From the NCBI RefSeq assembly GCF_000235425.2, contig NZ_KI912266.1:5391217-5455216 (forward strand): a DNA stretch of 64,000 bases, given 5' to 3'. Each line of letters opens with the position of its first letter. The stretch's first letter is position 1. The DNA is from Pseudofrankia saprophytica. GTDB lineage: Bacteria > Actinomycetota > Actinomycetes > Frankiales > Frankiaceae. The position numbers and the translations under genes were made by a program. Shown in pieces: positions 1-64,000 of this stretch. Below the pieces are notes generated by a model. That model was not told the origin of the DNA. It did not search any database and worked only from the letters and a program-made list of their open reading frames with translations.

Positions 1-551
1 TCGTGAGCCAGCTCGGGATCGCCGTGCCGAGCTTCTGGGTCGGCCTGATGGCGACGACCGTGTTCGCCGTCCACTGGCGCCTGCTGCCCGCCGGCGGGTT
101 CCCGCGCGACGGCTGGGCGCAGCCGGACACGGCCGTGCGCTCGCTGGTGCTGCCGGTGCTCACCCTGGCGCTGCTGGAGGGCGCGGTGCTGCTGCGGTTC
201 ACGCGCTCGGCGACGCTGGAGGTGCTGCACGCCGACTACATCCGCACCGCGAGGGCGAAGGGCCTGACCAGGGGCAGGGCGCTGGTGCGCCACGGGGTCC
301 GCAACGCCGCGCTGCCGGTGCTCAGCGTGCTCGGCCTGGAGTTCGCCAGCCTGCTGCTGGGCGCGGTCGTGATCGAGAACGTCTTCGCGCTACCGGGCAT
401 CGGCCAGATGCTCATCGTCGACGTCGGCAACCGCGACCTGCTGAAGGTGCAGGGCACGGTCCTGCTGGTCGCCGTCGCCGTGCTCGTCGTCAGCTTCCTC
501 GTCGACCTGGGCCACCGCCTGCTCGACCCGCGGCTACGGGAGGCCCGGTGA
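1..551 (+). CDS. ABC transporter permease, DppB/OppB-like (5' partial)
   Basis: Inner-membrane permease of a peptide/nickel-type ABC importer; the N-terminus lies beyond the left edge, so only about the last 180 residues are seen. Several hydrophobic segments are visible, and the permease loop motif for ATPase contact is recognisable (YIRTARAKGLTRGRALVRHG), followed by RNAALPVLSVLG and the family-typical VIENVFALPGIGQ. The C-terminus ends in LLDPRLR, usual for DppB proteins. The stop overlaps the GTG start of the next permease by 4 bases, showing a translationally coupled operon (DppB, DppC, DppD, DppF order). The substrate cannot be read; dipeptides, nickel chelates or organosulfur compounds are all carried by this family. 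Confidence 0.9.
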   Translation, partial: VSQLGIAVPSFWVGLMATTVFAVHWRLLPAGGFPRDGWAQPDTAVRSLVLPVLTLALLEGAVLLRFTRSATLEVLHADYIRTARAKGLTRGRALVRHGVRNAALPVLSVLGLEFASLLLGAVVIENVFALPGIGQMLIVDVGNRDLLKVQGTVLLVAVAVLVVSFLVDLGHRLLDPRLREAR

Positions 552-1597
552 GTGGGCCCGGCAGGGCCGCCGGTGGGGCGCGGTTCGCCCTGGGGGCGGT
601 GGCGACGGCGCGGGCGGTGCTGCGCACCCGGTCCGGGCGGCTGGGTGCCGCCCTGTCCAGCCTGATCGTGATCGCGGCGGTGGTGTCACTGCTGTGGACC
701 CCGTACGACCCGACCCAGGTCAAACCGGCCGACTCGTGGGCGCCTATGTCCGGCCGTCACTGGCTGGGCGCGGACCGGCTCGGCCGCGACCTGTTCAGCC
801 AGCTGCTCGTCGGCTCCCAGATCACGCTGGTCGTCGCCGTAGGAGCCACCGCGCTGGCGGCGATCGTCGGCCTCACGCTGGCGCTGCTCGCGACCGTGAC
901 CCCACGGGTCGTCGGCGAGGGGTTCGTGTACCTCATCGACATCCTGCTTGCCTTCCCGATGCTGCTGCTCGCGCTGGTCCTGGCGGCCGTCTTCCCGGGC
1001 CACGCCTGGACGACGGTGGTCGCGCTCGGCATCGGGATCGGCATCCAGGTCGGCCGGGTCACCCGCGGCGAGATCAACCGGGTGCTGGCCACCGACTTCG
1101 TGCTGGCCGCCCGGGCCGCCGGCGCCGGGACCTGGCGGATCATTTCCCGCCACCTGCTGCCGAACGCCATGCCGACGCTCTACGTCCAGCTCTCCCTGTC
1201 GGCGGGGATCGCGGTGCTCGCCGAGGCCGCGCTGTCCTACCTCGGCCTGGGCACCCCGCCGCCGACGCCGTCCTGGGGCCGCAGCCTGCACGAGCTGCAG
1301 GCCTACCTGACGTTGCGTCCGCTGGTGCTGCTCTGGCCCGGTCTCGCCGTCGTGCTGACCGTCCTCGGCTTCAACCTGCTCGGCGACGGCCTGCGTGAGG
1401 CCGCCGACCCGCGCCTGCGGTTCCCGACCCGCGCCGTGCCTGACGCGGCCGTGCCTGACCTGGCCTCGTCCGCCGCGCCGCCCAGTCCTGCCGCGCCCGG
1501 TTCCACCACGCCCAGTTCCGCCGCAGCCGGTCTTGCCGCGCCCGGTCCTGCCGCGCTTGGGTCGCGAGCGCTCGGTCCGCTGGACGGTGCGCGGTGA
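548..1597 (+). CDS. ABC transporter permease, DppC/OppC-like
   Basis: Second permease of the importer. The first hydrophobic segment is near residues 28-48, followed by the conserved GTDxxGRD-like element seen here as HWLGADRLGRDLFS, and the EAA-type loop AARAAGAGTWRIISRHLLPNAMP. YLGLGTPPPTPSWG near the C-terminus is diagnostic for DppC. It starts at a GTG inside the previous stop and ends overlapping the next start, so it is coupled on both sides. Oddity: after the normal end at about residue 290 there is a tail of some 55 residues rich in Pro, Ala and Ser, built from imperfect short DNA repeats; such a tail is not part of the transporter fold. Confidence 0.92.
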   Translation: MSGPGRAAGGARFALGAVATARAVLRTRSGRLGAALSSLIVIAAVVSLLWTPYDPTQVKPADSWAPMSGRHWLGADRLGRDLFSQLLVGSQITLVVAVGATALAAIVGLTLALLATVTPRVVGEGFVYLIDILLAFPMLLLALVLAAVFPGHAWTTVVALGIGIGIQVGRVTRGEINRVLATDFVLAARAAGAGTWRIISRHLLPNAMPTLYVQLSLSAGIAVLAEAALSYLGLGTPPPTPSWGRSLHELQAYLTLRPLVLLWPGLAVVLTVLGFNLLGDGLREAADPRLRFPTRAVPDAAVPDLASSAAPPSPAAPGSTTPSSAAAGLAAPGPAALGSRALGPLDGAR

Positions 1598-2481
1598 GCG
1601 CGCCGAACGAGCCGCTCTTGCGGGTCAGCGACCTGCGGGTTCGCATCGGCGGCGTGCCCGTCGTCGACGGAGTCGACTTCCAGGTGGACGCCGGCGAACG
1701 GGTCGGGCTGATCGGCGAGTCCGGATCAGGCAAGTCGCTGACGGCGCTCGCGGTCCTCGGCCTGCTGCCCGAGGCGGCGACGGTCAGCGGCAGCGTCCGC
1801 CTCGCCGGCGCGGAGCTGATCGGCCGCTCCGACCGGGAGCTGTCCCGAATCCGGGGCAACGAGATCGCGATGGTCTTCCAGGAGCCGCTGACCGCGCTCA
1901 ACCCGCTGATGCGGATCGGCCGGCAGATCGGCGAGCCGCTGCGCATCCACCGTGGGCTGTCCCGCCGCGCCGCCGACGCGGCGGCCGTGGAGCTCGCCGA
2001 CCGGGTCGGCCTTCCCGACCCGGATCGGCTGGTGCGCGCCTACCCGCACCAGCTGTCCGGCGGGCAGCGCCAGCGCGTCGGCCTCGCGGTCGCGCTCGCC
2101 TGCCGCCCGGCGCTGATCCTGGCCGACGAGCCGACGACCGCGCTGGACGTCACCGTCCAGGCGGAGGTGCTGAGCCTGCTGACCGACCTGGTGGACGAGA
2201 TGGGGGCCGCGTTGCTGTTCATCACCCACGACCTGGCCGTCGTCGCCGCCGTGACCCGCCGCCTCGAGGTCATGCGGGCGGGCCGGCTGGTCGAGTCCGG
2301 CCAGACGGGCGACGTCCTGCGCCATCCCGACCACCCCTACACCCGCGCCCTGCTCGCGGCCGCCCACGCCACCACGTGGCCACCGACCACGGGCGGCGCC
2401 ACCATCGGCGCCGGCTCCAGCACCAGCTCCGGTGCCGCCGCGAGCCGCCCGACCCAGGCGCGGAAGGCGGTCCGACCGTGA
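1594..2481 (+). CDS. ABC transporter ATP-binding protein, DppD/OppD-like
   Basis: Cytoplasmic ATPase that powers the importer together with the next gene product. Walker A GESGSGKS, signature LSGGQRQR, Walker [13 protein letters not shown] and switch His in FITHDLAV are all intact. [12 protein letters not shown] near the C-terminus belongs to the oligopeptide-type C-terminal extension, though this copy lacks the cysteine cluster of many OppD proteins. The protein is 295 residues, a little short for the family. The GTG start overlaps the permease stop by 4 bases, and the stop again overlaps the next start. Confidence 0.92.
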
Positions 2482-3443
2482 CCGACACCCGCGTGGGCGA
2501 TCCGGCCGCGGATGGGGCCACGGCTACGGGCCCAGCCGTGCTCTTCGAGGCCAGGGGGCTGTCCAGGTCGTTCCGGCTGCCGCGCGCCGAGCGGCGCACG
2601 GCCGGCTGGAAGGCCGGCCAGGCTGACGGCGACTCCCACATCCGGCGCGCCGTCCGGGACGTCACCCTGACGCTGCTCGAGGGGGCGAGCCTCGGGATCG
2701 TCGGCGAGTCCGGCTCCGGCAAGTCGACGCTCGTCCGGCTGCTGCTCGGCCTCGACCGCCCCGACGCCGGGACGGTGAGCTACCGCGGTCGGCCGGTCCG
2801 CGACGGCCGACCCCGCGACCTGCGCTGGCTGCGCCGCGACGTCCAGGTGGTTCTGCAGGACCCGGTCGCCTCGCTGGACCCGCGGATGACCGTCGAGGCG
2901 ATCGTCGCCGAGCCGCTGGAGTGCCTGCGGATCGCGGAGAACCATGACGCCCGGGTCGACGAGGTGCTGCGTGCCGTCGGCCTGGCGCCGGACGTGCGGC
3001 GCCGTTACCCGCACGAGTTCTCCGGCGGGCAGCGCCAGCGGATCGCGATCGCGCGGGCGCTCGCCCCCCGCCCGCGGGTCCTCGTCGGCGACGAGCCGGT
3101 CAGCGCGCTGGACGTCTCCGTGCGGGCGCAGATCCTCGACCTGCTCGCGGAGCTGACCGTCGCCAACCTCCTCAGCCTCGTCCTCGTCTCGCATGACCTG
3201 GGCGTCGTCGCCCGGCTGTGCGACCAGGTCGCGGTGATGCGCGCCGGCGAGATCGTCGAGCAGGGGGGCACGTCCCAGGTCCTGGAGAACCCGGCCCACC
3301 CGTACACGACGGCTCTGCTCGCCGCCGTCCCCCGCCTGCCGTCCCCGTCCGACCCCGACCCCAGCCTCAGCGCCGACCCCAGCGCCGACCCGCCGCGCCG
3401 CGATCCCGGCCAGGCAGGACCCGATGACGACGAACCCGGCTGA
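2478..3443 (+). CDS. ABC transporter ATP-binding protein, DppF/OppF-like
   Basis: Second ATPase subunit, 321 residues from a GTG that overlaps the stop of the first ATPase gene. Walker [10 protein letters not shown], signature FSGGQRQRIAIARAL, Walker [14 protein letters not shown] and the H-loop VSHDLGVVA are present, as is the extension motif NPAHPYTTALLAA. The open frame continues far upstream, but that part is antisense-like low-complexity translation of the previous gene, so the coupled GTG is chosen. The last 30 residues are Asp/Pro-rich from short DNA repeats (PDPSLSADPSADPP). It is the last gene of the operon; a strong hairpin follows about 70 bases downstream. Confidence 0.92.
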   Translation: MTDTRVGDPAADGATATGPAVLFEARGLSRSFRLPRAERRTAGWKAGQADGDSHIRRAVRDVTLTLLEGASLGIVGESGSGKSTLVRLLLGLDRPDAGTVSYRGRPVRDGRPRDLRWLRRDVQVVLQDPVASLDPRMTVEAIVAEPLECLRIAENHDARVDEVLRAVGLAPDVRRRYPHEFSGGQRQRIAIARALAPRPRVLVGDEPVSALDVSVRAQILDLLAELTVANLLSLVLVSHDLGVVARLCDQVAVMRAGEIVEQGGTSQVLENPAHPYTTALLAAVPRLPSPSDPDPSLSADPSADPPRRDPGQAGPDDDEPG

Positions 3444-3514
3444 CAGGCGGGAAGCCGACGGGCGGCCGCCCGACCGGCGGACAACCGACCCGGACCCCAG
3501 GCACGCGAGCCGCC

Positions 3515-3568
3515 CATGATCTGGTGTGATCTTCGGGCCCCCGACTCCCAGGATCACACCAGATCATG
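3515..3568. terminator. 17-bp perfect inverted repeat between convergent genes
   Basis: Perfect 17-bp arms at 3515-3531 and 3552-3568 (CATGATCTGGTGTGATC and its complement) with a 20-base centre that itself can pair (TCGGG/CCCGA). It lies between the convergent ABC operon and the rhodanese gene, so a bidirectional terminator is the simplest reading. There is no clear T-run. A second, closely related hairpin with the same GATCTGGTG core occurs at 10302-10351, so a dispersed repeat family is also possible. Confidence 0.65.
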
Positions 3569-3593
3569 AAGCGCGGCTCCGGCGGCGCGCCGC

Positions 3594-3920
3594 CTAGGCC
3601 GATTCGGTGGGCAGGCCGGCGGCCACCCAGTCCTCGATGCCCTCGCGGTACTTGCGGACGTTGGAGTAGCCGAGCGCGGCGAGCCGGTCGGCGACCTGCC
3701 CGCTGTTCGGGCAGGACGGGTTGGTGCAGTAGGTGACGATGGCGGCGTCGCGGTCCGGCAGCACGGCGGGCGCCTTCGCGTCGACCTCGGCCAGGACCAG
3801 GGGCAGCGCGCCGGGCAGGTGCTGCTGCGCGTAGTACCCGCCGCCCAGCGCGTCGACGACGGTCACGTTCCCCGCGCCGATCGCCGCCTTCAGCTCGTCA
3901 CGGGTGATGAGTGCGGTCAT
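3594..3920 (-). CDS. single-domain rhodanese-like protein
   Basis: 108-residue single-domain sulfurtransferase-like protein. The active-site loop has Cys65 in YCTNPSCPNS, with the preceding strand DAAIVTYC and the substrate-side region GYYAQQHLPGALPL typical of rhodanese domains. Such proteins transfer sulfane sulfur to an acceptor thiol; the partner is not known here. A GGAGGT ribosome site sits upstream of the ATG. The gene is divergent from a TetR regulator, and two palindromes in and next to the short shared region suggest that the regulator controls it. Confidence 0.88.
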   Translation of the reverse strand: MTALITRDELKAAIGAGNVTVVDALGGGYYAQQHLPGALPLVLAEVDAKAPAVLPDRDAAIVTYCTNPSCPNSGQVADRLAALGYSNVRKYREGIEDWVAAGLPTESA

Positions 3921-3939
3921 GCCACTACCTCCAGAGAAT

Positions 3940-3987
3940 CGGACTATAGTCCGGTTGTGCAGGAGAACCTTAGCGGACCGCAGTCCG
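3940..3987. promoter_or_regulatory. two palindromic operators between rhodanese and tetR
   Basis: CGGACTATAGTCCG at 3940-3953 is a perfect 14-bp palindrome, and CGGACCGCAGTCCG at 3974-3987 repeats it with the same outer CGGAC/GTCCG. They start 34 bases apart, about three helical turns, in the region between the divergent rhodanese and TetR genes. Both are followed by GTT. This is the layout of an autoregulated TetR operator; binding by the adjacent regulator is inferred. Confidence 0.7.
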
Positions 3988-4598
3988 GTTATGCAACACC
4001 GGTGGAGCTGCTTCGCTCGCCGCCACCCAAGGAACGGGCCGACGCCGCTCGCAACCGGGTCGCGGTGCTGGACGCGGCCGCCCGGCTGTTCGCCGAGTAC
4101 GGGGTGGCGGCGGTCTCCATGGACCAGATCGCGGCGGCGGCCGGCGTCGGCAAGGGCACCCTCTTCCGCCGCTTCGGCGACAAGGCCGGCCTAGCGGTCG
4201 CGCTCCTCGACACACGGGAGCAGGTGCTGCAGGAGGCGATCCTGCACGGGCCGCCGCCACTCGGCCCCGGAGCGCCGCCGGCCGACCGGCTTACCGCGTT
4301 CGTCGACGCGTACCTCGACTACCTGCTCGAACACCTGGACCTGGTACGGATGTCGGAGACCGCGACACCCGGCGCCCGCTACCGGATCGGGGCCTACCGG
4401 TTCTGGCACCGGCACACGGCGATCCTGCTGGACGGCGTGCCCGACCCGGACCACGCCGCGCACGCCCTGCTCGCCGCGCTCGCCGCCGAGCATGTCGCCG
4501 CGCTGCTGCCGGAGCTCGGCGAGCCGCGCATCAGAACCGGCCTGCGCCGCCTCGCCGAGAACCACTCCGCGTCGCCCCGCCGTTCCCCGGCACCCTGA
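3957..4598 (+). CDS. TetR/AcrR family transcriptional regulator
   Basis: One-component repressor, about 213 residues. The N-terminal helix-turn-helix reads RVAVLDAAARLFAEYGVAAVSMDQIAAAAGVGKGTLFRRFGDKAGL, standard for TetR; the C-terminal ligand domain has no recognisable ligand. Two in-frame GTG starts are possible, 3957 and 4002, and neither has a good ribosome site. If 4002 is used, both operators lie upstream of the coding region, which would suit autoregulation better. It probably controls itself and the divergent rhodanese gene. Confidence 0.88.
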   Translation: MQENLSGPQSGYATPVELLRSPPPKERADAARNRVAVLDAAARLFAEYGVAAVSMDQIAAAAGVGKGTLFRRFGDKAGLAVALLDTREQVLQEAILHGPPPLGPGAPPADRLTAFVDAYLDYLLEHLDLVRMSETATPGARYRIGAYRFWHRHTAILLDGVPDPDHAAHALLAALAAEHVAALLPELGEPRIRTGLRRLAENHSASPRRSPAP

Positions 4599-4976
4599 CG
4601 AGCATCTCGACGCCGCGGCCACGGCGCGGCCGTGCGCCCGCGACCGTGTGCCCCGGGCCGTGTGCCGGGGCCGTGCCGCGATGCTGTCGCGCGGCTGTTA
4701 CGCCCCTATGCCGCTATGTTCATAAACCCGATAGGGATTGCGGAATTGGTGGGAGCGGAGTTAACGTCGGGCTGTCCCACGGGGGCGGGGCCCGATCGGC
4801 CCGCTGATCCTCGGGGCGCACGTTTCGACGACGGACGGGAAAGGGCCGCGTCGTCGACCGCGACCAGGGAGGCGTTCGGCGCTTTCCGATCCAGGCTGCG
4901 ACGGCCACGCAGCGCGGTCTTTCCGGCTGACCGCGCTCGATTGGCAGACGCTCCAATCCATTTCGAGGGGGACACG
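4599..4976. other. intergenic region upstream of the TauD-like gene
   Basis: 378 bases without a supported gene. At 4700-4760 it is clearly richer in A/T than its surroundings and holds AAACCCGATAGGGATT (4724-4739), an imperfect inverted repeat that could be an operator or part of the promoter of the dioxygenase. An open frame runs through in phase with the dioxygenase, but it lacks a ribosome site and family similarity before 4977. Confidence 0.4.
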
Positions 4977-5765
4977 GTGACCGCTGTCCGTACCGCGCCT
5001 TATGAAGTCCGCCAGGCCAGCCCGGTCCTCGGGGCCGAGATCGTCGGCGTCGATCTGGCGGGTGGTATCGACGACGCCACCGCCGAGGCACTGCGCGAGG
5101 ACTTCTGGAAGTACAAGGTCCTGGTGTTCCGCGGGCAGGACCTCTCGCCGGACGCGCACGTGCGGGCCGTGCAGATCTTCGACGAGCCGTTCGACCACCC
5201 CCGGTGGCTCCACCGCCACGAGGACAACCGGCTGGTGTACACCTTCAACCTCGAGAAGGGCGGCGCCGCCTCGGCATGGCACATCGGCGGCACCTGGCGC
5301 ACCCCGCCGTTCAACATCGAGTCCCTGACCTACCAGGTAGTGCCGGAGATCGGTGGTCACACCCTGTGGGCCGACCTGCAGGCGGCCTACGACGGCCTCT
5401 CGGAACCGTTCAAGCAGCTGCTGGCATCGGTCAGCGCCGTGTACAGCGCCTACCCCGGCGACGGAACCTATGACCGGCCGCCGGTGACCGAGACCGTCGA
5501 GCACCCGGTCGTGCGCACCCACCGGCACACCGGCCGCAAGGGGCTGTTCCTCAGCTCGACCGCGCTGCGCCTGACCGGCATCGCCCCGGCCGAGGGCGAG
5601 GCCCTCCTGCCGTTCCTCCTGGCGCATGCCTCCTCCCCCAACTACACCGTGAGCTTCGGCTGGAAGCCGGGCGACTTCGTGCTCTGGGACAACCTGGCCG
5701 CCTGGCACTACGCGGTGAACGACTACGACGGCCCCCGCGTCTACCGCAAGGTCATCGGCGGCTGA
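4977..5765 (+). CDS. TauD/TfdA-family Fe(II)/2-oxoglutarate enzyme with H-x-G metal site
   Basis: 262-residue member of the taurine dioxygenase family, which oxidises substrates such as sulfonates with Fe(II), 2-oxoglutarate and O2. The GTG start follows a GAGGGGG ribosome site; similarity to TauD runs from PVLGAEIVGVDLAGG to the end. The distal iron ligand is present (His244 in LAAWHYAVNDY) and a C-terminal Arg for 2-oxoglutarate lies in GPRVYRKV. The proximal motif, WHTD in TauD, reads W-H102-I-G104-G here, so the carboxylate ligand is missing. In known members of the superfamily, H-x-G/A marks radical halogenases; loss of activity or another chemistry is equally possible. The downstream gene is a glutathionyl-hydroquinone-reductase homologue, 85 bases away on the same strand. 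Confidence 0.85.
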   Translation: MTAVRTAPYEVRQASPVLGAEIVGVDLAGGIDDATAEALREDFWKYKVLVFRGQDLSPDAHVRAVQIFDEPFDHPRWLHRHEDNRLVYTFNLEKGGAASAWHIGGTWRTPPFNIESLTYQVVPEIGGHTLWADLQAAYDGLSEPFKQLLASVSAVYSAYPGDGTYDRPPVTETVEHPVVRTHRHTGRKGLFLSSTALRLTGIAPAEGEALLPFLLAHASSPNYTVSFGWKPGDFVLWDNLAAWHYAVNDYDGPRVYRKVIGG

Positions 5766-5849
5766 CCGGGCTCCGACGCATCGGCCCGACCGGAATACCG
5801 GAGATGGCCGCGGCGGTGGCAGCGCCGCGACCTGACCAGGAGGATGACC

Positions 5850-6776
5850 GTGTCCCAGACGGCGAGTGCCACCTGTGCCAGCCCCACCGGCTCTGCCGGC
5901 CCAAGTGGCTATGCCAGCCCTACCGACGTCGCCACCCATGGCGCGTACACGATCAGGCGAGACCCGGCGGACCCGCGCCCGCTGTACCGGTTCACCGGGC
6001 GGATCACCGCGGACGGGTCGAGCGGCTACCGGGCCGAGCCAGGGCGGTACCACATCTACTCCGGCTGGTTCTGCCCGTGGGCGCAGCGGATCACCTTGCA
6101 GATCGCTCTCAACGAGCTGGAAGACGTGATCGGCGTGTCCTACGTCGACAACAGCCGTGACGCCCGCGGGTGGGCGTTCCGCGAGACCAACGGCCCGGAC
6201 CCGGTGAACGGGTTCACGCTGCTGCGCGACGCCTACGAGACGACCGAGCCCGGGTTCGACGGCCACGTCTCCGTGCCGACGCTGTGGGACCGCGAGACCG
6301 GCCGGGTCGTGAGCAACGACTACGTCACCCTCGGGATCGACCTCGCCACCCAGTTCGGCGAGTGGTCCAACGGCGCCGACACCTATCCCGAGCGCCTGCG
6401 CGCCGAGATCGCCGGGCTCGAATCCTGGATCGGCCCAGCGGTGAACCGCGGCGTCCACCGGGCCGCCAACGACGAGGCGGCCCGCGCGACGCTGCTCGAC
6501 GCGTTCACCCGGCTCGACGGCCGACTCGCCGACGCCCACTACCTGGCAGGCGGCCAGCTCAGCGAGGCCGACATCCGGCTGTGGGTCTCCCTGGTCCGCT
6601 ACCGTGGCCGCGCCCACGGCCTGGACCGGCTCCCACCGCTGTCCGACTACCCGAACCTGTGGGCCTACGCCCGTCGCCTCTACCGGCTTCCCGCCTTCCA
6701 GGCGACGACCGACTTCACCACCTTCACCGACCCCGCCGTCGCCCTCCCCGACTGGAACACTTCGCCGGCCGCGTGA
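5850..6776 (+). CDS. glutathionyl-hydroquinone-reductase-like GST (YqjG/PcpF/ECM4 type)
   Basis: About 308 residues. The family reduces glutathionyl-hydroquinones through a single catalytic cysteine; here Cys75 in SGWFCPWAQR occupies the position of the family ACPWAHR motif. The C-terminal helical domain has the conserved SEADIRLWVSLVRY and LPPLSDYPNLWAYARRLYRLP. AGGAGG at 5838-5843 directly abuts an ATG at 5844 and stands 6 bases before the GTG at 5850, so 5850 is preferred. Actinobacteria normally make mycothiol rather than glutathione, so the natural thiol is uncertain. It lies just after the TauD-like gene and may act on that enzyme's products. Confidence 0.85.
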   Translation: MSQTASATCASPTGSAGPSGYASPTDVATHGAYTIRRDPADPRPLYRFTGRITADGSSGYRAEPGRYHIYSGWFCPWAQRITLQIALNELEDVIGVSYVDNSRDARGWAFRETNGPDPVNGFTLLRDAYETTEPGFDGHVSVPTLWDRETGRVVSNDYVTLGIDLATQFGEWSNGADTYPERLRAEIAGLESWIGPAVNRGVHRAANDEAARATLLDAFTRLDGRLADAHYLAGGQLSEADIRLWVSLVRYRGRAHGLDRLPPLSDYPNLWAYARRLYRLPAFQATTDFTTFTDPAVALPDWNTSPAA

Positions 6777-6859
6777 CCGCCGAGGTCGCTGCGGTCGCGG
6801 CACCGGGCTTGCCTCACGGTCGACCAGTCTCCCTGGTTACGAATGGGGATAATGGGTGG

Positions 6860-8305
6860 GTGATCGACGGGGGCAGCAAGAAGGTGGCCGGCGATGGGCG
6901 CGAGGGGTGGGACTTCTTCGTCTCGTACACCGCGGCGGACCAGGCATGGGCGGAGTGGATCTCGTGGCAGCTTGAGGCGGGCGGATACCGTGTCCTCGTC
7001 CAGGCGTGGGACTTCGTCGCCGGGACGAACTGGCAGATTCGCATGCAGCAGGGAATCCTACGGGCTCAGCGCACCGTCGCCGTATTGTCCGCTGCCTATC
7101 TGTCGTCGGTGTACGGCCAGAACGAGTGGTTGGCCGCCCAGGCAGCGGACCCACACGGCTTCGCCCGCAAGCTCCTGCCAGTCCGGATCGAGGACTGCCC
7201 ACGGCCGGGCCTGATGAGCGCCATCGTCTCCATCGACCTGTTCGACCTCGATCCCGCCCAGGCGAACCGCCATCTACTCGACCGTGTCCGTCATGCGGTC
7301 AGTGGTCGGGCGAAACCCGCCACAGCGCCGGACTTCCCGGTCCACCGGCTAAACGCGCCAACCAGCGAACCGGTCTTTCCCGCGGGCACACCGGAACGTG
7401 CCGGCACGTCGGCTGACTACAATCAGTCACGAGGGCTGAATGATGAACTCGTCCGGCAGCGCGGTGAGCTCGGCGCCGACCACCTCGAGACCCTGGCGAC
7501 CGCGGACAAGCTGTCCTTGGAGCTGATCCGGCTCGGCGATCGGCAGGAGGCACAGGCGCTCGCAGAAGACACGCTGCGACGACGCCGCAGCGTCCTCGGC
7601 GCCGACCATCTGGATAGCCTGACCACGGCGAGCATTCTCGTCCTCGCGCTGAGTGGGCTCGGTGACCACGAGACCGCGCGGACAGTCGCCGAAGACACCT
7701 TTCAAAGGCTGCGCCGCCTCCTCGGCGCTGACCGCGCCGAGACCCTGACCGCCGCGAATGACCTGGTCGACGCGCTGATCGGTCTTGGCGACCACAAAGC
7801 GGCACGGACGCTCGCCGAGGACACGCTGCAACGACAGCGCCGCGTTCGTGGCGCCGACCACGCCGAGACCTTGGCCACCGCGCACCACCTCGTCGGCGTG
7901 CTCAACCGCCTCGCCGACTTCAAGGCGGCACGGACGCTCGCCGAGGACACCCTGCGACGGGAGCGCCGCAAGCTCGGCAACGACGACGCCGAGACGCTGA
8001 ACAGCGCAGACGATCTCGCGTTCGCGCTCAGCGGACTTGGTGACTACCAGGCGGCACGGACACTCGCCGAGGACACGCTCCGACGACGACGGACCGTCGG
8101 CGCCGACCGGGCCGAGACCTTGACCACCGCGCACAATCTGGCGATCGACCTGATCCGGCTCGGTGACCACAAAGCGGCACGAACACTCGCCGAGGACACC
8201 CTGCGGCGGCGACGCCGCACCCTCGGCGCCGACCATGCCGACACACACGCCACCGAAAGGGTCCTTGCCATCGCGCGCGAGGAGGCCCGGCGCGCCACGG
8301 GCTAA
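6860..8305 (+). CDS. TIR domain protein with tandem kinesin-light-chain-type TPR repeats
   Basis: 481-residue soluble protein. Residues about 15-145 form a TIR domain (WDFFVSYTAADQAWAEWIS, then VAVLSAAYLSSVYGQNEWLAA, LLPVRIEDC and IDLFDLD). The Glu in QNEWLAA occupies the position of the catalytic Glu of NAD-cleaving TIRs. From about residue 200 there are six full 41-42-residue TPR units and a partial seventh, each with LGADHAETL and LGDHKAARTLAEDTLRRR. No NB-ARC ATPase lies between the two parts, unlike many actinobacterial TIR-TPR proteins. The GTG at 6860 is chosen because it is the last in-frame start before the TIR domain; its ribosome site is weak. The role, possibly phage defence or signalling, is inferred from domain type only. 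Confidence 0.85.
   Translation: MIDGGSKKVAGDGREGWDFFVSYTAADQAWAEWISWQLEAGGYRVLVQAWDFVAGTNWQIRMQQGILRAQRTVAVLSAAYLSSVYGQNEWLAAQAADPHGFARKLLPVRIEDCPRPGLMSAIVSIDLFDLDPAQANRHLLDRVRHAVSGRAKPATAPDFPVHRLNAPTSEPVFPAGTPERAGTSADYNQSRGLNDELVRQRGELGADHLETLATADKLSLELIRLGDRQEAQALAEDTLRRRRSVLGADHLDSLTTASILVLALSGLGDHETARTVAEDTFQRLRRLLGADRAETLTAANDLVDALIGLGDHKAARTLAEDTLQRQRRVRGADHAETLATAHHLVGVLNRLADFKAARTLAEDTLRRERRKLGNDDAETLNSADDLAFALSGLGDYQAARTLAEDTLRRRRTVGADRAETLTTAHNLAIDLIRLGDHKAARTLAEDTLRRRRRTLGADHADTHATERVLAIAREEARRATG
7460..8302 (+). repeat. 126-bp tandem coding repeats of the TPR domain
   Basis: Five consecutive 126-bp units, one of 123 bp and a partial last unit, each encoding one TPR. The segment for AARTLAEDTL is nearly identical between units, so the array can expand or contract by recombination. 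Unit 6 has lost one codon. Confidence 0.8.
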
Positions 8306-8763
8306 GACCTGACATCGACGCCGGGCTGATGTGCAGGCGTCGTGCGCGACGAGGCTACGACGGCCGCGCACGAACTCGAAGTTCCGCGCTGGTGGCTGAC
8401 GAGCCCGCCGAGGACCGTTCTCGTGAGTACGCACGAACTGGCCTGGAGTCGACGAGGGAGACGACCGCCTGGCGCAGGTCGGCTCCGCGCGGTCCTGGAT
8501 CAGGAGAAAGTCGCCGAGAGGCTCGACCGCCATTACCTGAACGAGTTCCTCTGTGCCAAGAACGTGTGCCTGCCGGTGTAGCACTGGAGGCGCGGGTTCT
8601 CCACTGGTCTCGGAGCATCCTGACGAAGGTAAACCCGACCTCTACGGTCGCGACGAAGAGGAGGCCACCCAGCAGAATGCGGCTAACCCCGGGTGTCGAA
8701 GCCGGGCCTGGTCACGCCGGTCACGCCACGGGTCCTCCACGGGCCGTCGCCCCAGTCCATCTC
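8306..8763. other. intergenic region without a supported gene
   Basis: 458 bases between the TIR-TPR gene and a convergent orphan gene. Short frames exist on both strands (for example 8342-8581 on the plus strand, ending in VAERLDRHYLNEFLCAKNVCLPV-like sequence), but none has a ribosome site or family similarity. It may be decayed coding sequence. Confidence 0.3.
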
Positions 8764-9414
8764 TTAGCGTGATGCCATGGAGGCCAGGTGTTCGGCCGCG
8801 GCGCGCCATGACGCCGGATCGCCTGAGCAGATCTTGTCGAAGAATGTCGAGATGTCGCTGACGTCCCGCCGCTCGCCGCAGTACCGAAGCAGTGTGTTGG
8901 AGGCGTGGTAACGGACCAGGTACTCGTGGTCGGTGACCGCACGCGCGAGCGCGTCGACGAGGTGCTCGGTCGGCGGGAATCCGCTCAGCGCGATGGCCGC
9001 GTCGAGGCGGTTGCCCCAGAAGGTCTCGACGCCGCGTGCCGTCACGGTCGTGAGCACCCGAACGATCGGTCTGGCCCACGCCTCGTCGCCGGTCAGCGCA
9101 TACAGCGCCTCGGCGAGCCGCACCAGGAAGGTCCCCTGGCCATCCGGAACCGCTGCCCGCAGCAACGTCTCGGCTCCGTCGGGTACCAGTCCCGCCTCGG
9201 CCAGCGCGATGAACGACTGGGCCGCCACCTCGTCGTGCTGCGCGACGCCGACGGCCAGACTGATGCCGACATCCGCCCGGTTGGCTCGCGCCAGCTCCAG
9301 CAGCCGGCTGAAATCCGGACCCTCGTGCCAGACCATGAACGGGTCACCGAACACGGCCCGCCGCCAGTCGTCCCACGACGTACTCGGTGACCGTGCGCCA
9401 GCCCCATCAACCAT
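8764..9414 (-). CDS. hypothetical protein, HEAT-like helical
   Basis: About 216 residues, not recognised. The sequence is mostly predicted helix with alternating short helices (LVDALARAVTDHEYLVRYHASNTLLRYCG and similar), which resembles HEAT/Armadillo scaffolds and the small helical proteins common in this group. The ATG at 9414 has a GGAGG site 5 bases upstream; a GTG at 9432 gives a longer form without one. No signal peptide or membrane segment. It stands alone between two gaps, so no role can be assigned. Confidence 0.65.
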   Translation of the reverse strand: MVDGAGARSPSTSWDDWRRAVFGDPFMVWHEGPDFSRLLELARANRADVGISLAVGVAQHDEVAAQSFIALAEAGLVPDGAETLLRAAVPDGQGTFLVRLAEALYALTGDEAWARPIVRVLTTVTARGVETFWGNRLDAAIALSGFPPTEHLVDALARAVTDHEYLVRYHASNTLLRYCGERRDVSDISTFFDKICSGDPASWRAAAEHLASMASR

Positions 9415-9533
9415 CACCGCCTCCACATCCACACCACGTCAGGCACCATGCCCGCCTCGCCACCGATCCTCGTCGCGGACCGGCGGGCGGCCTCCGCCGA
9501 CCACGCTCCAGCCCCCCGGCCACGTCAGAACAT

Positions 9534-10145
9534 CTATTCCGGGGTCGTCGACAGGAGATAGTTCGCCCACCGCCTGATGCGCAGGCGCCTCGCCCAGTAC
9601 AGGTCGCGTGCTCCCGGGGGCGCCACGACGCCGCCCGCGCGCGGGTCGCCCGCGAACCACACCGTCGTGAACTCTTCGAACTCGCTCGGGTGCCGGCCCC
9701 ACCGCCACATGCTCACCGAGAGGCGCAGGATGGTTGGCCGCCCGTTGGGGCCCCGCTCGGCCAGGCCGTGCGCCGGGCCGTCGCCGGTGGGGATGGCCCG
9801 CGACTGAGCCTTCGCGCCCGGATCGAGGATCAGCACGGGCGCGGGGATGCGTCTGTTCACGGTGACCTCGCGAAGCCTGCCCCGCCGGGACACCCACGGG
9901 TTCCTGGCTAACACCCATCGCATGCGCAGACAGTTCAGGAAACCCGGCAGGCCGTAAAGCAGCGCAAAGCCGCCGCTGGTCAGAGGAAACGTGAGAGCCT
10001 CGCGCTCGTTGACGGACCGACCGGCGGCGTACCGGTACAGGACGAGGGAAGCCACGACAGCCGCGCCCCCGACGGCCAGCAGGGCTAGGGCATGCCGCTG
10101 GTACCTCGCCAGCGCGGCAGCCGTCGCCCGATGATCCAGGGCCAT
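9534..10145 (-). CDS. hypothetical membrane protein with two N-terminal TM segments
   Basis: 203 residues, not recognised. Two hydrophobic segments (about residues 18-42 and 52-72) form a hairpin in the membrane, followed by a soluble C-terminal domain of about 130 residues with several tryptophans (SVSMWRWGRHPSEFEEFTTVWFAG). The topology puts both ends on the same side. Upstream lies a dense set of inverted repeats rather than a recognisable promoter. Length, codon use and the ATG start support a real gene. Confidence 0.65.
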   Translation of the reverse strand: MALDHRATAAALARYQRHALALLAVGGAAVVASLVLYRYAAGRSVNEREALTFPLTSGGFALLYGLPGFLNCLRMRWVLARNPWVSRRGRLREVTVNRRIPAPVLILDPGAKAQSRAIPTGDGPAHGLAERGPNGRPTILRLSVSMWRWGRHPSEFEEFTTVWFAGDPRAGGVVAPPGARDLYWARRLRIRRWANYLLSTTPE

Positions 10146-10301
10146 TCCCGACGGCGGGGCGAGCGCCCTGCGTTTCTTCCCGCTCCTACTGATTTTTCAA
10201 CCAAGGCATTTCGGGTTGATGATCGTCGACGTGCGCGGCGCTTTCCCGGCTGAAGAGCACGGCGTCGACGGTGATGAGCCGTCGGCGGCGGTGGCCGTCA
10301 G

Positions 10302-10351
10302 TGATCTGGTGGGATTTTCGGAGCTGGGACTCCGAGGATCCCACCAGATCA
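10302..10351. repeat. long hairpin related to the one at 3515-3568
   Basis: Arms TGATCTGGTGGGAT (10302-10315) and its exact complement (10338-10351) enclose a second stem TCGGAG/CTCCGA (10318-10323, 10330-10335), giving a nearly continuous 20-bp stem. The core GATCTGGTG and its position next to gene ends match the element at 3515-3568. A third copy of one arm, TGATCTGGTGGGAT, follows at about 10364-10377. It could be a terminator or a dispersed palindromic repeat. Confidence 0.7.
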
Positions 10352-10393
10352 TGAGCAGGCCGATGATCTGGTGGGATCCTGGGTGCGGCTCGG

Positions 10394-10471
10394 CGCGATG
10401 GTCGTGGGACTGAGCGGGAGTCATGACCGCCAAGACTTCCGCGCCTCCCACTCAGTCCCACGACCATCGCG
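10394..10471. repeat. 27-bp inverted repeat overlapping the end of a coding region
   Basis: Left arm 10394-10420 and right arm 10445-10471 pair over 27 bp with one mismatch (core GATGGTCGTGGGACTGAG), loop 24 bases. The right arm lies in the last codons of the minus-strand zinc-ribbon gene, so a mirrored open frame on the plus strand ends in the same residues (RWSWD). It can act as a terminator for that gene. Confidence 0.75.
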
Positions 10472-10844
10472 GGAATCCCTCGTCGTCCACGCCGACGTAC
10501 CCGACGGCATCGCCGATTTCGACGGGATCGACGTCCACATCCTCGACAGGTGGGCTGGCGTAGAGCATGCGGGCGAGAGTGTCCTGCGCCGTCTCATGGT
10601 CCCAGGCGCGGACGTCGACGAAGAGGTGGAACCGGAAGCCCCTGGTCGGCCATTCGCAACGACAGCCGCGGCACCGCCACTGTTCCGGTCCACCGAAACA
10701 TGATCCACTCGCCCATGTTCCGTCCTGCTGCAGGCCCACGCTCCGGTCGGAGCGAAGGCCATGGGTGACCGGGTAGGCATCCGTCCGTCCGCAGACGGGA
10801 CAGGCTGGGGAAACCGCGCCTTCGTCGCCGCTCATTCGGCACAC
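10452..10844 (-). CDS. hypothetical protein with a CxxC...CxxC zinc-ribbon
   Basis: About 130 residues, not recognised as a named family. A four-cysteine pattern CPVCG ... CRGCRCEW frames a segment of about 40 residues containing DGTWASGSCFGGPEQW, consistent with a small zinc-binding module. The C-terminal half has HLFVDVRAWDHETAQDTLARML, resembling a short alpha/beta domain. The start may be GTG 10844 or ATG 10835; neither has a strong ribosome site. Its last codons form one arm of a long inverted repeat. Confidence 0.65.
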   Translation of the reverse strand: MCRMSGDEGAVSPACPVCGRTDAYPVTHGLRSDRSVGLQQDGTWASGSCFGGPEQWRCRGCRCEWPTRGFRFHLFVDVRAWDHETAQDTLARMLYASPPVEDVDVDPVEIGDAVGYVGVDDEGFPRWSWD

Positions 10845-11070
10845 GGTACCCAGGGCATTCCGGCGGATGGGACGGTGGACCGTAGGTACACGGCGGCGCC
10901 GGGCCTCCTTCGTCCCTGAGACCGCCGTTGGCCACGGTCACGGCCAGTTCGGTGCAGGGGCCAGGACAGAATGCCGTGGGGATGGCGACGCTGTCGGCTC
11001 GCCCCTACCGGCACGCTGTCCTGGCCGGTCTGGTGCGCCCGCGCGGCTGCGTCGGCGTGCGGGCGCGGGC

Positions 11071-12438
11071 CTATGCGACCGCGGCTGGCACCGGAGCGGG
11101 TTCCGGCACCGGGATGCGCAGGTTGTCGCGCAGGGTGCTGCCGGCGTAGTCGGCGCGCAGCGAGCCGCGTTCCTGCAGCAGCGGGACGACCTTGTCGACG
11201 AACTCGTCGAGGCCGGTCGGGGTCAGGTGCGAGCCGAGGATGAAGCCGTCCGAGCCGTCGTTCTGGACGAACGCGTCCAGCTGGTCGGCGATCTGGGTCG
11301 GGGTGCCGACGAACTCGGTCCGGCTGAACAGGTGGATGGCGAGCTCACGCAGCGAGAACCTGTTCGCCTCCGCGATCGCACGCCACTCCCGGACCGTCGC
11401 GAACGGATCCTGGTGCAGCCGCGCCCGGCCCTGGATGACCCACGGCTCGTCCGGGTCCGGGTCGACGTCCGGCAGCGGGCCGTCCGGGTCGTAGCCGGAC
11501 AGGTCCCGGTTCCACACCGCTTCGAAGAGGACCTGCGCGGTCCTGCCGGTGACCTGGGTCCGGGCGATCTCGCGTGCCTTCTCGGCCGCGTCGGTCGCGG
11601 TGTCGCCGAGCACGAACGCGCCGCCGGGAAGGATGCGCACCGAGCCCGCTGGGCGACCCGCGCGGGCGACGCGGTTCTGGATGTCGCGGTAGAACTCCTG
11701 TGCCTCGGCCAGCCGGTGGAACGGAGAGAAGATGGCGTCGGCGGTGGCCGCGGCGAAGTCCCGGCCCTGCGGGGACACCCCGGCCTGCAGGATCACCGGC
11801 CGTCCCTGCGGGCTGCGCGGCACGTTGAACCGGCCCGAGACGTCGAACTGCCAGCCACGGAAACGGAACGCACCCGCGTCGCCGTCGCGCAGGAACCGGC
11901 CGTCGTCGGCGTCCGCGACCACGGCGTCGGGCGCCCAGGTGTTCCACAGCCGGCGAGCCACGGTCACGAACTCCTCGGCCCGGATGTACCGGTCGTCCCG
12001 GTGCAGGAAACCACCACGCCTGAAGTTCTGGCCGGTGAAGGCGTCGAAGGACGTGACGACGTTCCAGCCAGCGCGGCCGCCGGACAGGTGGTCGAGAGAG
12101 GCGACTTGTCGGGCGAGCTCGTAGGGCTCGTTGAACGTCGCATTGAGGGTGCCGACCAGCCCGAGGTGCTCCGTGACCGCGGCCAGCGCGGCGAGGACCG
12201 GCAGAGTGTCAGGACGGCCGACGATGTCCTGATCGAAGATCTTCCCAAGTCGTTCGCGCAGGATGAGGCCCTCGGCGAGAAAGAAGAAGTCGAACTTCCC
12301 CCGCTCCGCCGTCTGCGCCACGTGCTTGAAGGTGGAGAAATCGATCTGGCTGCCGGCGGCCGGGTCCGACCACACCGTCTGGTGGTTGACGCCTCCGACA
12401 TAGGCGCCGAGGATGATCTGCTTGCGCGCACCGCTCAT
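11071..12438 (-). CDS. LLM-class flavin-dependent monooxygenase, NtaA/SnaA/DszA type
   Basis: 455-residue reduced-flavin-dependent oxygenase of the nitrilotriacetate/dibenzothiophene-sulfone monooxygenase branch. Recognisable elements are KQIILGAYVGGVNHQTVW, FDFFFLAEGL, LDHLSGGRAGWNVVTS, the YIRAEEF segment, RSPQGRPVILQAG and LRADYAGSTLRDNL. The ATG at 12438 follows a GAGGT site; the frame extends upstream through a 15-bp repeat array but without family similarity. It needs FMNH2 from a separate reductase, which is not encoded in this operon. It is the last gene of the seven-gene leftward operon and probably cleaves a C-S or C-N bond in the imported substrate. Confidence 0.9.
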   Translation of the reverse strand: MSGARKQIILGAYVGGVNHQTVWSDPAAGSQIDFSTFKHVAQTAERGKFDFFFLAEGLILRERLGKIFDQDIVGRPDTLPVLAALAAVTEHLGLVGTLNATFNEPYELARQVASLDHLSGGRAGWNVVTSFDAFTGQNFRRGGFLHRDDRYIRAEEFVTVARRLWNTWAPDAVVADADDGRFLRDGDAGAFRFRGWQFDVSGRFNVPRSPQGRPVILQAGVSPQGRDFAAATADAIFSPFHRLAEAQEFYRDIQNRVARAGRPAGSVRILPGGAFVLGDTATDAAEKAREIARTQVTGRTAQVLFEAVWNRDLSGYDPDGPLPDVDPDPDEPWVIQGRARLHQDPFATVREWRAIAEANRFSLRELAIHLFSRTEFVGTPTQIADQLDAFVQNDGSDGFILGSHLTPTGLDEFVDKVVPLLQERGSLRADYAGSTLRDNLRIPVPEPAPVPAAVA

Positions 12439-12483
12439 GCCGAGTACCTCGAATCGCGGGTCGACGGGGTCAACGGGGCCACT

Positions 12484-12546
12484 GCCAGCGGAGTCGTCGC
12501 CAGCGGGGTCGTCGTCAGCGGAGTGGTCATGGTCAGCGGGGTCGTC
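12484..12546. repeat. 15-bp tandem repeats between two monooxygenase genes
   Basis: About four head-to-tail copies of GCCAGCGGAGTCGTC with small variations (12484, 12499, 12514, and an expanded copy from 12529). They fill the short spacer between the second and third monooxygenase genes of the operon and keep an open frame into the downstream gene. Confidence 0.65.
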
Positions 12547-12559
12547 GTCGCCATCGGGC

Positions 12560-13774
12560 TCAGTGGGCGGCGATCGCGTAGCGGTTCGCGGGCCGGCCAA
12601 GGCCGAGGAGCCCGCGCAGCGTGTCCGCCTCGTACGCGGTGCGGAAGGCGCCGCGGCGCTGGAGCTCGGGAACCAGGGCGCGGGTGATGGCCTCGAGGTC
12701 GTGCGGGACGGCGCCGGGCCGCAGCCGGTAGCCGGACAGTCCGGCGCGCTGCCAGCCGAGCAGCAGATCGGCGAGCTCCGCCGCGGTGCCAGTGAAGACC
12801 AGGGCGTCGCTGGCGTACTCCTCCCCCGCCGTCTCGTCGAGGCGGTCCTTGCGGGCGGCGGCCGCCGCGGCGGTCTCGTCGAGGAAGACGACGAGGTCGC
12901 CGAAGACGTGGATGGTCTCGCCAGCCCGGCCGGCCGCCTCCTGCTCCGCGCGGATCTCGGCCACGATCGCCGCCGCACCGGGCTCGTCGCGCGGGGTCAC
13001 GTACACGATGTCGGCGGCGCGGGCGCCGAGCCGGTACGGGATGGTCGCGTGCGCGAGCGCCGAGACGACCGGCTGGCCCTGCGGCGGACGCGGCACGATC
13101 GACGGACCGCGGACCTTGAACCAGCGGCCCTCGAAGTCGATGTAGTGCAGCTTGTCCCGGTCGACGAACCGGCCGGAGGCGACGTCGCGGATCTCCGCGT
13201 CGTCCTCCCAGCTGTCCCACAGCCGGCGCACGACCTCCACGAAGTCCGCGGCCTCGTCGAAGGACTCGGCGACCACGGCCTGCACCTCGGGGCTCTGGTA
13301 GTCGGCCAGCCGGAACGGGCGAACCGTGCGCCGGCCGAAGTGCGAGTTCTCCGCCGGGCGCGACGTCTGGGCCCGCCAGCCGGCCCGGCCCTGGCTGGTG
13401 AAGTCGAGGGTGGCGATGGCCTTCGAGATGTGGAACGGCTCGGTGTGGCTGACGGTCGCCGTCGGCACCAGGCCGATGTGGCTGGTCAGCGGGGAGACCC
13501 GGGCCGCGATGAGCACCGCGTCGAGCCGGCCGCGCACCTGGTCGGTCCGGTCGTCCGGGCCGTCGAAGCCGGACGACTGCAGGCCGAGCGAGTCCTCGAT
13601 GGTGACGAGGTCGAGAAGGCCGCGTTCGGCCTCGAGCACCTGGTCGAGCCAGTAGCCCGGGGTGAACAGCTCCGCCGGCCGCGCGTCGGGCTCACGCCAG
13701 GCGGCGGGATGCCAGCCGGCGCCGTCGAGCGCGACGGCGAGGTGCAGCGGAGCCGTGGTCGCCGGATCTGCCAT
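12560..13774 (-). CDS. LLM-class flavin-dependent oxidoreductase
   Basis: 404 residues, bacterial-luciferase fold. Typical segments: LHLAVALDGAGWHPAAW at the N-terminus, LLDLVTIEDSLGLQS, HTEPFHISKAIATLDFTSQGRAGW, FVEVVRRLWDSWEDDAE and VPRPPQGQPVVSAL. The ATG has an AAGGAGA site. It belongs to the same operon as two other flavin monooxygenases and a peptide-type importer, so it probably acts on the same imported compound or a breakdown product. Compared with its neighbours, the C-terminal region is richer in alanine (ETAAAAAARKD) but intact. Confidence 0.88.
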   Translation of the reverse strand: MADPATTAPLHLAVALDGAGWHPAAWREPDARPAELFTPGYWLDQVLEAERGLLDLVTIEDSLGLQSSGFDGPDDRTDQVRGRLDAVLIAARVSPLTSHIGLVPTATVSHTEPFHISKAIATLDFTSQGRAGWRAQTSRPAENSHFGRRTVRPFRLADYQSPEVQAVVAESFDEAADFVEVVRRLWDSWEDDAEIRDVASGRFVDRDKLHYIDFEGRWFKVRGPSIVPRPPQGQPVVSALAHATIPYRLGARAADIVYVTPRDEPGAAAIVAEIRAEQEAAGRAGETIHVFGDLVVFLDETAAAAAARKDRLDETAGEEYASDALVFTGTAAELADLLLGWQRAGLSGYRLRPGAVPHDLEAITRALVPELQRRGAFRTAYEADTLRGLLGLGRPANRYAIAAH

Positions 13775-13898
13775 GGGAGTCGTCTCCTTCTCGTCTTTCT
13801 CGTCGGCTTCGCGTGCTGTCAGCTCCGGGCCGCGTCTGGCCAGCCCGCGGGACGCGTCGGTGCGGTGTCGGGTGCGGACCGGCCGTCCGGCGGACCGG

Positions 13899-15206
13899 TC
13901 AGCGGCGGCTCCATTCGTCGGCCAGCAACTCGTAGGAGCGCACGCGGTCGGCGTGCTGGTGGGTGATGGTGGTGATGGCCAGCTCGTCGGCGCCGGTCGC
14001 GGCCCGCAGCTGCTCCAGCCGGTCGGCGACGGTGCGCGGCGAGCCGACCAGCTGCGTGCGCACCCGGTCGGCGACCAGCTCCCGCTCCTCGTCCGTCCAG
14101 GTGTGCGCGAGGGCGTCCTCGGGAGCGGGGAACGGGATCGCGCCCGAGCCCGCGCGGATGCTCAGCACCCATGGCCCGTAACCGGCGGCCAGGCGCGCGG
14201 CGGTGTCGTCGTCCTCGGCGACGACGACGTCGGCGGACACGGCCACCAGCGGCCGCTCGAGCCGCGCCGAGGGGCGGAACGCGGCCCGGTAGGCATTGAT
14301 CCCGTCGAGCACGGTGCTCGGGCTGTGGTGGTAGGAGGCCGCGAACGGCAGCCCGCGCTGGCCGGCGACCTGCGCGCTCACGCCGCCCGACGCGCCGAGG
14401 ATCCAGATCTCGAGGTCGGCGCCCTCGCCCGGAGAGGCGTGCGCCGGCAGGCCGCCGGGGGAACGGTAGGTCCCCGCGAGCAGCGCCAGCACGTCGTCGA
14501 TCTGCTCGCCGTAGTCCGGGGCGTAGGCGCCGGGCTGCTGCAACAGCGCCAACGTCAGTCCGAGCCGGTCGGAGGCGAGCAGCCTGCTGATGTCGAACTT
14601 CTTCGGCAGCAGGAGGCCGCCCGCGGTGTACTCGTCGGCGGTGTGGTTGGCACCGCCGAGGGACGCGACGTAGTTCGCCGCCGCGCCCGCGGCGTCCGCG
14701 GCACCGGCGGCGCTCGTCGCGGCTCCGGGTCCGGCTCCGGCTCCGGACGAGACGAGCGCGGCGCCCGCGGTCACCGGTGTTCCCGCCGGGGCGGGCGGGC
14801 CGGCGGATGGCGACGGCTGCGCCGCTTCGACGGGTGCCGGCCCGTCGCCGCCCTTCGGCGCGGGCCGGCTCAGGGACCGGCCGATGCCCAGGTCGAGCCG
14901 GCCGGGGAAGGCAGCGTTCAGCAGCCCGAACTCCTCGACCACGGACAGCGGGGTGCGGTGCCCGATCTGGACGCCGGCCGAGCCCAGCCGGATCGTTCTC
15001 GTCGCGGCGCCGACCAGGGCGATGGTGACCGCGGCGGAGGCGCCGATCACGCCGCTGGCGAGGTGATGCTCCGCGAGCCAGTAACGCCGGTAGCCGAAGG
15101 CCTCCGTCCGCCGAGCCAGGTCGACCGCGTTGCGCAGCGCCTCGGAGTGCGTCGCGCCGGCGCTGACCGGGACGAGGTCGAGGACGGAAAGCGGAACATC
15201 GGACAT
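13899..15206 (-). CDS. LLM-class flavin-dependent oxidoreductase, luciferase-like, with Ala/Gly/Pro insert
   Basis: 435 residues. N-terminal PLSVLDLVPVSAGATHSEAL and YRRYWLAEHH place it in the group named after MsnO8/YhbW-like LLM proteins; LGSAGVQIGHRTPLSVVEEFGLL and LDLGIGRS follow. Then comes an insert of about 75 residues (roughly 125-200) rich in Ala, Gly and Pro, before the family resumes at LPAHASPGEGADLEIWILGASGG. Without the insert the protein would have the usual 340-360 residues. AGGAGG upstream of the ATG. Same operon as the ABC genes 28 bases upstream. Confidence 0.88.
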   Translation of the reverse strand: MSDVPLSVLDLVPVSAGATHSEALRNAVDLARRTEAFGYRRYWLAEHHLASGVIGASAAVTIALVGAATRTIRLGSAGVQIGHRTPLSVVEEFGLLNAAFPGRLDLGIGRSLSRPAPKGGDGPAPVEAAQPSPSAGPPAPAGTPVTAGAALVSSGAGAGPGAATSAAGAADAAGAAANYVASLGGANHTADEYTAGGLLLPKKFDISRLLASDRLGLTLALLQQPGAYAPDYGEQIDDVLALLAGTYRSPGGLPAHASPGEGADLEIWILGASGGVSAQVAGQRGLPFAASYHHSPSTVLDGINAYRAAFRPSARLERPLVAVSADVVVAEDDDTAARLAAGYGPWVLSIRAGSGAIPFPAPEDALAHTWTDEERELVADRVRTQLVGSPRTVADRLEQLRAATGADELAITTITHQHADRVRSYELLADEWSRR

Positions 15207-15233
15207 GGCATGCCTCCTGTGGTTGCGCCCTGC

Positions 15234-17054
15234 TCAGGCCCTCGCGGTGCGCGGATGGACGTCTGTCGGATCCCCGTGGATGCCCGGAGTGCCGGCAGTC
15301 GGCACGTGGCGGGTGCGGGCGGCACCGGGGATGGCGTCGAGCAGGGCGCGGGTGTACTCGTGTTCGGGACGGGCGAACAGTTCCGCCGTGCTGCCGGTCT
15401 CGACGATCCGGCCGGAGCGCATCACCGCGACCCGGTGGGCGATCTGGCGGACGACGGCCAGGTCGTGCGAGATGAACAGGTAGGCCACGCCGGTGTCGGC
15501 CTGCAGCCGCGCCAGCAGCTCGAGCACCTGGGCCTGTACCGAGACGTCCAGCGCGGAGACCGGCTCGTCGCAGACGACCAGCTCGGGGGCGAGCGCCAGC
15601 GCCCGGGCGATCGCGACCCGCTGACGCTGCCCGCCGGAGAGCTCCGCCGGGCGGCGGTCGACCATCGACGCGGGCAGCGCGACCCGGTCGAGCAGGTCCC
15701 GGACCCTGGCCAGGCGGGAGGCCCGGTCGCCGATGTGGAACACCCGCAACGGCTCGTTTATCACCTCTCCGATGGTGAACCTCGGGTCGAGGGATGCGTA
15801 GGGGTTCTGGTAGATGAGCTGGGCCCGCCGGCGCAGCGCCCGCAGCCGCCCGCCGCCGGCGCGGGTCACGTCGTCGCCGTCGAAGGTGATCCGCCCGCCG
15901 GTCGGGTCCACCAGCCGCAGCACGAGCCGGGCCGTCGTCGACTTTCCCGAGCCCGACTCGCCGACCAGCGCGAGCGTCTCGCCGCGGCTCACGGTGAAGC
16001 TGACGTCGTCGACGGCGCGCAGCAGCCGCGCCCCGCCGTCGGTCCTGGGCAGCGGGAAGTCCTTGACCAGGTGGTCCACCACGACCAGCGGCCGCGCACC
16101 ACCCACGCCCACCGCGGCCTGGGTGGCCGTCTTCGTGAGAGCGGCCGGCGGGCGGGCGGCCAGGGGCGGCAGCGAGCCGCGGGCCGCGGCCAGGCCGGGG
16201 GCGGCACGCAGCAGGCGGCGCGTGTACGGGTCGCGCGGGGCGTCGAGGATCCGCCCGGTCGGGCCGGTCTCGACGATCTTGCCGCGCGACATCACCGCGA
16301 TGCGCTGGGCGCGGTCGGCGGCGACGCCGAGGTCGTGGGTGACGAGCAGGACGGCGGTGCCGAGCTCGGTCGTCAGCCGTTCGAGGTGATCGAGGATGAG
16401 CCGCTGCACGGTCACGTCCAGCGCGCTGGTCGGCTCGTCGGCGATGATCAGGCTGGGCCCGGCGGCGATCGCGATGGCGATCAGCGCCCGCTGCCGCATC
16501 CCGCCGGACAGCTCGTGCGGGTACTGCCGGGCCCTGGTCGCCGGGTCCGGCAGGCCCGCCCGCTCCAGCAGCTCGACGGCGGCCCTGCCCGCCTCCCGGC
16601 GGCCGGCGAGCTGGTGGATCCGCAGCACCTCGGCGACCTGGTCGCCGATCCGCGCCACCGGGTTCAGCGAGACGGTCGGGTCCTGCGGGATGAGCCCGAT
16701 GCCCGCGCCGCGGATGGCACGCAGCTCCCCCGCCGGGAGCCCGACCAGGTCGTGGGCGCCGAACCGGACGCTGCCGGCGTCGATCCGGCCACCGGGTGGC
16801 AGCAGGCCGATCACGGCGTGCGCCGTCGTGCTCTTCCCGGACCCGGACTCGCCGACCAGCGCGACGATCTCCCCCGGGCGGATGTCGAGGTCGATCCCAC
16901 GGACGGCCGGGACCGGCCCGGTCCGGGTCTGGTACGAGACGGACAGCCCGCGGATCACGAGCAGGCTGTCGTTCTCCTGGTCGCTCCGCTCAGCAGCCGG
17001 TTCGGCCGGTTCGGCCGGTTCGGCCGCGGCGGGTCGGGCCGGGCCGCCGGTCAT
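15234..17054 (-). CDS. fused double ABC ATPase, DppD-DppF type
   Basis: 606 residues carrying two complete nucleotide-binding domains. First domain: Walker [10 protein letters not shown] near residue 66, signature LSGGMRQR, Walker [13 protein letters not shown]. Second domain from about residue 330: [37 protein letters not shown]. Both have H-loops. The ATG overlaps the upstream permease stop by 4 bases. Fusion of the two ATPases seen separately in the operon at 1594-3443 shows that this is a distinct importer. Its N-terminus carries a short AEPAEPAEP repeat. It energises uptake for the monooxygenases encoded downstream. Confidence 0.92.
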
Positions 17055-18019
17055 CGCTGGGTCGCCCATTCGCCGTCCAGCGCCCGGGCGATCCGGTTCG
17101 TCGACAGCACGGTCGCGGCCACCGTCAGGCCGGGCAGGGTCGAGAGCCACCAGGCGTTCGCCAGGTAGTTGCGTCCGCTCGAGATCAACGTTCCCCATTC
17201 CGGCGCGGGCGGGGCGGCGCCGTAGCCCAGGAAGCTCAGCGACGACACCGCCAGGACCGACACGCCGAAGTCGAGGGTCGCGAGCACGAGCACCGGCCCC
17301 ATCGCGTTCGGCAGCACGTGCCGGCCGAGCACGCTGTACCAGCGGGCGCCGATCGACCGGGCCGCCTCGACGTACGTCGCCTGGCGCACCTTGAGCACCT
17401 CGGCGCGCATCACCCGGGCGAAGCTGGCGACGCTCGCGATCCCGACCGCGATGGCCACCTTGACCGTGCCGTAGCCGAGCGCGGTGACCAGGGCTAGTGA
17501 CATGAACAGCCCCGGGATGGACAGCAGCACGTCGACGACGCGCATGATGACGTCCTCGGCCCAGCGGCCGACGAAGCCGGCGACGAGGCCGAGACCGCCG
17601 CCGACGACGAACGCGACGGCGACCGCGATGATCGTCGCCTTCAGTGACAGCGCGGCACCGTGCACGACACGGGCGAACACATCCCGGCCCAGCTCGTCGG
17701 TACCGAACCAGTGCTGGCCGCTGGGCCCCTGGAAGCGGCTGGTCGGTACGCCCAGCAGCGGGTCGCGGGAGGTGTAGAGCGCCGGCCAGAACGCGGCCAG
17801 CACCACCACGATCACCACGATCGCCGCCAGCACCAGGCCGGGCCGGTGCAGGAAGAACCGTCCGAGCCGGGGCAGGTCCACCCGGCGCCACGCCGAGGAC
17901 GGTTCCCGCCACGACTGCGCGAGCTTCCCGAGCTCGGCGTTCGGTTCGAGGTCCGCGCCGGCGTCTTCGGGGGCATCCGGCGCCGAGGGCGCCGGCTCGG
18001 TCGCGGCGGGGCGGGTCAC
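17051..18019 (-). CDS. ABC transporter permease, DppC-like
   Basis: 322 residues. A soluble N-terminal region of about 65 residues precedes the first membrane segment ([21 protein letters not shown]). [19 protein letters not shown] and the EAA-type loop [24 protein letters not shown] identify Dpp[20 protein letters not shown] is the C-terminal signature. GTG start, coupled by a 4-base overlap to the DppB gene, and its stop overlaps the ATPase start. Confidence 0.92.
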
Positions 18020-19059
18020 CGGGCGCTCCCCGCCACCGGCTCGATGGCCGACGTCGTCAGGACGCCGCCGCCCAGGGTCGGGTCCATCGGGGTGCTCTTT
18101 CTTCTGGAGGGACCGCGGCGGCCGGAGCCGACGGTGATCCTCGGGTCGAGGAGCGGGTACACGAGGTCGACGACCAGGTTGACCGTGATGAAGACGAACG
18201 CGCCGAAGACGACGACGCCCTGCACGACCGGGATGTCCTGCACGGTCACGGCGGCCGAGGTGATCCGACCGAGGCCGTTGCGGGAGAACACCGTCTCGAC
18301 GACGACGGCGTTCGCCATCAACTGGCCGGTCAGCACGCCGGTGATCGTCAGCGCGGGCAGCAGGGCGTTGCGCAGCGCGTGCCGCAGGTGCACCCGCGCC
18401 CGGCCCGCCCCCTTGGCCAGGGCGGTCTGGGCGTACGGCTCGGCGAGCGCGGTGAGCAGGCTCTTGGCGAGGATCTGCGCGACCATCGCGCCGGGCAGCA
18501 CCGCCAGGGTGACGGCCGGCAGTATCAGGCCGCGCAGCCCGTCGTTGCCGAAGGCGGGAAACAGCCTGATCCGGAACGAGAACAGCTGGACGAGCATCAA
18601 CCCGACCCAGAAGCCGGGGACCGACACCCCGAGCGCCGGCAGCGAGAGCAGAGCCTGGCGAAGCCATCGCTGGTTGGTGTAGGTCGCGACGAGCGCGATC
18701 GTGCCGCCGGCGAGGACCCCGATGGCGAGGGCCAGCCCGGTGAGTGCCAGCGTCGGCGGCAGCGCTTCGCTCATCACCGAGCTGACTGGGCGATTGGTCG
18801 ACACCGAGACGCCAAAGTCACCGCGCAGCGCCCTCGTCAGATAGTGGAGGTACTGCACCAGCACCGGCTCGTCGAAGCCGTACTGATATCTCAACCTCTC
18901 GATCTGCGCGGGGTCGATCCCCTGCGAGTCCATACCAGCACCGGCCATGGCCGTGACCGGGTCGCCCGGCAGGTAGTCGAGCACCAGGAACGTCACCGTG
19001 TAGGCCGCCCACAGCACGCCGACCGCCTGGGCGAGACGGCGAAGCACGTAGCGCCACAT
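18016..19059 (-). CDS. ABC transporter permease, DppB-like
   Basis: 347 residues starting at [17 protein letters not shown], the usual DppB N-terminus; an in-frame upstream extension has no support. The ATG is preceded by purine-rich GGAGAAG. Key features are [41 protein letters not shown] and the EAA loop [22 protein letters not shown]. It ends in [11 protein letters not shown] plus a short tail. It forms the transmembrane pore with the DppC-like protein encoded next. Confidence 0.92.
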
Positions 19060-19152
19060 CTTCTCCGCCGTCTCCTGTCGTCGTGTTCCTCGAAGCGGTC
19101 GCGCCCCCGCGGCCGGCTGGTCTCGCCGCCGGCCCCGCCCGCGCGGCCACAC

Positions 19153-19194
19153 CGCGGCCCCGCCGGCGGCCAGGTGACCGCGGGCGGGGCCGCG
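19153..19194 (-). terminator. GC-rich hairpin between binding-protein and permease genes
   Basis: Twelve-base perfect arms CGCGGCCCCGCC (19153-19164) and complement (19183-19194), loop 18 bases. It lies within the operon, 12 bases after the binding-protein stop. In such transport operons a hairpin here usually lets the binding protein be made in excess over the membrane subunits; that role is inferred. Confidence 0.6.
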
Positions 19195-19205
19195 TGCTCA
19201 GTCGG

Positions 19206-20834
19206 TCAGCTCTTCCAGGTGTCGTGCAGCTGGATGCGGCTGGACGCCTCGAACTTCAGGTCGTGGACGTTCTTGCCGACGCCGAGTTCGGTCTCGAGCT
19301 CGACGACCGGGACGACGTAGGCGTTGTCGACGACCAGCCGCTGAGCCCGCTCGACGAGCGCCGCGCGCTTCGTCGCGTCGGGCTCCGCGGCCTGCTGGGC
19401 GAGCACCGTGTCCAGCTCGGTCACCGGGATCTTGTACGCGTTGAGGCCCTTGGTGGAGTACTGGCTGCGCAGGATGTCCGGGTCGGCCCGGGTCAGGTTG
19501 CCCCACAGCACGTCGAAGTCGGCGCCCGTCAGGATCTGGGTGATCTGCGCGATCTGGAGCTGCTTCAGCTCGACCTGGACGCCGACGGCCTTGAGCTGCT
19601 GCTGGACCAGCTCCATCGCCGGCTGGTTGGTGGCGGCGTTGGCGAACCAGGTGATCGTCAGGGAGAGCGGGGCGCCGTCCTTCTGCCGGATCCCGTCGGC
19701 GCCAAGCTTCCAGCCCGCCGCGTCGAGCAGCGAGCCGGCCTTCGCCTTGTCGAAGGTGAGGCTGGAGCTGAGGTCGACGTAGCTAGGCGTGGTGTGCGAG
19801 AGGATGCTCGTCGCCGGCTTGGTCCCGGTCGGGAACACGGTGTCGACGATCTGCTGCCGGTCGATCGCCAGACCAATCGCCTTCCGCACGTTCGGGTCGG
19901 TGTAGGGCGCCTTGGAGTTGTTGAAGCTCAGGCCGAAGGGCACACCCGGGTTGGCCCGGGCCTGCAGCTGGGCGCCGCTGCCCTCCAGTGCCGCCTCGTC
20001 CGCCTGGGCCACGGCGCCGATCGCGTCGACCTGGCCGGACTGCAGGCTGGAGGTCCGCACACCGGCCTCCGGCACCACCTTGAACTCGAGCGCGTCCAGG
20101 TAGGCGTCACCGGACTTGGTGAACAGCGACGAGCCCCAGGTGTAGCCGGTGCGCTTCGTCAGCGAGATCGACTGGCTGGGCACGTACTTCGACAGCACGA
20201 ACGGCCCGGAGCCGATCACCCCGTCGCTGCAGCGCGCCTGCGGGGTCTTCTTGACGCTCGCCTCGGACACGATGCCGAGCGAGAACGTCGAGGTGGCCTG
20301 CAGGAACTGGGCGTTCGACTGCTGGAAGTCGATCTCGATGGTCTGGTCGTCGATCACCTTGCTGCCGGCGTAGCCACCCAGATAGCCGGCGCCCAGCTGG
20401 GCGAGGGCGCCCAGCTTGGGGATCGCCTCGAAGTTGTCCTTGACCACCTGCGCGGTCAGCGGCGTGCCGTCGCTGAACGTGACACCGGGCTTGAGGTGGA
20501 AGGTGAAGGACTTCGCGTCGGCACTGATCTCCCAGCTCCGCGCGAGCCAGGGAACGATCTTGCCCGTGTCGGGGTCCTGGTCGGTCAGCGAGTCGACGAG
20601 CTGGCGCGTCGAGTAGACCGTGTCGTTGCTGCCGACCTGCTGCGGGTCGACGCAGCCGATGTCCGAGCCGACCGCGAAGGTCAACGTGCCGCCGGGCTTC
20701 GGCGCGGCACTCGCGGGCGCGCCGCCGTCGGAGGAACCACCGGAACCACAGGCGCTCAGCAACGTCGTGCCGACGGCGAGCGCGGCCACAGCCACGGCCC
20801 ACCGGGTGGGTGCGGACTGTCTTGATTGATTCAC
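19206..20834 (-). CDS. ABC transporter substrate-binding lipoprotein, solute-binding family 5
   Basis: 542 residues. N-terminal signal with lipobox (ALAVGTTLLSACGS) places it outside the membrane by a lipid anchor. Family 5 landmarks: GGTLTFAVGSDIGCVDPQ, LARSWEISADAKSFTFHLKPGVTFSDGTPLTA, and NNSKAPYTDPNVRKAIGLAIDRQQIV. The GTG start is preceded by a GAGGAGGAGA run. It is the first gene of the leftward importer-monooxygenase operon and captures the substrate. Divergent to it is a stretch with a CACTTTGT inverted repeat that may bind the operon's regulator. Confidence 0.92.
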   Translation of the reverse strand: MNQSRQSAPTRWAVAVAALAVGTTLLSACGSGGSSDGGAPASAAPKPGGTLTFAVGSDIGCVDPQQVGSNDTVYSTRQLVDSLTDQDPDTGKIVPWLARSWEISADAKSFTFHLKPGVTFSDGTPLTAQVVKDNFEAIPKLGALAQLGAGYLGGYAGSKVIDDQTIEIDFQQSNAQFLQATSTFSLGIVSEASVKKTPQARCSDGVIGSGPFVLSKYVPSQSISLTKRTGYTWGSSLFTKSGDAYLDALEFKVVPEAGVRTSSLQSGQVDAIGAVAQADEAALEGSGAQLQARANPGVPFGLSFNNSKAPYTDPNVRKAIGLAIDRQQIVDTVFPTGTKPATSILSHTTPSYVDLSSSLTFDKAKAGSLLDAAGWKLGADGIRQKDGAPLSLTITWFANAATNQPAMELVQQQLKAVGVQVELKQLQIAQITQILTGADFDVLWGNLTRADPDILRSQYSTKGLNAYKIPVTELDTVLAQQAAEPDATKRAALVERAQRLVVDNAYVVPVVELETELGVGKNVHDLKFEASSRIQLHDTWKS

Positions 20835-20889
20835 GACGGTCTCTTCTCCTCCTCGTTGGACGACCGTCGGGGAACGCTAGCCAGCCAGG

Positions 20890-20920
20890 CACTTTGTCGT
20901 CAATTCCGATGAACAAAGTG
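20890..20920. promoter_or_regulatory. inverted repeat upstream of the transport operon
   Basis: CACTTTGT (20890-20897) and its complement ACAAAGTG (20913-20920) separated by 15 bases, in the only A/T-rich stretch upstream of the binding-protein gene start at 20834. Probably promoter plus operator of the seven-gene operon; the regulator is not encoded next to it. Confidence 0.45.
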
Positions 20921-21001
20921 AAAAAGTAGAGACATGACCGTGTCACAGGCGCGACCGGTCAGCGCACCCGACCCGTCGTCCGTCGACCCGGCGGCCTCAG
21001 C

Positions 21002-21616
21002 TCAGGTGGTCTGCACCGACGGGGGATGCCCGTTCCAGGTGACGAAGCAGGACGAGGTGGCGGCGCCGTCCCGGCTGAAGTCCACGCGCAGCCAGCCGTC
21101 GGCCTCCCAGGCCTGAACCCGCCAGTCCGGCTCCGGGGTCGCGGACACCAGCCGAGCCGAGGTCTCGGTCATCTCCAGCACGACCCGGCCGCCGGTCAGC
21201 TGGTAGCTCCGGACGGCGGCGCCGTTCGAGGTGGCCGGGGCCGCCGCGGGCGGCCGCGAGACCTGCCCGCCGGCGGACCCCGCCGGGCCACCGCCGGCGG
21301 TCACCCCGGCCGTTCCGGCCCCAGCTCCGGGCCCCGGCTCCCCCGCCGCCGGCCCGGACGTCGCGGGCGTCTCGACGGCGGGGCCGGGCGCGGTCGTCGC
21401 GGACACGCCGGCCGTGGGCGCGGTGGCGCTCGCAGCGACGGACGGGGAGATCAGCGGCCCGACCGGGACGGCCTTGGGCAGCCCCGCGGCCGTCTCCAGC
21501 GGGAGCGCTCGCTGGACGCCGAACCAGGAGACCAGGACGGCGAGCCCGGTGCCGATGGTCCACAGGGCGAGGCGGCGCAGCGACCTGGCCACGTCGGCAT
21601 GGTACAGGGCGGACAT
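21002..21616 (-). CDS. hypothetical membrane-anchored exported protein
   Basis: 204 residues, not recognised. A single N-terminal membrane segment (LALWTIGTGLAVLVSWFGV, about residues 17-36) is followed by a low-complexity Pro/Ala/Gly/Thr stretch of about 100 residues and a C-terminal domain of about 70 residues ending SRDGAATSSCFVTWNGHPPSV. This resembles a membrane-tethered sensor or surface protein. It is divergent from the OmpR-type response regulator, starts only 30 bases from it and may be its partner or target. Confidence 0.7.
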   Translation of the reverse strand: MSALYHADVARSLRRLALWTIGTGLAVLVSWFGVQRALPLETAAGLPKAVPVGPLISPSVAASATAPTAGVSATTAPGPAVETPATSGPAAGEPGPGAGAGTAGVTAGGGPAGSAGGQVSRPPAAAPATSNGAAVRSYQLTGGRVVLEMTETSARLVSATPEPDWRVQAWEADGWLRVDFSRDGAATSSCFVTWNGHPPSVQTT

Positions 21617-21646
21617 ATCGGTCGACGGGCTCTACGGTACGGCGGT

Positions 21647-22354
21647 ATGGCGACAGTGCTCGTGGTCGAGGATGATCCGTCGGTGCGGGCGGCGCTGGTC
21701 CGTCACCTCACCGCCGCCGGGCACGCGGTGCGCAGCGCCGGCGCCGCCCTGGACGCGATGCGCGAGGTCACGCAGGTCGGCTGCGACCTGGTCGTACTCG
21801 ACCTGGGACTGCCCGACCTCGACGGCGCCGCCGCGCTGCGCATGCTGCGCGGCGTGACCGACGTTCCGGTGGTGGTCGCCACCGCGCGCGACGACGACGC
21901 CAGCATCGTGCGGCTGCTCAACAGCGGCGCGGACGACTACCTCGTCAAGCCGTTCACGCCGGCGCACCTCAACGCCCGGGTCGCCGCCGTGCTGCGCCGG
22001 GCGAGCCCGGCCGGGCGGGACGCCGCGGGCCAGGCGACCGTCGCGAGCCCGCCGTTACGGGTCGCGGAGCTGGTCGTCGACGGCCGCCGCCGGACGGCGA
22101 CGCTGGCCGGCACGCCGCTCGACCTGACCCGCCGCGAGTTCGACCTGCTGGCCTACCTCGCCGCCCGCCCCGGGGTGGTGGTGACGCGCGACGAGCTGCT
22201 CGCGGCGGTGTGGCACCAGGCCTACGGCGGCGGCCAGACCATCGACGTGCACCTGTCGTGGCTGCGGCGCAAGCTCGGCGAGACGGCGGCCCGACCGCGC
22301 TACCTGCACACGGTGCGCGGGGTGGGCGTCAAGCTCGAGGCGCCGGCGGCATGA
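21647..22354 (+). CDS. OmpR/PhoB-family response regulator
   Basis: 235 residues. Receiver domain with the acidic pair in VVEDDPS, phospho-acceptor Asp in LVVLDLGLPDLDG, the Thr in VATARDD and Lys in YLVKPF. The C-terminal winged helix shows LTRREFDLLAYLAARPG, RDELLAAVW and IDVHLSWLRRKLGE...YLHTVRGVGVKL. The stop overlaps the kinase ATG by 4 bases, so the two are coupled. The genes downstream (secreted GH18 and GH64 enzymes) are plausible targets, though this is inference from position. Confidence 0.93.
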   Translation: MATVLVVEDDPSVRAALVRHLTAAGHAVRSAGAALDAMREVTQVGCDLVVLDLGLPDLDGAAALRMLRGVTDVPVVVATARDDDASIVRLLNSGADDYLVKPFTPAHLNARVAAVLRRASPAGRDAAGQATVASPPLRVAELVVDGRRRTATLAGTPLDLTRREFDLLAYLAARPGVVVTRDELLAAVWHQAYGGGQTIDVHLSWLRRKLGETAARPRYLHTVRGVGVKLEAPAA

Positions 22355-23808
22355 GGCGGGAGCTGATCCGGGTCTCGATCGCGGTCACGTCGATGGTGGC
22401 GCTGGCCTTCCTCATCCCACTCGCGCTGATCGTCGCCCAGACCGCGCGTGACCGCGCCTTCGTCCGGGCCGAGCGGACGGCCGCCGAGCTCGGGCCGGCC
22501 CTGGCGATCACCACCGACCCGTTCGCCCTCGACCGGGCACTCGCCACCACCCGCGGCGGGGCCGACGGCCTGGCCGCCGTCCACCTGCCCGCCACGGCCG
22601 GCGCGGGCGGCACGGGCGGCGCGCTGACCACGATCGGCCCGTCGCGGGTGACGCGTGAACAGTTGGCCGCCGTCGCGACTACCGGGCAGGCGGCGGTCCT
22701 CGACGCGCCGGGAGGCTCGGTCCTGCTACGCCCGGTGGCCGTGAGCGACGCGCGGATCGCCGTGGTCGAGGTGTTCGTGCCCGCCTCGTCGATGAATCAG
22801 GGAGTGCACACGGCCTGGCTGGTGCTCGGCGGGCTCGCGGTGGGCCTGGTCGCGATCTCGGTGCTGGTCGCCGACCGGCTGGCAAGCCGCACCGTGCGCG
22901 CGACCCGAGGGCTCGCCGCCACCGCCCGCCGGCTCGGCGCGGGCGACCTCGACGCCCGGGTGCCCACCTCGGGCACCGGGGTGCCGCCGGAGGTGCGCGA
23001 CGCGGCCATCGCGTTCAACACGATGGCCGACCGGGTCCGCCAGCTGCTCGCCGCCGAACGCGAGCTGGCGGCCGACCTGTCGCACCGCCTGCGGACCCCG
23101 CTGACCGTGCTGCGGCTCAACACCGCCGCGCTGGCCGACGCCGGCTCGGCCGACCAGGTCCAGCTGGCCGTCGAGCGGCTGGAGCGCGAGGTGGACCACA
23201 TCATCCGGGCGGCGCGCGACCGCGGCGCCGGCGGGCCGGCCGCGGCGAGCTGCGACGCGGCCGAGGTGGTCCGCGACCGGGTCGACTTCTGGTCGGTGCT
23301 CGCCGAGGACCAGGGACGCCCCTGGCGGCTGACCGGGGCCGCGGCCGACGCCGGCGACGCGCCGGTGCCCGTCGCCAGGGCCGAGCTGGTCGCCGCGCTC
23401 GACGCGCTGCTGGGCAACGTCTTCCAGCACACCGACGAGGGCGTCGGGTTCGCGGTCACCCTGCGGGCCGCGCCCGCCTCCGCCTCCGGTTCCGGTCCCG
23501 CCCTCGGTTCCGGTCCCGCCCTCGGCGCCGTCACCATCACGGTCGCGGACGCGGGCCCCGGCATCACCGACCCGGCCGAGGCGCTGCGGCGCGGCGCCGG
23601 GGCCGGCGGCGCCGGCTCCACCGGGCTGGGCCTGGACATCGCCCGCCGGGTGGCCGCGTCGACCGGCGGCGAGCTGACGGTCGGGCGGTCCGCGCTGGGC
23701 GGCGCCGAGATCCGGCTGCGCCTGCGCGCCACCGCCACCGCCGGCCACGGCGCGGGGCGGGCACGGCGGCGGAGACGGCGAAGCCGGCGCTGGCGCGCGC
23801 TTTCCTAA
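22351..23808 (+). CDS. sensor histidine kinase (HAMP, HisKA, HATPase)
   Basis: 485 residues. First membrane segment at about 10-30, extracytoplasmic part to about 150 without a known ligand domain, second segment at about 155-175 (AWLVLGGLAVGLVAISVLV). HAMP follows (RATRGLAATARRLGAGDLDARVP), then the phospho-acceptor His in LAADLSHRLRTPLTVLRLN, N-box LDALLGNVFQHTDEG, G1 DAGPGITDP and G2 GSTGLGLDIARRVA. The C-terminus is Arg-rich. It phosphorylates the response regulator encoded just upstream. Confidence 0.92.
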   Translation: MRRELIRVSIAVTSMVALAFLIPLALIVAQTARDRAFVRAERTAAELGPALAITTDPFALDRALATTRGGADGLAAVHLPATAGAGGTGGALTTIGPSRVTREQLAAVATTGQAAVLDAPGGSVLLRPVAVSDARIAVVEVFVPASSMNQGVHTAWLVLGGLAVGLVAISVLVADRLASRTVRATRGLAATARRLGAGDLDARVPTSGTGVPPEVRDAAIAFNTMADRVRQLLAAERELAADLSHRLRTPLTVLRLNTAALADAGSADQVQLAVERLEREVDHIIRAARDRGAGGPAAASCDAAEVVRDRVDFWSVLAEDQGRPWRLTGAAADAGDAPVPVARAELVAALDALLGNVFQHTDEGVGFAVTLRAAPASASGSGPALGSGPALGAVTITVADAGPGITDPAEALRRGAGAGGAGSTGLGLDIARRVAASTGGELTVGRSALGGAEIRLRLRATATAGHGAGRARRRRRRSRRWRALS

Positions 23809-23910
23809 GCCAGTCCTAAGAGACCTTCTCGGCTGCCTCAGGCGGGGCTGCGCCGGCCGGCGCGCTGGCTAGCGTCCGCCTGCGGGGGCTCCCAAGGAGG
23901 TCACACCACG

Positions 23911-25446
23911 ATGTCGTCGAAGCAGGGCCGGCACCGCCGACGCCGCCGGCAGATCATCTCCGGTACGGCGGTCGCGCTGGCGGCCGTGACCGGGCTCGTC
24001 CTGGCGCTCACCATTCCCGGCACCGCCTCCGCGTCGGTCTTCGGGGCGGCGTACGCGCGGACGGGGGCCTGGGAGACCGGCTACTCCGCCCAGTACCGGG
24101 TGACGAACACGACCGGGTCACCCCGCGGGTTCACCCTCGAGTTCGACCTGCCGGCCGGGGCGCGGCTCACCTCGCTGTGGAACGCCGAGCACCGGGTGGA
24201 CGGCCAGCACGTCACCGTCACCCCGCCGAAGTGGCAGCCCGAGCTCGCCCCCGACGCGGCCGTCGACGTCGGTTTCGTGGTGAGCACGCCGGGCGGCGTC
24301 GCCGACCCGACCGGATGCCGGATCGACGGCGGCCCGTGCGTGCCGTCCGGCGACCCGGGGCAGCCGACCTCGGCGCCACCGGTCGCCACCTCCGCCCCGC
24401 CGTCCGCGCCCTCGTCGCCGACCTCGCCGCCGGCGACCGCTCCGGCGACGCCCACGTCGGCGCCGCCGGCGACCACCGCGCCGCCGGCCACCACCCCGCC
24501 GGGCGGCGGGTCCGGTAGCGGATCCGGCCATTTCGCTCCCTACATCGACACCTCGCTGTACCCGCCGTACGACCTGGTCGCGGCCGCGCAGGCCACCGGT
24601 GTGCGGACCTACACGCTGGCGTTCGTGCTCGCGGGCGGTGGCGGCTGCTCCCCCAGGTGGGGCGGGGTGTCCGAGCTGAACCAGGACGGTGTGCCCGGCC
24701 AGATCGGCCGGCTGCGCGAGCTGGGCGGTGACGTGCGGGTCTCGTTCGGCGGCGCGAACGGCACCGAGCTCGCGGGTGCCTGCGGCAGCCCGGCCGCGCT
24801 GGCCGCCGCCTACGGCCAGGTGGTCAGCACCTACGGCCTGAGCCAGGTGGACTTCGACATCGAGGGCTCGTCGCTGTCCGACACGGCGGCGAACGACCGG
24901 CGCGCCCAGGCGATCGCCCAGCTCCAGCGGGACGCGTCGGCGCAGGGCCGGCGCCTCGACGTGTCGTTCACGCTGCCGGTGCTCCCCTCCGGGCTCACCC
25001 AGACCGGCGTGGCGCTGCTCGAGAACGCGCGGGAGCGCGGCGTCAGGGTCGACGCGGTCAACGTCATGGCGATGGACTTCGGCGACGGCGTCGCGCCGAA
25101 CCCCGACGGCCGGATGGGCGGTTACGCCATCGACTCGGTCACCGCCACGCAGGCCCAGGTGAGGGGCGTGTTCGGGCTCTCGGACGCAGAGGCCTGGTCG
25201 CGGCTCGCGGTCACCCCGATGATCGGCGTCAACGACGTGCGCACCGAGGTTTTCCGGCAGTCCGACGCCCGCCAGGTCGCCACGTTCGCCGCGCAGCACG
25301 GCCTGGCCTGGTGGTCCATGTGGTCGCTGACCCGCGACCAGCCGTGCCCCGGTGGGCCGGCCGACTACGCCCAGGCGACCTGCAGCAGCCTCACCCAGCA
25401 GCCGCTGGAGTTCACGCGGATCTTCGCCGCCGCCACCAGCGGCTAG
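23911..25446 (+). CDS. secreted GH18-family glycoside hydrolase with CBM2-like domain
   Basis: 511 residues. Signal peptide with Arg-rich start (residues 1-42, cleavage near ASA), then a domain with the pattern of a family 2 carbohydrate-binding module (YRVTNTTGSPRGFTLEFDLPAGARLTSLWNAE), a Pro/Thr/Ser linker (about 150-200) and a GH18 barrel. The catalytic strand reads VDFDIEG, matching DxDxE with the acid Glu present. This layout is common in Streptomyces and Frankia chitinases, exported to cleave chitin. AAGGAGG precedes the ATG. It follows the two-component genes by about 100 bases and precedes a GH64 gene. Confidence 0.88.
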   Translation: MSSKQGRHRRRRRQIISGTAVALAAVTGLVLALTIPGTASASVFGAAYARTGAWETGYSAQYRVTNTTGSPRGFTLEFDLPAGARLTSLWNAEHRVDGQHVTVTPPKWQPELAPDAAVDVGFVVSTPGGVADPTGCRIDGGPCVPSGDPGQPTSAPPVATSAPPSAPSSPTSPPATAPATPTSAPPATTAPPATTPPGGGSGSGSGHFAPYIDTSLYPPYDLVAAAQATGVRTYTLAFVLAGGGGCSPRWGGVSELNQDGVPGQIGRLRELGGDVRVSFGGANGTELAGACGSPAALAAAYGQVVSTYGLSQVDFDIEGSSLSDTAANDRRAQAIAQLQRDASAQGRRLDVSFTLPVLPSGLTQTGVALLENARERGVRVDAVNVMAMDFGDGVAPNPDGRMGGYAIDSVTATQAQVRGVFGLSDAEAWSRLAVTPMIGVNDVRTEVFRQSDARQVATFAAQHGLAWWSMWSLTRDQPCPGGPADYAQATCSSLTQQPLEFTRIFAAATSG

Positions 25447-25633
25447 CGAGCCCCGGTCGCGGCCACGCTGCCGCCGCGGCCGGCGTCGACGGCGGCCTCC
25501 TCCGTCCCCCTCCCGGGGCGCCGTCGACACCGCCGGCGGCGTCGACACCAGCCGTGTCGACGCCGTCGGTGCCATCGGTGCGGCCGGTGCCGCCCGAGGT
25601 TCTCGCCTTCAAGTCACCCCCGAGGAGACCGTG

Positions 25634-26842
25634 ATGCTGAACCGACGCTCCCTGCTGGTCGGCGGCGCCGCCGCGCTGGCCACCGCCGGCGTGAGCGGCG
25701 CCGTCGCCGCCACCCGCTCCGGCGGCTCCGGCCAGGCCGCGCTGCTGGCCGCCAGCCAGGCGGCGGTCGACATCCCGGCCCACATCCCTGGCACGCCGCT
25801 GCCGCTGGTCATCGTCAACCACACCTACCGGTACGCGAACCGCGAGATCTGGTTCTACGTCGTCGGCACCGACCTGAGCACCGGCCGGCAGGTCTACGCC
25901 CGCGCGGACGGAAGCGTCGCCGAGGTCGCGCTGGGAGCGGACGGCGGCGACATCGCGATCCCGCTGGTGGCGGACGGCGACACCGTTGCCGCCGTCCCCA
26001 CCGGGATGTCCGGGCGGATCTACGTCTCGATCGGCGCGAGGCTCGACTTCCGGATCGTCGCCGACGGGGCCGGCAGGCCGGCGTTGCAGTACCCGGCCGG
26101 CTGGGTGCGCGACGCGCCCGGGTACGCGGTGCTGCACGACTTCGTCGAGTTCACGCACAACGCGGCCGGCATGTTCTGCAACACGACCATGGTCGACATG
26201 TTCAGCGTCCCGCTCCTGCTGCGGCTGCACGGAGACGGTGACCAGACCACCGGCCAGGTCGTGCCCGGCGGCCGTGACGCGATCTTCGCCGCGCTCCGCG
26301 CGAACCCGGCGTTCGCTCCGCTGGTGGTCGGCGACGTCCGGGTCATCGCCCCGGGGCATGGCATCGAGGCAGGGCTCTTCCCGGCCACGTACTACGACTC
26401 GTACATCGACGCGGTGTGGAACCGCTACGCCTCGGGAGGGCTCACCGTCGACGCGGCCGGGCGGCGCGTCACCGGCCGGGTGACCGGCGGCGCGCTGGCC
26501 TTCGACGGCGGGGTGGCCGCGTTCGGCCGGCCGAGCACCCGCGACGTCCTCTTCTGCGACGGCGCTCTCGCGGCTCCCAACGACGGGGTCACCGGGCCGG
26601 TCGCGGCCGTCCTCGCCGCCGGGTTCAACCGCTCGACGCTGCTGACCGGTGCCGAGCAGCCCACAGGTGACCCGGGCGCCTACTACCAGGACGCCGTCAC
26701 CAACCACTACGCGCGGGTCCTGCACGAGCACACCGACAACCACCGCGCCTACGGCTTCGCCTTCGACGACGTCGCCGGGCAGGCCTCCTACGTCGAGGAC
26801 CACGCCCCGTCCCAGCTCACCCTGGTCCTGACCCCGTTCTGA
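25634..26842 (+). CDS. secreted GH64/thaumatin-like beta-1,3-glucanase
   Basis: 402 residues. N-terminal twin-arginine-type signal (MLNRRSLLVGGAAALATAGV). Family GH64 features: PLVIVNHTYRYANREIWFYVVG, the SGRIYVSIG segment, FVEFTHNAAGMFCNTTMVDMFSVPLLLRL (with the motif NTTMVDMFS seen in laminaripentaose-producing enzymes), and YGFAFDDVAGQASYVEDHAPSQLTLVLTPF at the end. The enzyme would release oligosaccharides from beta-1,3-glucan of fungal walls, complementing the chitinase-like gene upstream. The ATG at 25634 sits after a GAGGAGA site; the frame is open upstream but lacks similarity. Confidence 0.88.
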   Translation: MLNRRSLLVGGAAALATAGVSGAVAATRSGGSGQAALLAASQAAVDIPAHIPGTPLPLVIVNHTYRYANREIWFYVVGTDLSTGRQVYARADGSVAEVALGADGGDIAIPLVADGDTVAAVPTGMSGRIYVSIGARLDFRIVADGAGRPALQYPAGWVRDAPGYAVLHDFVEFTHNAAGMFCNTTMVDMFSVPLLLRLHGDGDQTTGQVVPGGRDAIFAALRANPAFAPLVVGDVRVIAPGHGIEAGLFPATYYDSYIDAVWNRYASGGLTVDAAGRRVTGRVTGGALAFDGGVAAFGRPSTRDVLFCDGALAAPNDGVTGPVAAVLAAGFNRSTLLTGAEQPTGDPGAYYQDAVTNHYARVLHEHTDNHRAYGFAFDDVAGQASYVEDHAPSQLTLVLTPF

Positions 26843-26871
26843 CCGGGGGCCGCCGCCGCTCCGGCCCCCGG
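26843..26871 (+). terminator. hairpin after the GH64 gene
   Basis: CCGGGGGCCG (26843-26852) pairs with CGGCCCCCGG (26862-26871), loop 9 bases, immediately after the stop codon. It closes the GH18-GH64 transcription unit. Confidence 0.65.
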
Positions 26872-26995
26872 CGGCGCCGGCGTGGGCCGAACAACCCTCT
26901 CCTCGCCCGCACCGTCGTCCCGAAATGGCCCCGAAACGGCCCCGAAACGATCAGACTGAGCCTGGACACGGGCTTGTGGCGCGCGATCCCCTCCA

Positions 26996-27014
26996 TTAGG
27001 TTAGGCAAACCTAA
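26996..27014 (+). promoter_or_regulatory. iron box (IdeR/DmdR/DtxR-type operator)
   Basis: TTAGGTTAGGCAAACCTAA differs at a single position from the 19-bp IdeR consensus TTAGGTTAGSCTAACCTAA. It ends only 16 bases before the start codon at 27031, where it would overlap the promoter. Known IdeR/DmdR1 boxes repress siderophore genes when iron is plentiful, so the downstream gene is probably induced by iron shortage. Confidence 0.85.
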
Positions 27015-27030
27015 TATTAAGGGAGCCATA

Positions 27031-27639
27031 GTGGAGGACGCGGTGGAGCAGACGACAGGTGTCACCGGCAGCGGTGCCGCCCCGCGTCACCCCGAGCTGG
27101 TGGCGGTCGCCCGCGCTCTGACGGCGTCGGCGGACTACGGCAGCCTCGCCCTCTGGAGCGGCCGGGTCGCCCACGGCCTGCGCTTCACCACCCGCCGCCT
27201 CGACGGCACGCCGAACCCGGCCGCGGCCCAGAAGCCGACGAGCCTCGGATCCGTGGACCTGAGGAAGAAACCCGCGGCCAACCTGGACGCGGCCTGGCCG
27301 GTGGCCGCCGTCGACCGTCTCGTCCTGCTCGCGCCGCTGGCGATCGGCCGCCTGCTCATCGACGGCGACCAGGCCTGCCGTTTCCAGTTCTGCGGACCGG
27401 TGGCCGGGCAGACCCGCTGGGTGTCGGTCGCCTTCGGCGGCTGGGTGGCCGCCGTACCGGCGGCGGACACGGCCAGGCTCACCGAGCACTTCGCCGACCG
27501 GCATCCCACCGGCGACCTGTTCGACCTCGGCGAGCGGTGGGCGATGCTCGAAATCGACGTGGTGGAGGCGTTCGTGCGCACCGAGCACAGCGGCACGCGC
27601 CTCGACACGGGCGACGCGCGCTCGCTGCTCGCCTCCTGA
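27031..27639 (+). CDS. iron-regulated protein of unknown function
   Basis: 202 residues, no family recognised. The GTG has a GGGAG site 5 bases upstream and lies directly behind the iron box. The sequence is soluble, with no signal or membrane segment, and has a well-ordered alpha/beta look (AVDRLVLLAPLAIGRLLIDGDQACRFQFCGP, TRWVSVAFGGWVAAVPAADTARL). Two nearby cysteines (DQACRFQFCGP) could bind metal. It is followed after about 60 bases by a type II thioesterase gene, so a role in siderophore formation, release or reduction is plausible but inferred only from the operator and the neighbour. Confidence 0.75.
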   Translation: MEDAVEQTTGVTGSGAAPRHPELVAVARALTASADYGSLALWSGRVAHGLRFTTRRLDGTPNPAAAQKPTSLGSVDLRKKPAANLDAAWPVAAVDRLVLLAPLAIGRLLIDGDQACRFQFCGPVAGQTRWVSVAFGGWVAAVPAADTARLTEHFADRHPTGDLFDLGERWAMLEIDVVEAFVRTEHSGTRLDTGDARSLLAS

Positions 27640-27696
27640 GATGCCCGTCGCGTGGATTCGGCCGGACCGCCGCGTCGATGCGTCCGGGGCGGGCGC

Positions 27697-28629
27697 ATGA
27701 CCGCGGCGCGTTCCTCGGTCTGGCTGCGCTGCCGCCAGCGGCGCCCCAACGCCCGGTACCGCGTCGTCGTCTTCCCGCACGCCGGCGGTACCGCCAACGC
27801 GTACTGGACCTGGGCCGCGGAGTTTCCCGCGGACGTCGAGGTGTGGATGACGCAGTACCCCGGCCGGGAGAACCGGAGCGCCGAGCCGCTGGTGGACGCC
27901 ATGGATCCGCTGGTGGACGGCATCGCCGCCGCCATCGCCGACCAGGCGCAGGCCTGGGAGTCGCCCGCTCACGCGGCCCGGCCCAGCGCCGCGGGGACCG
28001 CCGACTCCGCTGGAACCGCCGAATCTGTTGAGACCCCCGAATCGGTTGAGACCACCGACTCTGCTGAGACCACCGACTCCGCTGAGACCGGAGTGCCGCT
28101 GGTGCTGTTCGGCCACAGCATGGGCGCGTCCGTCGCGTACGAGACGGCCCGCCGCCTGCGGGAACGCCGGCCGGGACTCGTCCGCCTGCTGGTGGTCTCC
28201 GCGCGCGCCGCGCCGACGGTCGTTCGCCCGGGCCAGGACCACACGCTGTCTCGCGCGCGGTTCGTCGAGGTGCTGCGCGCCCAGGGCGGCACCGACGAGT
28301 CGATCTTCGAGCACGAGGACCTGCTGGACTACCTGCTGCCCATCATCCGCAACGACTACCGGCTGATCGAGACCTACCGACCGCCGTCGGACGTCCGGCT
28401 GCCGGTGGACATCGTGGCGTTCGCCGGCGCGGACGACCTGACGGTGCGGGTGGCGGACGTCCTCGCCTGGGCCGACGCGACCACGGCGTCCTTCGACGGC
28501 ATGATCTTCCCGGGCGGGCATTTCTACCTGCGCGAGGACCCGGCCCCGGTCGTTACCGAGCTGGTGCGGCGTCTACGGCTCGCCGGTCAGCGGGAACCAT
28601 CGCGGGACGGACGGCCAGATCCCGGGTGA
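27697..28629 (+). CDS. type II thioesterase (GrsT/RifR-like)
   Basis: About 310 residues, alpha/beta hydrolase of the editing-thioesterase family that removes wrong acyl groups from NRPS/PKS carrier proteins. N-terminal RVVVFPHAGGTANAYWTWA, nucleophile in LFGHSMGASVAYE, acid in FAGADDLTVRV and His in PGGHFYLRED form the triad. Between about residues 98 and 135 there is an extra low-complexity segment encoded by 18-bp tandem repeats, which makes the protein about 50 residues longer than usual. Start chosen at ATG 27697; 27652 is also in frame. The adjacent iron-box gene suggests a role in siderophore assembly, yet no NRPS gene is in this window. Confidence 0.88.
   Translation: MTAARSSVWLRCRQRRPNARYRVVVFPHAGGTANAYWTWAAEFPADVEVWMTQYPGRENRSAEPLVDAMDPLVDGIAAAIADQAQAWESPAHAARPSAAGTADSAGTAESVETPESVETTDSAETTDSAETGVPLVLFGHSMGASVAYETARRLRERRPGLVRLLVVSARAAPTVVRPGQDHTLSRARFVEVLRAQGGTDESIFEHEDLLDYLLPIIRNDYRLIETYRPPSDVRLPVDIVAFAGADDLTVRVADVLAWADATTASFDGMIFPGGHFYLREDPAPVVTELVRRLRLAGQREPSRDGRPDPG
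28000..28089 (+). repeat. 18-bp minisatellite inside the thioesterase gene
   Basis: Five head-to-tail 18-bp units (such as ACCGACTCTGCTGAGACC) encoding six-residue units of the type T-D-S-A-E-T. They insert an acidic flexible loop before the nucleophile strand. Unit length is a multiple of three, so copy-number changes keep the frame. Confidence 0.85.
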
Positions 28630-29026
28630 GTGGGCGCGGCCGGCTCATGACGGGGCTCGCGACCGCAATCGCGGCGCAAATTAAGCGGTCGTAGGTTAAA
28701 AAGCCCACAGGCTGTGTACGAGCGCGCCGCGGGTTCGACCGTCAGCCGTGTCGCCAGTACAGCCGGATGCACTCAGTACATCAAGTTCAATGAATAACCG
28801 AATGTTTACCCGGCGTTTGCCGGAGGCGGTTTCTTTTGTCGGGTGGGTGGTCGATAACATCACAGCCGGCATTGGCGCCAGGGGGAGATCCAAAGCCCCG
28901 GCGGACCGCACCGCGCCAGTCAACTGTGACGCGAGCAACATTCGGAGCGGTCTTCCGAGGCAGCAGACGCGAGGTTCGCAAAGCCGGACGGCCGCCGCCG
29001 TTGTTGCGCAGAGGAGCTTGCCCGCA
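28630..29026. other. intergenic region, promoter of the binding-protein gene
   Basis: About 400 bases, notably A/T-richer than average at 28670-28870 (AAATTAAGCGGTCGTAGGTTAAAAAGCC and onward). No gene is supported; the open frame from 28748 is in phase with the next gene but lacks a ribosome site. It probably holds the promoter of the lipoprotein gene at 29027. Confidence 0.4.
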
Positions 29027-30319
29027 ATGTCGCTACCAGTTCGTCGGCGAGCGTTCAGGACCGTCGCGCTCGCGGTCGGCGCCGGCAGCCTGGCCGCCAG
29101 CCTGGCCGCCTGCGGCCCCACAGGCGGCGGCGCGGCCGGCGGTACAGGCTGCGGATCCATCGCGCCGGGTATCACGCCGACGGCGGTCAAGGCTGGCATG
29201 ACCTGGAGCGACACCGGCCCGTCCGCCAGCAGCATGCGTGCCTTCCGGGCTGGCGTGGACGCCCGGCTCCAGGTCGCCAACGACGAGGAGGGCGGCGTCT
29301 TCGGCCGCAAGGTCACCTATGCCTGGCGGGACGACCAGGCGGACCCGAGGCTCAACGTGACCAAGGTCCAGGAGCTCCTCGACCAGGAGCAGGTCTTCGG
29401 GTTCATCTACGGGTCCAGCGCGGGCAAGGATTCGGCCGCCCTGCTGCAGGAGCGCGGTATCCCGGTCACGGGCCCCGCCAGCGACCCCAGCTGGCTCGGC
29501 AAGAACAACATGTTCTCGTGGTTCTACGACGGCGACGGCTCCAGCACCGCCTGGGGCAAGTACGTCTTCGAGCAGGGCGGCACCCGCGCGGCCGTCTTCG
29601 CGATCGACGGGAGCGCCACCAGCGGCGACTTCACGCAGCAGTTCGTGGCGAGCCTGCGGGCCCGCGGCGTCAAGGTCGTCAAGACGTTCCAGACCAGCAG
29701 CGCGGTGATCGACTACCAGAGTGTCGCTCGACAGATCAGGGCGGCGAACGTCGACGCGATCGGTGGCGTTCTGCTTCCGGAGACGGCGGCCAACCTGCTG
29801 CCGGAGCTGCGCAGACTCGGCCTGACTCTCGGCGGCAAGCTCAAGGTCGTGCTGATGCCCCAGGGTTACGACGGCAGCAACCTGGCGAGGTTCGGCCAGT
29901 CGCTGGCCGGTGTGTCGATCTTCACCAATATCAAGCCCTTCGAGATCAATACTCCCGGGCAGCAGACATTCGTGCGGGCGATGAACGCCTATTCCCCGGA
30001 GATCCAGCCGGCGACGCAGGACAGCGCGGTCGACGGCTGGCTCTCGGCCGACCTGTTCATCCGCGGTCTCAAGGAGGCCGGACGGTGCCCGACCAGGGAG
30101 TCGTTCATCTCCGGCCTGCGCGGCGTGAAGGACTACGACAGCGCGGGGATGACACCGCAGGACGCCATCAGCCTCTCGACGAACTATCAGAACGTCTCGG
30201 TCTGCTACGACGTCATCCGGGTCAGCCAGGGCGGTGACGGGTTCGAGCCGGACGACCAGCCCGAATGCGGCGTCGTGATCACCCGGGAACGGATGAACGC
30301 CCTGAACCAGCAGCCCTGA
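29027..30319 (+). CDS. substrate-binding lipoprotein, branched-chain amino-acid type (Peripla_BP_6)
   Basis: 430 residues. Signal with lipobox (SLAASLAACGP). Typical LivJ-type features: an opening segment SAGMTWSDTGPSASSMRAFRAGVDARLQVANDEEGGV-like region in which a substrate replaces the usual start, VTYAWRDDQADP, LDQEQVFGFIYGSSAGKDSAAL and the long C-terminal lobe ending YDVIRVSQGG. GAGGAG lies upstream of the ATG. No permease or ATPase genes follow, so it is an orphan binding protein that must share a transporter or act as a sensor. The ligand is unknown; small hydrophobic acids or aromatic compounds are common in this family. Confidence 0.87.
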   Translation: MSLPVRRRAFRTVALAVGAGSLAASLAACGPTGGGAAGGTGCGSIAPGITPTAVKAGMTWSDTGPSASSMRAFRAGVDARLQVANDEEGGVFGRKVTYAWRDDQADPRLNVTKVQELLDQEQVFGFIYGSSAGKDSAALLQERGIPVTGPASDPSWLGKNNMFSWFYDGDGSSTAWGKYVFEQGGTRAAVFAIDGSATSGDFTQQFVASLRARGVKVVKTFQTSSAVIDYQSVARQIRAANVDAIGGVLLPETAANLLPELRRLGLTLGGKLKVVLMPQGYDGSNLARFGQSLAGVSIFTNIKPFEINTPGQQTFVRAMNAYSPEIQPATQDSAVDGWLSADLFIRGLKEAGRCPTRESFISGLRGVKDYDSAGMTPQDAISLSTNYQNVSVCYDVIRVSQGGDGFEPDDQPECGVVITRERMNALNQQP

Positions 30320-30325
30320 CGACCC

Positions 30326-31360
30326 TCAGGCCAGTCTGGTGGCTGGTGCCGCGATCGAGGTCCGGGACCGGGCCGGTGACGAGACCGGCGGCGACGTCGG
30401 AACCGGAGCGGGGTCGCGCAGCCAGTCCAGGGTCAGCCGGTAGCCGGCGGCGATCAGGGCCCGGGTGCCGCGGAAGTCGAACGGGTTCACGGTCTTCGTG
30501 CCCGGGGTGGGCAGCAGATAGACCGTGCCACGGACGGCGGACATGTCGGCCCGGGCGGCGTTCCCGAGGATCTGGTTCATCGCGCGCAGTGCCAGCGCGA
30601 ACGCCCCGTGCGGGACGAGCTCGGCGGTAGCGGCGACGGGGGTGGGGCCGACCGAGGGCAGCACGTAGGTCGTCGTCGCGCCCAGACTCTCGGCCTGCCT
30701 GACTGGCGTGTCGGCGCTCACTCCCCCGTCGATGAGCCTCCGCCCCTCGATGGTGACCGGCGAGTAGACACCTGGGTAGGCCGAGGTCGCCAGCAGGGCC
30801 TCGACGGCGTCGCCGCGGGAGAGCACGACCGGGCGCCCGGTCTCCAGGTCGGTGGTGACGACATGGGCCGGGATGACCGTCTGCTCCAACCGGGGAACCA
30901 CCAGCCCACTTTCGATCAGGTGGCGCAACCCGGCGCTGGAGGCCAGCCCGTCCTGCCGGCCGATCAGCCCACCCACCAGCGCGCGTGCGGACAGCGGCGC
31001 CACGTCCTTGCGACGTATCGATGCCCACACCGCGGCGGTGCGGTCGATGCCCGCCAAGGTGGGATCACTGGCATACGCGACGGCGTTGAGCGCGCCGGCC
31101 GAGGCGCCCACCACGAGGTCCGGGACGATGCCCGCCTCGGTCAACGCCCGCAGCATGCCGACATGGGCCGCGGCGAGGCTGCCTCCGCCCTGGAAGACGA
31201 ACGCGACCCTGCCTCCGCCTGAGCTCTCCCCGGCGTCAGGTGAGCCTTCGGGATCGCCGCCCGCGCCGCGAGCTCGCGGGCCGGCCGCGAGGCCGAGGGC
31301 GCCGTCCGGCGACGGGACGGCGGGAAACGACGGCTGAGAGGGGAGCAGCGGCACGGTCAT
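30326..31360 (-). CDS. patatin-like phospholipase
   Basis: 344 residues. Patatin fold with oxyanion loop FQGGGSLAAAHVGML, nucleophile Ser in VVGASAGALNAVAY and catalytic Asp in LIDGGVSADTPV, forming the Ser-Asp dyad of lipid acyl hydrolases. The N-terminal 50 residues are low complexity (Ala/Gly/Pro). No signal peptide, so a cytoplasmic enzyme. Ends 6 bases after the convergent lipoprotein gene, leaving no room for a terminator. A 19-bp palindrome about 70 bases upstream may control it. Confidence 0.9.
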   Translation of the reverse strand: MTVPLLPSQPSFPAVPSPDGALGLAAGPRARGAGGDPEGSPDAGESSGGGRVAFVFQGGGSLAAAHVGMLRALTEAGIVPDLVVGASAGALNAVAYASDPTLAGIDRTAAVWASIRRKDVAPLSARALVGGLIGRQDGLASSAGLRHLIESGLVVPRLEQTVIPAHVVTTDLETGRPVVLSRGDAVEALLATSAYPGVYSPVTIEGRRLIDGGVSADTPVRQAESLGATTTYVLPSVGPTPVAATAELVPHGAFALALRAMNQILGNAARADMSAVRGTVYLLPTPGTKTVNPFDFRGTRALIAAGYRLTLDWLRDPAPVPTSPPVSSPARSRTSIAAPATRLA

Positions 31361-31432
31361 CAGACCTCCCGGGCATGTCCAGTCGCCTGCCGGGCTGGCT
31401 GCCCCGCCTGGAGGACACCGCCGCCCGAAGCC

Positions 31433-31451
31433 AATGTCAGGCTATGACATT
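31433..31451. promoter_or_regulatory. 19-bp palindrome upstream of the patatin gene
   Basis: AATGTCA-GGCTA-TGACATT, perfect 7-5-7 inverted repeat in the 417-base gap 31361-31776, about 73 bases upstream of the patatin start. The gap otherwise holds no supported gene. A transcription-factor site is likely. Confidence 0.55.
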
Positions 31452-31776
31452 CACTCCAACACCGACACCACCGCGCCCTATGCCACATGACGGACAGAGA
31501 GGATCCAAGCACTCACAGGTATGGCGCGCATCCGTCAGAGGTGCGGCCGCCGTGTTCGCCGCCGCCCTCGCCTGCGCCTGCGGGCGAAGGCAACCGCGGT
31601 TCAGCGACTCTGGTCGAGGTGGATGATCTATCCTGCGCTGGTAGCTGGCGGCGGATCGCGGCCGGCCTCTTGGACGCGCCCACGTGCGCCTGCCACCGCC
31701 CTCGCAAGAAGATCATTGCCGGAGGTCATGGCCGCATGTTCGGTATCCAGAACGAGTCTGGTCGGCCAGTGTCGCC

Positions 31777-32229
31777 GTGACGAAGAAAGATCCTGTACGG
31801 CGCGGGCCTCGACATCGGTTTTCGTTCGGCAAGCTGGTCGATTGGGAAACGCTGGTCGGCTTCGCGTGCGCCGCCGGGCTTGCTTTTCTCGCGCACTTCC
31901 TGGTCGACCATCGTGATGACGGCGTCCACGTGACCGGTACGTCGGTTCACGTTGAGGAACGCATCATCACCGACCTCAGCCAGCCAGCTCCTCCTGACCT
32001 GACCACCGTCCGATATCGGGACCTGGCAGGGAAGGAACACGTCGAGCGAGTCGACGGGAACTACGCGGTAGGCACCGCGGTCGACCTCCTGTACGACCCC
32101 GACAACCCGGGGAAGGTCGAGGCCGAGCGTTTCACCCATGGTGCATACGACCTGTGGGCGGCAATCACCGCGCTGGCCGCGCTGGTGACCTTCGTCGGCA
32201 CCGCGTCCAGGTTGGCCTCGCCGGTGTGA
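31777..32229 (+). CDS. DUF3592-like membrane protein
   Basis: 150 residues with two membrane segments (about 23-40 and 122-145) flanking a soluble domain. The domain carries the DUF3592-type pattern of a beta sandwich: VRYRDLAGKEHVERVDGNYAVGTAVDLLYDPDNPGKVEAE. The function of this family is unknown. GTG start selected because it begins just before the basic N-terminus; the frame is open further upstream without similarity. Confidence 0.7.
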   Translation: MTKKDPVRRGPRHRFSFGKLVDWETLVGFACAAGLAFLAHFLVDHRDDGVHVTGTSVHVEERIITDLSQPAPPDLTTVRYRDLAGKEHVERVDGNYAVGTAVDLLYDPDNPGKVEAERFTHGAYDLWAAITALAALVTFVGTASRLASPV

Positions 32230-32536
32230 CGCCGTCCTGAGGACGGCCGCGGCCGGGAGGCGCCGGCCGGAATGCCACGAACTGGCCGCGGAATCAGCGG
32301 CTCCGCTCGACGGCCGACCATTTCGCGGCATGACGGCGCCGGCGGCTCCCCCGTTTGCCGCCGGCGCCGGGAATTGCCCCGGAGAACGACACGCCGCCCG
32401 CCCGTCTGACAGGCGACAACGGCGGCCCATCCAATCTCCGGGCCGGGCCCGGCCTGGCGGTCCTCCCCCGAGTCGGACCGCCGGGCCAGGCCCTCGAGCA
32501 AAGTATTGGGCAGGTGTGCCGGTACCGGAATCCCAA
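32230..32536. other. intergenic region between convergent genes
   Basis: 307 bases between the DUF3592-like gene and the response regulator gene. GC-rich with scattered short inverted repeats (CGCCGGCGG and similar) but no single strong terminator and no supported gene. Confidence 0.35.
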
Positions 32537-33355
32537 TCAGTTGGGAACTTGGCGTCGGCACAGGTCCAGTTCGACCGCCCAGGCCCTCGCGGCGTCCCGC
32601 GGTCTCATCCGGGGGCTGACCTCCGGGTGCAGCTCCTGGTACTTGTCCCGCACCCGTTCCAGCCTGCTGGTCACGGTCCAGGGCGAGATCGACAGCTCGG
32701 CGGCGGCGCCCTCGTTGCTGAGCCCGTCACAGGCCACCAAGGTGACGGTCCGTAGCTCGAGCGGGGTCAGCCGCAGCCGCCTGCGACGTTCCCGCGCGAG
32801 GTCCAGCGCGGCCCGGACGAGGTCGAGAAGGTGGGCTCGGCTCATCCCGAGGCTCAGCGCGACCTCGGTGAGGTCCTCGCCCTTGGCAAGCTCACGCAGG
32901 ACGGTGAGCTGGTGGGCGGACAGGTCACCCGACGGCAACGGCCTTCGCCGGTGGTCGCCCAGCAGGAATCCGGCCAGCTGCGCGGAGACATGACAGCCGT
33001 CGGTGACCGCCGCCTCGACGGCGACAGTGAACCGGCTGGCAGGCGAGGTCTTCTCCACGAAGCCGATCGCCCCGGCCTCGATGGCATCGAGGACGACCTC
33101 CTGGTTGGCCACCCCCGACAGCGCGAGCACCGGCACACCGCGGTGGGTGAGATCGGCGACGGCCGCCGCTCCGGAAAGGCCTCGCGGAAGATGCAGGTCG
33201 CAGATGACCAGATCCAGGTCGAGCGTTGGCAGCTCGGCGATCGCGGGTACCTGGGCGACGACGTCGAAGCCGTAGTCCGCCAGGGAGGTACTCAGCGCGG
33301 GCCACAGCAGTACGTGGTCGTCGACGATCGCCACGCGAGGTTTCAGCCGGGCCAT
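32537..33355 (-). CDS. response regulator with NarL-type receiver and two HTH-like modules
   Basis: 272 residues, longer than the usual 210-220 for the NarL/LuxR group. Receiver domain: acidic pair in IVDDHVLLW, Asp53 in VICDLHLPRG, and Lys in GFVEKTSPASR. Two GerE-like segments follow: LSAHQLTVLRELAKGEDLTEVALSLGMSRAHLLDLVRA and LTPLELRTVTLVACDGLSNEGAAAELSISPWTVTSRLERVRDKY. The second looks like the canonical DNA-binding module, the first an extra or diverged one. The start overlaps the kinase gene by 13 bases. Confidence 0.85.
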   Translation of the reverse strand: MARLKPRVAIVDDHVLLWPALSTSLADYGFDVVAQVPAIAELPTLDLDLVICDLHLPRGLSGAAAVADLTHRGVPVLALSGVANQEVVLDAIEAGAIGFVEKTSPASRFTVAVEAAVTDGCHVSAQLAGFLLGDHRRRPLPSGDLSAHQLTVLRELAKGEDLTEVALSLGMSRAHLLDLVRAALDLARERRRRLRLTPLELRTVTLVACDGLSNEGAAAELSISPWTVTSRLERVRDKYQELHPEVSPRMRPRDAARAWAVELDLCRRQVPN

Positions 33356-34452
33356 CGGATCACGACCTTGGTGCCGTCGCCTGACGTGATCGAGACCGTC
33401 CCCCCGACCAGCTCCACCGCCGGGAAGGTGCGGCCAAGGCCCCCGCCCGCGCTGACAGCCGCCGTGTCGAAACCCTTGCCCCGGTCTCTCACGACGATCT
33501 CGACCGACCCGGCGGTGGCCTGCACGTAAAGATGGGCCGCGACGTCTCGACCCGCATGCTTGCGGACGTTCGTGAGCGCTTCCCTGGTTGCGGCGACAAC
33601 CGCGTCGGCGACCTCCAGTGGTGGGTCGGACTCGATGTCGATCACGGTGGTGATCTCTGGGAACATCGACTGGACGTCCCCGATCTGCCTGGTGAACGGC
33701 GTGTTCGTTCGTATGTCGGCCAGAAACCAGCGAGCCCGGGCGACGCCCTGCCTCGCCGCTTCGTGAACAGGCTCATCGGTGGCACCGCTCGCCACTCGCT
33801 CCACTACCGGTAGCAGGTAGTCGTGGATGGTTCGGTGCGCGTCCCTCCTGGCGTGCTCGACAACCGTTTCTCGTTCCCGCCTGGACAGCTCCCGTTCAAT
33901 GCGTGCGTTTTCCTGTTGCGATTGCAGCGTCTGCTGAGCAAGACTGCGCAGTTCGCGGGCAATCAGCGTCGCGACGACGAACCAAAGGGCGAACCCCAGC
34001 AAATCCGAAGCAATCTTGACGGTGTAGTTAGGGTACAGCGCCCCCGACCATCCGAGTCCCAGCACGGAGACGATCGCCGCGCCGACCACCGGCCTTCGGA
34101 CCCCGAACCCGAGGAGGGCGGGGCACACCAGCGCGAAGGGCAGCAGGACCGTCATCACCGTCGTACGGCTGTCCGCACTGGCCGCACGCGACCCGATCAC
34201 CATCAGCAGCAGAGAGAACCCCACATCCAACGCGATGGCCTGGCCGTCCCGCGTGCTCCTGACCTTCCGCAGGCGATGGTGCAGGCACGCGGCCTCGACC
34301 ACGCCCATGAGTGCTACCGCGACCGCGAGCCACGGGTGACGCAGGCGATCCCACGCAAAGACCGGCGGGATGAAAAGAAAGCACGACGTCGCCGACCGCG
34401 TATAGGCGATCATCCGTGCCAGCCGTTCCTCGGTGCGCTCTACGACTCCCAC
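33343..34452 (-). CDS. sensor histidine kinase, NarX/DesK-like
   Basis: About 369 residues. The N-terminal half has four or five hydrophobic segments and no extracytoplasmic domain, so it probably senses a membrane-related signal. A coiled coil (QQTLQSQQENARIERELSRRERE) leads to a HisKA_3-like phospho-acceptor segment DAHRTIHDYLLPVVE and an HATPase with TREALTNVRKHAG and VRDRGKGFD. GTG at 34452 chosen as the first in-frame start before the hydrophobic region. The response regulator gene follows with overlap; targets are unknown. Confidence 0.85.
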   Translation of the reverse strand: MGVVERTEERLARMIAYTRSATSCFLFIPPVFAWDRLRHPWLAVAVALMGVVEAACLHHRLRKVRSTRDGQAIALDVGFSLLLMVIGSRAASADSRTTVMTVLLPFALVCPALLGFGVRRPVVGAAIVSVLGLGWSGALYPNYTVKIASDLLGFALWFVVATLIARELRSLAQQTLQSQQENARIERELSRRERETVVEHARRDAHRTIHDYLLPVVERVASGATDEPVHEAARQGVARARWFLADIRTNTPFTRQIGDVQSMFPEITTVIDIESDPPLEVADAVVAATREALTNVRKHAGRDVAAHLYVQATAGSVEIVVRDRGKGFDTAAVSAGGGLGRTFPAVELVGGTVSITSGDGTKVVIRWPG

Positions 34453-34778
34453 CGACGCCCCATCCCTTGTCCGCGCGCCCCCGACCCATCGACACGCACG
34501 CCGTCGGTGTTGGCTATCCAGTCGGTGTTGGCTAAGAGCAGGAGATCCGAGGACACCGCAAGGATGGTCGATGTCACAACGCCAGATATGGTCGCCCCAC
34601 CGGGCCCCAACCAAGACCCACACTACTGTCACACACACAGCGCCGAAGACGTTCCCGTACTAACAGTACCGACCCTGCGGGAATATTCCTCGATGACCCG
34701 CGACATGGCCACCAGTCTGACGGTCCTGAGCGCAACACCGTCCACTCCCCCGGCCGCTCACGGTCTCGCGTGGACGAT
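34453..34778. other. intergenic region with a 14-bp direct repeat
   Basis: 326 bases between the kinase gene start and a TetR gene end, both minus strand. GTCGGTGTTGGCTA occurs twice (34503-34516 and 34521-34534), 18 bases apart, about 50-80 bases upstream of the kinase start, and GTAC-TAACA-GTAC lies at 34657-34669. These may be binding sites. No supported gene. Confidence 0.45.
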
Positions 34779-35387
34779 TCAGTCCTGCGGGCCGAGTCGG
34801 TCGTCGAGGTGGCACGCGAGGAGGCGTCGCGCGTCGTCCGTTGATCGCCGGCCGGCGAGAACCGCATTGCCGAGCCCGACGGTCAACGCGAGGACGATGG
34901 ACGCCTCGGCGACGGGATCCCGTTCAGGGGCCAGCCGCCCGTCGGCCTGGCAGGCACGCAGCTGCTCGACAAGCCATGTCTCGAGGGCATCGGGGTCGCT
35001 CCCGTAGGGCTGGGCGGCCAGCGCGGGATTGGTGAGCGCGAGCGCGAAGTACTGGTTGTAGAGGACGTAGAGCGATCGACTTTCGGCGTCCAGCGGCAGC
35101 GTCGCCGTCAGGACGAACTCGATCCGTGCCCGGCCGGCGGGAGGCAGCACGCCGGAGGCAAGGCGCGGCTGCACCCGCTCGGTGAACTGCTCACCGACCC
35201 GGCGCAGGCCGAACAGCAGCAGCTGCTCCTTGGTCTCGAAGTAGTACTGGACCAGCCGCACCGACACCCCGGCCTCGGCCGCCACCTCCCGGAACCCGGC
35301 CGCGTGCAACCCCTGTGCGGCCGCGACGCGCAGCAGCGCGTCGGCGATGTGGCGGCGGCGCTGGTCGTGGTCGACCCGTTTCGGCAT
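34779..35387 (-). CDS. TetR/AcrR family transcriptional regulator
   Basis: 202 residues. HTH region: RRRHIADALLRVAAAQGLHAAGFREVAAEAGVSVRLVQYYFETKEQLLLF. The C-terminal half (LNDRLGP-type end) resembles the BetI/TetR_C group. AAAGGA precedes the ATG. It is divergent from an alpha/beta hydrolase gene, and a long palindrome covers the hydrolase start, which argues for direct repression. Confidence 0.9.
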   Translation of the reverse strand: MPKRVDHDQRRRHIADALLRVAAAQGLHAAGFREVAAEAGVSVRLVQYYFETKEQLLLFGLRRVGEQFTERVQPRLASGVLPPAGRARIEFVLTATLPLDAESRSLYVLYNQYFALALTNPALAAQPYGSDPDALETWLVEQLRACQADGRLAPERDPVAEASIVLALTVGLGNAVLAGRRSTDDARRLLACHLDDRLGPQD

Positions 35388-35394
35388 CGCATCC

Positions 35395-35420
35395 TTTCGT
35401 GGTACAACCGTACCATGAAA
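35395..35420. promoter_or_regulatory. 26-bp palindrome covering the hydrolase start codon
   Basis: TTTC-N-TGGTAC-AACC-GTACCA-N-GAAA: arms of 11 positions with one unpaired position, centred at 35407.5. The ATG of the hydrolase (35415-35417) is part of the right arm and the TetR start is 8 bases from the left end. Binding by the TetR protein would block both genes. Confidence 0.75.
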
Positions 35421-36326
35421 GCTCGGGAAGACCGAACGGTCGGCCGGTTCCGTGGTGACAAGCAGCGTGCCAGGTTCCTCGCCGCCTACGACGCGGCGTT
35501 CGCCGCGCTGTGGCCGACACCGTGGACGGAAGCCGACCTCGAGACCGATTTCGGTACCACCCATGTGCACCGCTACGGGCCTGACACCGGCGTGCCGGTC
35601 GTGTTGCTGCACGGCGCGAGCTCGAACGCGGTCCAGTGGTACCCGTTCCTGAACGCCCTTGGTGCCCGGCACCCGGTGATCGCTCTGGACACCATCGGCG
35701 ACCCCGGCCGCAGCGTCGCCCGCCGCCCGCTCCATGACCCGCCCGACAGCGCCGCCTGGCTCGACCAGACCCTTGCGGGCCTCGGCGTCTCCCAGGCACA
35801 TCTGATCGGGCACTCCTACGGCGGCTGGCTGGCCCTCAACCAGGCGCTGCACGCACCGGATCGGCTCATGAGCGTGACCGCGCTCGATCCGGGCGGGCTG
35901 GAGAAGGTGAGCGCCCGGTTCATCTGGCTGATGTACCTGAACGGGATGGCCGGTCTCGCTCCGCCGCCGCTGCGCCGACGGCTGGCGGTCTGGCTGGACA
36001 ACCCGGTCCTGGTCGTCCCCGAGCTCAGGAAGGTCCTGCTGACGGGTGCGCGGGCGTTCCGTACCCGGCGGCCCGCCCCCGAGCCGCTGTCCGATGACGA
36101 TCTCCGGGCCATCGAGACACCGGCCCTTGTCCTGATCGGGCAGCGCAGCCCGCTGCTGCACCCCGCGCGCGCTCAGGCTCGGGTGGCGCTCATGCCGCAC
36201 GGCCAGGCCGAGATCCTGCCCGGAGTCGGCCACGGGCCGGGCTTCCAGCGCGGCGACGACGTCGACGTCAACGCCCGGCTTCTCGCCTTCCTCGACGCCA
36301 CGCAGGACCGCTCCCTACGGGGGTAG
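35415..36326 (+). CDS. alpha/beta hydrolase
   Basis: 303 residues. Oxyanion region VVLLHGASSNAVQWYPFL, nucleophile in LIGHSYGGWLALNQAL, acid near ALDPGG/LVLIGQRSPLL, and the final His in ILPGVGHGPGF. Similar proteins hydrolyse small esters or C-C bonds; the substrate is unknown. There is no ribosome site, because the start codon lies inside the operator palindrome, so the mRNA may be leaderless. Regulated by the divergent TetR gene. Confidence 0.87.
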   Translation: MKAREDRTVGRFRGDKQRARFLAAYDAAFAALWPTPWTEADLETDFGTTHVHRYGPDTGVPVVLLHGASSNAVQWYPFLNALGARHPVIALDTIGDPGRSVARRPLHDPPDSAAWLDQTLAGLGVSQAHLIGHSYGGWLALNQALHAPDRLMSVTALDPGGLEKVSARFIWLMYLNGMAGLAPPPLRRRLAVWLDNPVLVVPELRKVLLTGARAFRTRRPAPEPLSDDDLRAIETPALVLIGQRSPLLHPARAQARVALMPHGQAEILPGVGHGPGFQRGDDVDVNARLLAFLDATQDRSLRG

Positions 36327-36347
36327 GGCAAGGCGGCGGGATCCCCG

Positions 36348-37565
36348 TCAGGCCATCTCGTAGCGGATGGGGACACGTTTCGGGCCGCCGACGAAGAGGG
36401 TTTCGACGTATTCGACGGGGCCGGCCAGCTCGATGGACCGGATCCGGGGCACCAGCTCGGCGTAGAGGGCACGGCCCTCCAGGCGGGCCAGGTGGGTGCC
36501 CAGGCAGTAGTGGGCGCCGAAGCCGAAGCCGACGTGCCTGTTCGGCGTGCGGCCGACATCGAAGACGTCCGGGCGCTCGAAGATGGTCTCGTCCCGGTTC
36601 GCCGACGGGTAGGAGAGCAGCACCGCGTCGCCGGCGGGGATGGGTACCCCGCGCACGGCGGTGTCCTTCACGGCCGTACGCATGAAGTGCTTGACCGGCG
36701 ATACCCAGCGGATCATCTCGTCGACCGCGGTCGGCACGAGCGAGGGGTCGGCGGACAGCCGCCGCCACTGCTCCGGGTTCTCCAGCAGGGCGTGCATCCC
36801 GCCGGAGATGGCGGCGCTCGTCGTGTCGTGGCCGGCGGTCGCGATCAGCACGTAGTAGCCGACCGCCTCCAGCTCCCCGATCAGATCCCCCTCGATCGTG
36901 GCGTTGGCGATCACGGAGGCGAGGTCGTCGGTCGGGTTCTCCCGGCGGTTCGCGATCAGCCCCTGGAAGTACTGGAAGAAGTCCAGCAGCGCCAGCCCGG
37001 CCGCCTCGTCGCTCCCGTCTCTGGCCATCTCCGCGTCGTCGGCGCCGAACAGCTCCTGGGTGAGCTTCAGCATCCGCGGGAAGTCCTCCTCGGGCATCCC
37101 GAGCAGCGACAGGATCACGTAGAGCGGGTAGTGCGCGGCGACGTCCCGGAAGAAGTCACACTCACCGCCGAGCTCGGCCAGGTGGTCGACGTAGCGTCTG
37201 GCGAGCTGGGCTATCCGGTCGGACAGCTTGCGGATGCCGGCCGGCTTGAACCAGTCCGCGCTGATGTGCCGGTAGACCAGATGGTCTGGCGCGTCCATCT
37301 GCACGAGCGTGCGCACCGGCGGCGCCGGGGCGTCGGGGTGCTGGTTCACGGTCGTGCGCGGCGCGTTGTGCCACAGCTCCGACTCGCGCGCGATCTCCAT
37401 GACGTCGTCGTACCGGGTGATGGCCCAGAACGGCGCGTACTTCGCCGACTCCACCCGATGGACGGGCGACTCGCGGCGCAGCAGCGCGGTGGCGGCGTGG
37501 AACCGCTTCTCGTCCGCGTACGCGCGCGGGTCGGTGAAGACGCCGGACGCTTCTTCCAGATCCAT
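36348..37565 (-). CDS. cytochrome P450
   Basis: 405 residues, soluble bacterial class. I-helix AGHDTTSAAISGG, ExxR in the K-helix region (EMIRWVSPVKHFMR), and heme loop FGFGAHYCLGTHLARLEGRAL with the cysteine ligand. Heme insertion and substrate oxidation need a ferredoxin and reductase, not encoded here. AAAGGA lies upstream of the ATG. The nearest same-strand gene upstream is a mycofactocin-type SDR, which suggests that both act on one alcohol/ketone or terpenoid pathway; an intervening hairpin means that they may be separate transcripts. Confidence 0.93.
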   Translation of the reverse strand: MDLEEASGVFTDPRAYADEKRFHAATALLRRESPVHRVESAKYAPFWAITRYDDVMEIARESELWHNAPRTTVNQHPDAPAPPVRTLVQMDAPDHLVYRHISADWFKPAGIRKLSDRIAQLARRYVDHLAELGGECDFFRDVAAHYPLYVILSLLGMPEEDFPRMLKLTQELFGADDAEMARDGSDEAAGLALLDFFQYFQGLIANRRENPTDDLASVIANATIEGDLIGELEAVGYYVLIATAGHDTTSAAISGGMHALLENPEQWRRLSADPSLVPTAVDEMIRWVSPVKHFMRTAVKDTAVRGVPIPAGDAVLLSYPSANRDETIFERPDVFDVGRTPNRHVGFGFGAHYCLGTHLARLEGRALYAELVPRIRSIELAGPVEYVETLFVGGPKRVPIRYEMA

Positions 37566-37769
37566 ACCCGGTCCTTTGCCGCCAGCGGATGCGACTGGAC
37601 GGCGCCCCTACCGGTGCCCGGCCAGGCGGCCGTCCCGACCGCGGTCGGGATCTGGCCCGGCGGGGTACCCGCCGACAGGCCGGCGGCGGACCCGCCTCCA
37701 GGACTCGCAATATATCTAGATGTAAGGGCCAGCCGCAACGGTCGGGGCGGCGGGGCGGACACCGCCGCC

Positions 37770-37798
37770 GCCCCCGCGTCGCGACACGACGCGGGGGC
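37770..37798 (-). terminator. hairpin after the SDR gene
   Basis: GCCCCCGCGTCG (37770-37781) and CGACGCGGGGGC (37787-37798), 12-bp stem, 5-base loop, between the end of the SDR gene at 37845 and the P450 start. No T-run, but stem strength is high. Confidence 0.65.
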
Positions 37799-37844
37799 GA
37801 CCGCTACCACGAGACGCCCGACGCGTTCCCGCGCCGGAGCGGGC

Positions 37845-38696
37845 TCAGAGGGCTGGTTCGCCCTTGAGCATGCCGCCGGCGTCGATACGCAGGTTGAGGC
37901 CGGTGATGTACTTCGCGTCGTCGGAGGCGAGGAACAGCACCAGCGAGCTGACGTCGTTCGGCTCGATGTACGGGATCGGCATCGACTGCAGCACCGGGAA
38001 CGCCAGCTCCGCGTCCTCGCGGGTCGGGTTCTCCAGGTCGGGACGGAACGTCCGGTAGATCCGGTCGTTCTGCAGCAGGTTGGTGTTGACGTTCGTCGGG
38101 TGGATCGCGTTGAGCCGCACGCTGTGCGGAGCCAGCTGCAACGCCAGCACCTCGGTGTACCGGGCCACCGTCTGCTTGGCCCACGAGTAGCCGACCCCGC
38201 CGGTGTTCCCCATCACCTCGGTGGTGCCCTTCATCATCCCGGCCGTCGAACCGGTCAGGACGATCGACGCGCCGGCCTTCAGGTGCGGCAGGCTGACCGC
38301 GACCGTGTTCATGACGCCGATCAGGTCGACGTCGGTGCCGTCGACGAACCCACCGGCCAGCGACAGGTCGTCCCACGGGCAGACACCCGCGTTCCCAAGG
38401 ACGATGTCGAGCCGGCCGAACCGGGCCAGCCCCTCGTCCAGCGCCGCGCGCAGCTGGGACCGCTCCCGCACGTCGGCCTTGACCGCCACGATGCCCCGAC
38501 CGAGCGCCTCGACCTCCTTCACGGTCTGCGCGAGGTCCTCCGGCGTCCCCAGCGGGTATGGCACGCTCGCGATCTGCTCGCACAGGTCGACCGCGATGAT
38601 GTCCGCGCCCTCCCCGGCAAGCCGCACCGCGTGGCTACGGCCCTGGCCGCGCGCGGCCCCGGTGATGAACGCGACCCGGCCATCGAGCTTGCCCAT
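37845..38696 (-). CDS. mycofactocin-coupled SDR-family oxidoreductase
   Basis: 283 residues. Rossmann GAARGQGRSHAVRLA, then the insertion typical of mycofactocin-dependent SDRs (VDLCEQIASVPYPLGTPEDLAQTVKEVEALG), catalytic Ser in VLTGSTAGMMKG, YSWAK as the YxxxK pair, and NAGVCPW. These enzymes keep NAD bound and pass electrons to mycofactocin while oxidising alcohols such as carveol. The ATG follows GGAGGA. The P450 gene downstream may create the alcohol substrate. Confidence 0.9.
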   Translation of the reverse strand: MGKLDGRVAFITGAARGQGRSHAVRLAGEGADIIAVDLCEQIASVPYPLGTPEDLAQTVKEVEALGRGIVAVKADVRERSQLRAALDEGLARFGRLDIVLGNAGVCPWDDLSLAGGFVDGTDVDLIGVMNTVAVSLPHLKAGASIVLTGSTAGMMKGTTEVMGNTGGVGYSWAKQTVARYTEVLALQLAPHSVRLNAIHPTNVNTNLLQNDRIYRTFRPDLENPTREDAELAFPVLQSMPIPYIEPNDVSSLVLFLASDDAKYITGLNLRIDAGGMLKGEPAL

Positions 38697-38895
38697 GCTG
38701 AGTCCTCCAGGTTGTTCGAGCGGTCGGTGCGGCCAGGCAACCGGCGGCCGGCCGGGGTCGGTGAACGGCACCAGACCCCGGGAGCGCTTGGAACCGGTGT
38801 AGCCGTCGGCGACGATTCCCCATCGGTCTCGCGATCGGTCTCGCGGCACACCCTCTAGATATTGGATATTTCCGCTCGACGACGGGAGCGTCAAG

Positions 38896-38944
38896 CGACC
38901 GCCTCGGAGTCACCGATGGGATCCGGGCGACTCCGAGGCGGTCG
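38896..38944. terminator. 16-bp hairpin after the SMR gene
   Basis: Arms at 38896-38911 and 38929-38944 (CGACCGCCTCGGAGTC) pair perfectly over 16 bp, loop 17 bases. It ends 13 bases from the SMR stop at 38958 and terminates leftward transcription. Confidence 0.7.
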
Positions 38945-38957
38945 TGGGGCCGCCCGC

Positions 38958-39296
38958 TCAGGCGACGGACCCCGAGGAGCCGACCAGGTTCAGGCCGATC
39001 ACACCGGCGATGATCAGCCCGAGCGAGACGCCCTTGGCCCAGCTCATCGCCTCGCCGAGGAAGAACACGCCGACCACCGCCACCGCCGCGGTGCCGAGGC
39101 CCGCCCAGATCGCGTAGGTCACCGACACCGACAGGGTCCGGACCACGAGGGCGAGCAGCCAGATGGACAGGCCATAGCCAAACAGCACGATCGCGGACCA
39201 CAGCGGGTCCTTGAAGCCGTCGGCGCGCGGGAGCAGCGCGGAGGCCGCGACCTCGCTGCCGATCGCGGTGGCGAGCATGGCAAGGGCTGCGTACAT
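38958..39296 (-). CDS. small multidrug resistance (SMR/EmrE-type) efflux pump
   Basis: 112 residues with four membrane helices, the standard SMR length. The essential membrane-embedded Glu is in MLATAIGSEVAASAL near residue 15, and the helix-4 region LGLIIAGVIGLNLVG fits the family. Exports cationic compounds with H+ as a homodimer. The ATG follows GGAGGG. Divergent from a TetR gene with three palindromic operators between them, so drug-induced derepression is likely. Confidence 0.9.
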   Translation of the reverse strand: MYAALAMLATAIGSEVAASALLPRADGFKDPLWSAIVLFGYGLSIWLLALVVRTLSVSVTYAIWAGLGTAAVAVVGVFFLGEAMSWAKGVSLGLIIAGVIGLNLVGSSGSVA

Positions 39297-39311
39297 GACG
39301 TCCCTCCGAAC

Positions 39312-39365
39312 GTAGCGAACGCTACAAGCGTAGCACTCGCTACGTCTGGATGTAGCAATCGCTAC
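39312..39365. promoter_or_regulatory. three tandem TetR-type operators
   Basis: GTAGC-N4-GCTAC occurs three times: GTAGCGAACGCTAC (39312-39325), GTAGCACTCGCTAC (39330-39343) and GTAGCAATCGCTAC (39352-39365). They fill most of the region between the divergent SMR and TetR genes. Spacing start-to-start is 18 and 22 bases. Confidence 0.85.
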
Positions 39366-39385
39366 GCCCCTACTATGTGGGCCTC

Positions 39386-39970
39386 ATGGGACGCCGAGAG
39401 GACCTGCTCGACCAGGTCACCGATCACGTGCTGGAGCACGGTCTCATCGGTCTGACGCTCCGCCCGGTCGCCGCGGCGATCGGCACCAGCGACCGGATGA
39501 TCATCTACCACTTCGGCAGTCGCGATGAGCTGGTCGCGGCCGTCGTCACGCGCGCGGAGGACCGGGCGGTCGCCGCCGTCGACGCACTCGCCGGCGTCGC
39601 CGGAGTACGCCAGGGCGTCAACGCCCTGTGGGCGGCCCTCCAGACCGACCCGCTCCACCGCTGCACGGACGTCTACGTGCAGGCCGCGGCAACCGGGCTG
39701 ATCGGCCAGGAGCGCTTCGCCACCATCGTCAGGGAGGCGAACGAGCGATGGGTGCGGGCGCTACAGGCCTACCTCGTCCGCTGCGGCGCTCCCCCGGAAA
39801 GGGTCGGCCGCATCGTCCGGCTCGTCGACTCCAGCCTGTACGGGTTCCACCTCGACCTGAGTACCGACCGGCCCGACGAGCTGGCCCTGGGCGTCGACGA
39901 CCTCGCGACCGCCGCCCAGGCCATCGCCGACGGCTCGGACCTGGCGACCCGGGCCGACGAGTGCGGCTAG
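39386..39970 (+). CDS. TetR/AcrR family transcriptional regulator
   Basis: About 194 residues. HTH: LDQVTDHVLEHGLIGLTLRPVAAAIGTSDRMIIYHFGSRDELVAAVV. ATG at 39386 is 9 bases after an in-frame GTG at 39377; neither has a ribosome site. Predicted to bind the three GTAGC-N4-GCTAC palindromes and regulate both itself and the SMR pump. Confidence 0.9.
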   Translation: MGRREDLLDQVTDHVLEHGLIGLTLRPVAAAIGTSDRMIIYHFGSRDELVAAVVTRAEDRAVAAVDALAGVAGVRQGVNALWAALQTDPLHRCTDVYVQAAATGLIGQERFATIVREANERWVRALQAYLVRCGAPPERVGRIVRLVDSSLYGFHLDLSTDRPDELALGVDDLATAAQAIADGSDLATRADECG

Positions 39971-39989
39971 GATCCTAGAGAGTAAGCGC

Positions 39990-40018
39990 TCGCAAACAAC
40001 TGCTTCGCAAACAACTGC
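39990..40018. repeat. 14-bp direct repeat upstream of the amidohydrolase gene
   Basis: TCGCAAACAACTGC at 39990-40003 and again at 40005-40018, period 15 bases, 35 bases before the amidohydrolase start. It could be a site for an activator binding on one face of the helix. Confidence 0.6.
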
Positions 40019-40052
40019 GCCGTAGCCGACCGGCGAGAACCAGGAGCACACG

Positions 40053-41261
40053 ATGCCGAGGCCGAACTGGCAGCTGCTTCCGGACCCCGAGCCGCAGGAA
40101 CGCAGCTACTCGATCGTCTCGGTGGACGATCACCTGACCGAGCCCGCCGACATCTTCGTCAAGCGCTTCCCGGCGAACCTCCGCGACCAGGCACCTCAGG
40201 TGATCACGACGCCGGACGGGTCGGAGGCCTGGCTCTACCGGGACCGCCTCTACCGCGACAACGGGATGAGCGTCGTCGCCGGGCGCCCGAAGTCCGAATG
40301 GACCCTCGACCCACTGAACTTCAGCGAGATGCGCCAGGCCGCGTGGGACGTGCACGCCCGGGTGAAGGACATGGACCTCGACGGCATCTGGGCGTCGCTG
40401 TGCTTCCCGTCCGGCGCGTGGGGCTTCACCGGCCGCGTGCTGTCGATGAACAACGACGAGGAGGTCGGCCTCGCCGCGGTCCGCGCGTGGAACAGCTGGA
40501 TGATCGAGGAATGGCACGGCGCCTACCCGGAGCGCTTCATCCCGATGCAGCTGCCCTGGTTCAAGGACCCGAAGGTCGCCGCCGACGAGGTCCGCCGCAA
40601 CGCCGAGCTCGGCTTCACGTCGGTGTCGTTCCTCGAGTCGCCGCACCTGCTCAAGCTCCCGCCGATCACCAACCACAAGCACTGGGAGCCGTTCTTCAAG
40701 GCGTGCGAGGAGACCGACACGGTCATCTCGCTGCACTGCGGCGCCAGCGGCTTCGTCCTGCAGGGCTCACCCGGCGGCGGCCTGAACGTGCAGACGTCGC
40801 TGTTCCCGGCCGGCGCCTTCTGCGCGGCCGTCGACTGGGTGTGGGCGGGCATCCCGGCGCTCTACCCGAATCTGAAGATCGCGCTGAGCGAGGGCGGCAT
40901 CGGCTGGGTGCCGATGGCGATCAACCGCCTCGACTACGTGCTCGCACACTCCGGCAGCGGCGGCACGCCGTGGACCTACGACGTGACGCCCAGCGAGGCG
41001 CTGCGCCGCAACTTCTACTTCTGCATGCTCGACGACCCAGGCACGCTCGACCAGCGCCACATGATCGGCGTCGACCACATCCTGTTCGAGACCGACTTCC
41101 CGCACGCCGACTCGACCTGGCCGGGCTCGCAGGACCTGCTGCGCAAGCGCTTCGCCGACATCCCCCAGCATGAGGCCGTGATGATCGCCGGTGGCAACGC
41201 CGCGAGGCTGTTCCGCCAGCCGCTCCCCCAGAGCAGTGACTGGCCGACGATCGCCGCGTAG
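40053..41261 (+). CDS. amidohydrolase-family metal-dependent hydrolase (amidohydrolase 2 type)
   Basis: 402 residues, TIM-barrel fold. Metal/active-site landmarks: IVSVDDHLTEPADIF at the N-terminus, ISLHCGASGFV in strand 5 or so, and LFETDFPHADSTWPGS near the end with the catalytic Asp. This branch includes decarboxylases and ring-cleavage-product hydrolases of aromatic breakdown. AGGAG lies upstream of the ATG. Upstream is the short direct repeat at 39990-40018. The substrate is not known. Confidence 0.87.
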   Translation: MPRPNWQLLPDPEPQERSYSIVSVDDHLTEPADIFVKRFPANLRDQAPQVITTPDGSEAWLYRDRLYRDNGMSVVAGRPKSEWTLDPLNFSEMRQAAWDVHARVKDMDLDGIWASLCFPSGAWGFTGRVLSMNNDEEVGLAAVRAWNSWMIEEWHGAYPERFIPMQLPWFKDPKVAADEVRRNAELGFTSVSFLESPHLLKLPPITNHKHWEPFFKACEETDTVISLHCGASGFVLQGSPGGGLNVQTSLFPAGAFCAAVDWVWAGIPALYPNLKIALSEGGIGWVPMAINRLDYVLAHSGSGGTPWTYDVTPSEALRRNFYFCMLDDPGTLDQRHMIGVDHILFETDFPHADSTWPGSQDLLRKRFADIPQHEAVMIAGGNAARLFRQPLPQSSDWPTIAA

Positions 41262-41348
41262 GCCTGCTACGCCGGGCAGGCCTGCTGCCGAGGCTCATCG
41301 GGCAGGCTCGCCGAGCAGCGCACTGGCTGCGGTCGCCGGGCCGGGTGG

Positions 41349-41384
41349 CCCTCCTCGCGGGGGTGGCCGACACCGCGAGGAGGG
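41349..41384. terminator. hairpin between convergent amidohydrolase and ferritin-like genes
   Basis: CCCTCCTCGCGG (41349-41360) pairs with CCGCGAGGAGGG (41373-41384), loop 12 bases. Located between the amidohydrolase stop and the end of the leftward ferritin-like operon. Confidence 0.65.
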
Positions 41385-41395
41385 TGCCCGGCGGG

Positions 41396-42238
41396 TCAGG
41401 CGGTCAGTGCGGCTGGGCCGACGGCGGAGCTGGTGTCCAGGAACGCGTCGGGCACCGGGTAGTCCCCGGCGATGAAGGTCAGCACGGCCGCGTGCATGGC
41501 CTCGACCGGCGCGATCGTCGCCGCGGTCGCGATGCCGCCGCTGTCGGTCACGTTCGTCATCGCGTACAGGTAGGTGTGCGCGGCCGCGTTCTCCAGGCCG
41601 AGCGCGAAGGTGGCGAGCTCGGGGACCGACTTCGTCGCCTTCAGCTTCGCGACCTCCGACGCGGCGATCGTCAGCGGCGTTCCGGTGATCATCGGCAGTT
41701 TGGCTCCGGACAGCACCCCGTTCCACGCCTTCGCGTGATCGACATGCTGCGCGCGGGCGACCGTCGCGAACTCGCCGACGGCGGCCGGCACCGTGCCGTA
41801 GTCGCCGGCGGTCGCCTTCGCCAGCGCCATCGTGTAGGCGGCGACGGCGAGGTTCTCCAACGCGGCCGCCAGCGCGACCACCCTCAGGTCGCCGGTGTAC
41901 GGGCTGGCCGCCCGGGTGGGGGTCGCCCCCATGGCCGGCCGGTTCCCGCCCCCGTCCGAGCCGCCGCACGCCGCGAGCAGACCCGCTCCGGCCGCGGCCA
42001 GGCCACCGAGCAGCACGCCACGCCGGCTGGTCGCTCTGCCGGCCACCCTCCCGATCATGGCCCGCGTGGTGCTGGTCGAGTCGCGCAGCTGCTCCAACGC
42101 GGTCGGGAAGGTGTCCCGATGCAGCCCGTCGAGATCCTTCGTCAGCGCGCGCAGTTCCGCGTCTCCGATGCCCATCTCGCCGCGCCGACGCCCGTCCGGC
42201 CCGATCTGGTCGTGTCGGGTCTGGTCGTTCCGGGTCAT
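41396..42238 (-). CDS. exported ferritin-like domain protein, lipoprotein/Tat type
   Basis: 280 residues. A soluble N-terminal region of about 65 residues leads to TSRRGVLLGGLAAAGAGLLAACGG, a twin-arginine-type signal with a lipobox cysteine. The rest is a four-helix ferritin-like domain: AAALENLAVAAYTMAL, ARAQHVDHAKAWN, FALGLENAAAHTYLYAM and VEAMHAAVLTF, giving the E, HxxxH, E and ExxH positions expected for a diiron site. The ATG overlaps the stop of the upstream homologue by 4 bases. Function of this pair is unknown; metal storage or oxidative defence is possible. Confidence 0.8.
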   Translation of the reverse strand: MTRNDQTRHDQIGPDGRRRGEMGIGDAELRALTKDLDGLHRDTFPTALEQLRDSTSTTRAMIGRVAGRATSRRGVLLGGLAAAGAGLLAACGGSDGGGNRPAMGATPTRAASPYTGDLRVVALAAALENLAVAAYTMALAKATAGDYGTVPAAVGEFATVARAQHVDHAKAWNGVLSGAKLPMITGTPLTIAASEVAKLKATKSVPELATFALGLENAAAHTYLYAMTNVTDSGGIATAATIAPVEAMHAAVLTFIAGDYPVPDAFLDTSSAVGPAALTA

Positions 42239-43020
42239 GCAACCGCTCCTTCAGTCGCCGGGGAGGCCATCGAGGTCGGGTAGAAGGCGTCGGGGAAGCC
42301 GACGCCACCGGCGGCCTTCGGGAGCTTCGCCGCGTCGGGCGGCAACGCGATCAGGTCGGCCGCGCCGCCACCGAGCAGCGCCGAGACCGCGAGCAGGATG
42401 GCCCGGTGCTGCGCCTCGACGGCGGCGACGCTGCCGAACAGCTGGCGCAGCATCGAGCTGCCCACCTGGCTGACGTTCTTGGTGTAGGTCTGCGCGGCGA
42501 CGTCCTCCAGGGTGATCGCGAGCGACACGACGTCGCCGGGACCCTTGATCGTCGGTATCGCCTCCTCGACGACCTTCGCGTACTTCGGGTCCGGAGCGCT
42601 CTGGGCCTGACCACCGAGCCTGACCACCGCGGCGTTGAACGCCCCGGCGTGATCCACGTGCTGCTTCATCGTCGTCATCGCGAACGCCTTCACGACGGCG
42701 TTCGCCTCGGCACCGCCGATGAACGGCAGCGTCAGCGCCGTCGTGTAGGTGCTGACCGCCAGGTTCTCGATCGACGCGGCGGTCTGCAGGATCGCCACGT
42801 CCATCGTCGCCGCCGAGCCACGGGTCGCCGTCGCGAGCACCCCCGCGCCGGCCAGGCCGACGGCCAGGGCCGCGCCGCGCCGTACCGATCTGGTGGCGGG
42901 CTCGGTCGACTCGACCAGGTCGGCGACGGCCACGCGGCTGCCCCGCATGGCATCACTGTGCAGGTCCTCGGACGCCTCGCTCAGTTCCCGCAGGCGTCGG
43001 TCGTCAACGGTGTCAGACAC
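42235..43020 (-). CDS. exported ferritin-like domain protein
   Basis: 261 residues from the GTG at 43020, which has AGGAGGG 5 bases upstream; the longer frame from 43071 lacks one. N-terminal soluble part, then a hydrophobic segment (RRGAALAVGLAGAGVLATATRGSAA) as signal or anchor, then a ferritin-like four-helix domain: AASIENLAVSTYTTAL, MKQHVDHAGAFN, LAITLEDVAAQTYTKN, VAAVEAQHRAILLAV. Homologous to the downstream gene (helix motifs in the same order), so the two arose by duplication. A palindrome at 43070-43087 lies upstream. Confidence 0.8.
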   Translation of the reverse strand: MSDTVDDRRLRELSEASEDLHSDAMRGSRVAVADLVESTEPATRSVRRGAALAVGLAGAGVLATATRGSAATMDVAILQTAASIENLAVSTYTTALTLPFIGGAEANAVVKAFAMTTMKQHVDHAGAFNAAVVRLGGQAQSAPDPKYAKVVEEAIPTIKGPGDVVSLAITLEDVAAQTYTKNVSQVGSSMLRQLFGSVAAVEAQHRAILLAVSALLGGGAADLIALPPDAAKLPKAAGGVGFPDAFYPTSMASPATEGAVA

Positions 43021-43069
43021 CGCATCCCTCCTGATTGCCGATGAGGCTCGACGGTCACCATGGGTGCTC

Positions 43070-43087
43070 ACCTATGAGCACATAGGT
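43070..43087. promoter_or_regulatory. palindrome upstream of the ferritin-like pair
   Basis: ACCTATG-AGCA-CATAGGT, perfect 7-4-7 inverted repeat, 50 bases upstream of the GTG at 43020. Placed where an operator would overlap the promoter. Confidence 0.6.
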
Positions 43088-43287
43088 CACCGATGCCGCC
43101 AGTGGTGGCCGTGCCAACGGTGTGCGTACCGCCACGATCACATACTGTTGATCACACGACGGGTTGACGATGACGCGGCCAGCACCGGCTGCTTACAAGA
43201 GGTATTCGGAGCCATCGGCTGGGCGGATGGGTGCGAGTTCGCAGGAATACGCGGCCGACGCCGCGGGCGGCGTGGCCCGTACGGGGT

Positions 43288-43324
43288 CGTGCCGCCGGGC
43301 CCGGAGAACGGGCCCGGCGGCACG
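43288..43324 (-). terminator. strong hairpin after the EF-G gene
   Basis: 15-bp perfect arms CGTGCCGCCGGGCCC (43288-43302) and complement (43310-43324), loop 7 bases, starting 28 bases beyond the EF-G stop. The rest of the gap 43021-43351 contains no supported gene. Confidence 0.75.
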
Positions 43325-43351
43325 ACGTGTTCTGCCTGGTCAGGGCGGTGT

Positions 43352-45463
43352 CTAGCCGGCGAACCTGGCCACGACCTGGCGGGTCACCTGCGCGGGCGCC
43401 TCGGCGTGACGGTCGAAGCGCATCGAGTAGGTGGCCCTGCCCTGGGTGCGGGAACGCAGGTCACCGACATAGCCGAACATCTCCGCCAGTGGAACGACGG
43501 CGGTGACCACCCGGGCGCCGCGACGGTCGTCCAGCGTGCGGACGGTGCCGCGGCGGGCGGTGAGGTCGCCGATGACGTCACCGAGGTACTCCGGTGGCGT
43601 CACGACCTCGACGGCCATCACGGGCTCGAGCAGGACCGGACCGGCCTGGCGGGCCGCCGCCCTGAACGCCATGGCTGCGGCGGTACGGAACGCCACGTCG
43701 GAGGAGTCCTTCTCGTGGTGCTGCCCGTCGACGAGCTCCACCCGGACCCCGACGACCGGCTGGCCGGCCAGCACCCCGGCCTGCATGGCGTCGCCGATGC
43801 CGGCCTCGACGGCCGGGACGTACTCCTTCGGCACCGCGCCCCCGGTGACGACGTTGTGGAACTCGTACGTCGGATCGTCCGGGCTGGTGCGTGGCAACGG
43901 CGCCACGTTGACGACGACCTTCGCATACTGCCCGCGCCCTCCGTCCTGTTTCCTGTGCAGGTACGTCACCTGTTCGACCGCCCGGCCGATGGTCTCCCGG
44001 TACGACACCCGCGGGGCGCCGATGGTGACGGCGACGCCGAAGTCGGCGCGCATCCGTTCGACCAATATCTGCAGGTGCAGCTCGCCCATGCCGGCGAGAA
44101 TGGTCTGCCCGGTCTCCGGGTCCTGGTGGGCCCGGAACGTCGGGTCCTCCGCGGCGAGACTCGCGATCGCCGCCGGGAGCCCGTCGGAATCGGCCCTGGT
44201 CCTTGGTTCGACCGCGACCGAGATCACCGGTTCCGGGAACGTCATCGACTCCAGCAGCACGGGGCGCGCCGGATCGCACAGCGTGTCGCCGGTGGTGGTG
44301 TGTTTCAGGCCCTGCACGGCGACGATCTCGCCGGCCGTGGCCGCCGGCCTTTCGGTGCGGCGGTCGGCGTGCAGCTGGTAGACCTTGCCGATCCTCTCCT
44401 TCCGGTCCCGGGTCGTGTTCATCACCTGAGCGCCGCCGGCCACCTGCCCGGAATAGACCCGGAGATAGGTGAGCCTGCCCAGGTGCTGGTCTATCTGCAC
44501 CTTGAACGCGAGCGCGGCGAACGGCTGGTCGGGCGCGCATGGACGTTGCACCGTGGACCTTCCGTCCGGAGTGACGCCAGATACCGGCGGTACGTCCAGC
44601 GGGCTCGGCAGGTAGTCGACGACCGCGTCCAGCAACGGCTGGACTCCCTTGTTCCTGAACGCGGACCCGCACAGCACCGGGTTGGCGGCACCCGCGATCG
44701 TGGCGCGGCGGATGCCGGCCCTGATCTCGGCGGCGGTCAGGCCGACGTCGGTCAGGTCGACGTCGCCGCCGAGGTACCGCTCCAGCACCGTGTCATCCAC
44801 CGCGGAGAGGGTCTCCAGCAGCCGTTCCCGGTGGTCATGGGCCTCCTTCCGCAGCCGGGCCGGGATCTCGCCGACGACGAGGTCGTCGCCCACCCAGGTC
44901 AGGGCGGTCATCTCCACCAGGTCGACGACGCCGGCGAAGTCCGGCCCGGAGCCGATCGGCAGCTGCGTCACCAGCGGAGTGACGCCGAGCCGGTCGACCA
45001 TCATGTCGACGCAGCGGAACAGGTCGGCGCCGACCCGGTCCATCTTGTTGACGAAACAGAGCCGCGGCACGTCGTACCTGTCCGCCTGCCGCCACACGTT
45101 CTCGGTCTGCGGTTCGACGCCGGCGACCCCGTCGAAGGCGGTGACGCAGCCGTCGAGAACCCGAAGCGACCGTTCTACTTCAACGGTGAAGTCGACGTGG
45201 CCAGGGGTGTCGATGATCTGGATGGTGTGGCCGCGCCATGCGCAGCGGGTCGCCGCCGCCGTGATCGTGATACCGCGGTCCCGTTCCTGCGCGGTGGTGT
45301 CCATGACCGTCGTGCCGTCATGGACCTCTCCCATCTTGTAGGTGGTGCCGGTGTAGAACAGGATCCGCTCGGTCATGGTGGTCTTGCCGGCGTCGATGTG
45401 GGCCATGATGCCGATGGTGCGGAGCTCTGCCGGGCCGGTGTGGTTGGTACGCGCCGGTGTCAT
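43352..45463 (-). CDS. elongation factor G paralogue (FusA2-like)
   Basis: 703 residues, full-length EF-G. GTP-binding motifs [16 protein letters not shown] and NKMD are intact, as are domain III ([22 protein letters not shown]) and domain IV (the [18 protein letters not shown] and [14 protein letters not shown] segments). The ATG at 45463 follows GGGAGA; a longer form from 45502 is possible. Its neighbours are not ribosomal-protein or tufA genes, so it is not the main fusA of the str operon. Divergence in the switch region and many Arg/Thr substitutions suggest a specialised or stress copy, possibly active in ribosome recycling or antibiotic tolerance; this is inference. Confidence 0.88.
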
Positions 45464-45811
45464 CGCCGGTTCTCCCAGGTCGTGTTCGCGATGAATGGAC
45501 ACGAGGGAGCCCGCGGTCAGGCGGACGGAACGCGGACGTCGCCGGCCGGAAGGCCGGACGAGGGGACGCGTCGATACGGCGGTTGTGGCGGAACGCCGCC
45601 GGGCCTAACCGCGGGCGGCGGTGGATGCCAGCGTGAACCGGTGCAGCACGCGCCCGACCGACAGCGCGGCGGCCCGACGGGCGGCGGCGCGCTGCTGGGA
45701 ACGCGGGACTGTCATCTCCGGTCTCCCATCATCACGGTCTGGTGCGGGTGATGTTAGGGGCGCTCACCGACCACGTCGACCGGATTTCCCGCCGGGTGCC
45801 ATAGTCGCGAG
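45464..45811. other. intergenic region upstream of EF-G and the HEAGH gene
   Basis: 348 bases between the start of the leftward EF-G gene and the start of the rightward HEAGH gene. It must hold both promoters. GC-rich with GGGACGCGTCG-like short palindromes; no supported gene. Confidence 0.35.
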
Positions 45812-46441
45812 ATGACACCGGGGGAAACGCGGACCCTGGAGGCGGTGCGGGCCGAGCTGGCCCGTCTCGCGCGCTACGACGACGAGTCACTCGTCCACGA
45901 CGTCTGGATCAGGCAGCGCTACGAGGGCGGGTTCGCCGGGACCTACGCGCCCGCCCGCGCGGAGGCCGTGGTCACCGCCTGGCACGAGGCGGGGCACGCG
46001 GTGGCGGCGCTCGCCGTCCGGGCCCGGTTCAGTTCGGCGTCGATCCGGGCCGGCGGCCGCAGCTCCGGCCGGGTTCACTCGATCGCGGGTGGTGGCGCGG
46101 ACGGGTTCGTGATCGCGGCCGGTGGGCGGGTCGCGGAGGGTCTGCGGAGCTGGACGCTGCCGTCCTCCGACGCCGAGGTGCGGGCGTGGCTTGCGTCATG
46201 GCGCAATGACGGCGGGGACGCGCGGCGTTTCCGGGCCGGGCTGGCCGGAACCCGGTTCGCCGCCGACGAGATCGCTGCCTGGCGGCACTGCGTGGACAGG
46301 TTGACACCATTGCGCCTGGGAATCCGGTCACTGGCGCGCGGCCTGTTGGTATGGCCACGGCACCTGCCGTATGCGGTGGCGGCGGCACTCGCCGGCCCAT
46401 CGGCGGGACACCGGGTGGAAGTCAGGCCACCGAGTGGGTGA
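45812..46441 (+). CDS. HEAGH-motif metalloprotease-like protein
   Basis: 209 residues. Contains AWHEAGHAVAAL at about 56-67, the zinc motif HExxH with the extended form seen in the FtsH peptidase domain (M41). The segment before it is helical, and the following GGRSSGRVHSIAGGGADGFVIAAGGRVAEGLRS resembles the M41 segment with a glycine-rich turn. No AAA ATPase domain and no signal peptide. The third metal ligand cannot be assigned with confidence. The physiological target is unknown; it may act on its own or with a separate ATPase. Confidence 0.7.
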   Translation: MTPGETRTLEAVRAELARLARYDDESLVHDVWIRQRYEGGFAGTYAPARAEAVVTAWHEAGHAVAALAVRARFSSASIRAGGRSSGRVHSIAGGGADGFVIAAGGRVAEGLRSWTLPSSDAEVRAWLASWRNDGGDARRFRAGLAGTRFAADEIAAWRHCVDRLTPLRLGIRSLARGLLVWPRHLPYAVAAALAGPSAGHRVEVRPPSG

Positions 46442-46598
46442 GCACGCAGCTGTACGCGCCCGCGACCGCGGACGCCGGGATGGTCACCGTCAGTGTCGGT
46501 GAGCCGAGCGCGGCGGTCGGTCGGGGGGTGATGCTGACGGCGGCCCGGGCCGGCCATGCCGGCAGGCTCAGCGTGAGCGTGAGGACGACCAGCGCCAC
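46422..46598 (-). CDS. possible small exported protein
   Basis: 58 codons from a GTG at 46598: a hydrophobic signal-like start (MALVVLTLTLSLPAWPARA), then a short mature part rich in Thr, Ser, Pro and Ala, with one Cys (AYSCVLTHSVA). The same frame stays open upstream and reads as a Pro/Glu-rich then Arg-rich stretch, but without a start codon before a stop near 46780, so the gene may be frameshifted or longer. It overlaps the end of the HEAGH gene by 20 bases. Confidence 0.35.
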   Translation of the reverse strand: MALVVLTLTLSLPAWPARAAVSITPRPTAALGSPTLTVTIPASAVAGAYSCVLTHSVA

Positions 46599-47337
46599 AG
46601 ACGCGCCGACCGCCCTCGCCGCGCGAGGGCGCGCGGCGGCGCGGGGGCGGGCGGTCGCGGTCGGCGGCTCGTCCAGCGCCGACGGCTCGACCGCCTCGGA
46701 CGGCTCGACCGGCGCCGCGGGAGGGCGGTTCGGGCCTGGCGGGCCGGCCGTAGCCGCGCTCGCGCCGGGCGCTGGTCACGGCTGCCGCCGTGCTGGTGCT
46801 GGCTGGCAGGTTCGCCGCCAGGCGGCGCGGATCGCGGCCGGTTCGGCCACATACGGGCGGCACGGGCCCGCACTGAACGGGGCTGAACTGGCCAGGAGAA
46901 TCTGCTACTCAGCTGTGCGAGTTAATGACGCGGAAACCACACGCGAAGTTGCCCCTGCAACATTCCCAGAGCCCCGGCCCGTCATCCCGCCTAGCGGCAC
47001 GGTACCCAGGCAAACCACCTCGCGCGCCGGGGGAATCCGGCCGTGACATCCGCATCGACAGTATCGTCCAGGAATGCGATAATCCCCAACGGATCACGGT
47101 AACGTGAGCACCGCGGGGCCCGTCGGGTGCGCGCCGGCCGGGTCGGATTCCCGACACGGCGAGGCCCGGCACGGATTCCTTGTCCACCCATTCCTCGGGT
47201 CTAATCTGCCGTCCGACGTCCCGCCGATCCGGCGGAACACCGGCCACCGGCGGTGTCGGCCCGCCGGCTCTGAGTTCGACGCGGGCGCCGCGATCCGCCG
47301 CCCGCGCCTACCGGCCAGGGATGAGGAGGTTTCGAGG
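46599..47337. other. intergenic region upstream of a secreted-protein gene
   Basis: About 740 bases with no supported gene other than the doubtful small exported frame on the minus strand at the left edge. 46900-46940 is A/T-richer (AGAATCTGCTACTCAGC onward) and may be a promoter. Open frames exist on both strands but show no family similarity or ribosome site. Confidence 0.35.
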
Positions 47338-47877
47338 ATGCTGGGAACAGCAAGGACGAGAAAAACACGCTGGGCACTGGTGCCGGTGCTGCTCGCCGCG
47401 TCGTTCGCGCTTATCGCGAGCGAGGGCGGCGTCGCTCAGGCCGGCGGCCTGCCAAGCGCGACCTGCCCGAGCGGTATTCGGGCGAACATAATCATTCCTG
47501 GTACAGACGCGCCGGTTCACTCGGCCGTCCACATAGACACCGGTTTCTACGCGCTGAGCGGATACTTCTGGCCGCCGGGGACGCTGATCGCCTGCAAGAC
47601 CCAGCACAAGGCGGGCCATCCCCTCGTGCGCCCGGGCGGCACCGGCTGCCACCAGGGCGCGCTGCCGCTGCAGATCCCGAACGAGCTCCCGGTCGACTTC
47701 ACGACGCCCCTGGCGGTCGACTGGGGGACGCTCCTGCCTGCCGGTTGGTACTTCGGTGGTGACCGCGGCGCCGACTGGTCGACCGTCTGCTGGTACCCGC
47801 GGCAGCCGGCGAGCGATGGCACCCCCGCCGGTGCGTCGGTGCCACCTGCCACCCCGGCGGCACCGACGCCCAGCTGA
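47338..47877 (+). CDS. hypothetical secreted protein
   Basis: 179 residues, not recognised. Signal peptide (WALVPVLLAASFALIASEGGVAQA, about residues 12-35) with cleavage near AQA. Mature part has four cysteines at roughly spaced positions and an ordered beta-like pattern (NIIIPGTDAPVHSAVHIDTGFYALSGYFWPPG), then a Pro/Ala-rich tail. AGGAGGT upstream of the ATG. Convergent with the esterase gene; a strong hairpin separates them. Confidence 0.7.
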   Translation: MLGTARTRKTRWALVPVLLAASFALIASEGGVAQAGGLPSATCPSGIRANIIIPGTDAPVHSAVHIDTGFYALSGYFWPPGTLIACKTQHKAGHPLVRPGGTGCHQGALPLQIPNELPVDFTTPLAVDWGTLLPAGWYFGGDRGADWSTVCWYPRQPASDGTPAGASVPPATPAAPTPS

Positions 47878-47930
47878 GGCCAACCGCCGGGTGCCCGGCG
47901 GCGCGGCCAGAAGCACAGACAGCCGCATGA

Positions 47931-47966
47931 GTCGCGGTTCGCGGCCCGAGTGCCGCGAACCGCGAC
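47931..47966. terminator. 15-bp hairpin between convergent genes
   Basis: GTCGCGGTTCGCGGC (47931-47945) pairs with GCCGCGAACCGCGAC (47952-47966), loop 6 bases, followed by ATTT. It separates the secreted-protein gene from the convergent esterase gene and can serve both directions. Confidence 0.75.
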
Positions 47967-48005
47967 ATTTAGCGCGCAAAGCTCCTCGCGAGGTCAGGCC
48001 ACTTT

Positions 48006-50189
48006 CTATTTGACGACGATCCGGACGCGGCCGAGATTCTGGACGAGGGTGTAGGCCGCCCCGGCGTCTCCTTGCCGCTGAGAGGTGACCCGGACGACGG
48101 CGAAATAGGTACCGGGCTTGGTGAAAACGTGGTTGGTGGTCAGCCGCACGGAGCTATCGATCTTGCCGAGTCTGGAGCTTTCCGAGTAGCTGCCGGTTCC
48201 GTCGAAGTCCCATTCGACTCGGGTGATCCTGCCGGCGTCCGGTGGCTCCCGCGCGTCCACGGAGAGGGTGACGGCCTGACCGGTCCTCGCGTCCGCGCGG
48301 ACGGCCGGCTTGATCTTGTCCTTTCCGACCTTGGTGATGCTCAGGCTGACGACCGGCTGGACGCCGCCTCGCTGGTCGGCGGTGGTGGCGAGGTGGATCT
48401 GGGTGTTCTCGTCGATCGTGTAACCCGTGGTGGCGGGGGGTGGAGTTCCGCGGGTGACCCAGGCGTCGAGGTCGAGCAGCGCCTGCTGGAGCTCACCGTC
48501 GTAGCTGACGATGTGGGTCAGGGCGGCCTTCGTGGGCGGCGGGCCGTGTCCGGCGTTGTCCATGTACCACAGGCGGTAGCTGCCATCCAGGTTCGATCCG
48601 AGGATGGCCTTGGCCTGCTGGCGGTACCAGTCGGCAGACCAGGGGAACGCCAGGGCGTCGAGGGTCGACGCCAGCATGATCATCTTTCCGTGGAACCTGC
48701 CGGTGGGAACTCCGCCGCTGCCCTGCTGGGCGAAGACCGGCCCTGTGAGCGCCGCCCGCTGCGGGTAGAGCGGCTTGCCGCTGGCGTCGCGGAACTGGTC
48801 CCACGCGGTCAGGCCCTGGTCGGCAGGTGGGACCTGGTGGCGCTGGTAGTACTGCAGGGCGAGATACCAGGAGTTGTCGAGGCGTACCTGGTCGCCGGGC
48901 TTGATCGCGCTGGTCACCGAAGTGTCCGCGCCGCGTTCGAAGGTGAGGGTGTTCCCACTCGCGCTGTCGAGCGCGACGGACTTGCCCGCGGCGGCGCCGC
49001 TCGTGACGTCGATGTCGGCGCCGGTCAGGTCGCCGGTCGGCGGGCCGGAGAGCTCCAGGCCGGTCGGGGGTGAGCCGACGAGGCCCGTGACGGTGGCGGT
49101 GTACTGGATCCGGGCCTTCGCGACCGACGAGGCCGGGTCGGTGCCGGCATATCCCGGCTTCGTCCAGAAGTCGTCCACATAGGTCGGGTCGAGTACCCGG
49201 ACGCCCACGCCGATGGCCGCGACCTGGTTGGGGCTCATGTTCGCGTAGTCCCACCAGCCGTTCAGCGGGAAGCCGAGCCGGGCCGTCTCGCGCAGGACCG
49301 CCCGCTGCTCCGCGTCGAGGCCGGCGTAGGGGTCACCGCTGCCGCCGGGCTCCATCGCGTCGTCGATCTGGGGGAGCTTGTCCTTCAGCACCCGCAGCCC
49401 CAACGACTCCACGGTCAGATTGCTCGGGAGCGCGTTCGAGGTGCCGGGGACCATCGGTACCGCGCCGTCGTAGACGCCGTCGGTGTTCTCCATCGCGGCG
49501 AGGGTCTGGTAGGCACCGCCACTCGCGCCGTACAGGTAGCCACGCGGCCGGGCGGAGTCGCCGTATACCTGTGCCGCGACCACACGGGAGAACTTCGCGG
49601 ACGCAGCGTTGAGCTCGTAACCCGCGATCACGCCGCCCGCGGGCAGGCCGCCGGCATTGTTGTCCGACACCACATAGGAGTTGTTCGAGATCGCGAAGAC
49701 GACCGTCGCCGGATCAGCGTCCTCGGTGGAGAGCGTGGGGTAGGTCGACTCGAAGAACCGACCGGCGTACTTGTCCGGGAAGTAGAAGGAGAACTTCCCG
49801 GCGGTCCCCGTGAAGCCGCCGTGCACGTAGCGGACGTTCACGGTGACCCTGGTGGCCGGATCGGTGATCGTCCGGCGCTCATCGAGGTCCACGTAGGGCT
49901 TGTTCAGCGCCGGGTCGACACAGGACTCGGTCACCAGGGGACCGCCGTTGTCCCCGGTCTCGCAGGGCGCTCCCGCCGTCGGTTCGGTGCCGATGGTCAA
50001 CGGGCTCCCGACGTTGCTCTTCAACGCCTGCGCGGGAGTGGTCGGCGAGCTGGGGGCGGCGTCAGCATTCGACGAACAGGACGCGACCGCGGCGATGCCG
50101 ACGATCGCCACCGCCGCTGGAACGGAAAACAATGATCGACTTCGACCACCACCGCCCCCGGCGGTCGATCGCGTTAACAAACGCCTCAC
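48006..50189 (-). CDS. secreted alpha/beta-hydrolase (esterase-like) with PKD domain
   Basis: About 727 residues from GTG 50189, which has GGAGGA 5 bases upstream; an ATG at 50201 gives a slightly longer form. Signal with lipobox-like AVASCSS, so a lipoprotein or secreted enzyme. The hydrolase part contains YLYGASGGAYQTLAAM, an esterase nucleophile elbow, and late His in MDNAGHGPPP; it resembles tannase/prolyl-oligopeptidase-like enzymes. The C-terminal 90 residues form a PKD-type beta sandwich (ITRVEWDFDGTGSYSES, TNHVFTKPGTYFAVVRV). Middle segment TGADIDVTSGAAAGKSVALDS is unusual for this group. Substrate unknown; probably extracellular polyester or polysaccharide ester. Confidence 0.75.
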   Translation of the reverse strand: MRRLLTRSTAGGGGGRSRSLFSVPAAVAIVGIAAVASCSSNADAAPSSPTTPAQALKSNVGSPLTIGTEPTAGAPCETGDNGGPLVTESCVDPALNKPYVDLDERRTITDPATRVTVNVRYVHGGFTGTAGKFSFYFPDKYAGRFFESTYPTLSTEDADPATVVFAISNNSYVVSDNNAGGLPAGGVIAGYELNAASAKFSRVVAAQVYGDSARPRGYLYGASGGAYQTLAAMENTDGVYDGAVPMVPGTSNALPSNLTVESLGLRVLKDKLPQIDDAMEPGGSGDPYAGLDAEQRAVLRETARLGFPLNGWWDYANMSPNQVAAIGVGVRVLDPTYVDDFWTKPGYAGTDPASSVAKARIQYTATVTGLVGSPPTGLELSGPPTGDLTGADIDVTSGAAAGKSVALDSASGNTLTFERGADTSVTSAIKPGDQVRLDNSWYLALQYYQRHQVPPADQGLTAWDQFRDASGKPLYPQRAALTGPVFAQQGSGGVPTGRFHGKMIMLASTLDALAFPWSADWYRQQAKAILGSNLDGSYRLWYMDNAGHGPPPTKAALTHIVSYDGELQQALLDLDAWVTRGTPPPATTGYTIDENTQIHLATTADQRGGVQPVVSLSITKVGKDKIKPAVRADARTGQAVTLSVDAREPPDAGRITRVEWDFDGTGSYSESSRLGKIDSSVRLTTNHVFTKPGTYFAVVRVTSQRQGDAGAAYTLVQNLGRVRIVVK

Positions 50190-50559
50190 ATTTCCTCCCA
50201 TGATCGTCTGGCCTGGAGACGCGTCGACGCCCGCGGCCCGTCGGCGGGGCTCCCGGCTTGTTCGTCGCGGCCCCCTGCGGATGGCACACCGCCATCCGGC
50301 CCGGACCCGAGACCACGCCCCCGGGCATCGGGGCGCCTCCGGCCGCCCGGCCTCCAGCCGCCCCGGTTCCGACCGGATCTCGCGCGCCTCGACCGGCCGC
50401 GTCGGCACGCTGGCGATCCTGACCTACGCCCAAACCTGAGTCAACTTTTAAATTCGACGTCACCTTGACGGGATCGGAGGGCGACCTCGCCCGGCATCGA
50501 CCACAGAACGCAACGCTTATTACCACTGACTCAGAGTTGAGGTCGGTAAGGTCGGCTGC
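50190..50559. other. intergenic region upstream of a TetR gene
   Basis: 370 bases between divergent esterase and TetR genes. A/T-rich around 50435-50460 (CTGAGTCAACTTTTAAATTCG) and with CTGACTCAG at 50527-50535 close to the TetR start; the two share the TGAGTCA/TGACTCA core and may be operators. No supported gene. Confidence 0.4.
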
Positions 50560-51222
50560 ATGGCTTCCACGGCCCGCGGCCCGCGCGGTCACTACGCCCG
50601 GACGGCAACCCGTCGCCGGGAGATCGCCCAGGCGGTCCTCGACCTGGTCGTCGAGAAGGGGCACGCGAACGTGACCACGGCCGAGGTCGCGCTGCGGGCG
50701 GGCGCGAGCGAGGCGACGGTCCTCTACCACTACCCGAGCAAGGACCACCTCCTGCTCGCCGCCCTGGAACGAGATCAGGAGCTCGCCGTGCACCACGCCG
50801 AGAAGGACGGTGTACGCACGGCGGACGGCCTGGCCGGCCTCGACATCGACGCCCTCGCCGAGGCCGCGCGCGTCTCGACCCGGCGAGAGCCACTGCTCCG
50901 GCTACGGCTCGCCCTCACCGGCCTCGCCGCGACTCCCGGACATCCGGCGGAGGACTACTTCGCCCGGTACAACCGGGTCGCCGTCGAGGCCTACGGTCGC
51001 CTCGTCGCCGAACGCCAGAAGACCGGCCAGGCGCATCCGAGCCTTGATCCGGTAGAGGTCGCGCGGCAGTTCGTGGCCGCCTGGGACGGCCTCGCGGCCC
51101 AGTGGCTCCTCTCCCCCGACTTCGACCTCGGCGCGCTGGTCGTCCAGGCGTTTCGCAGGCTCTCGGGGCAGAACTGGATGGAGGCGGCGCGCGCCGTGAT
51201 CGAGCCACCCAACGGGATCTGA
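50560..51222 (+). CDS. TetR/AcrR family transcriptional regulator
   Basis: 220 residues. HTH: RREIAQAVLDLVVEKGHANVTTAEVALRAGASEATVLYHYPSKDHLLLAAL. C-terminal ligand domain of the TetR_C type with a long helix (VEVARQFVAAWDGLAAQWLLSP). ATG start with no strong ribosome site; the palindromic CTGACTCAG upstream suggests autoregulation. It is divergent from the secreted esterase gene, which may be its target. Confidence 0.88.
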   Translation: MASTARGPRGHYARTATRRREIAQAVLDLVVEKGHANVTTAEVALRAGASEATVLYHYPSKDHLLLAALERDQELAVHHAEKDGVRTADGLAGLDIDALAEAARVSTRREPLLRLRLALTGLAATPGHPAEDYFARYNRVAVEAYGRLVAERQKTGQAHPSLDPVEVARQFVAAWDGLAAQWLLSPDFDLGALVVQAFRRLSGQNWMEAARAVIEPPNGI

Positions 51223-51450
51223 ACGGAAAACCAACCGTCGTGAGACCACGACGAGACGATGCGGTCCGACCCAGCCGCCCCTCGGCGCGGGCCACAAAAC
51301 CGCAGGTCAGCACCCCCAAAAGGGTCGGCAGCGCCACACCCGGGATTTGGGAACACAATCCGCTCGGTATCCATCGAATACCAGCGATCTCTTCGGGTAC
51401 GCCACGAAGTGATCGCCTCCAGCCGGGAGGCACCCCGAAGGGAGCCCACG

Positions 51451-51759
51451 ATGGGTATCGGTGCCGGCATCTTCCTCATGGCGGTCGGTGCGATCCTCAC
51501 GTTCGCCGTCGACGTCTCGATTTCCGGGCTCGACATCGCCGTCATCGGCGTGGTGCTGATGGTGGCCGGCGCGGCCGGGATCGTTCTCGACATCTTCCTG
51601 TTCGCCCCGCGCCGGCGGCAGCGCGTCGTGTACCCGCAGCAGCCTGACGTCTACCCGCCGCAGCAGCCTGAAGTCGAGGTCTACGACGACGCCCCGGCGA
51701 CCCGCACCACGCAGTACGACCGCCGGGTGACGACCGACTACCGGCCGCCGGTTCGCTGA
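51451..51759 (+). CDS. small membrane protein, DUF6458-like
   Basis: 102 residues with two membrane segments (about 5-22 and 28-50: IGAGIFLMAVGAILTFAV and IAVIGVVLMVAGAAGIVLDI), then a basic and Tyr-rich cytoplasmic tail with PQQPDVYPPQQPEVEVYDD. The N-terminus MGIGAGIFLMAVGAILTFAV is typical of a small actinobacterial membrane family. GAAGGGAG precedes the ATG. Function unknown. Confidence 0.75.
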   Translation: MGIGAGIFLMAVGAILTFAVDVSISGLDIAVIGVVLMVAGAAGIVLDIFLFAPRRRQRVVYPQQPDVYPPQQPEVEVYDDAPATRTTQYDRRVTTDYRPPVR

Positions 51760-51765
51760 ACCGAA

Positions 51766-51860
51766 CACGCGACGACCGCCGACCTTGACGACCGCCGACC
51801 TGACGACCTGACGACCTGACGACCTCTGACCTTGACGAACGCCGACCTGACGAACTCCGG
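51766..51860. repeat. short tandem repeats of TGACGACC
   Basis: Three exact 8-bp copies (51801-51824) inside a longer degenerate run of GACGACC(T) units between the small membrane protein and the basic small protein. No gene is supported here. Confidence 0.7.
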
Positions 51861-51993
51861 CACACCGACTGAGACAGGAACCGCGGGACGAGAAGTGTTA
51901 TAGGCGCCGCGGCGGGCATGTCACGACCAGGCCGGCGACAGGACGACGAAGTCCGGACGGACGAAGGACACGACGAGGCCCGAGGAGGAAACG

Positions 51994-52125
51994 ATGAAGT
52001 TGCTACGGAGGCTCCGCCATGAGGTTCGGCGTGACGTGAACGCGGCCGACCGGTCAGGGGCACGGGGTCTGCGGCGGCTGCGTCGCCGCTCGCGGACTCA
52101 CTCGACGACGAGCGCCCGCCACTGA
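51994..52125 (+). CDS. small highly basic protein
   Basis: 43 residues, MKLLRRLRHEVRRDVNAAD and an Arg-rich C-terminal half, with a GAGGAGGAA ribosome site directly upstream and a strong terminator about 20 bases after the stop. No family is recognised. Such a charged mini-protein could bind nucleic acid or act in stress; the clean expression signals, rather than the sequence, support it. It is too short for standard gene finders. Confidence 0.6.
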   Translation: MKLLRRLRHEVRRDVNAADRSGARGLRRLRRRSRTHSTTSARH

Positions 52126-52146
52126 CAGACCACGGCGCCGGCCGGT

Positions 52147-52192
52147 AACAGCCGCGGGCCTGCCCACCACGGTGGGTGGGCCCGCGGCTGTT
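52147..52192 (+). terminator. strong hairpin after the small basic gene
   Basis: AACAGCCGCGGGCC (52147-52160) pairs perfectly with 52179-52192, with a second stem CCCACC/GGTGGG inside, followed by TTTCGT. Very likely the transcript end of the 43-residue gene. Confidence 0.8.
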
Positions 52193-52336
52193 TCGTCGTA
52201 GCGGTTTCCGCTCGTCATCGCGCCGTCCGCTCGTCTTCACGCCGCCCGCTCGCGGTCAGCCTCGTCGGCCACGGTAAGTAGTTCGGCATAACCGGGGCGC
52301 AGTCGGGGTATCCCTGTGCATTGTCGGGAGTCACCC

Positions 52337-53683
52337 ATGGAGCGGGGCTCGGAGGGGGACGACGTGGCCGACGGGTGTACATGCCGCGATGCGGGAGCGG
52401 GCCGGGCAGCCGGCGCCGGCCCCGACCGTCCGGGACAGACCGTGCGCCGGATGCTGTCAGTGGCTCGGCAGCACCTGGACATGCAGCTTTCCTGCCTCTC
52501 GCGGTCCGCCGGTGACGCCCTCGTGGTCGAGGCCACCGAGGGCGACGCGGAGTCATTCGGAATCGCGCCCGGGTTCGTGTCCGCCGATCCGGAGTCGCTG
52601 TGCGGGAAGCTCCGGGACGGCCGGCTGCCACCCGTCCTGCCGGATGTGCGATCGAACCGGCGGACGGCGGGCGACCCGGCCGCCGGTGAGCTGGGGACCG
52701 GACCGCGGATAGGCGCGCTCGTCACGGCGCAGGTCCGCTGCGCTGACGGTCAGATCTATGGCCTGCTCACCTGTATGAGCCATGAGCCGGACCCGAGGCT
52801 GCAGGAGAAGGACGGGCATTTCCTCTCCCTGCTCGCCGATGCGCTGTCGTACTCCGTCGCCGAACCCTCTGTCTCCGAACCCGGTGTCGCCGAACCGGGT
52901 GTCGCCGAACCTTCTGTCTCCGAACGCGGTGTCGGCGAACCGGGTTCGGGCGAACCGGGCGCCGCCTGGCAGATGCGTGACCGGCGGTTCCGTCGGATCC
53001 GCGGGGTGATCGACGACGGCGGGCCGAAGATGGTGTTCCAGCCCGTGTTCAATCTGGCCACGATGCGGATGGCCAGCGCTGAGGCGCTGGCCCGGTTCCC
53101 ACCCGGGTTCGGCTCACCGGAGCGATGGTTCGCGGACGCCGTCTCGGTCGGTCTTGGTACAGACCTCGAGCTCTCCGCGATCGACGCGGCCCTGCGCGTT
53201 CTCCCCCGCCTTCCTCACGGGCTGGCGATCGCGGTCAACGCCTCGCCCGCGACCGTCGCGTCCGGCCGGTTGGCGAAGCTGCTCGCGAGCGAACCCACGG
53301 ACCGGATCATCGTGGAGGTCACCGAGCACGAGCGCATCGAGGACTATCCGGCGACCCGCGCCGCCCTGGATCACCTGCGCGCCCGCGGTGTGCGCACCGC
53401 CGTCGACGACGTCGGTGTCGGCTACGCGAGCCTGCACCACCTCGTCCAGTTGCTACCCGATGTGATCAAGATGGATCGGCAGCTGACCCAGCGGATCGAC
53501 ACCGACCGGAACCTGCACGCGCTCGCCTCGGCCCTCGCCCAGTTCGCCGGCGACATCGGCGCCTGTGTGCTCGCCGAGGGCGTCGAGACGGCGGGCGAGC
53601 TGAGGTCTCTCGTCTCCGCGGGCGTCCACCAGGCTCAGGGCTTCTACCTCGGGGTGCCGAGACCGCTTCCCTCGGCCGCATGA
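52337..53683 (+). CDS. GAF-EAL cyclic-di-GMP phosphodiesterase
   Basis: About 448 residues. The N-terminal part to about residue 170 resembles a GAF sensor (LVVEATEGDAESFGIAPG, SIRCADGQIYGLLTCMSHE-like segment, LLADALSYSV). Then a repeat-derived acidic linker and an EAL domain: EALARF near residue 245, N in AVNASP, E in VEVTEHERIED, DD in AVDDVGVGYA, K in VIKMDRQL and E in VLAEGVETAGE. All catalytic positions are present, so it should hydrolyse c-di-GMP under control of the GAF domain. No membrane segment. Regulates a cellular switch such as development or secondary metabolism; the target is not local. Confidence 0.9.
   Translation: MERGSEGDDVADGCTCRDAGAGRAAGAGPDRPGQTVRRMLSVARQHLDMQLSCLSRSAGDALVVEATEGDAESFGIAPGFVSADPESLCGKLRDGRLPPVLPDVRSNRRTAGDPAAGELGTGPRIGALVTAQVRCADGQIYGLLTCMSHEPDPRLQEKDGHFLSLLADALSYSVAEPSVSEPGVAEPGVAEPSVSERGVGEPGSGEPGAAWQMRDRRFRRIRGVIDDGGPKMVFQPVFNLATMRMASAEALARFPPGFGSPERWFADAVSVGLGTDLELSAIDAALRVLPRLPHGLAIAVNASPATVASGRLAKLLASEPTDRIIVEVTEHERIEDYPATRAALDHLRARGVRTAVDDVGVGYASLHHLVQLLPDVIKMDRQLTQRIDTDRNLHALASALAQFAGDIGACVLAEGVETAGELRSLVSAGVHQAQGFYLGVPRPLPSAA
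52856..52960 (+). repeat. 15-bp tandem repeats in the GAF-EAL linker
   Basis: Seven 15-bp units (such as GTCGCCGAACCGGGT) encoding V-A/S-E-P-G/S pentapeptides between the GAF and EAL domains. Copy number can change without a frame shift. Confidence 0.8.
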
Positions 53684-53833
53684 CCGGGGTCAGGATCGGG
53701 ATCGGGCTCAGGGTCGGGGGTCGGGGGTCGGGAAGCAGCAGGCTGATCGGGTTGACGGCGCCATCCTTGGGAAGGTCCGCAGGCAGGTGAGCACAGCCAG
53801 CCGGCACAGCCTTTCGGAAGTGGAGCCGATTCA

Positions 53834-54064
53834 ATGCCGAACCCGGAACGCGATCCCGACTTCCGCAACTCCGACGCGTACGCCGAGGCCGAGGAGGGCC
53901 GACGCAGGGACGAGTCCGTGACCGGAGCCGACGTTGGCCCGATCGACGAGGACGCGATGCGCGCCGCTGACGGCCTGACCACGACCCCGGCCGAGGACGC
54001 CGCCTACCGCGAGCACATCGAGCGCGGCGCCCACCAGAAGGGCGAGGGCGCACCCGTCGTCTAG
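53834..54064 (+). CDS. small acidic hypothetical protein
   Basis: 76 residues, strongly charged (PERDPDFRNSDAYAEAEEGRRRDESV), no signal or membrane segment. It resembles small conserved actinobacterial proteins without known function. It lies downstream of the GAF-EAL gene, separated by a run of GGGTCGGG repeats; a short hairpin follows. Confidence 0.6.
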   Translation: MPNPERDPDFRNSDAYAEAEEGRRRDESVTGADVGPIDEDAMRAADGLTTTPAEDAAYREHIERGAHQKGEGAPVV

Positions 54065-54095
54065 CCACGACCGCTGGCCGCCGACGGACTGGCCG

Positions 54096-54123
54096 GCCGC
54101 CGCGGCCGATGCGCCGCGGCGGC
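54096..54123. terminator. hairpin between convergent genes
   Basis: GCCGCCGCGG (54096-54105) pairs with CCGCGGCGGC (54114-54123), loop 8 bases, between the small acidic gene and the convergent nickel transporter gene. Confidence 0.6.
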
Positions 54124-54237
54124 AAGCCAGTCCTTTTCACTGAAACGCGGCTGACTGGCTGGCCCGATGCCCCTGAGGCATCCAGGTTCCAGGACGTCCG
54201 GTGTTCGCCGGCGACCGGAGCTGGGTTGGTGTCGTGG

Positions 54238-55428
54238 TCAGACCGATTCGGTCGTGGGGGCGGGCTCGGCGGTCAGGCTGGCGGTCCAGCGTTCCTCGAC
54301 GCGGCCGAAGTACCAGATGGCCAGGGCGACGGCCCAGGCGACGAAGAAGAGTCCGACGATGACATAGCCGGTGTAGTCGAGGTTGATGTTGGCGATCCAG
54401 GCGAGTGGTCCGGACTCGATCGTGAACCGGTCCGCGAGGACGCCGATGAGCTCGATGGTGCCGACGACGAGGGCGACGACCACGGAGATGCTGGTGATCG
54501 TCAGGTTGTAGAAGACCTTGCGGACGGGGCGGGCGAACGCCCAGCCGTAGGCGGCGTTCATGAAGACGCCGTCGATGGTGTCCATGAGGCACATGCCGGC
54601 GGCGAACAGGATCGGCAGGACCAGGATCGAGTAGAAGGGCAGGTTGAACGCGGCGGCGCCGCCGGCCATCACGAGGAGGCCGACCTCGGTGGCGGTGTCG
54701 AAGCCGAGCCCGAACAGGACGCCGACGGGGTAGATGTTCCACGGCTTGGTGACGGTCTTGGTCAGGCCGCCGAGGAAGCGGTTCATGAAGCCGCGGGAGT
54801 CGAGGCGGCGTTCGAGCTCCTGCTCGTCGTAGGTCCCGTTCCGCATCCCGCGGAAGATCTTGATGATGCCGATCAGGGCGGCGAGGTTGAGGATCCCGAG
54901 GATCCACAGGAAGACGCCGGACACGGACGGGCCGATGACGCCGGTGATGGTGTGCAGCTTGGAGGAGTCGTCCTCGACTGGGCCGACCAGGGACTTCACG
55001 CCGACGGAGAGCAGGAACGCGAGCGCGAAGACGATGGTCGAGTGGCCGAGGGAGAACCAGAACCCGACGGACAGCGGCCGGCGCTGGCGCCCGCTGCCTG
55101 CGGCCTCCTTCGCGACGTTGTCGGCGATGAGCTTGCGGGTGGCGTTGTCGACCGCGGCGATATGGTCGGCGTCGAAGGCGTGCCGCAGGCCGAAGGTGTA
55201 CGCGAGGACGCCGACGCCGGCGGTGAAGATCGGGTGGTCGCCGCCGAGGTGGTAGTCGTGCGGGGTGACCAGGGTGAGCAGGACGACGAAGCCCAACGCG
55301 TGCAGCAGCACGATGAACGCGGTCATCCCGGCGAGGGACCGCCTGTCCGCGCCGCTGAGGCTCTGCCGGAACTGGGTCAGCCGCGACGACAGGGTGAGCC
55401 CGCCGGCGCTGGGAGCTGCTTGAGCCAT
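54238..55428 (-). CDS. NiCoT-family nickel/cobalt transporter (HoxN/NixA type)
   Basis: 396 residues with about eight membrane segments. The metal-binding signature GLRHAFDADHIAAVDN at about 80-95 is intact, followed by FSLGHSTIVFALA, LGFDTATEVGLL, MCLMDTIDG and VEERW near the end; together they mark the NiCoT family. Imports Ni2+ (or Co2+) across the membrane for urease, hydrogenase or Ni-superoxide dismutase. The ATG at 55428 has only a weak ribosome site. A Nur-like box lies 18 bases upstream, matching nickel-controlled repression. Confidence 0.92.
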   Translation of the reverse strand: MAQAAPSAGGLTLSSRLTQFRQSLSGADRRSLAGMTAFIVLLHALGFVVLLTLVTPHDYHLGGDHPIFTAGVGVLAYTFGLRHAFDADHIAAVDNATRKLIADNVAKEAAGSGRQRRPLSVGFWFSLGHSTIVFALAFLLSVGVKSLVGPVEDDSSKLHTITGVIGPSVSGVFLWILGILNLAALIGIIKIFRGMRNGTYDEQELERRLDSRGFMNRFLGGLTKTVTKPWNIYPVGVLFGLGFDTATEVGLLVMAGGAAAFNLPFYSILVLPILFAAGMCLMDTIDGVFMNAAYGWAFARPVRKVFYNLTITSISVVVALVVGTIELIGVLADRFTIESGPLAWIANINLDYTGYVIVGLFFVAWAVALAIWYFGRVEERWTASLTAEPAPTTESV

Positions 55429-55445
55429 GCTGCCACCATCTCGTT

Positions 55446-55464
55446 GTTGCGAGATCTTCGCAAC
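55446..55464. promoter_or_regulatory. Nur-like nickel operator
   Basis: GTTGCGA-GATCT-TCGCAAC, perfect 7-5-7 palindrome, matches the Streptomyces Nur-box pattern tTGCaa-N5-ttGCAA in its outer bases. It is 18 bases upstream of the nickel transporter start, overlapping where its promoter must be. Confidence 0.7.
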
Positions 55465-55465
55465 T

Positions 55466-55594
55466 AGCGGATACCTCACGGAGTTTGGTTTGGAGACGAT
55501 CATGCGAGACCCACGGATGCGCCAGATCCCCGAGAGCACCAACGAGATCATCCGGGTGGTCGCGTCCCGTTCGGTGCTGGCGGAGGCCCGATGA
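55466..55594 (+). pseudogene. C-terminal remnant of an acyl-CoA dehydrogenase
   Basis: The last 40 or so codons of an acyl-CoA dehydrogenase remain: from GYLTEFGLETIMRDPRM through IPESTNEIIRVVAS to VLAEAR, corresponding to the C-terminal RDxRxxxIxEGTNEI motif. Everything upstream is absent; the sequence begins just at the Nur-like palindrome. The stop overlaps the ATG of the 3-hydroxyisobutyryl-CoA hydrolase by 4 bases, as in an intact fadE-echA operon. The remnant shows that the valine-degradation operon was cut, with the nickel transporter brought in or the fadE body deleted. The same codons are still in frame, so the event may be recent. Confidence 0.7.
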
Positions 55595-56709
55595 CCGCCG
55601 CCACGTCCATCGCCACCTTGGCGACGGAGGGTACCGACGACGTGATCCGCCGCGTCGACGGCCGCGTCGGCCGACTCACCCTCGACCGACCGAAGGCGAT
55701 CAACGCGCTGACGCACGCCATGGTGCTCGCGATGATCGAGGCGCTCGACGACTGGGCCGCCGACGACTCGATCACCTGCGTCGTCGTCGACGGCGCCGGC
55801 GAGCGCGGACTGTGCGCCGGCGGCGACGTCCGGGCCTTCTACCGCGACGCGCGGTCCGGCGGAACTGGATCCGTGGACTTCTGGGCCGACGAGTACCGGC
55901 TGAACTCGTTCATCGCCCACTACCCGAAGCCCTACGTCGCGCTGATGGACGGCCTGGTGATGGGTGGCGGCGTCGGGATCTCCGCGCACGGCTCGGTCCG
56001 CGTCGTCACGGAGCGCTCCAGGATCGCCATGCCGGAGACCGGCATCGGGTTCGTGCCCGACGTCGGCGGGACCTGGCTGCTCTCCCGGATGCCCGGCGAG
56101 ACCGGCACCCACGCGGCGCTCACCGCCGGCGGCCTGTCCGGCGCCGACGCGATCACGGCCGGGCTCGCCGACCACCTCGTCCCCGCCGAGCGGCTGCCGG
56201 CACTGGTCGGCGCCCTGTCGGCCGGGACGGCGCCGAGCGACGCCGTCGCCGCGCTGGCCGTCCCCGCCGGCAGCGGGAACCTCGCCGCCGAGCGCGGCTG
56301 GATCGACACCTGCTACGCGGCGGACAGCGTCGAGGAGATCCTGGCGCGCCTGCGCGCCAGCGGCGATCCGGCGGCGGCCACCGCGGCCGACGAGATCGCG
56401 GCGAAGTCGCCCACGGCGCTCGCCGTCACGCTGGCCGCGCTGCGCCGAGTGGCCGGGCTCGCGGACCTGGACGCGGCGCTCGTCCAGGAGTTCCGCGTCT
56501 CCACCGCCTGCCTGCGCCACCCCGACCTGGCCGAGGGCATCCGGGCACAGATCATCGACAAGGACCGTTCGCCGCGCTGGTCGCCGCCCGCGCTCGCGGA
56601 CGTCGACGCCGCCCTGGTCGCGGGGTTCTTCGCCGTGCCTCCGGGCGGCGACCTCGATCTCGACCTGGACCGAAGCCCCGCTCGTACCCGCCGGAACGCG
56701 ACCCGATGA
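55591..56709 (+). CDS. 3-hydroxyisobutyryl-CoA hydrolase / enoyl-CoA hydratase family protein
   Basis: 372 residues, the length of the HIBYL-CoA hydrolase group of the crotonase family (ordinary hydratases are about 260). Landmarks: VGRLTLDRPKAINALTHAMV, GERGLCAGGDVRAFY (oxyanion region), DGLVMGGGVGISAHGSVRVVTE, FVPDVGGTWLLSRMPG, and the C-terminal LAEGIRAQIIDKDRSPRWSP segment. It hydrolyses 3-hydroxyisobutyryl-CoA in valine breakdown. The ATG overlaps the stop of the acyl-CoA dehydrogenase remnant. The upstream partner gene (fadE) is gone, so the pathway may be interrupted or supplied by another copy. Confidence 0.88.
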   Translation: MTAATSIATLATEGTDDVIRRVDGRVGRLTLDRPKAINALTHAMVLAMIEALDDWAADDSITCVVVDGAGERGLCAGGDVRAFYRDARSGGTGSVDFWADEYRLNSFIAHYPKPYVALMDGLVMGGGVGISAHGSVRVVTERSRIAMPETGIGFVPDVGGTWLLSRMPGETGTHAALTAGGLSGADAITAGLADHLVPAERLPALVGALSAGTAPSDAVAALAVPAGSGNLAAERGWIDTCYAADSVEEILARLRASGDPAAATAADEIAAKSPTALAVTLAALRRVAGLADLDAALVQEFRVSTACLRHPDLAEGIRAQIIDKDRSPRWSPPALADVDAALVAGFFAVPPGGDLDLDLDRSPARTRRNATR

Positions 56710-56713
56710 CCGG

Positions 56714-57745
56714 TCAGAAGTCCTCGTCGAAGGAGACCGAGCCGGCGATGGCGACCTGGTAGGCCGAGACCCGGCGCTCGAAGAAGTTCGACAGCTCCTG
56801 CACGTCCTGCAGCTCGAGGAACGAGAACGGGTTCGCCGACCCGAACATCGGGGCGAACCCGAGCTGGACGAGCCGGCGGTCGGCCACGTGCTCCAGGTAG
56901 GCGCGCATGTCGACGACGGTCATCCCGGCGACGCCCCCCGCCAGCAGGTCCCGCGCGAACTCGGTCTCCGCGTCGACGGCCTCGGCGAGCATCTGGCGCA
57001 CCGAGGCCTCGAACTCGCCGTCGACGAGATCCGGCTCCTGCGCCCGGATGGTCCGCACGACGTCGAGCGCGAACTCCATGTGCATGGACTCGTCGCGGAA
57101 CACCCAGTTGGTGCCGGACGCCAGCCCGTGCAGCAGGCCCCGGGAGCGCAGGAAGTAGACGTAGGCGAACGCGCCGTAGAAGAACAGCCCCTCGATGCAG
57201 GCGGCGAAGCAGATGAGGTTGAGCAGGAAAGCCCGCCGGTCCGCGCGGGTGCTCAGCTGGTCGAGGCCGCCGAGCGTGTCGATCCAGCGGAAGCAGAACT
57301 GTGCCTTCGCGCGGATCGACGGCACGTTCTCGACGGCGGCGAATGCCTGGGCGCGTTCGTCGGCGTCGGGGAGATAGGTGTCGAGCAGCGTCAGGTAGAA
57401 CTGGACGTGCACGGCCTCCTCGAACAGCTGCCGGGACAGGTAGAGCCGGGCCTCCGGCGCGTTGATGTGGCGGTAGAGGTTGAGGACCAGGTTGTTGGCG
57501 ACGATCGTGTCGCCGGTCGCGAAGAAGGCGACCAGCCGGTTGACCAGGTGCCGCTCGGCGGGGCTCAGCCGGTGCAGGTCGGCGAGGTCGGAGTGCAGGT
57601 CGACCTCCTCCACGGTCCACGTGTTGCGGATCGCCGCCCGGTAACGGTCGTAGAAGGCCGGATAGCTCATCGGCCGCAGCGTGAGGCTCATACCCGGGTC
57701 GAGCAGCATCGGCCCAGTTCCAGCGGCGGGCGTCGTCACTGGCAT
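56714..57745 (-). CDS. nrdB: ribonucleoside-diphosphate reductase class Ia, beta subunit
   Basis: 343 residues. All diiron ligands are visible: Asp in TGDTIVANN, Glu and His in FEEAVHVQFY, Glu in IEGLFFYG, and Glu/His in DESMHMEF. The tyrosyl radical Tyr is four residues after the first His (AVHVQFY). Forms the active complex with the alpha subunit to make deoxyribonucleotides from ribonucleoside diphosphates with oxygen-dependent radical formation. ATG overlaps the nrdA stop by 10 bases. The two genes are controlled by the cobalamin riboswitch upstream of nrdA. Confidence 0.92.
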   Translation of the reverse strand: MPVTTPAAGTGPMLLDPGMSLTLRPMSYPAFYDRYRAAIRNTWTVEEVDLHSDLADLHRLSPAERHLVNRLVAFFATGDTIVANNLVLNLYRHINAPEARLYLSRQLFEEAVHVQFYLTLLDTYLPDADERAQAFAAVENVPSIRAKAQFCFRWIDTLGGLDQLSTRADRRAFLLNLICFAACIEGLFFYGAFAYVYFLRSRGLLHGLASGTNWVFRDESMHMEFALDVVRTIRAQEPDLVDGEFEASVRQMLAEAVDAETEFARDLLAGGVAGMTVVDMRAYLEHVADRRLVQLGFAPMFGSANPFSFLELQDVQELSNFFERRVSAYQVAIAGSVSFDEDF

Positions 57746-60249
57746 GCCTCGCAGATCTCGGGGTTCTCCAGGGAGCAGGCGACGGCCGCGGCCTCCTCGC
57801 CGTCCCGCGGAGTCTCCTGGGTCGGGATGGTGTGGGTCGCCGCCGTCACCGTCGCCTGCTGGATGCGGGTCGCGGGCCGCGACCGCAGGTAGTACGTCGT
57901 CTTGAGGCCGCTCGACCAGGCGTAGGAGTACATCGACGAGAGCCGGCCGATGTTCGGGTCGGCCATGAACAGGTTCAGCGACTGGCTCTGGTCGATGTAG
58001 GGCGTCCGCGCCGCCGCCAGGTCGATCAGCGCTCGCTGCGGCAGTTCCCAGGCGGTCCGGAACAGGACCCGCAGGTCGTCCGGCAGCTCGCCGATCTCCT
58101 GGACCGAACCCTCGGCCGCCCTGATCCGCTCCCGGACAGGCGCCGTCCACAGTCCCCGGCCGCGCAGCTCCTCGACGAGGTAGCTGTTGATCTGCAGGAA
58201 CTCGCCGGACAGCGTCTCGCGCTTGAACACGTTGGACACCTGCGGCTCGATGCACTCGTAGCAGCCGGCGATCGACGCGATGGTCGCGGTCGGCGCGATC
58301 GCGATCAGCAGGCAGTTGCGCAGGCCGTGCTCGACGATGTCGGCCCGCAGCGCGGCCCACCGGGCCGGCTGCGACGGCGTCACGTCGAAGTGGTCCGGGT
58401 GCAGCACCCCACGCGCGGCCCTGGTCTGCGCGAACGCCGGGTGCGGGCCGTGCTCGCGGGCGAGCTCCACGGACCGTTCGAGCGCGGTGAGCACGATCTC
58501 CTCGGAGAGCCTGGTGGAAAGCTCCCGGGCGGCGGCGGAGTCGAACGGCAGCCGCAGCGCGAAGAAGACGTCCTGCAGTCCCATCACGCCGAGCCCCACC
58601 GGCCGCCACCGGGGGTTGCTCGCGGCGGCCTCGCCGGTCGGGTAGTAGTTGATGTCGATCACCCGGTCGAGGAACGTCACCGCGGTGCGGACGGTGGCCC
58701 GCAGCATCGCCCAGTCGATCCGCCCACCCGGGTCCGCTGTCGGGGCCGTCGAGGACGTCGACGGGTCGCCGTCCGCGAGCCGGGGCGCCAGCAGGTGTCG
58801 GGCCAGGTTCACCGAGCCGAGGTTGCACACCGCGGTCTCGGCGTCGCTGGTGACCTCGAGGATCTCGGTGCACAGGTTCGACAGGTGGATGACGTTTCCC
58901 GGCTCGGCGGTCTGGTTGCCAGTCCGGTTCGCGGCGTCCTTGAAGGTCATCCAGCCGTTGCCGGTCTGCGCGAGCGTGCGCATCATCCGGGCGTACAGGT
59001 CGCGCGCGGGCAGCTGGCGGACGTAGCGCCCCGCGGTCTCCGCCGCCCGGTAGGCGCGGTCGAACTCGTCGCCCCACAGGTCCGTCAGCTCGGGGACCTC
59101 GTCGGGGTCCATCAGCGACCACGACTCGTCGGCGCGCACCCGGCGCATGAACTCGTCCGGGATCCAGTGCGCGAGGCTGAGGTTGTGGGTGCGCCGGGCG
59201 TCCTCGCCGGTGTTGTCCCGCAGCTCGAGGAACTCCTCGATGTCGGGGTGCCAGGGTTCCAGGTACACGCAGGCGGCGCCCTTGCGCCGGCCCCCCTGGT
59301 TGACGGCGGCGACCGAGGCGTCGAGGGTGCGCAGCCACGGCACGATCCCGTTGGAACGCCCGTTCGTGCCGCGGATCAGCGCGCCGCGGGACCGCACCCG
59401 GGAGAAGCCGATCCCGATGCCGCCGGCGAACTTCGACAGCCGGGCGACCTGGCTGTACCGCTCGTAGATGGACTCCAGTTCGTCGCGGGGCGAGTCGACG
59501 AGGAAGCAGCTCGACATCTGCGGATGCGCGGTGCCCGCGTTGAACAGCGTCGGCGAGCTCGGTAGGTAGGCGAGCGACGCCATCAACCGGTACAGCTCGG
59601 CGGCCTCGGCGACGTCGTGGGACAGCCCGCAGGCGACCCGCAGCAGCCAGCGCTGCGGGGTCTCCACGACCAGCCGGGTGCGCGGATGGCGCAGCAGATA
59701 GCGGTCCGCCACGGTGCGGATGCCGAAGTACTCGAAGGCCCGGTCGGCGTCCGGGTCGATGAGCGCGTCCAGCTCGGCGGCGTGCGCGGCGACGAACGCG
59801 GCGGTCGGGTCGCCGATGAGGCCGAGGCGGTGGCCGTTCGCGACGCCCTCGCTGAACGAGGTGATCCCCTGACCGGCGACCTCGTCGGCGATGAGCGCGG
59901 CGAGCAGGCGGGCGGCGAGCCGGGAGTACTGCGGCTCCTCACCGATCAGGTCCGCGGCCGTCTGCACGGCGAGCTTGTCGAGTTCCTCGGCGCTCACCCC
60001 GTCATAGAGCCCCCCGATCGTGCGGGACGCGACCCGGAGCGGGTCGACCCGATCGAGATCATCCGCGCGGCGTGCCACCGCGTCGGCGATCCCGCTGACG
60101 TCGACGGGTTCGAGCGTGCCGCCGCGATGGCGGACCCGCATCGCCTGGGTGCCGGTCGAGCCAAAGGACGCGCGGAAATGATCTTCTTTCGCGCGTCCTT
60201 TGGCCCCGAGGCCAGGGTCTGCTGTCGGGGACGATTCGGTGACGGTCAA
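57736..60249 (-). CDS. nrdA: ribonucleoside-diphosphate reductase class Ia, alpha subunit
   Basis: 837 residues. ATP-cone at about 36-120 (RVRHRGGTLEPVDVSGIADAVARRADD), then the reductase barrel with ASLAYLPSSPTLFNAGT, MSSCFLVDS, NLCTEILEVT and APTATIASIAGCYECIEP; the C-terminal redox pair is in CEACQ. The proposed start is a TTG at 60249, because GAGGAGAG stands at the proper distance; an ATG at 60141 just before the ATP-cone is an alternative. A long hairpin at 60160-60204 lies early in the coding region. In Streptomyces the oxygen-dependent class Ia enzyme is repressed by vitamin B12 through a riboswitch, exactly as seen upstream here. Confidence 0.93.
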   Translation of the reverse strand: MTVTESSPTADPGLGAKGRAKEDHFRASFGSTGTQAMRVRHRGGTLEPVDVSGIADAVARRADDLDRVDPLRVASRTIGGLYDGVSAEELDKLAVQTAADLIGEEPQYSRLAARLLAALIADEVAGQGITSFSEGVANGHRLGLIGDPTAAFVAAHAAELDALIDPDADRAFEYFGIRTVADRYLLRHPRTRLVVETPQRWLLRVACGLSHDVAEAAELYRLMASLAYLPSSPTLFNAGTAHPQMSSCFLVDSPRDELESIYERYSQVARLSKFAGGIGIGFSRVRSRGALIRGTNGRSNGIVPWLRTLDASVAAVNQGGRRKGAACVYLEPWHPDIEEFLELRDNTGEDARRTHNLSLAHWIPDEFMRRVRADESWSLMDPDEVPELTDLWGDEFDRAYRAAETAGRYVRQLPARDLYARMMRTLAQTGNGWMTFKDAANRTGNQTAEPGNVIHLSNLCTEILEVTSDAETAVCNLGSVNLARHLLAPRLADGDPSTSSTAPTADPGGRIDWAMLRATVRTAVTFLDRVIDINYYPTGEAAASNPRWRPVGLGVMGLQDVFFALRLPFDSAAARELSTRLSEEIVLTALERSVELAREHGPHPAFAQTRAARGVLHPDHFDVTPSQPARWAALRADIVEHGLRNCLLIAIAPTATIASIAGCYECIEPQVSNVFKRETLSGEFLQINSYLVEELRGRGLWTAPVRERIRAAEGSVQEIGELPDDLRVLFRTAWELPQRALIDLAAARTPYIDQSQSLNLFMADPNIGRLSSMYSYAWSSGLKTTYYLRSRPATRIQQATVTAATHTIPTQETPRDGEEAAAVACSLENPEICEACQ
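60160..60204 (-). other. 15-bp perfect hairpin in the nrdA 5' coding region
   Basis: Arms GCCAAAGGACGCGCG (60160-60174) and its complement (60190-60204) with a 15-base loop that can itself pair GAA/TTC. It lies 45-90 bases after the proposed TTG start, or 20-60 bases before the alternative ATG at 60141, where it would be part of the leader. Confidence 0.75.
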
Positions 60250-60482
60250 CGTCTCTCCTCGCGCGAGTCCGCTCGTCGGTCTGGACCGGTGGCGTCAGGG
60301 AGGAGGCCACCGTCTCGGGGGCATCCCGGCAGGCGGGCACCTGACGGTCCGGCGCACGGCGGCGACGCGGCGCGACCGACCAGGGGCGCGACGATGCCAG
60401 GCCATGGTGGCGACCGACGAGGTGCCCGTGCCCGGACAAGCTCCGGCACGGTGATCCCGGCCCTCCCTCGAGGCCGTCGGAC

Positions 60483-60508
60483 CGCCGCGCGCGTGTTCGC
60501 GCGCGGCG
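60483..60508 (-). terminator. putative expression-platform hairpin of the cobalamin riboswitch
   Basis: CGCCGCGCGCG (60483-60493) pairs with CGCGCGCGGCG (60498-60508), loop TGTT, directly downstream of the B12 box in the transcript direction. It could terminate transcription or be part of an alternative fold. Confidence 0.55.
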
Positions 60509-60509
60509 C

Positions 60510-60712
60510 GCTGGCAGGTCTTCGGACTCGTGGGCTCCCGTCGGCACCGGTGGCGCCGACGGACCTACTGGCCGTCGCTTCCCAGGCGCGCCGTCGCGCG
60601 CCCAGTGCTCCTGACGGCGGTCGTTCCCACATACCGCTGCGGGGCAGTCCCGGACTCTCGCCGGGTTCCCTCTTACGACGGCCGCCCTTGGCGGGACGGC
60701 CGAACCAGTGCG
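60510..60712 (-). promoter_or_regulatory. cobalamin (B12) riboswitch upstream of nrdAB
   Basis: Read on the minus strand, the characteristic elements appear in order: AAGAGGGAA, GAGAGTCCGGGACTGCCCCGC, GTCAGGAGCACTGG, a variable stem, then the B12 box GAGTCCGAAGACCTGCC (60513-60529). These match the conserved core of the cobalamin riboswitch. The nrdA start lies 230 bases downstream with a hairpin between. Cobalamin is expected to lower nrdAB expression when a B12-dependent class II reductase can work instead, as in Streptomyces. Confidence 0.85.
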
Positions 60713-60969
60713 TGCCTCACCCTACATATGAGAATCACAGGCCTGCAAGTAGCCCACATGTTGTGTCGCGGCGGATGCGTGCCACCCTGTCGACCCCGGA
60801 TCCGGCCGCGTCACGGCGAGCCGAACGGGGCCGCGGCGAGGCGCCGCGGCGGCCTGGACGGGCGCGGACACACCCGCGAGGGGCGGTCCTACGCTGCTTG
60901 TTCTCCGCCCGATGTTCTCCGTCCGAGTTGACCCGGCGGCGCACCGAGGGTCTACTGTGACCACATCTC

Positions 60970-60979
60970 TGATATATCA
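60970..60979. promoter_or_regulatory. TGATATATCA operator upstream of the flavin monooxygenase gene
   Basis: Perfect 10-bp palindrome TGATATATCA, 19 bases before the GTG start of the monooxygenase gene, identical to the site at 63855-63864 upstream of the flavin reductase and partly matched (TATATCA) upstream of the GntR gene. Likely target of the GntR regulator. Confidence 0.7.
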
Positions 60980-60997
60980 ACCTTGAGAGGGGTGGAC

Positions 60998-62365
60998 GTG
61001 TCCGCTGGACGCGACGATCAGCTCACCCTGGTCGCCTTCATGCAGGCCTCGAACGTGTCGGTGTACTCGGGCTCCTGGCGGTACCCGAACTCGGCGCCGG
61101 ACTTCCTCGACCTGCGCTACTACCAGCGGATCGCGCGGACGCTCGAGGACGGCACGTTCGACCTGATGTTCTTCGACGACCGCCTCGCGATGCCGTCGAT
61201 CTACGGCGGGTCCCCGGACGACGCGGTCCGCTACGGCGCCCGTCCCGTCAAGATGGACCTGACGGCGGTGCTGGGTGCCGCCGCCGCGGCGACGTCGCAC
61301 CTGGGTCTGGGGGCGACCTACTCGACGACCTACTACCCGCCGTTCCACGTCGCGCGCACCTTCGCCACCCTCGACCACCTCAGCGGCGGCCGGGCGGCGT
61401 GGAACGTCGTCACCTCGGTGAACGACGCCGAGGCACGCAACTTCGGCGTCGAGCAGCACCTCGGCCACGACGAGCGCTACGACCGCGCCGAGGAGTTCAT
61501 CGAGATCGTCACCCAGTTGTGGGACTCCTGGGAGGACGACGCCCTCGTCCTGGACCGCGCCGCGGGCATCTTCGCCGACCCGGCCAAGGTCCACGAGATC
61601 AACTACCAGGGCAAGTACTTCAACGTGCGCGGCCCGCTCACGGTGCCCCGCCCGCCGCAGGGGCGCCCGCCCATCATCCAGGCCGGCCAGTCCGGCCGGG
61701 GCCAGCGCTTCGCCGCCCGGTGGGCCGACCTGATCTTCACCGCGGACCCGAGCCAGGCTGTCGCCCTCGAGCACTACAAGGCCCAGAAGGAGCAGATCAC
61801 GGCCGAGGGACGCGACGCGGCCGCCGTGCGCATGCTGCCGATGGTCTACGCCGTGGTGGGCGAGACCGAGGCGATCGCCCGGGAGAAGGAGAACATCTTC
61901 CTCAACGAGCTCGTGCACCCACTGGCGTCGCTGACGCTGCTGTCCGAGCTCACCAACCACGACTTCTCCGGCTACTCGCTCGACGACGAGATCACCGACG
62001 AGCTCATCGCCTCCATCTCCGGCATCCGCGGTCTCGTCCAGGGGGTGAAGCGGCACCTCGGCGGCGGGAAGCTGACCCTGCGCACCCTCGCCAGCCACCG
62101 GGCCTCCCTGCTGCAGGGCCCACGGTTCGTCGGCACCGGCGAGCAGATCGCCGACCAGATGCAGGAGTGGTTCGAGAGCCGCTCCTGCGACGGCTTCGTC
62201 CTCGCCGCGACGCACTTCCCCGGCGCGTTCGAGGACTTCGTCCGGATGGTCGTGCCCGAGCTGCGCCGCCGCGGCCTGATGCGCTCCAGCTACACCGGCT
62301 CGACGCTGCGGGAGAACCTGGGCCTCGCCCGGCCCGCCAGCAGTTTCGCGGCACCGGGAGCCTGA
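60998..62365 (+). CDS. LLM-class flavin-dependent monooxygenase, NtaA/SnaA/DszA type
   Basis: 455 residues from the GTG at 60998, which has GAGAGGGG upstream; earlier in-frame starts at 60983 and 60992 also exist. Family elements: LTLVAFMQASNVSVYSGSW, FDLMFFDDRLAM, TFATLDHLSGGRAAWNVVTS, YDRAEEFIEIVTQLWDSWEDDA, VPRPPQGRPPIIQAGQSG and MRSSYTGSTLRENLG. Homologous to the gene at 11071 but in a different context: here a GntR regulator and a flavin reductase follow, forming a complete two-component monooxygenase. Substrate probably an amino-polycarboxylate, sulfone or similar compound. Confidence 0.9.
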   Translation: MSAGRDDQLTLVAFMQASNVSVYSGSWRYPNSAPDFLDLRYYQRIARTLEDGTFDLMFFDDRLAMPSIYGGSPDDAVRYGARPVKMDLTAVLGAAAAATSHLGLGATYSTTYYPPFHVARTFATLDHLSGGRAAWNVVTSVNDAEARNFGVEQHLGHDERYDRAEEFIEIVTQLWDSWEDDALVLDRAAGIFADPAKVHEINYQGKYFNVRGPLTVPRPPQGRPPIIQAGQSGRGQRFAARWADLIFTADPSQAVALEHYKAQKEQITAEGRDAAAVRMLPMVYAVVGETEAIAREKENIFLNELVHPLASLTLLSELTNHDFSGYSLDDEITDELIASISGIRGLVQGVKRHLGGGKLTLRTLASHRASLLQGPRFVGTGEQIADQMQEWFESRSCDGFVLAATHFPGAFEDFVRMVVPELRRRGLMRSSYTGSTLRENLGLARPASSFAAPGA

Positions 62366-62381
62366 CGGGAGGCTGATCAGC

Positions 62382-62438
62382 GGGACCGTACTCGGATCCG
62401 AACAGGCAACGGTTCGACGTTCGGATCCGAGTACGGTC
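62382..62438. terminator. 21-bp perfect inverted repeat between convergent genes
   Basis: Arms 62382-62402 and 62418-62438 (core GTACTCGGATCCGA) pair over 21 bp, loop 15 bases. It separates the flavin monooxygenase gene from the convergent GntR gene. Confidence 0.8.
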
Positions 62439-62486
62439 CTGGCGATTTCCGCGCCGGCGGTTCGGCGAACCCCGCCGGGAACCGTG

Positions 62487-63293
62487 CTAGCTGGCGACGC
62501 TGGTGCCTGGCAGGGGAGCGGCGTCGCCTGCCGGCTGAGGGCCGAACATCCGGGCCACGAGCAGCCGGCCGGCGTTGATCACATGTTCTTCCGAGACCCG
62601 GCGGGCGCGGGCGGCGTTGCGGGCGGAAAGCGCGTCGACGATGTCGTCGTGCTCCCGCAGGGCGCAGCCCGCCTGCTCGGGAACCATGTCGAAGAAGGAC
62701 CACGGGATGATCCGCCCGGTCTGGCGGATCAGCGCGATGAGCCGCACCGAGTCGCTGGCCCGGTTGATCGCCCGGTGGAACAGGAAGTTCGGCATCTTCG
62801 GGTCACCGCCGGCCTCGACGGCGACGCGGACGCCATCGGCGAGCCGCCGCACCTCGTCGAGGGCGGTCACCGAGATCCGCTCCGCGGCCCAGGCCGCCGC
62901 GGAGCCCGCGAGCTGGGCGCTGAGGGCGAAGTTGTCCTCGACGTCGCGCTGGCGCAGGCCGATGACGGTGACCCCGCTGCGGGGAGCGACCTGGACGAGC
63001 CCCTCGAACTGCAGCGTCAGGCACGCCTCCCGCACCGGGGTCCGGCTCGTGCCCAGCCAGGCGGCGGTCTCGTCCAGGTCGATGCGCGTCCCCGGGCCGA
63101 ACCGGCCGCTCATGATCTGGTCGCGCAGAACGTCGGCCACCCGGTCCCTGGCGGTCGCCCCCAGCCGGAGCCGACGAAGGCCGGTCCCGTCGGCGTCACC
63201 CGCCGAAGCCGGGGCGTCTGTTGTCACCGCTCGCTCACCCTCGATGACTCCGCCAGCAGGCGGATGTAGGTGACTCGACGCTGACACGGCCAT
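62487..63293 (-). CDS. GntR-family regulator with FCD domain
   Basis: Up to 268 residues from ATG 63293; a GTG at 63227 with a GAGGG site would give 246, closer to the family norm. Winged HTH: RVADVLRDQIMSGRFGPGTRIDLDETAAWLGTSRTPVREACLTLQFEGLV. FCD helical domain follows, with FHRAINRASDS and a metal/ligand-type His pattern (EHDDIVDAL, SEEHVINAG). The gene lies between the monooxygenase and the reductase genes and should bind TGATATATCA. Confidence 0.9.
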   Translation of the reverse strand: MAVSASSHLHPPAGGVIEGERAVTTDAPASAGDADGTGLRRLRLGATARDRVADVLRDQIMSGRFGPGTRIDLDETAAWLGTSRTPVREACLTLQFEGLVQVAPRSGVTVIGLRQRDVEDNFALSAQLAGSAAAWAAERISVTALDEVRRLADGVRVAVEAGGDPKMPNFLFHRAINRASDSVRLIALIRQTGRIIPWSFFDMVPEQAGCALREHDDIVDALSARNAARARRVSEEHVINAGRLLVARMFGPQPAGDAAPLPGTSVAS

Positions 63294-63317
63294 CAGCGTA
63301 TATCAGAGAGGAATGTC

Positions 63318-63836
63318 TCAGGCGACGTCCCCGATGAGATGGAACCTGCGGCGGAAATAGACGGCGGGAAGATCGTCGCCGACCCAGGTCCGCTCGACCC
63401 GGCCCAGCAGGATCGAGTGGTCGCCCGCCGGCTGCACCGCGTGGGTGACGCAGTCGAACGTCGCGCTCGCCCGGTCGAGGACGGGCAGACCGTGCTCGTT
63501 CGAGCGGAAGCCGGCGTCCGAGAACTTGTCAGCACCCCTGGTCGCGAAGCGGACGGCGAGGTCCGCGTGCTCGGGATGCACCACGTGCACGACGAACCGC
63601 TCGGCCGCCGCGAACACCGGATGACACTCGGCCGTCGCCGCGAGGCAGACCAGTACGAGCGGCGGGTCCATGGAGACCGAGCAGAAGGAGCTGGCGGTGA
63701 AGCCCCACCAGCGCCCGGTGTGGTCGGCCGTCGTCACGATCGTCACGCCGCTGGGAAACAGCGACATGGCCTCGCGAAAGAGCCGCGGCGCGTCGTCCGC
63801 CAGATCCGTACGGGGGCTGTCTGCCGCACTTGTCAC
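63318..63836 (-). CDS. flavin reductase (HpaC/SnaC/DszD type)
   Basis: 172 residues from GTG 63836; the frame is open further upstream to ATG 63881, but that would put the operator inside the gene. Typical split-barrel FMN-binding features: FREAMSLFPSGVTIVTT, GFTASSFCSVSMDPPLVLVC, FVVHVVHPEHADLAVRFA and LLGRVERTWVGDD. It supplies FMNH2 to the monooxygenase encoded at 60998, as NtaB, SnaC and DszD do for their partners. Transcribed toward the GntR gene, which begins 25 bases after its stop. Confidence 0.9.
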   Translation of the reverse strand: MTSAADSPRTDLADDAPRLFREAMSLFPSGVTIVTTADHTGRWWGFTASSFCSVSMDPPLVLVCLAATAECHPVFAAAERFVVHVVHPEHADLAVRFATRGADKFSDAGFRSNEHGLPVLDRASATFDCVTHAVQPAGDHSILLGRVERTWVGDDLPAVYFRRRFHLIGDVA

Positions 63837-63854
63837 AAGAACAGCCTGCCGGAT

Positions 63855-63864
63855 TGATATATCA
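63855..63864. promoter_or_regulatory. TGATATATCA operator upstream of the flavin reductase gene
   Basis: Identical palindrome to 60970-60979, 19 bases before the reductase GTG. On the minus strand it follows TTGACA (63867-63872), which could serve as a -35 element, so repressor binding would lie between -35 and -10. Confidence 0.7.
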
Positions 63865-64000
63865 GGTGTCAAGGAGTGCATGGCTTCGGCCGGCCCCGGT
63901 CTCCAGCCGGCCAACTGTCCGATCGGACCATCGGTTGGGGCTCCCGACCCGTCCCAGGCCAAGATGCCGGACCGGAGAGAGACTCGCCCCGAGGAGAGGT
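63865..64000. other. right end of the window
   Basis: 136 bases upstream of the reductase, probably its promoter. The TTGACA-like element at 63867-63872 is the only feature seen; no gene is supported before the window ends. Confidence 0.35.

Follow-up and report, generated by a model that had tools for sequence, protein, structure and literature searches.

Sulfonate and sulfate-ester dioxygenases of the TauD/AtsK/Rv3406 type (Pfam PF02668), which depend on Fe(II) and 2-oxoglutarate (2OG) and carry an HxD motif, are the described enzymes to which the protein reported here is most similar. Iron sites without the carboxylate of this motif also occur naturally, and we take the Fe/2OG radical halogenases BesD and WelO5 to have a two-His, carboxylate-free site of this kind. 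According to PMC2767507, radical halogenases, represented there by SyrB2, keep two His and have Gly or Ala in place of the HxD carboxylate, and HXG/A serves as a halogenase marker in PMC12871659, a source that itself warns of false positives. Human AspH, which belongs to a different family, likewise has a natural two-His Fe/2OG site; according to PMC13168262, this site supports hydroxylation where a water is kept at the place of the Asp by a second-sphere carboxylate. Finally, removal of the Asp from TauD (D101A) led to a loss of activity, gave no halogenation and was rescued by formate, as reported in PMC2767507; a carboxylate that is not attached at position 101 can therefore serve.

The locus studied here lies in a 64,000-nucleotide stretch of Pseudofrankia saprophytica DNA, the whole of which is referred to as the window. 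A strong ribosome-binding site, GAGGGGGA, is located just 5′ of the GTG start of the gene, and the encoded protein, designated HxGG, reads A-W-H102-I-G104-G at the place of the family HxD. The gene and the codons of its metal and 2OG site are given below.

4966..4973, + strand, ribosome-binding site of the HxGG gene, read from the sequence
4977..5765, + strand, HxGG TauD-family oxygenase gene, 262 aa, GTG start, no Cys and no internal Met
5280..5291, + strand, codons of H102-I103-G104-G105 (HxGG replacing HxD), from translation and orthologue alignment
5319..5321, + strand, codon of E115 (Glu in 37/37 HxG sequences, Asp or Glu in 0/106 HxD relatives)
5361..5363, + strand, codon of T129, aligned with TauD Thr126 (2OG)
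5553..5555, + strand, codon of S193 (Asn in 79/106 HxD relatives), by alignment
5703..5708, + strand, codons of W243 (clade marker) and H244 (distal Fe ligand), by alignment
5736..5738, + strand, codon of R254, aligned with the 2OG-binding Arg

Both a profile match and the fold placed the HxGG protein in the TauD/TfdA family. It matched the Pfam TauD profile PF02668 with 165 bits (E 4.3e-48; cut-off, 27 bits), and its AlphaFold2 model (mean pLDDT 91.4, pTM 0.89) was superimposed on E. coli TauD with a Z score of 33.4 and an rmsd of 2.0 Å over 255 residues, in agreement with the first-pass annotation, which had described a TauD-like protein over its full length. Structural alignment of this predicted structure with solved TauD, AAD-1/RdpA, PlaO1 and AtsK, the nearest solved relatives, yielded Z scores of 31 to 33, and the fold agreed with the TauD/AtsK/Rv3406 type at 28 to 33. 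Foldseek was also run, and its top match was PlaO1 (7qtf; 32% identity over 254 columns), which has the TauD fold in common with HxGG but itself carries the canonical WHTD motif.

The alignment then made of TauD-like segments required a span of 170 query residues or more and the absence of stops, and it comprised 37 distinct HxG sequences (38 rows, the query having been entered twice) and 106 HxD relatives; the truncated remnants L172/L193 and L176/L194 and the own-genome paralogues L006 and L016-L019 were left out. Position 104 is Gly in all 37 distinct HxG orthologues and Asp in all 106 other TauD relatives examined, and the canonical Asp or Glu two residues past the first His is thus missing from each of the 37. 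The same 37 sequences are invariant for H102, T129, H244 and R254. The first-pass annotation had read H-I-G for HxD, with both His and the C-terminal 2OG Arg kept, and every part of that reading (H102-I-G104, H244 and R254) held, T129 being retained in addition: the metal carboxylate is truly lost, throughout the clade, and both His remain. Restoration of an Asp or Glu in orthologues had been named beforehand as the sequence outcome that would speak against the halogenase or new-chemistry proposal, and no orthologue examined restores either residue. Sequencing error or a pseudogene as the source of HxG was ruled out, since Gly104 is kept in every orthologue examined and dN/dS of the gene is 0.16 to 0.19 (four of five orthologue pairs computed). 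Taken by itself, the motif fragment also matches lectins with WHxGGxW, which was regarded as coincidence.

The changes at the site are not limited to the HxD motif. G104, G105, W107, F112, E115, S193 and W243 are present in all aligned HxG rows, and the metal-site region is deeply remodelled and conserved at these residues. The protein has both His, T129, R254 and H74 in common with the TauD/AtsK/Rv3406 type but differs from it in HxGG for HxD, in Glu115, Ser193 and Trp243, which mark the HxG clade, and in Lys258, which aligns to TauD Arg270. H74, aligned to TauD H70, is invariant across the 38 HxG rows. TauD residue numbers were counted by hand from the HxGG-TauD sequence alignment, and the roles of the aligned TauD residues (Thr126, H70, Arg270 and the 2OG-binding Arg) are those that we assume for them.

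In a tree of 98 rows (38 HxG and 60 randomly picked HxD), whose bootstrap is not fully settled, the HxG sequences formed one clade with a support of 100/99. The Streptomyces abikoensis protein, 40% identical to HxGG, is placed at the base of the clade and still has G104 and E115. An isolated mutation as the origin of HxG was ruled out, the motif being clade-wide in the tree, and since there is one HxG clade, G104/E115 represents one event kept by selection, not repeated covariation. Among the 106 HxD rows, position 115 is Ser in 63, Ala in 24 and Thr in 19, and an acid in none. Nine acidic positions are conserved across the HxG rows, with no more than two of the 38 deviating, and E115 is the sole one that is found in all 38 and is acid-free in every HxD row; D73, for example, is kept in 37/38 HxG rows, but an acid also appears there in 7/106 HxD rows. 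As assigned by DSSP on the AlphaFold2 model, E115 lies at the start of strand 114-121, after the HxG loop, and this strand presumably faces the metal. Judged from hairpin parity with T129 and from structures of other 2OG oxygenases, the E115 side chain would point into the active site near the metal. The alignment makes Glu115 a likely compensating carboxylate, acting directly or via water; it could instead bind substrate.

Orthologues of at least 85% identity were found in 16 of 35 genomes of the window's family, its own genome included, in which PF02668 has 19 matches. The close relatives among the best 80 loci belong to Pseudofrankia, Frankia, Protofrankia, Mycobacterium gordonae, Actinomadura, Pseudonocardia and Streptomyces, and a 40% identical relative occurs in S. 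abikoensis. Matches at E ≤ 1e-42 were obtained in 4/396 genomes of a phylum sample, two of these with HxD relatives only, and matches at E ≤ 1e-46 in 3/297 genomes of family f90 and 5/301 of the mycobacterial family f4. The pattern WH(I/V)GGxWR was detected in 20/393 genomes of the class, one of them (L151) a chance match, and in 15/392 Streptomyces genomes, with three chance matches (L177, L178 and L182) and the two truncated remnants L172/L193 and L176/L194; the chance matches were dropped because their similarity is confined to the pattern and its surroundings (≤22 residues). The remnants lie at 8589-8846 (−) in L193 and near 8719-8844 (−) in L194, with luciferase-like monooxygenase (LLM) genes nearby. 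Plasmid copies of the gene were also considered and rejected: identity was the basis of comparison, and none of the 13 plasmid records found exceeds 38%. The genes of M. gordonae and of genome G671 (L055 and L150/L169; 77 to 80% identical) fall inside an otherwise Frankiaceae branch (100/100), their exact place within it being weakly supported (90/38), and this placement in the tree suggests horizontal transfer.

The neighbours of the HxGG gene in the window are as follows.

548..3443, + strand, second Opp/Dpp-type ABC transporter (permease, ATPases)
5844..6776, + strand, next gene, Xi-class glutathione transferase (Xi-GST)/glutathionyl-hydroquinone-reductase homologue, ATG at 5844, two Cys and no internal Met
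11071..12438, − strand, NtaA/DmoA-family FMN monooxygenase (LLM), no Cys or internal Met, orthologues adjoining HxGG in Streptomyces
12560..13774, − strand, NtaA/DmoA-like FMN monooxygenase (LLM), just below the NCBIfam cut-off, no Cys or internal Met
13899..15206, − strand, MsnO8-family LLM monooxygenase, no Cys and no internal Met
15234..17912, − strand, Opp/Dpp-type double ABC ATPase frame
18016..19152, − strand, Opp/Dpp-type permease
19206..20834, − strand, SBP_bac_5 solute-binding protein

The HxGG gene therefore sits between two Opp/Dpp-type ABC transporters (548-3443 and 15234-20834), with a TetR-type regulator upstream and three LLM flavin monooxygenases at a distance of 5 to 9 kb. The solved protein nearest to the LLM encoded at 12560, orthologues of which also lie beside HxGG in Streptomyces, is DszA, followed by YtnJ/MoxC and by nitrilotriacetate (NTA) and dimethyl-sulfide monooxygenases, with hexachlorobenzene dehalogenase lower. 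The gap between HxGG and the next gene is 78 bases and not the 85 given in the first-pass annotation; this neighbour, described there as a thiol-dependent quinone reductase homologue, recurs at few loci, with strong homologues at 7/37 HxGG loci, all of Frankiaceae and the window counted. A tight operon of HxGG with Xi-GST was accordingly rejected, and the latter is not an essential partner of HxGG; a distant GST (33% identical) is found near HxGG in L186. Directly 3′ of the Xi-GST gene, 6884-8305 (+) encodes a protein with a TIR domain and, after it, tetratricopeptide repeats, which may act in defence or signalling. The palindrome AAxCCCxATxGGGxTT is present at 4724-4739, about 240 bases upstream of the HxGG gene, and is the sole window site at up to one mismatch, where two matches are the chance level (mean 1.96); it was rejected as a shared operator, being absent from 34 other upstream regions of orthologues.

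Gene order around HxGG varies widely, even inside Frankiaceae. We compared the neighbourhoods of 37 distinct intact HxGG loci (25 + 6 + 6, duplicates and two remnants removed), a set that differs from the 37 motif sequences and equals them in size by chance. Within the stretches examined, which are unequal in length and in some cases short contigs, an LLM monooxygenase was found at 23/37 HxGG loci versus 4/68 HxD loci. The HxD controls with an LLM amount to 4/43 of those with full flanks and 2/34 of the actinobacterial ones, and the enrichment has a Fisher p of 6e-10 against all HxD loci and of 4e-7 against the actinobacterial ones, relatedness being ignored. The LLM profile was seeded from seven of the counted loci, and an LLM is present at 16 of the 30 loci outside the seed; the matches are weak or short in four of the 23 (L056/L205, L165, L188 and L191). 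Neighbouring genes were called by a simple ORF caller, the first version of which missed the Xi-GST of the window. Copies of the window's LLM pair, 60 to 74% identical, adjoin HxGG in Streptomyces (L059, whose contig is also that of L190; L060; and L186).

ABC uptake genes were observed at several, not all, of the HxGG loci. In L206, HxGG comes after genes for a permease, FAD and 4Fe-4S proteins, a binding protein of the NMT1 type, a hydrolase, an LLM and an SBP5 protein; a permease of the same family stands with an NMT1-type binding protein in L191 and with an ABC ATPase in L185. The FAD_binding_2 protein (615 aa) and the 118-aa 4Fe-4S protein of L206 are encoded at 1443-3643 (+), and we take this pair to be APS-reductase-like; likewise, "Ssu-like" would be our own label for transporters that Pfam names BPD_transp_1/NMT1. 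The searched stretches of 14/37 HxGG loci contain no LLM, and at L157, L160 and L164 the genes of the window that served as queries find nothing besides HxGG. At these three LLM-free Frankia loci and at a fourth, L155 (6300-7493), an FMN oxidoreductase of the Old Yellow Enzyme type lies next to HxGG and is a possible alternative partner of it; such loci do not speak for sulfur.

Cys and Met are rare in these proteins, HxGG itself containing no Cys and no Met past its start. Calculated on aligned segments and not on whole proteins, 35/37 HxG sequences have neither residue after the first position and the remaining two hold one or two Met; the mean over the HxG segments is 0.03%, and the HxD segments average 2.06%, with 13/106 at zero; the mean for 32 window ORFs, module genes among them, is 1.76%. 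The three adjacent luciferase-like monooxygenases at 11071-15206 (455, 404 and 435 aa, approximately 1,290 aa in total) have no Cys and no internal Met and constitute a sulfur-free enzyme module. LLM stretches near HxGG genes (n = 51) contain 87 Cys and Met in 18,458 residues (0.47%), and those near HxD controls (n = 4) contain 58 in 1,137. Four of the 13 own-genome HxD TauD paralogues counted (L001, L002, L004 and L009) are also Cys/Met-free past the first residue of the aligned segment. Sulfur avoidance therefore marks a role, not the metal site, and these paralogues agree better with a set of enzymes for sulfur scavenging than with a trait tied to the site. PMC8557817 and PMC11022551 tie a sulfur-poor composition to sulfur-starvation enzymes, TauD and Ssu proteins included, and HxGG resembles the sulfur-scavenging TauD-type members in both its sulfur-poor composition and its organosulfur neighbourhood.

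Sulfur-free enzymes encoded beside DszA/NtaA-type monooxygenases and ABC uptake genes indicate scavenging under sulfur starvation. On balance, we consider it probable that HxGG is a TauD-fold Fe(II)/2OG oxygenase that gains sulfur from an organosulfur compound when sulfate is scarce, with Glu115 replacing the Asp directly or via water. The protein would be made in sulfur starvation, as its avoidance of sulfur amino acids, and that of its partner enzymes, leads us to infer. Iron would be held by H102 and H244, and Glu115, from the next strand, would take the place of the Asp as a direct ligand or through a metal-bound water, the latter in parallel with D721 of AspH. O2 would be activated with 2OG and the carbon adjoining sulfur or a sulfate ester hydroxylated, after which sulfite or sulfate would leave, as in TauD or AtsK. 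Sulfonates, sulfate esters and the products formed by the flavin monooxygenases nearby are the candidate substrates, and the invariant H74 together with Lys258 at the place of TauD Arg270 makes a sulfonate or sulfate substrate plausible. By analogy with the TauD mutant, a Glu paired with the loss of Asp would be the built-in equivalent of externally added formate. The formate rescue of TauD, the two-His case of AspH and the exchange of Asp for Glu115 are the reasons for which an organosulfur oxygenase with a Glu115 carboxylate is favoured.

The first-pass annotation had proposed a halogenase or a new chemistry in the TauD family. Radical halogenation, in which Cl− or Br− fills the site of the missing Asp and is passed to a substrate radical, would agree with an HxG that keeps both His and the 2OG residues and with the use of HXG/A as a marker in PMC12871659; the hexachlorobenzene dehalogenase among the relatives of LLM 12560 and, weakly, the quinone-reductase-like Xi-GST at 7/37 loci leave room for halogen chemistry. 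Nevertheless, we regard this proposal as unsupported and very unlikely. The HxGG clade differs from the radical halogenases in having an invariant new carboxylate, Glu115, beside the site and in its Cys/Met-free proteins and organosulfur-type, sulfur-scavenging setting. Moreover, no polyketide or peptide assembly-line protein was present among 47 proteins selected from HxGG loci and scanned with Pfam, which included a single AMP-ligase (L055), one class V aminotransferase (L156), one decarboxylase (L169), one protein resembling acyl-CoA carboxylase (L056) and two DIOX_N oxygenases (L058 and L203). A profile search of PDB sequences with HxGG returned no entry named halogenase and a few hits without a stated function, which is weak evidence, and none is named in the 50 rows of the VIA-align structural list, a result that does not amount to evidence of absence. 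According to PMC2767507, neither TauD D101A nor P4H D414A/G gained halogenation, and the two-His site of AspH hydroxylates, as stated in PMC13168262; HxG, although in use as a marker, is not by itself diagnostic of a halogenase. The other half of the proposal, new chemistry, is possible but improbable: a sulfur substrate (sulfonate, sulfinate or thiolate) would bind iron at the open site and undergo a reaction that differs from TauD hydroxylation. The extensive and conserved changes around the site, its organosulfur setting and H74, invariant in all 38 HxG rows, are consistent with such a reaction, but the data give no sign of substrate ligation, and Glu115 may fill the open site.

Glu115 is also the point at which an AspH-like hydroxylase would part from the organosulfur oxygenase that we prefer. 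With two His and a water in the Asp site, Glu115 would be left to another job, such as contacting a cationic part of the substrate; AspH itself is the natural precedent (PMC13168262), and E115 is invariant, its orientation being predicted. This possibility is doubtful, given that D721 of AspH, the water-holding residue four before H725, has no counterpart in HxGG proteins, the corresponding position 240 being Gln in 17, Leu in 14 and Arg in 7 of the 38 HxG rows, and that the strict G104-E115 pairing is left unexplained. Least probable of all is a dead or regulatory relative that binds only 2OG or a metabolite. The inactivity of TauD D101A without added formate (PMC2767507) would be in keeping with it, but H102, T129, H244 and R254 are invariant in 37/37 sequences, dN/dS is 0.16 to 0.19, and the gene is kept beside oxygenase genes in several families.

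A TauD-family oxygenase is a known kind of enzyme; its altered metal site is new. Among the matches listed in a search of the open-licence literature, titles and abstract openings mention neither an HxG clade in the TauD family nor a relocated carboxylate. We tentatively suggest, at a strength somewhat short of probable, that the iron carboxylate was relocated across the clade into a new facial triad (HxG...E...H), which may define a distinct sulfur-free, C-S cleaving class that works during sulfur starvation and possibly performs a reaction beyond the reach of canonical TauD enzymes. Like AspH, the HxG clade appears to be a naturally occurring exception to the HxG/HxA halogenase signature, in this case from the TauD family. 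If Glu115 binds the metal, evolution would itself have answered a question that has so far been addressed with mutants, namely whether the carboxylate of the facial triad is able to move; if it does not, HxGG would add to the natural two-His oxygenases a small, soluble bacterial system that allows hydroxylation versus halogenation to be tested directly. HxGG and the three flavin monooxygenases would form a sulfur-free module with which soil actinobacteria of the Frankia group degrade organosulfur compounds.
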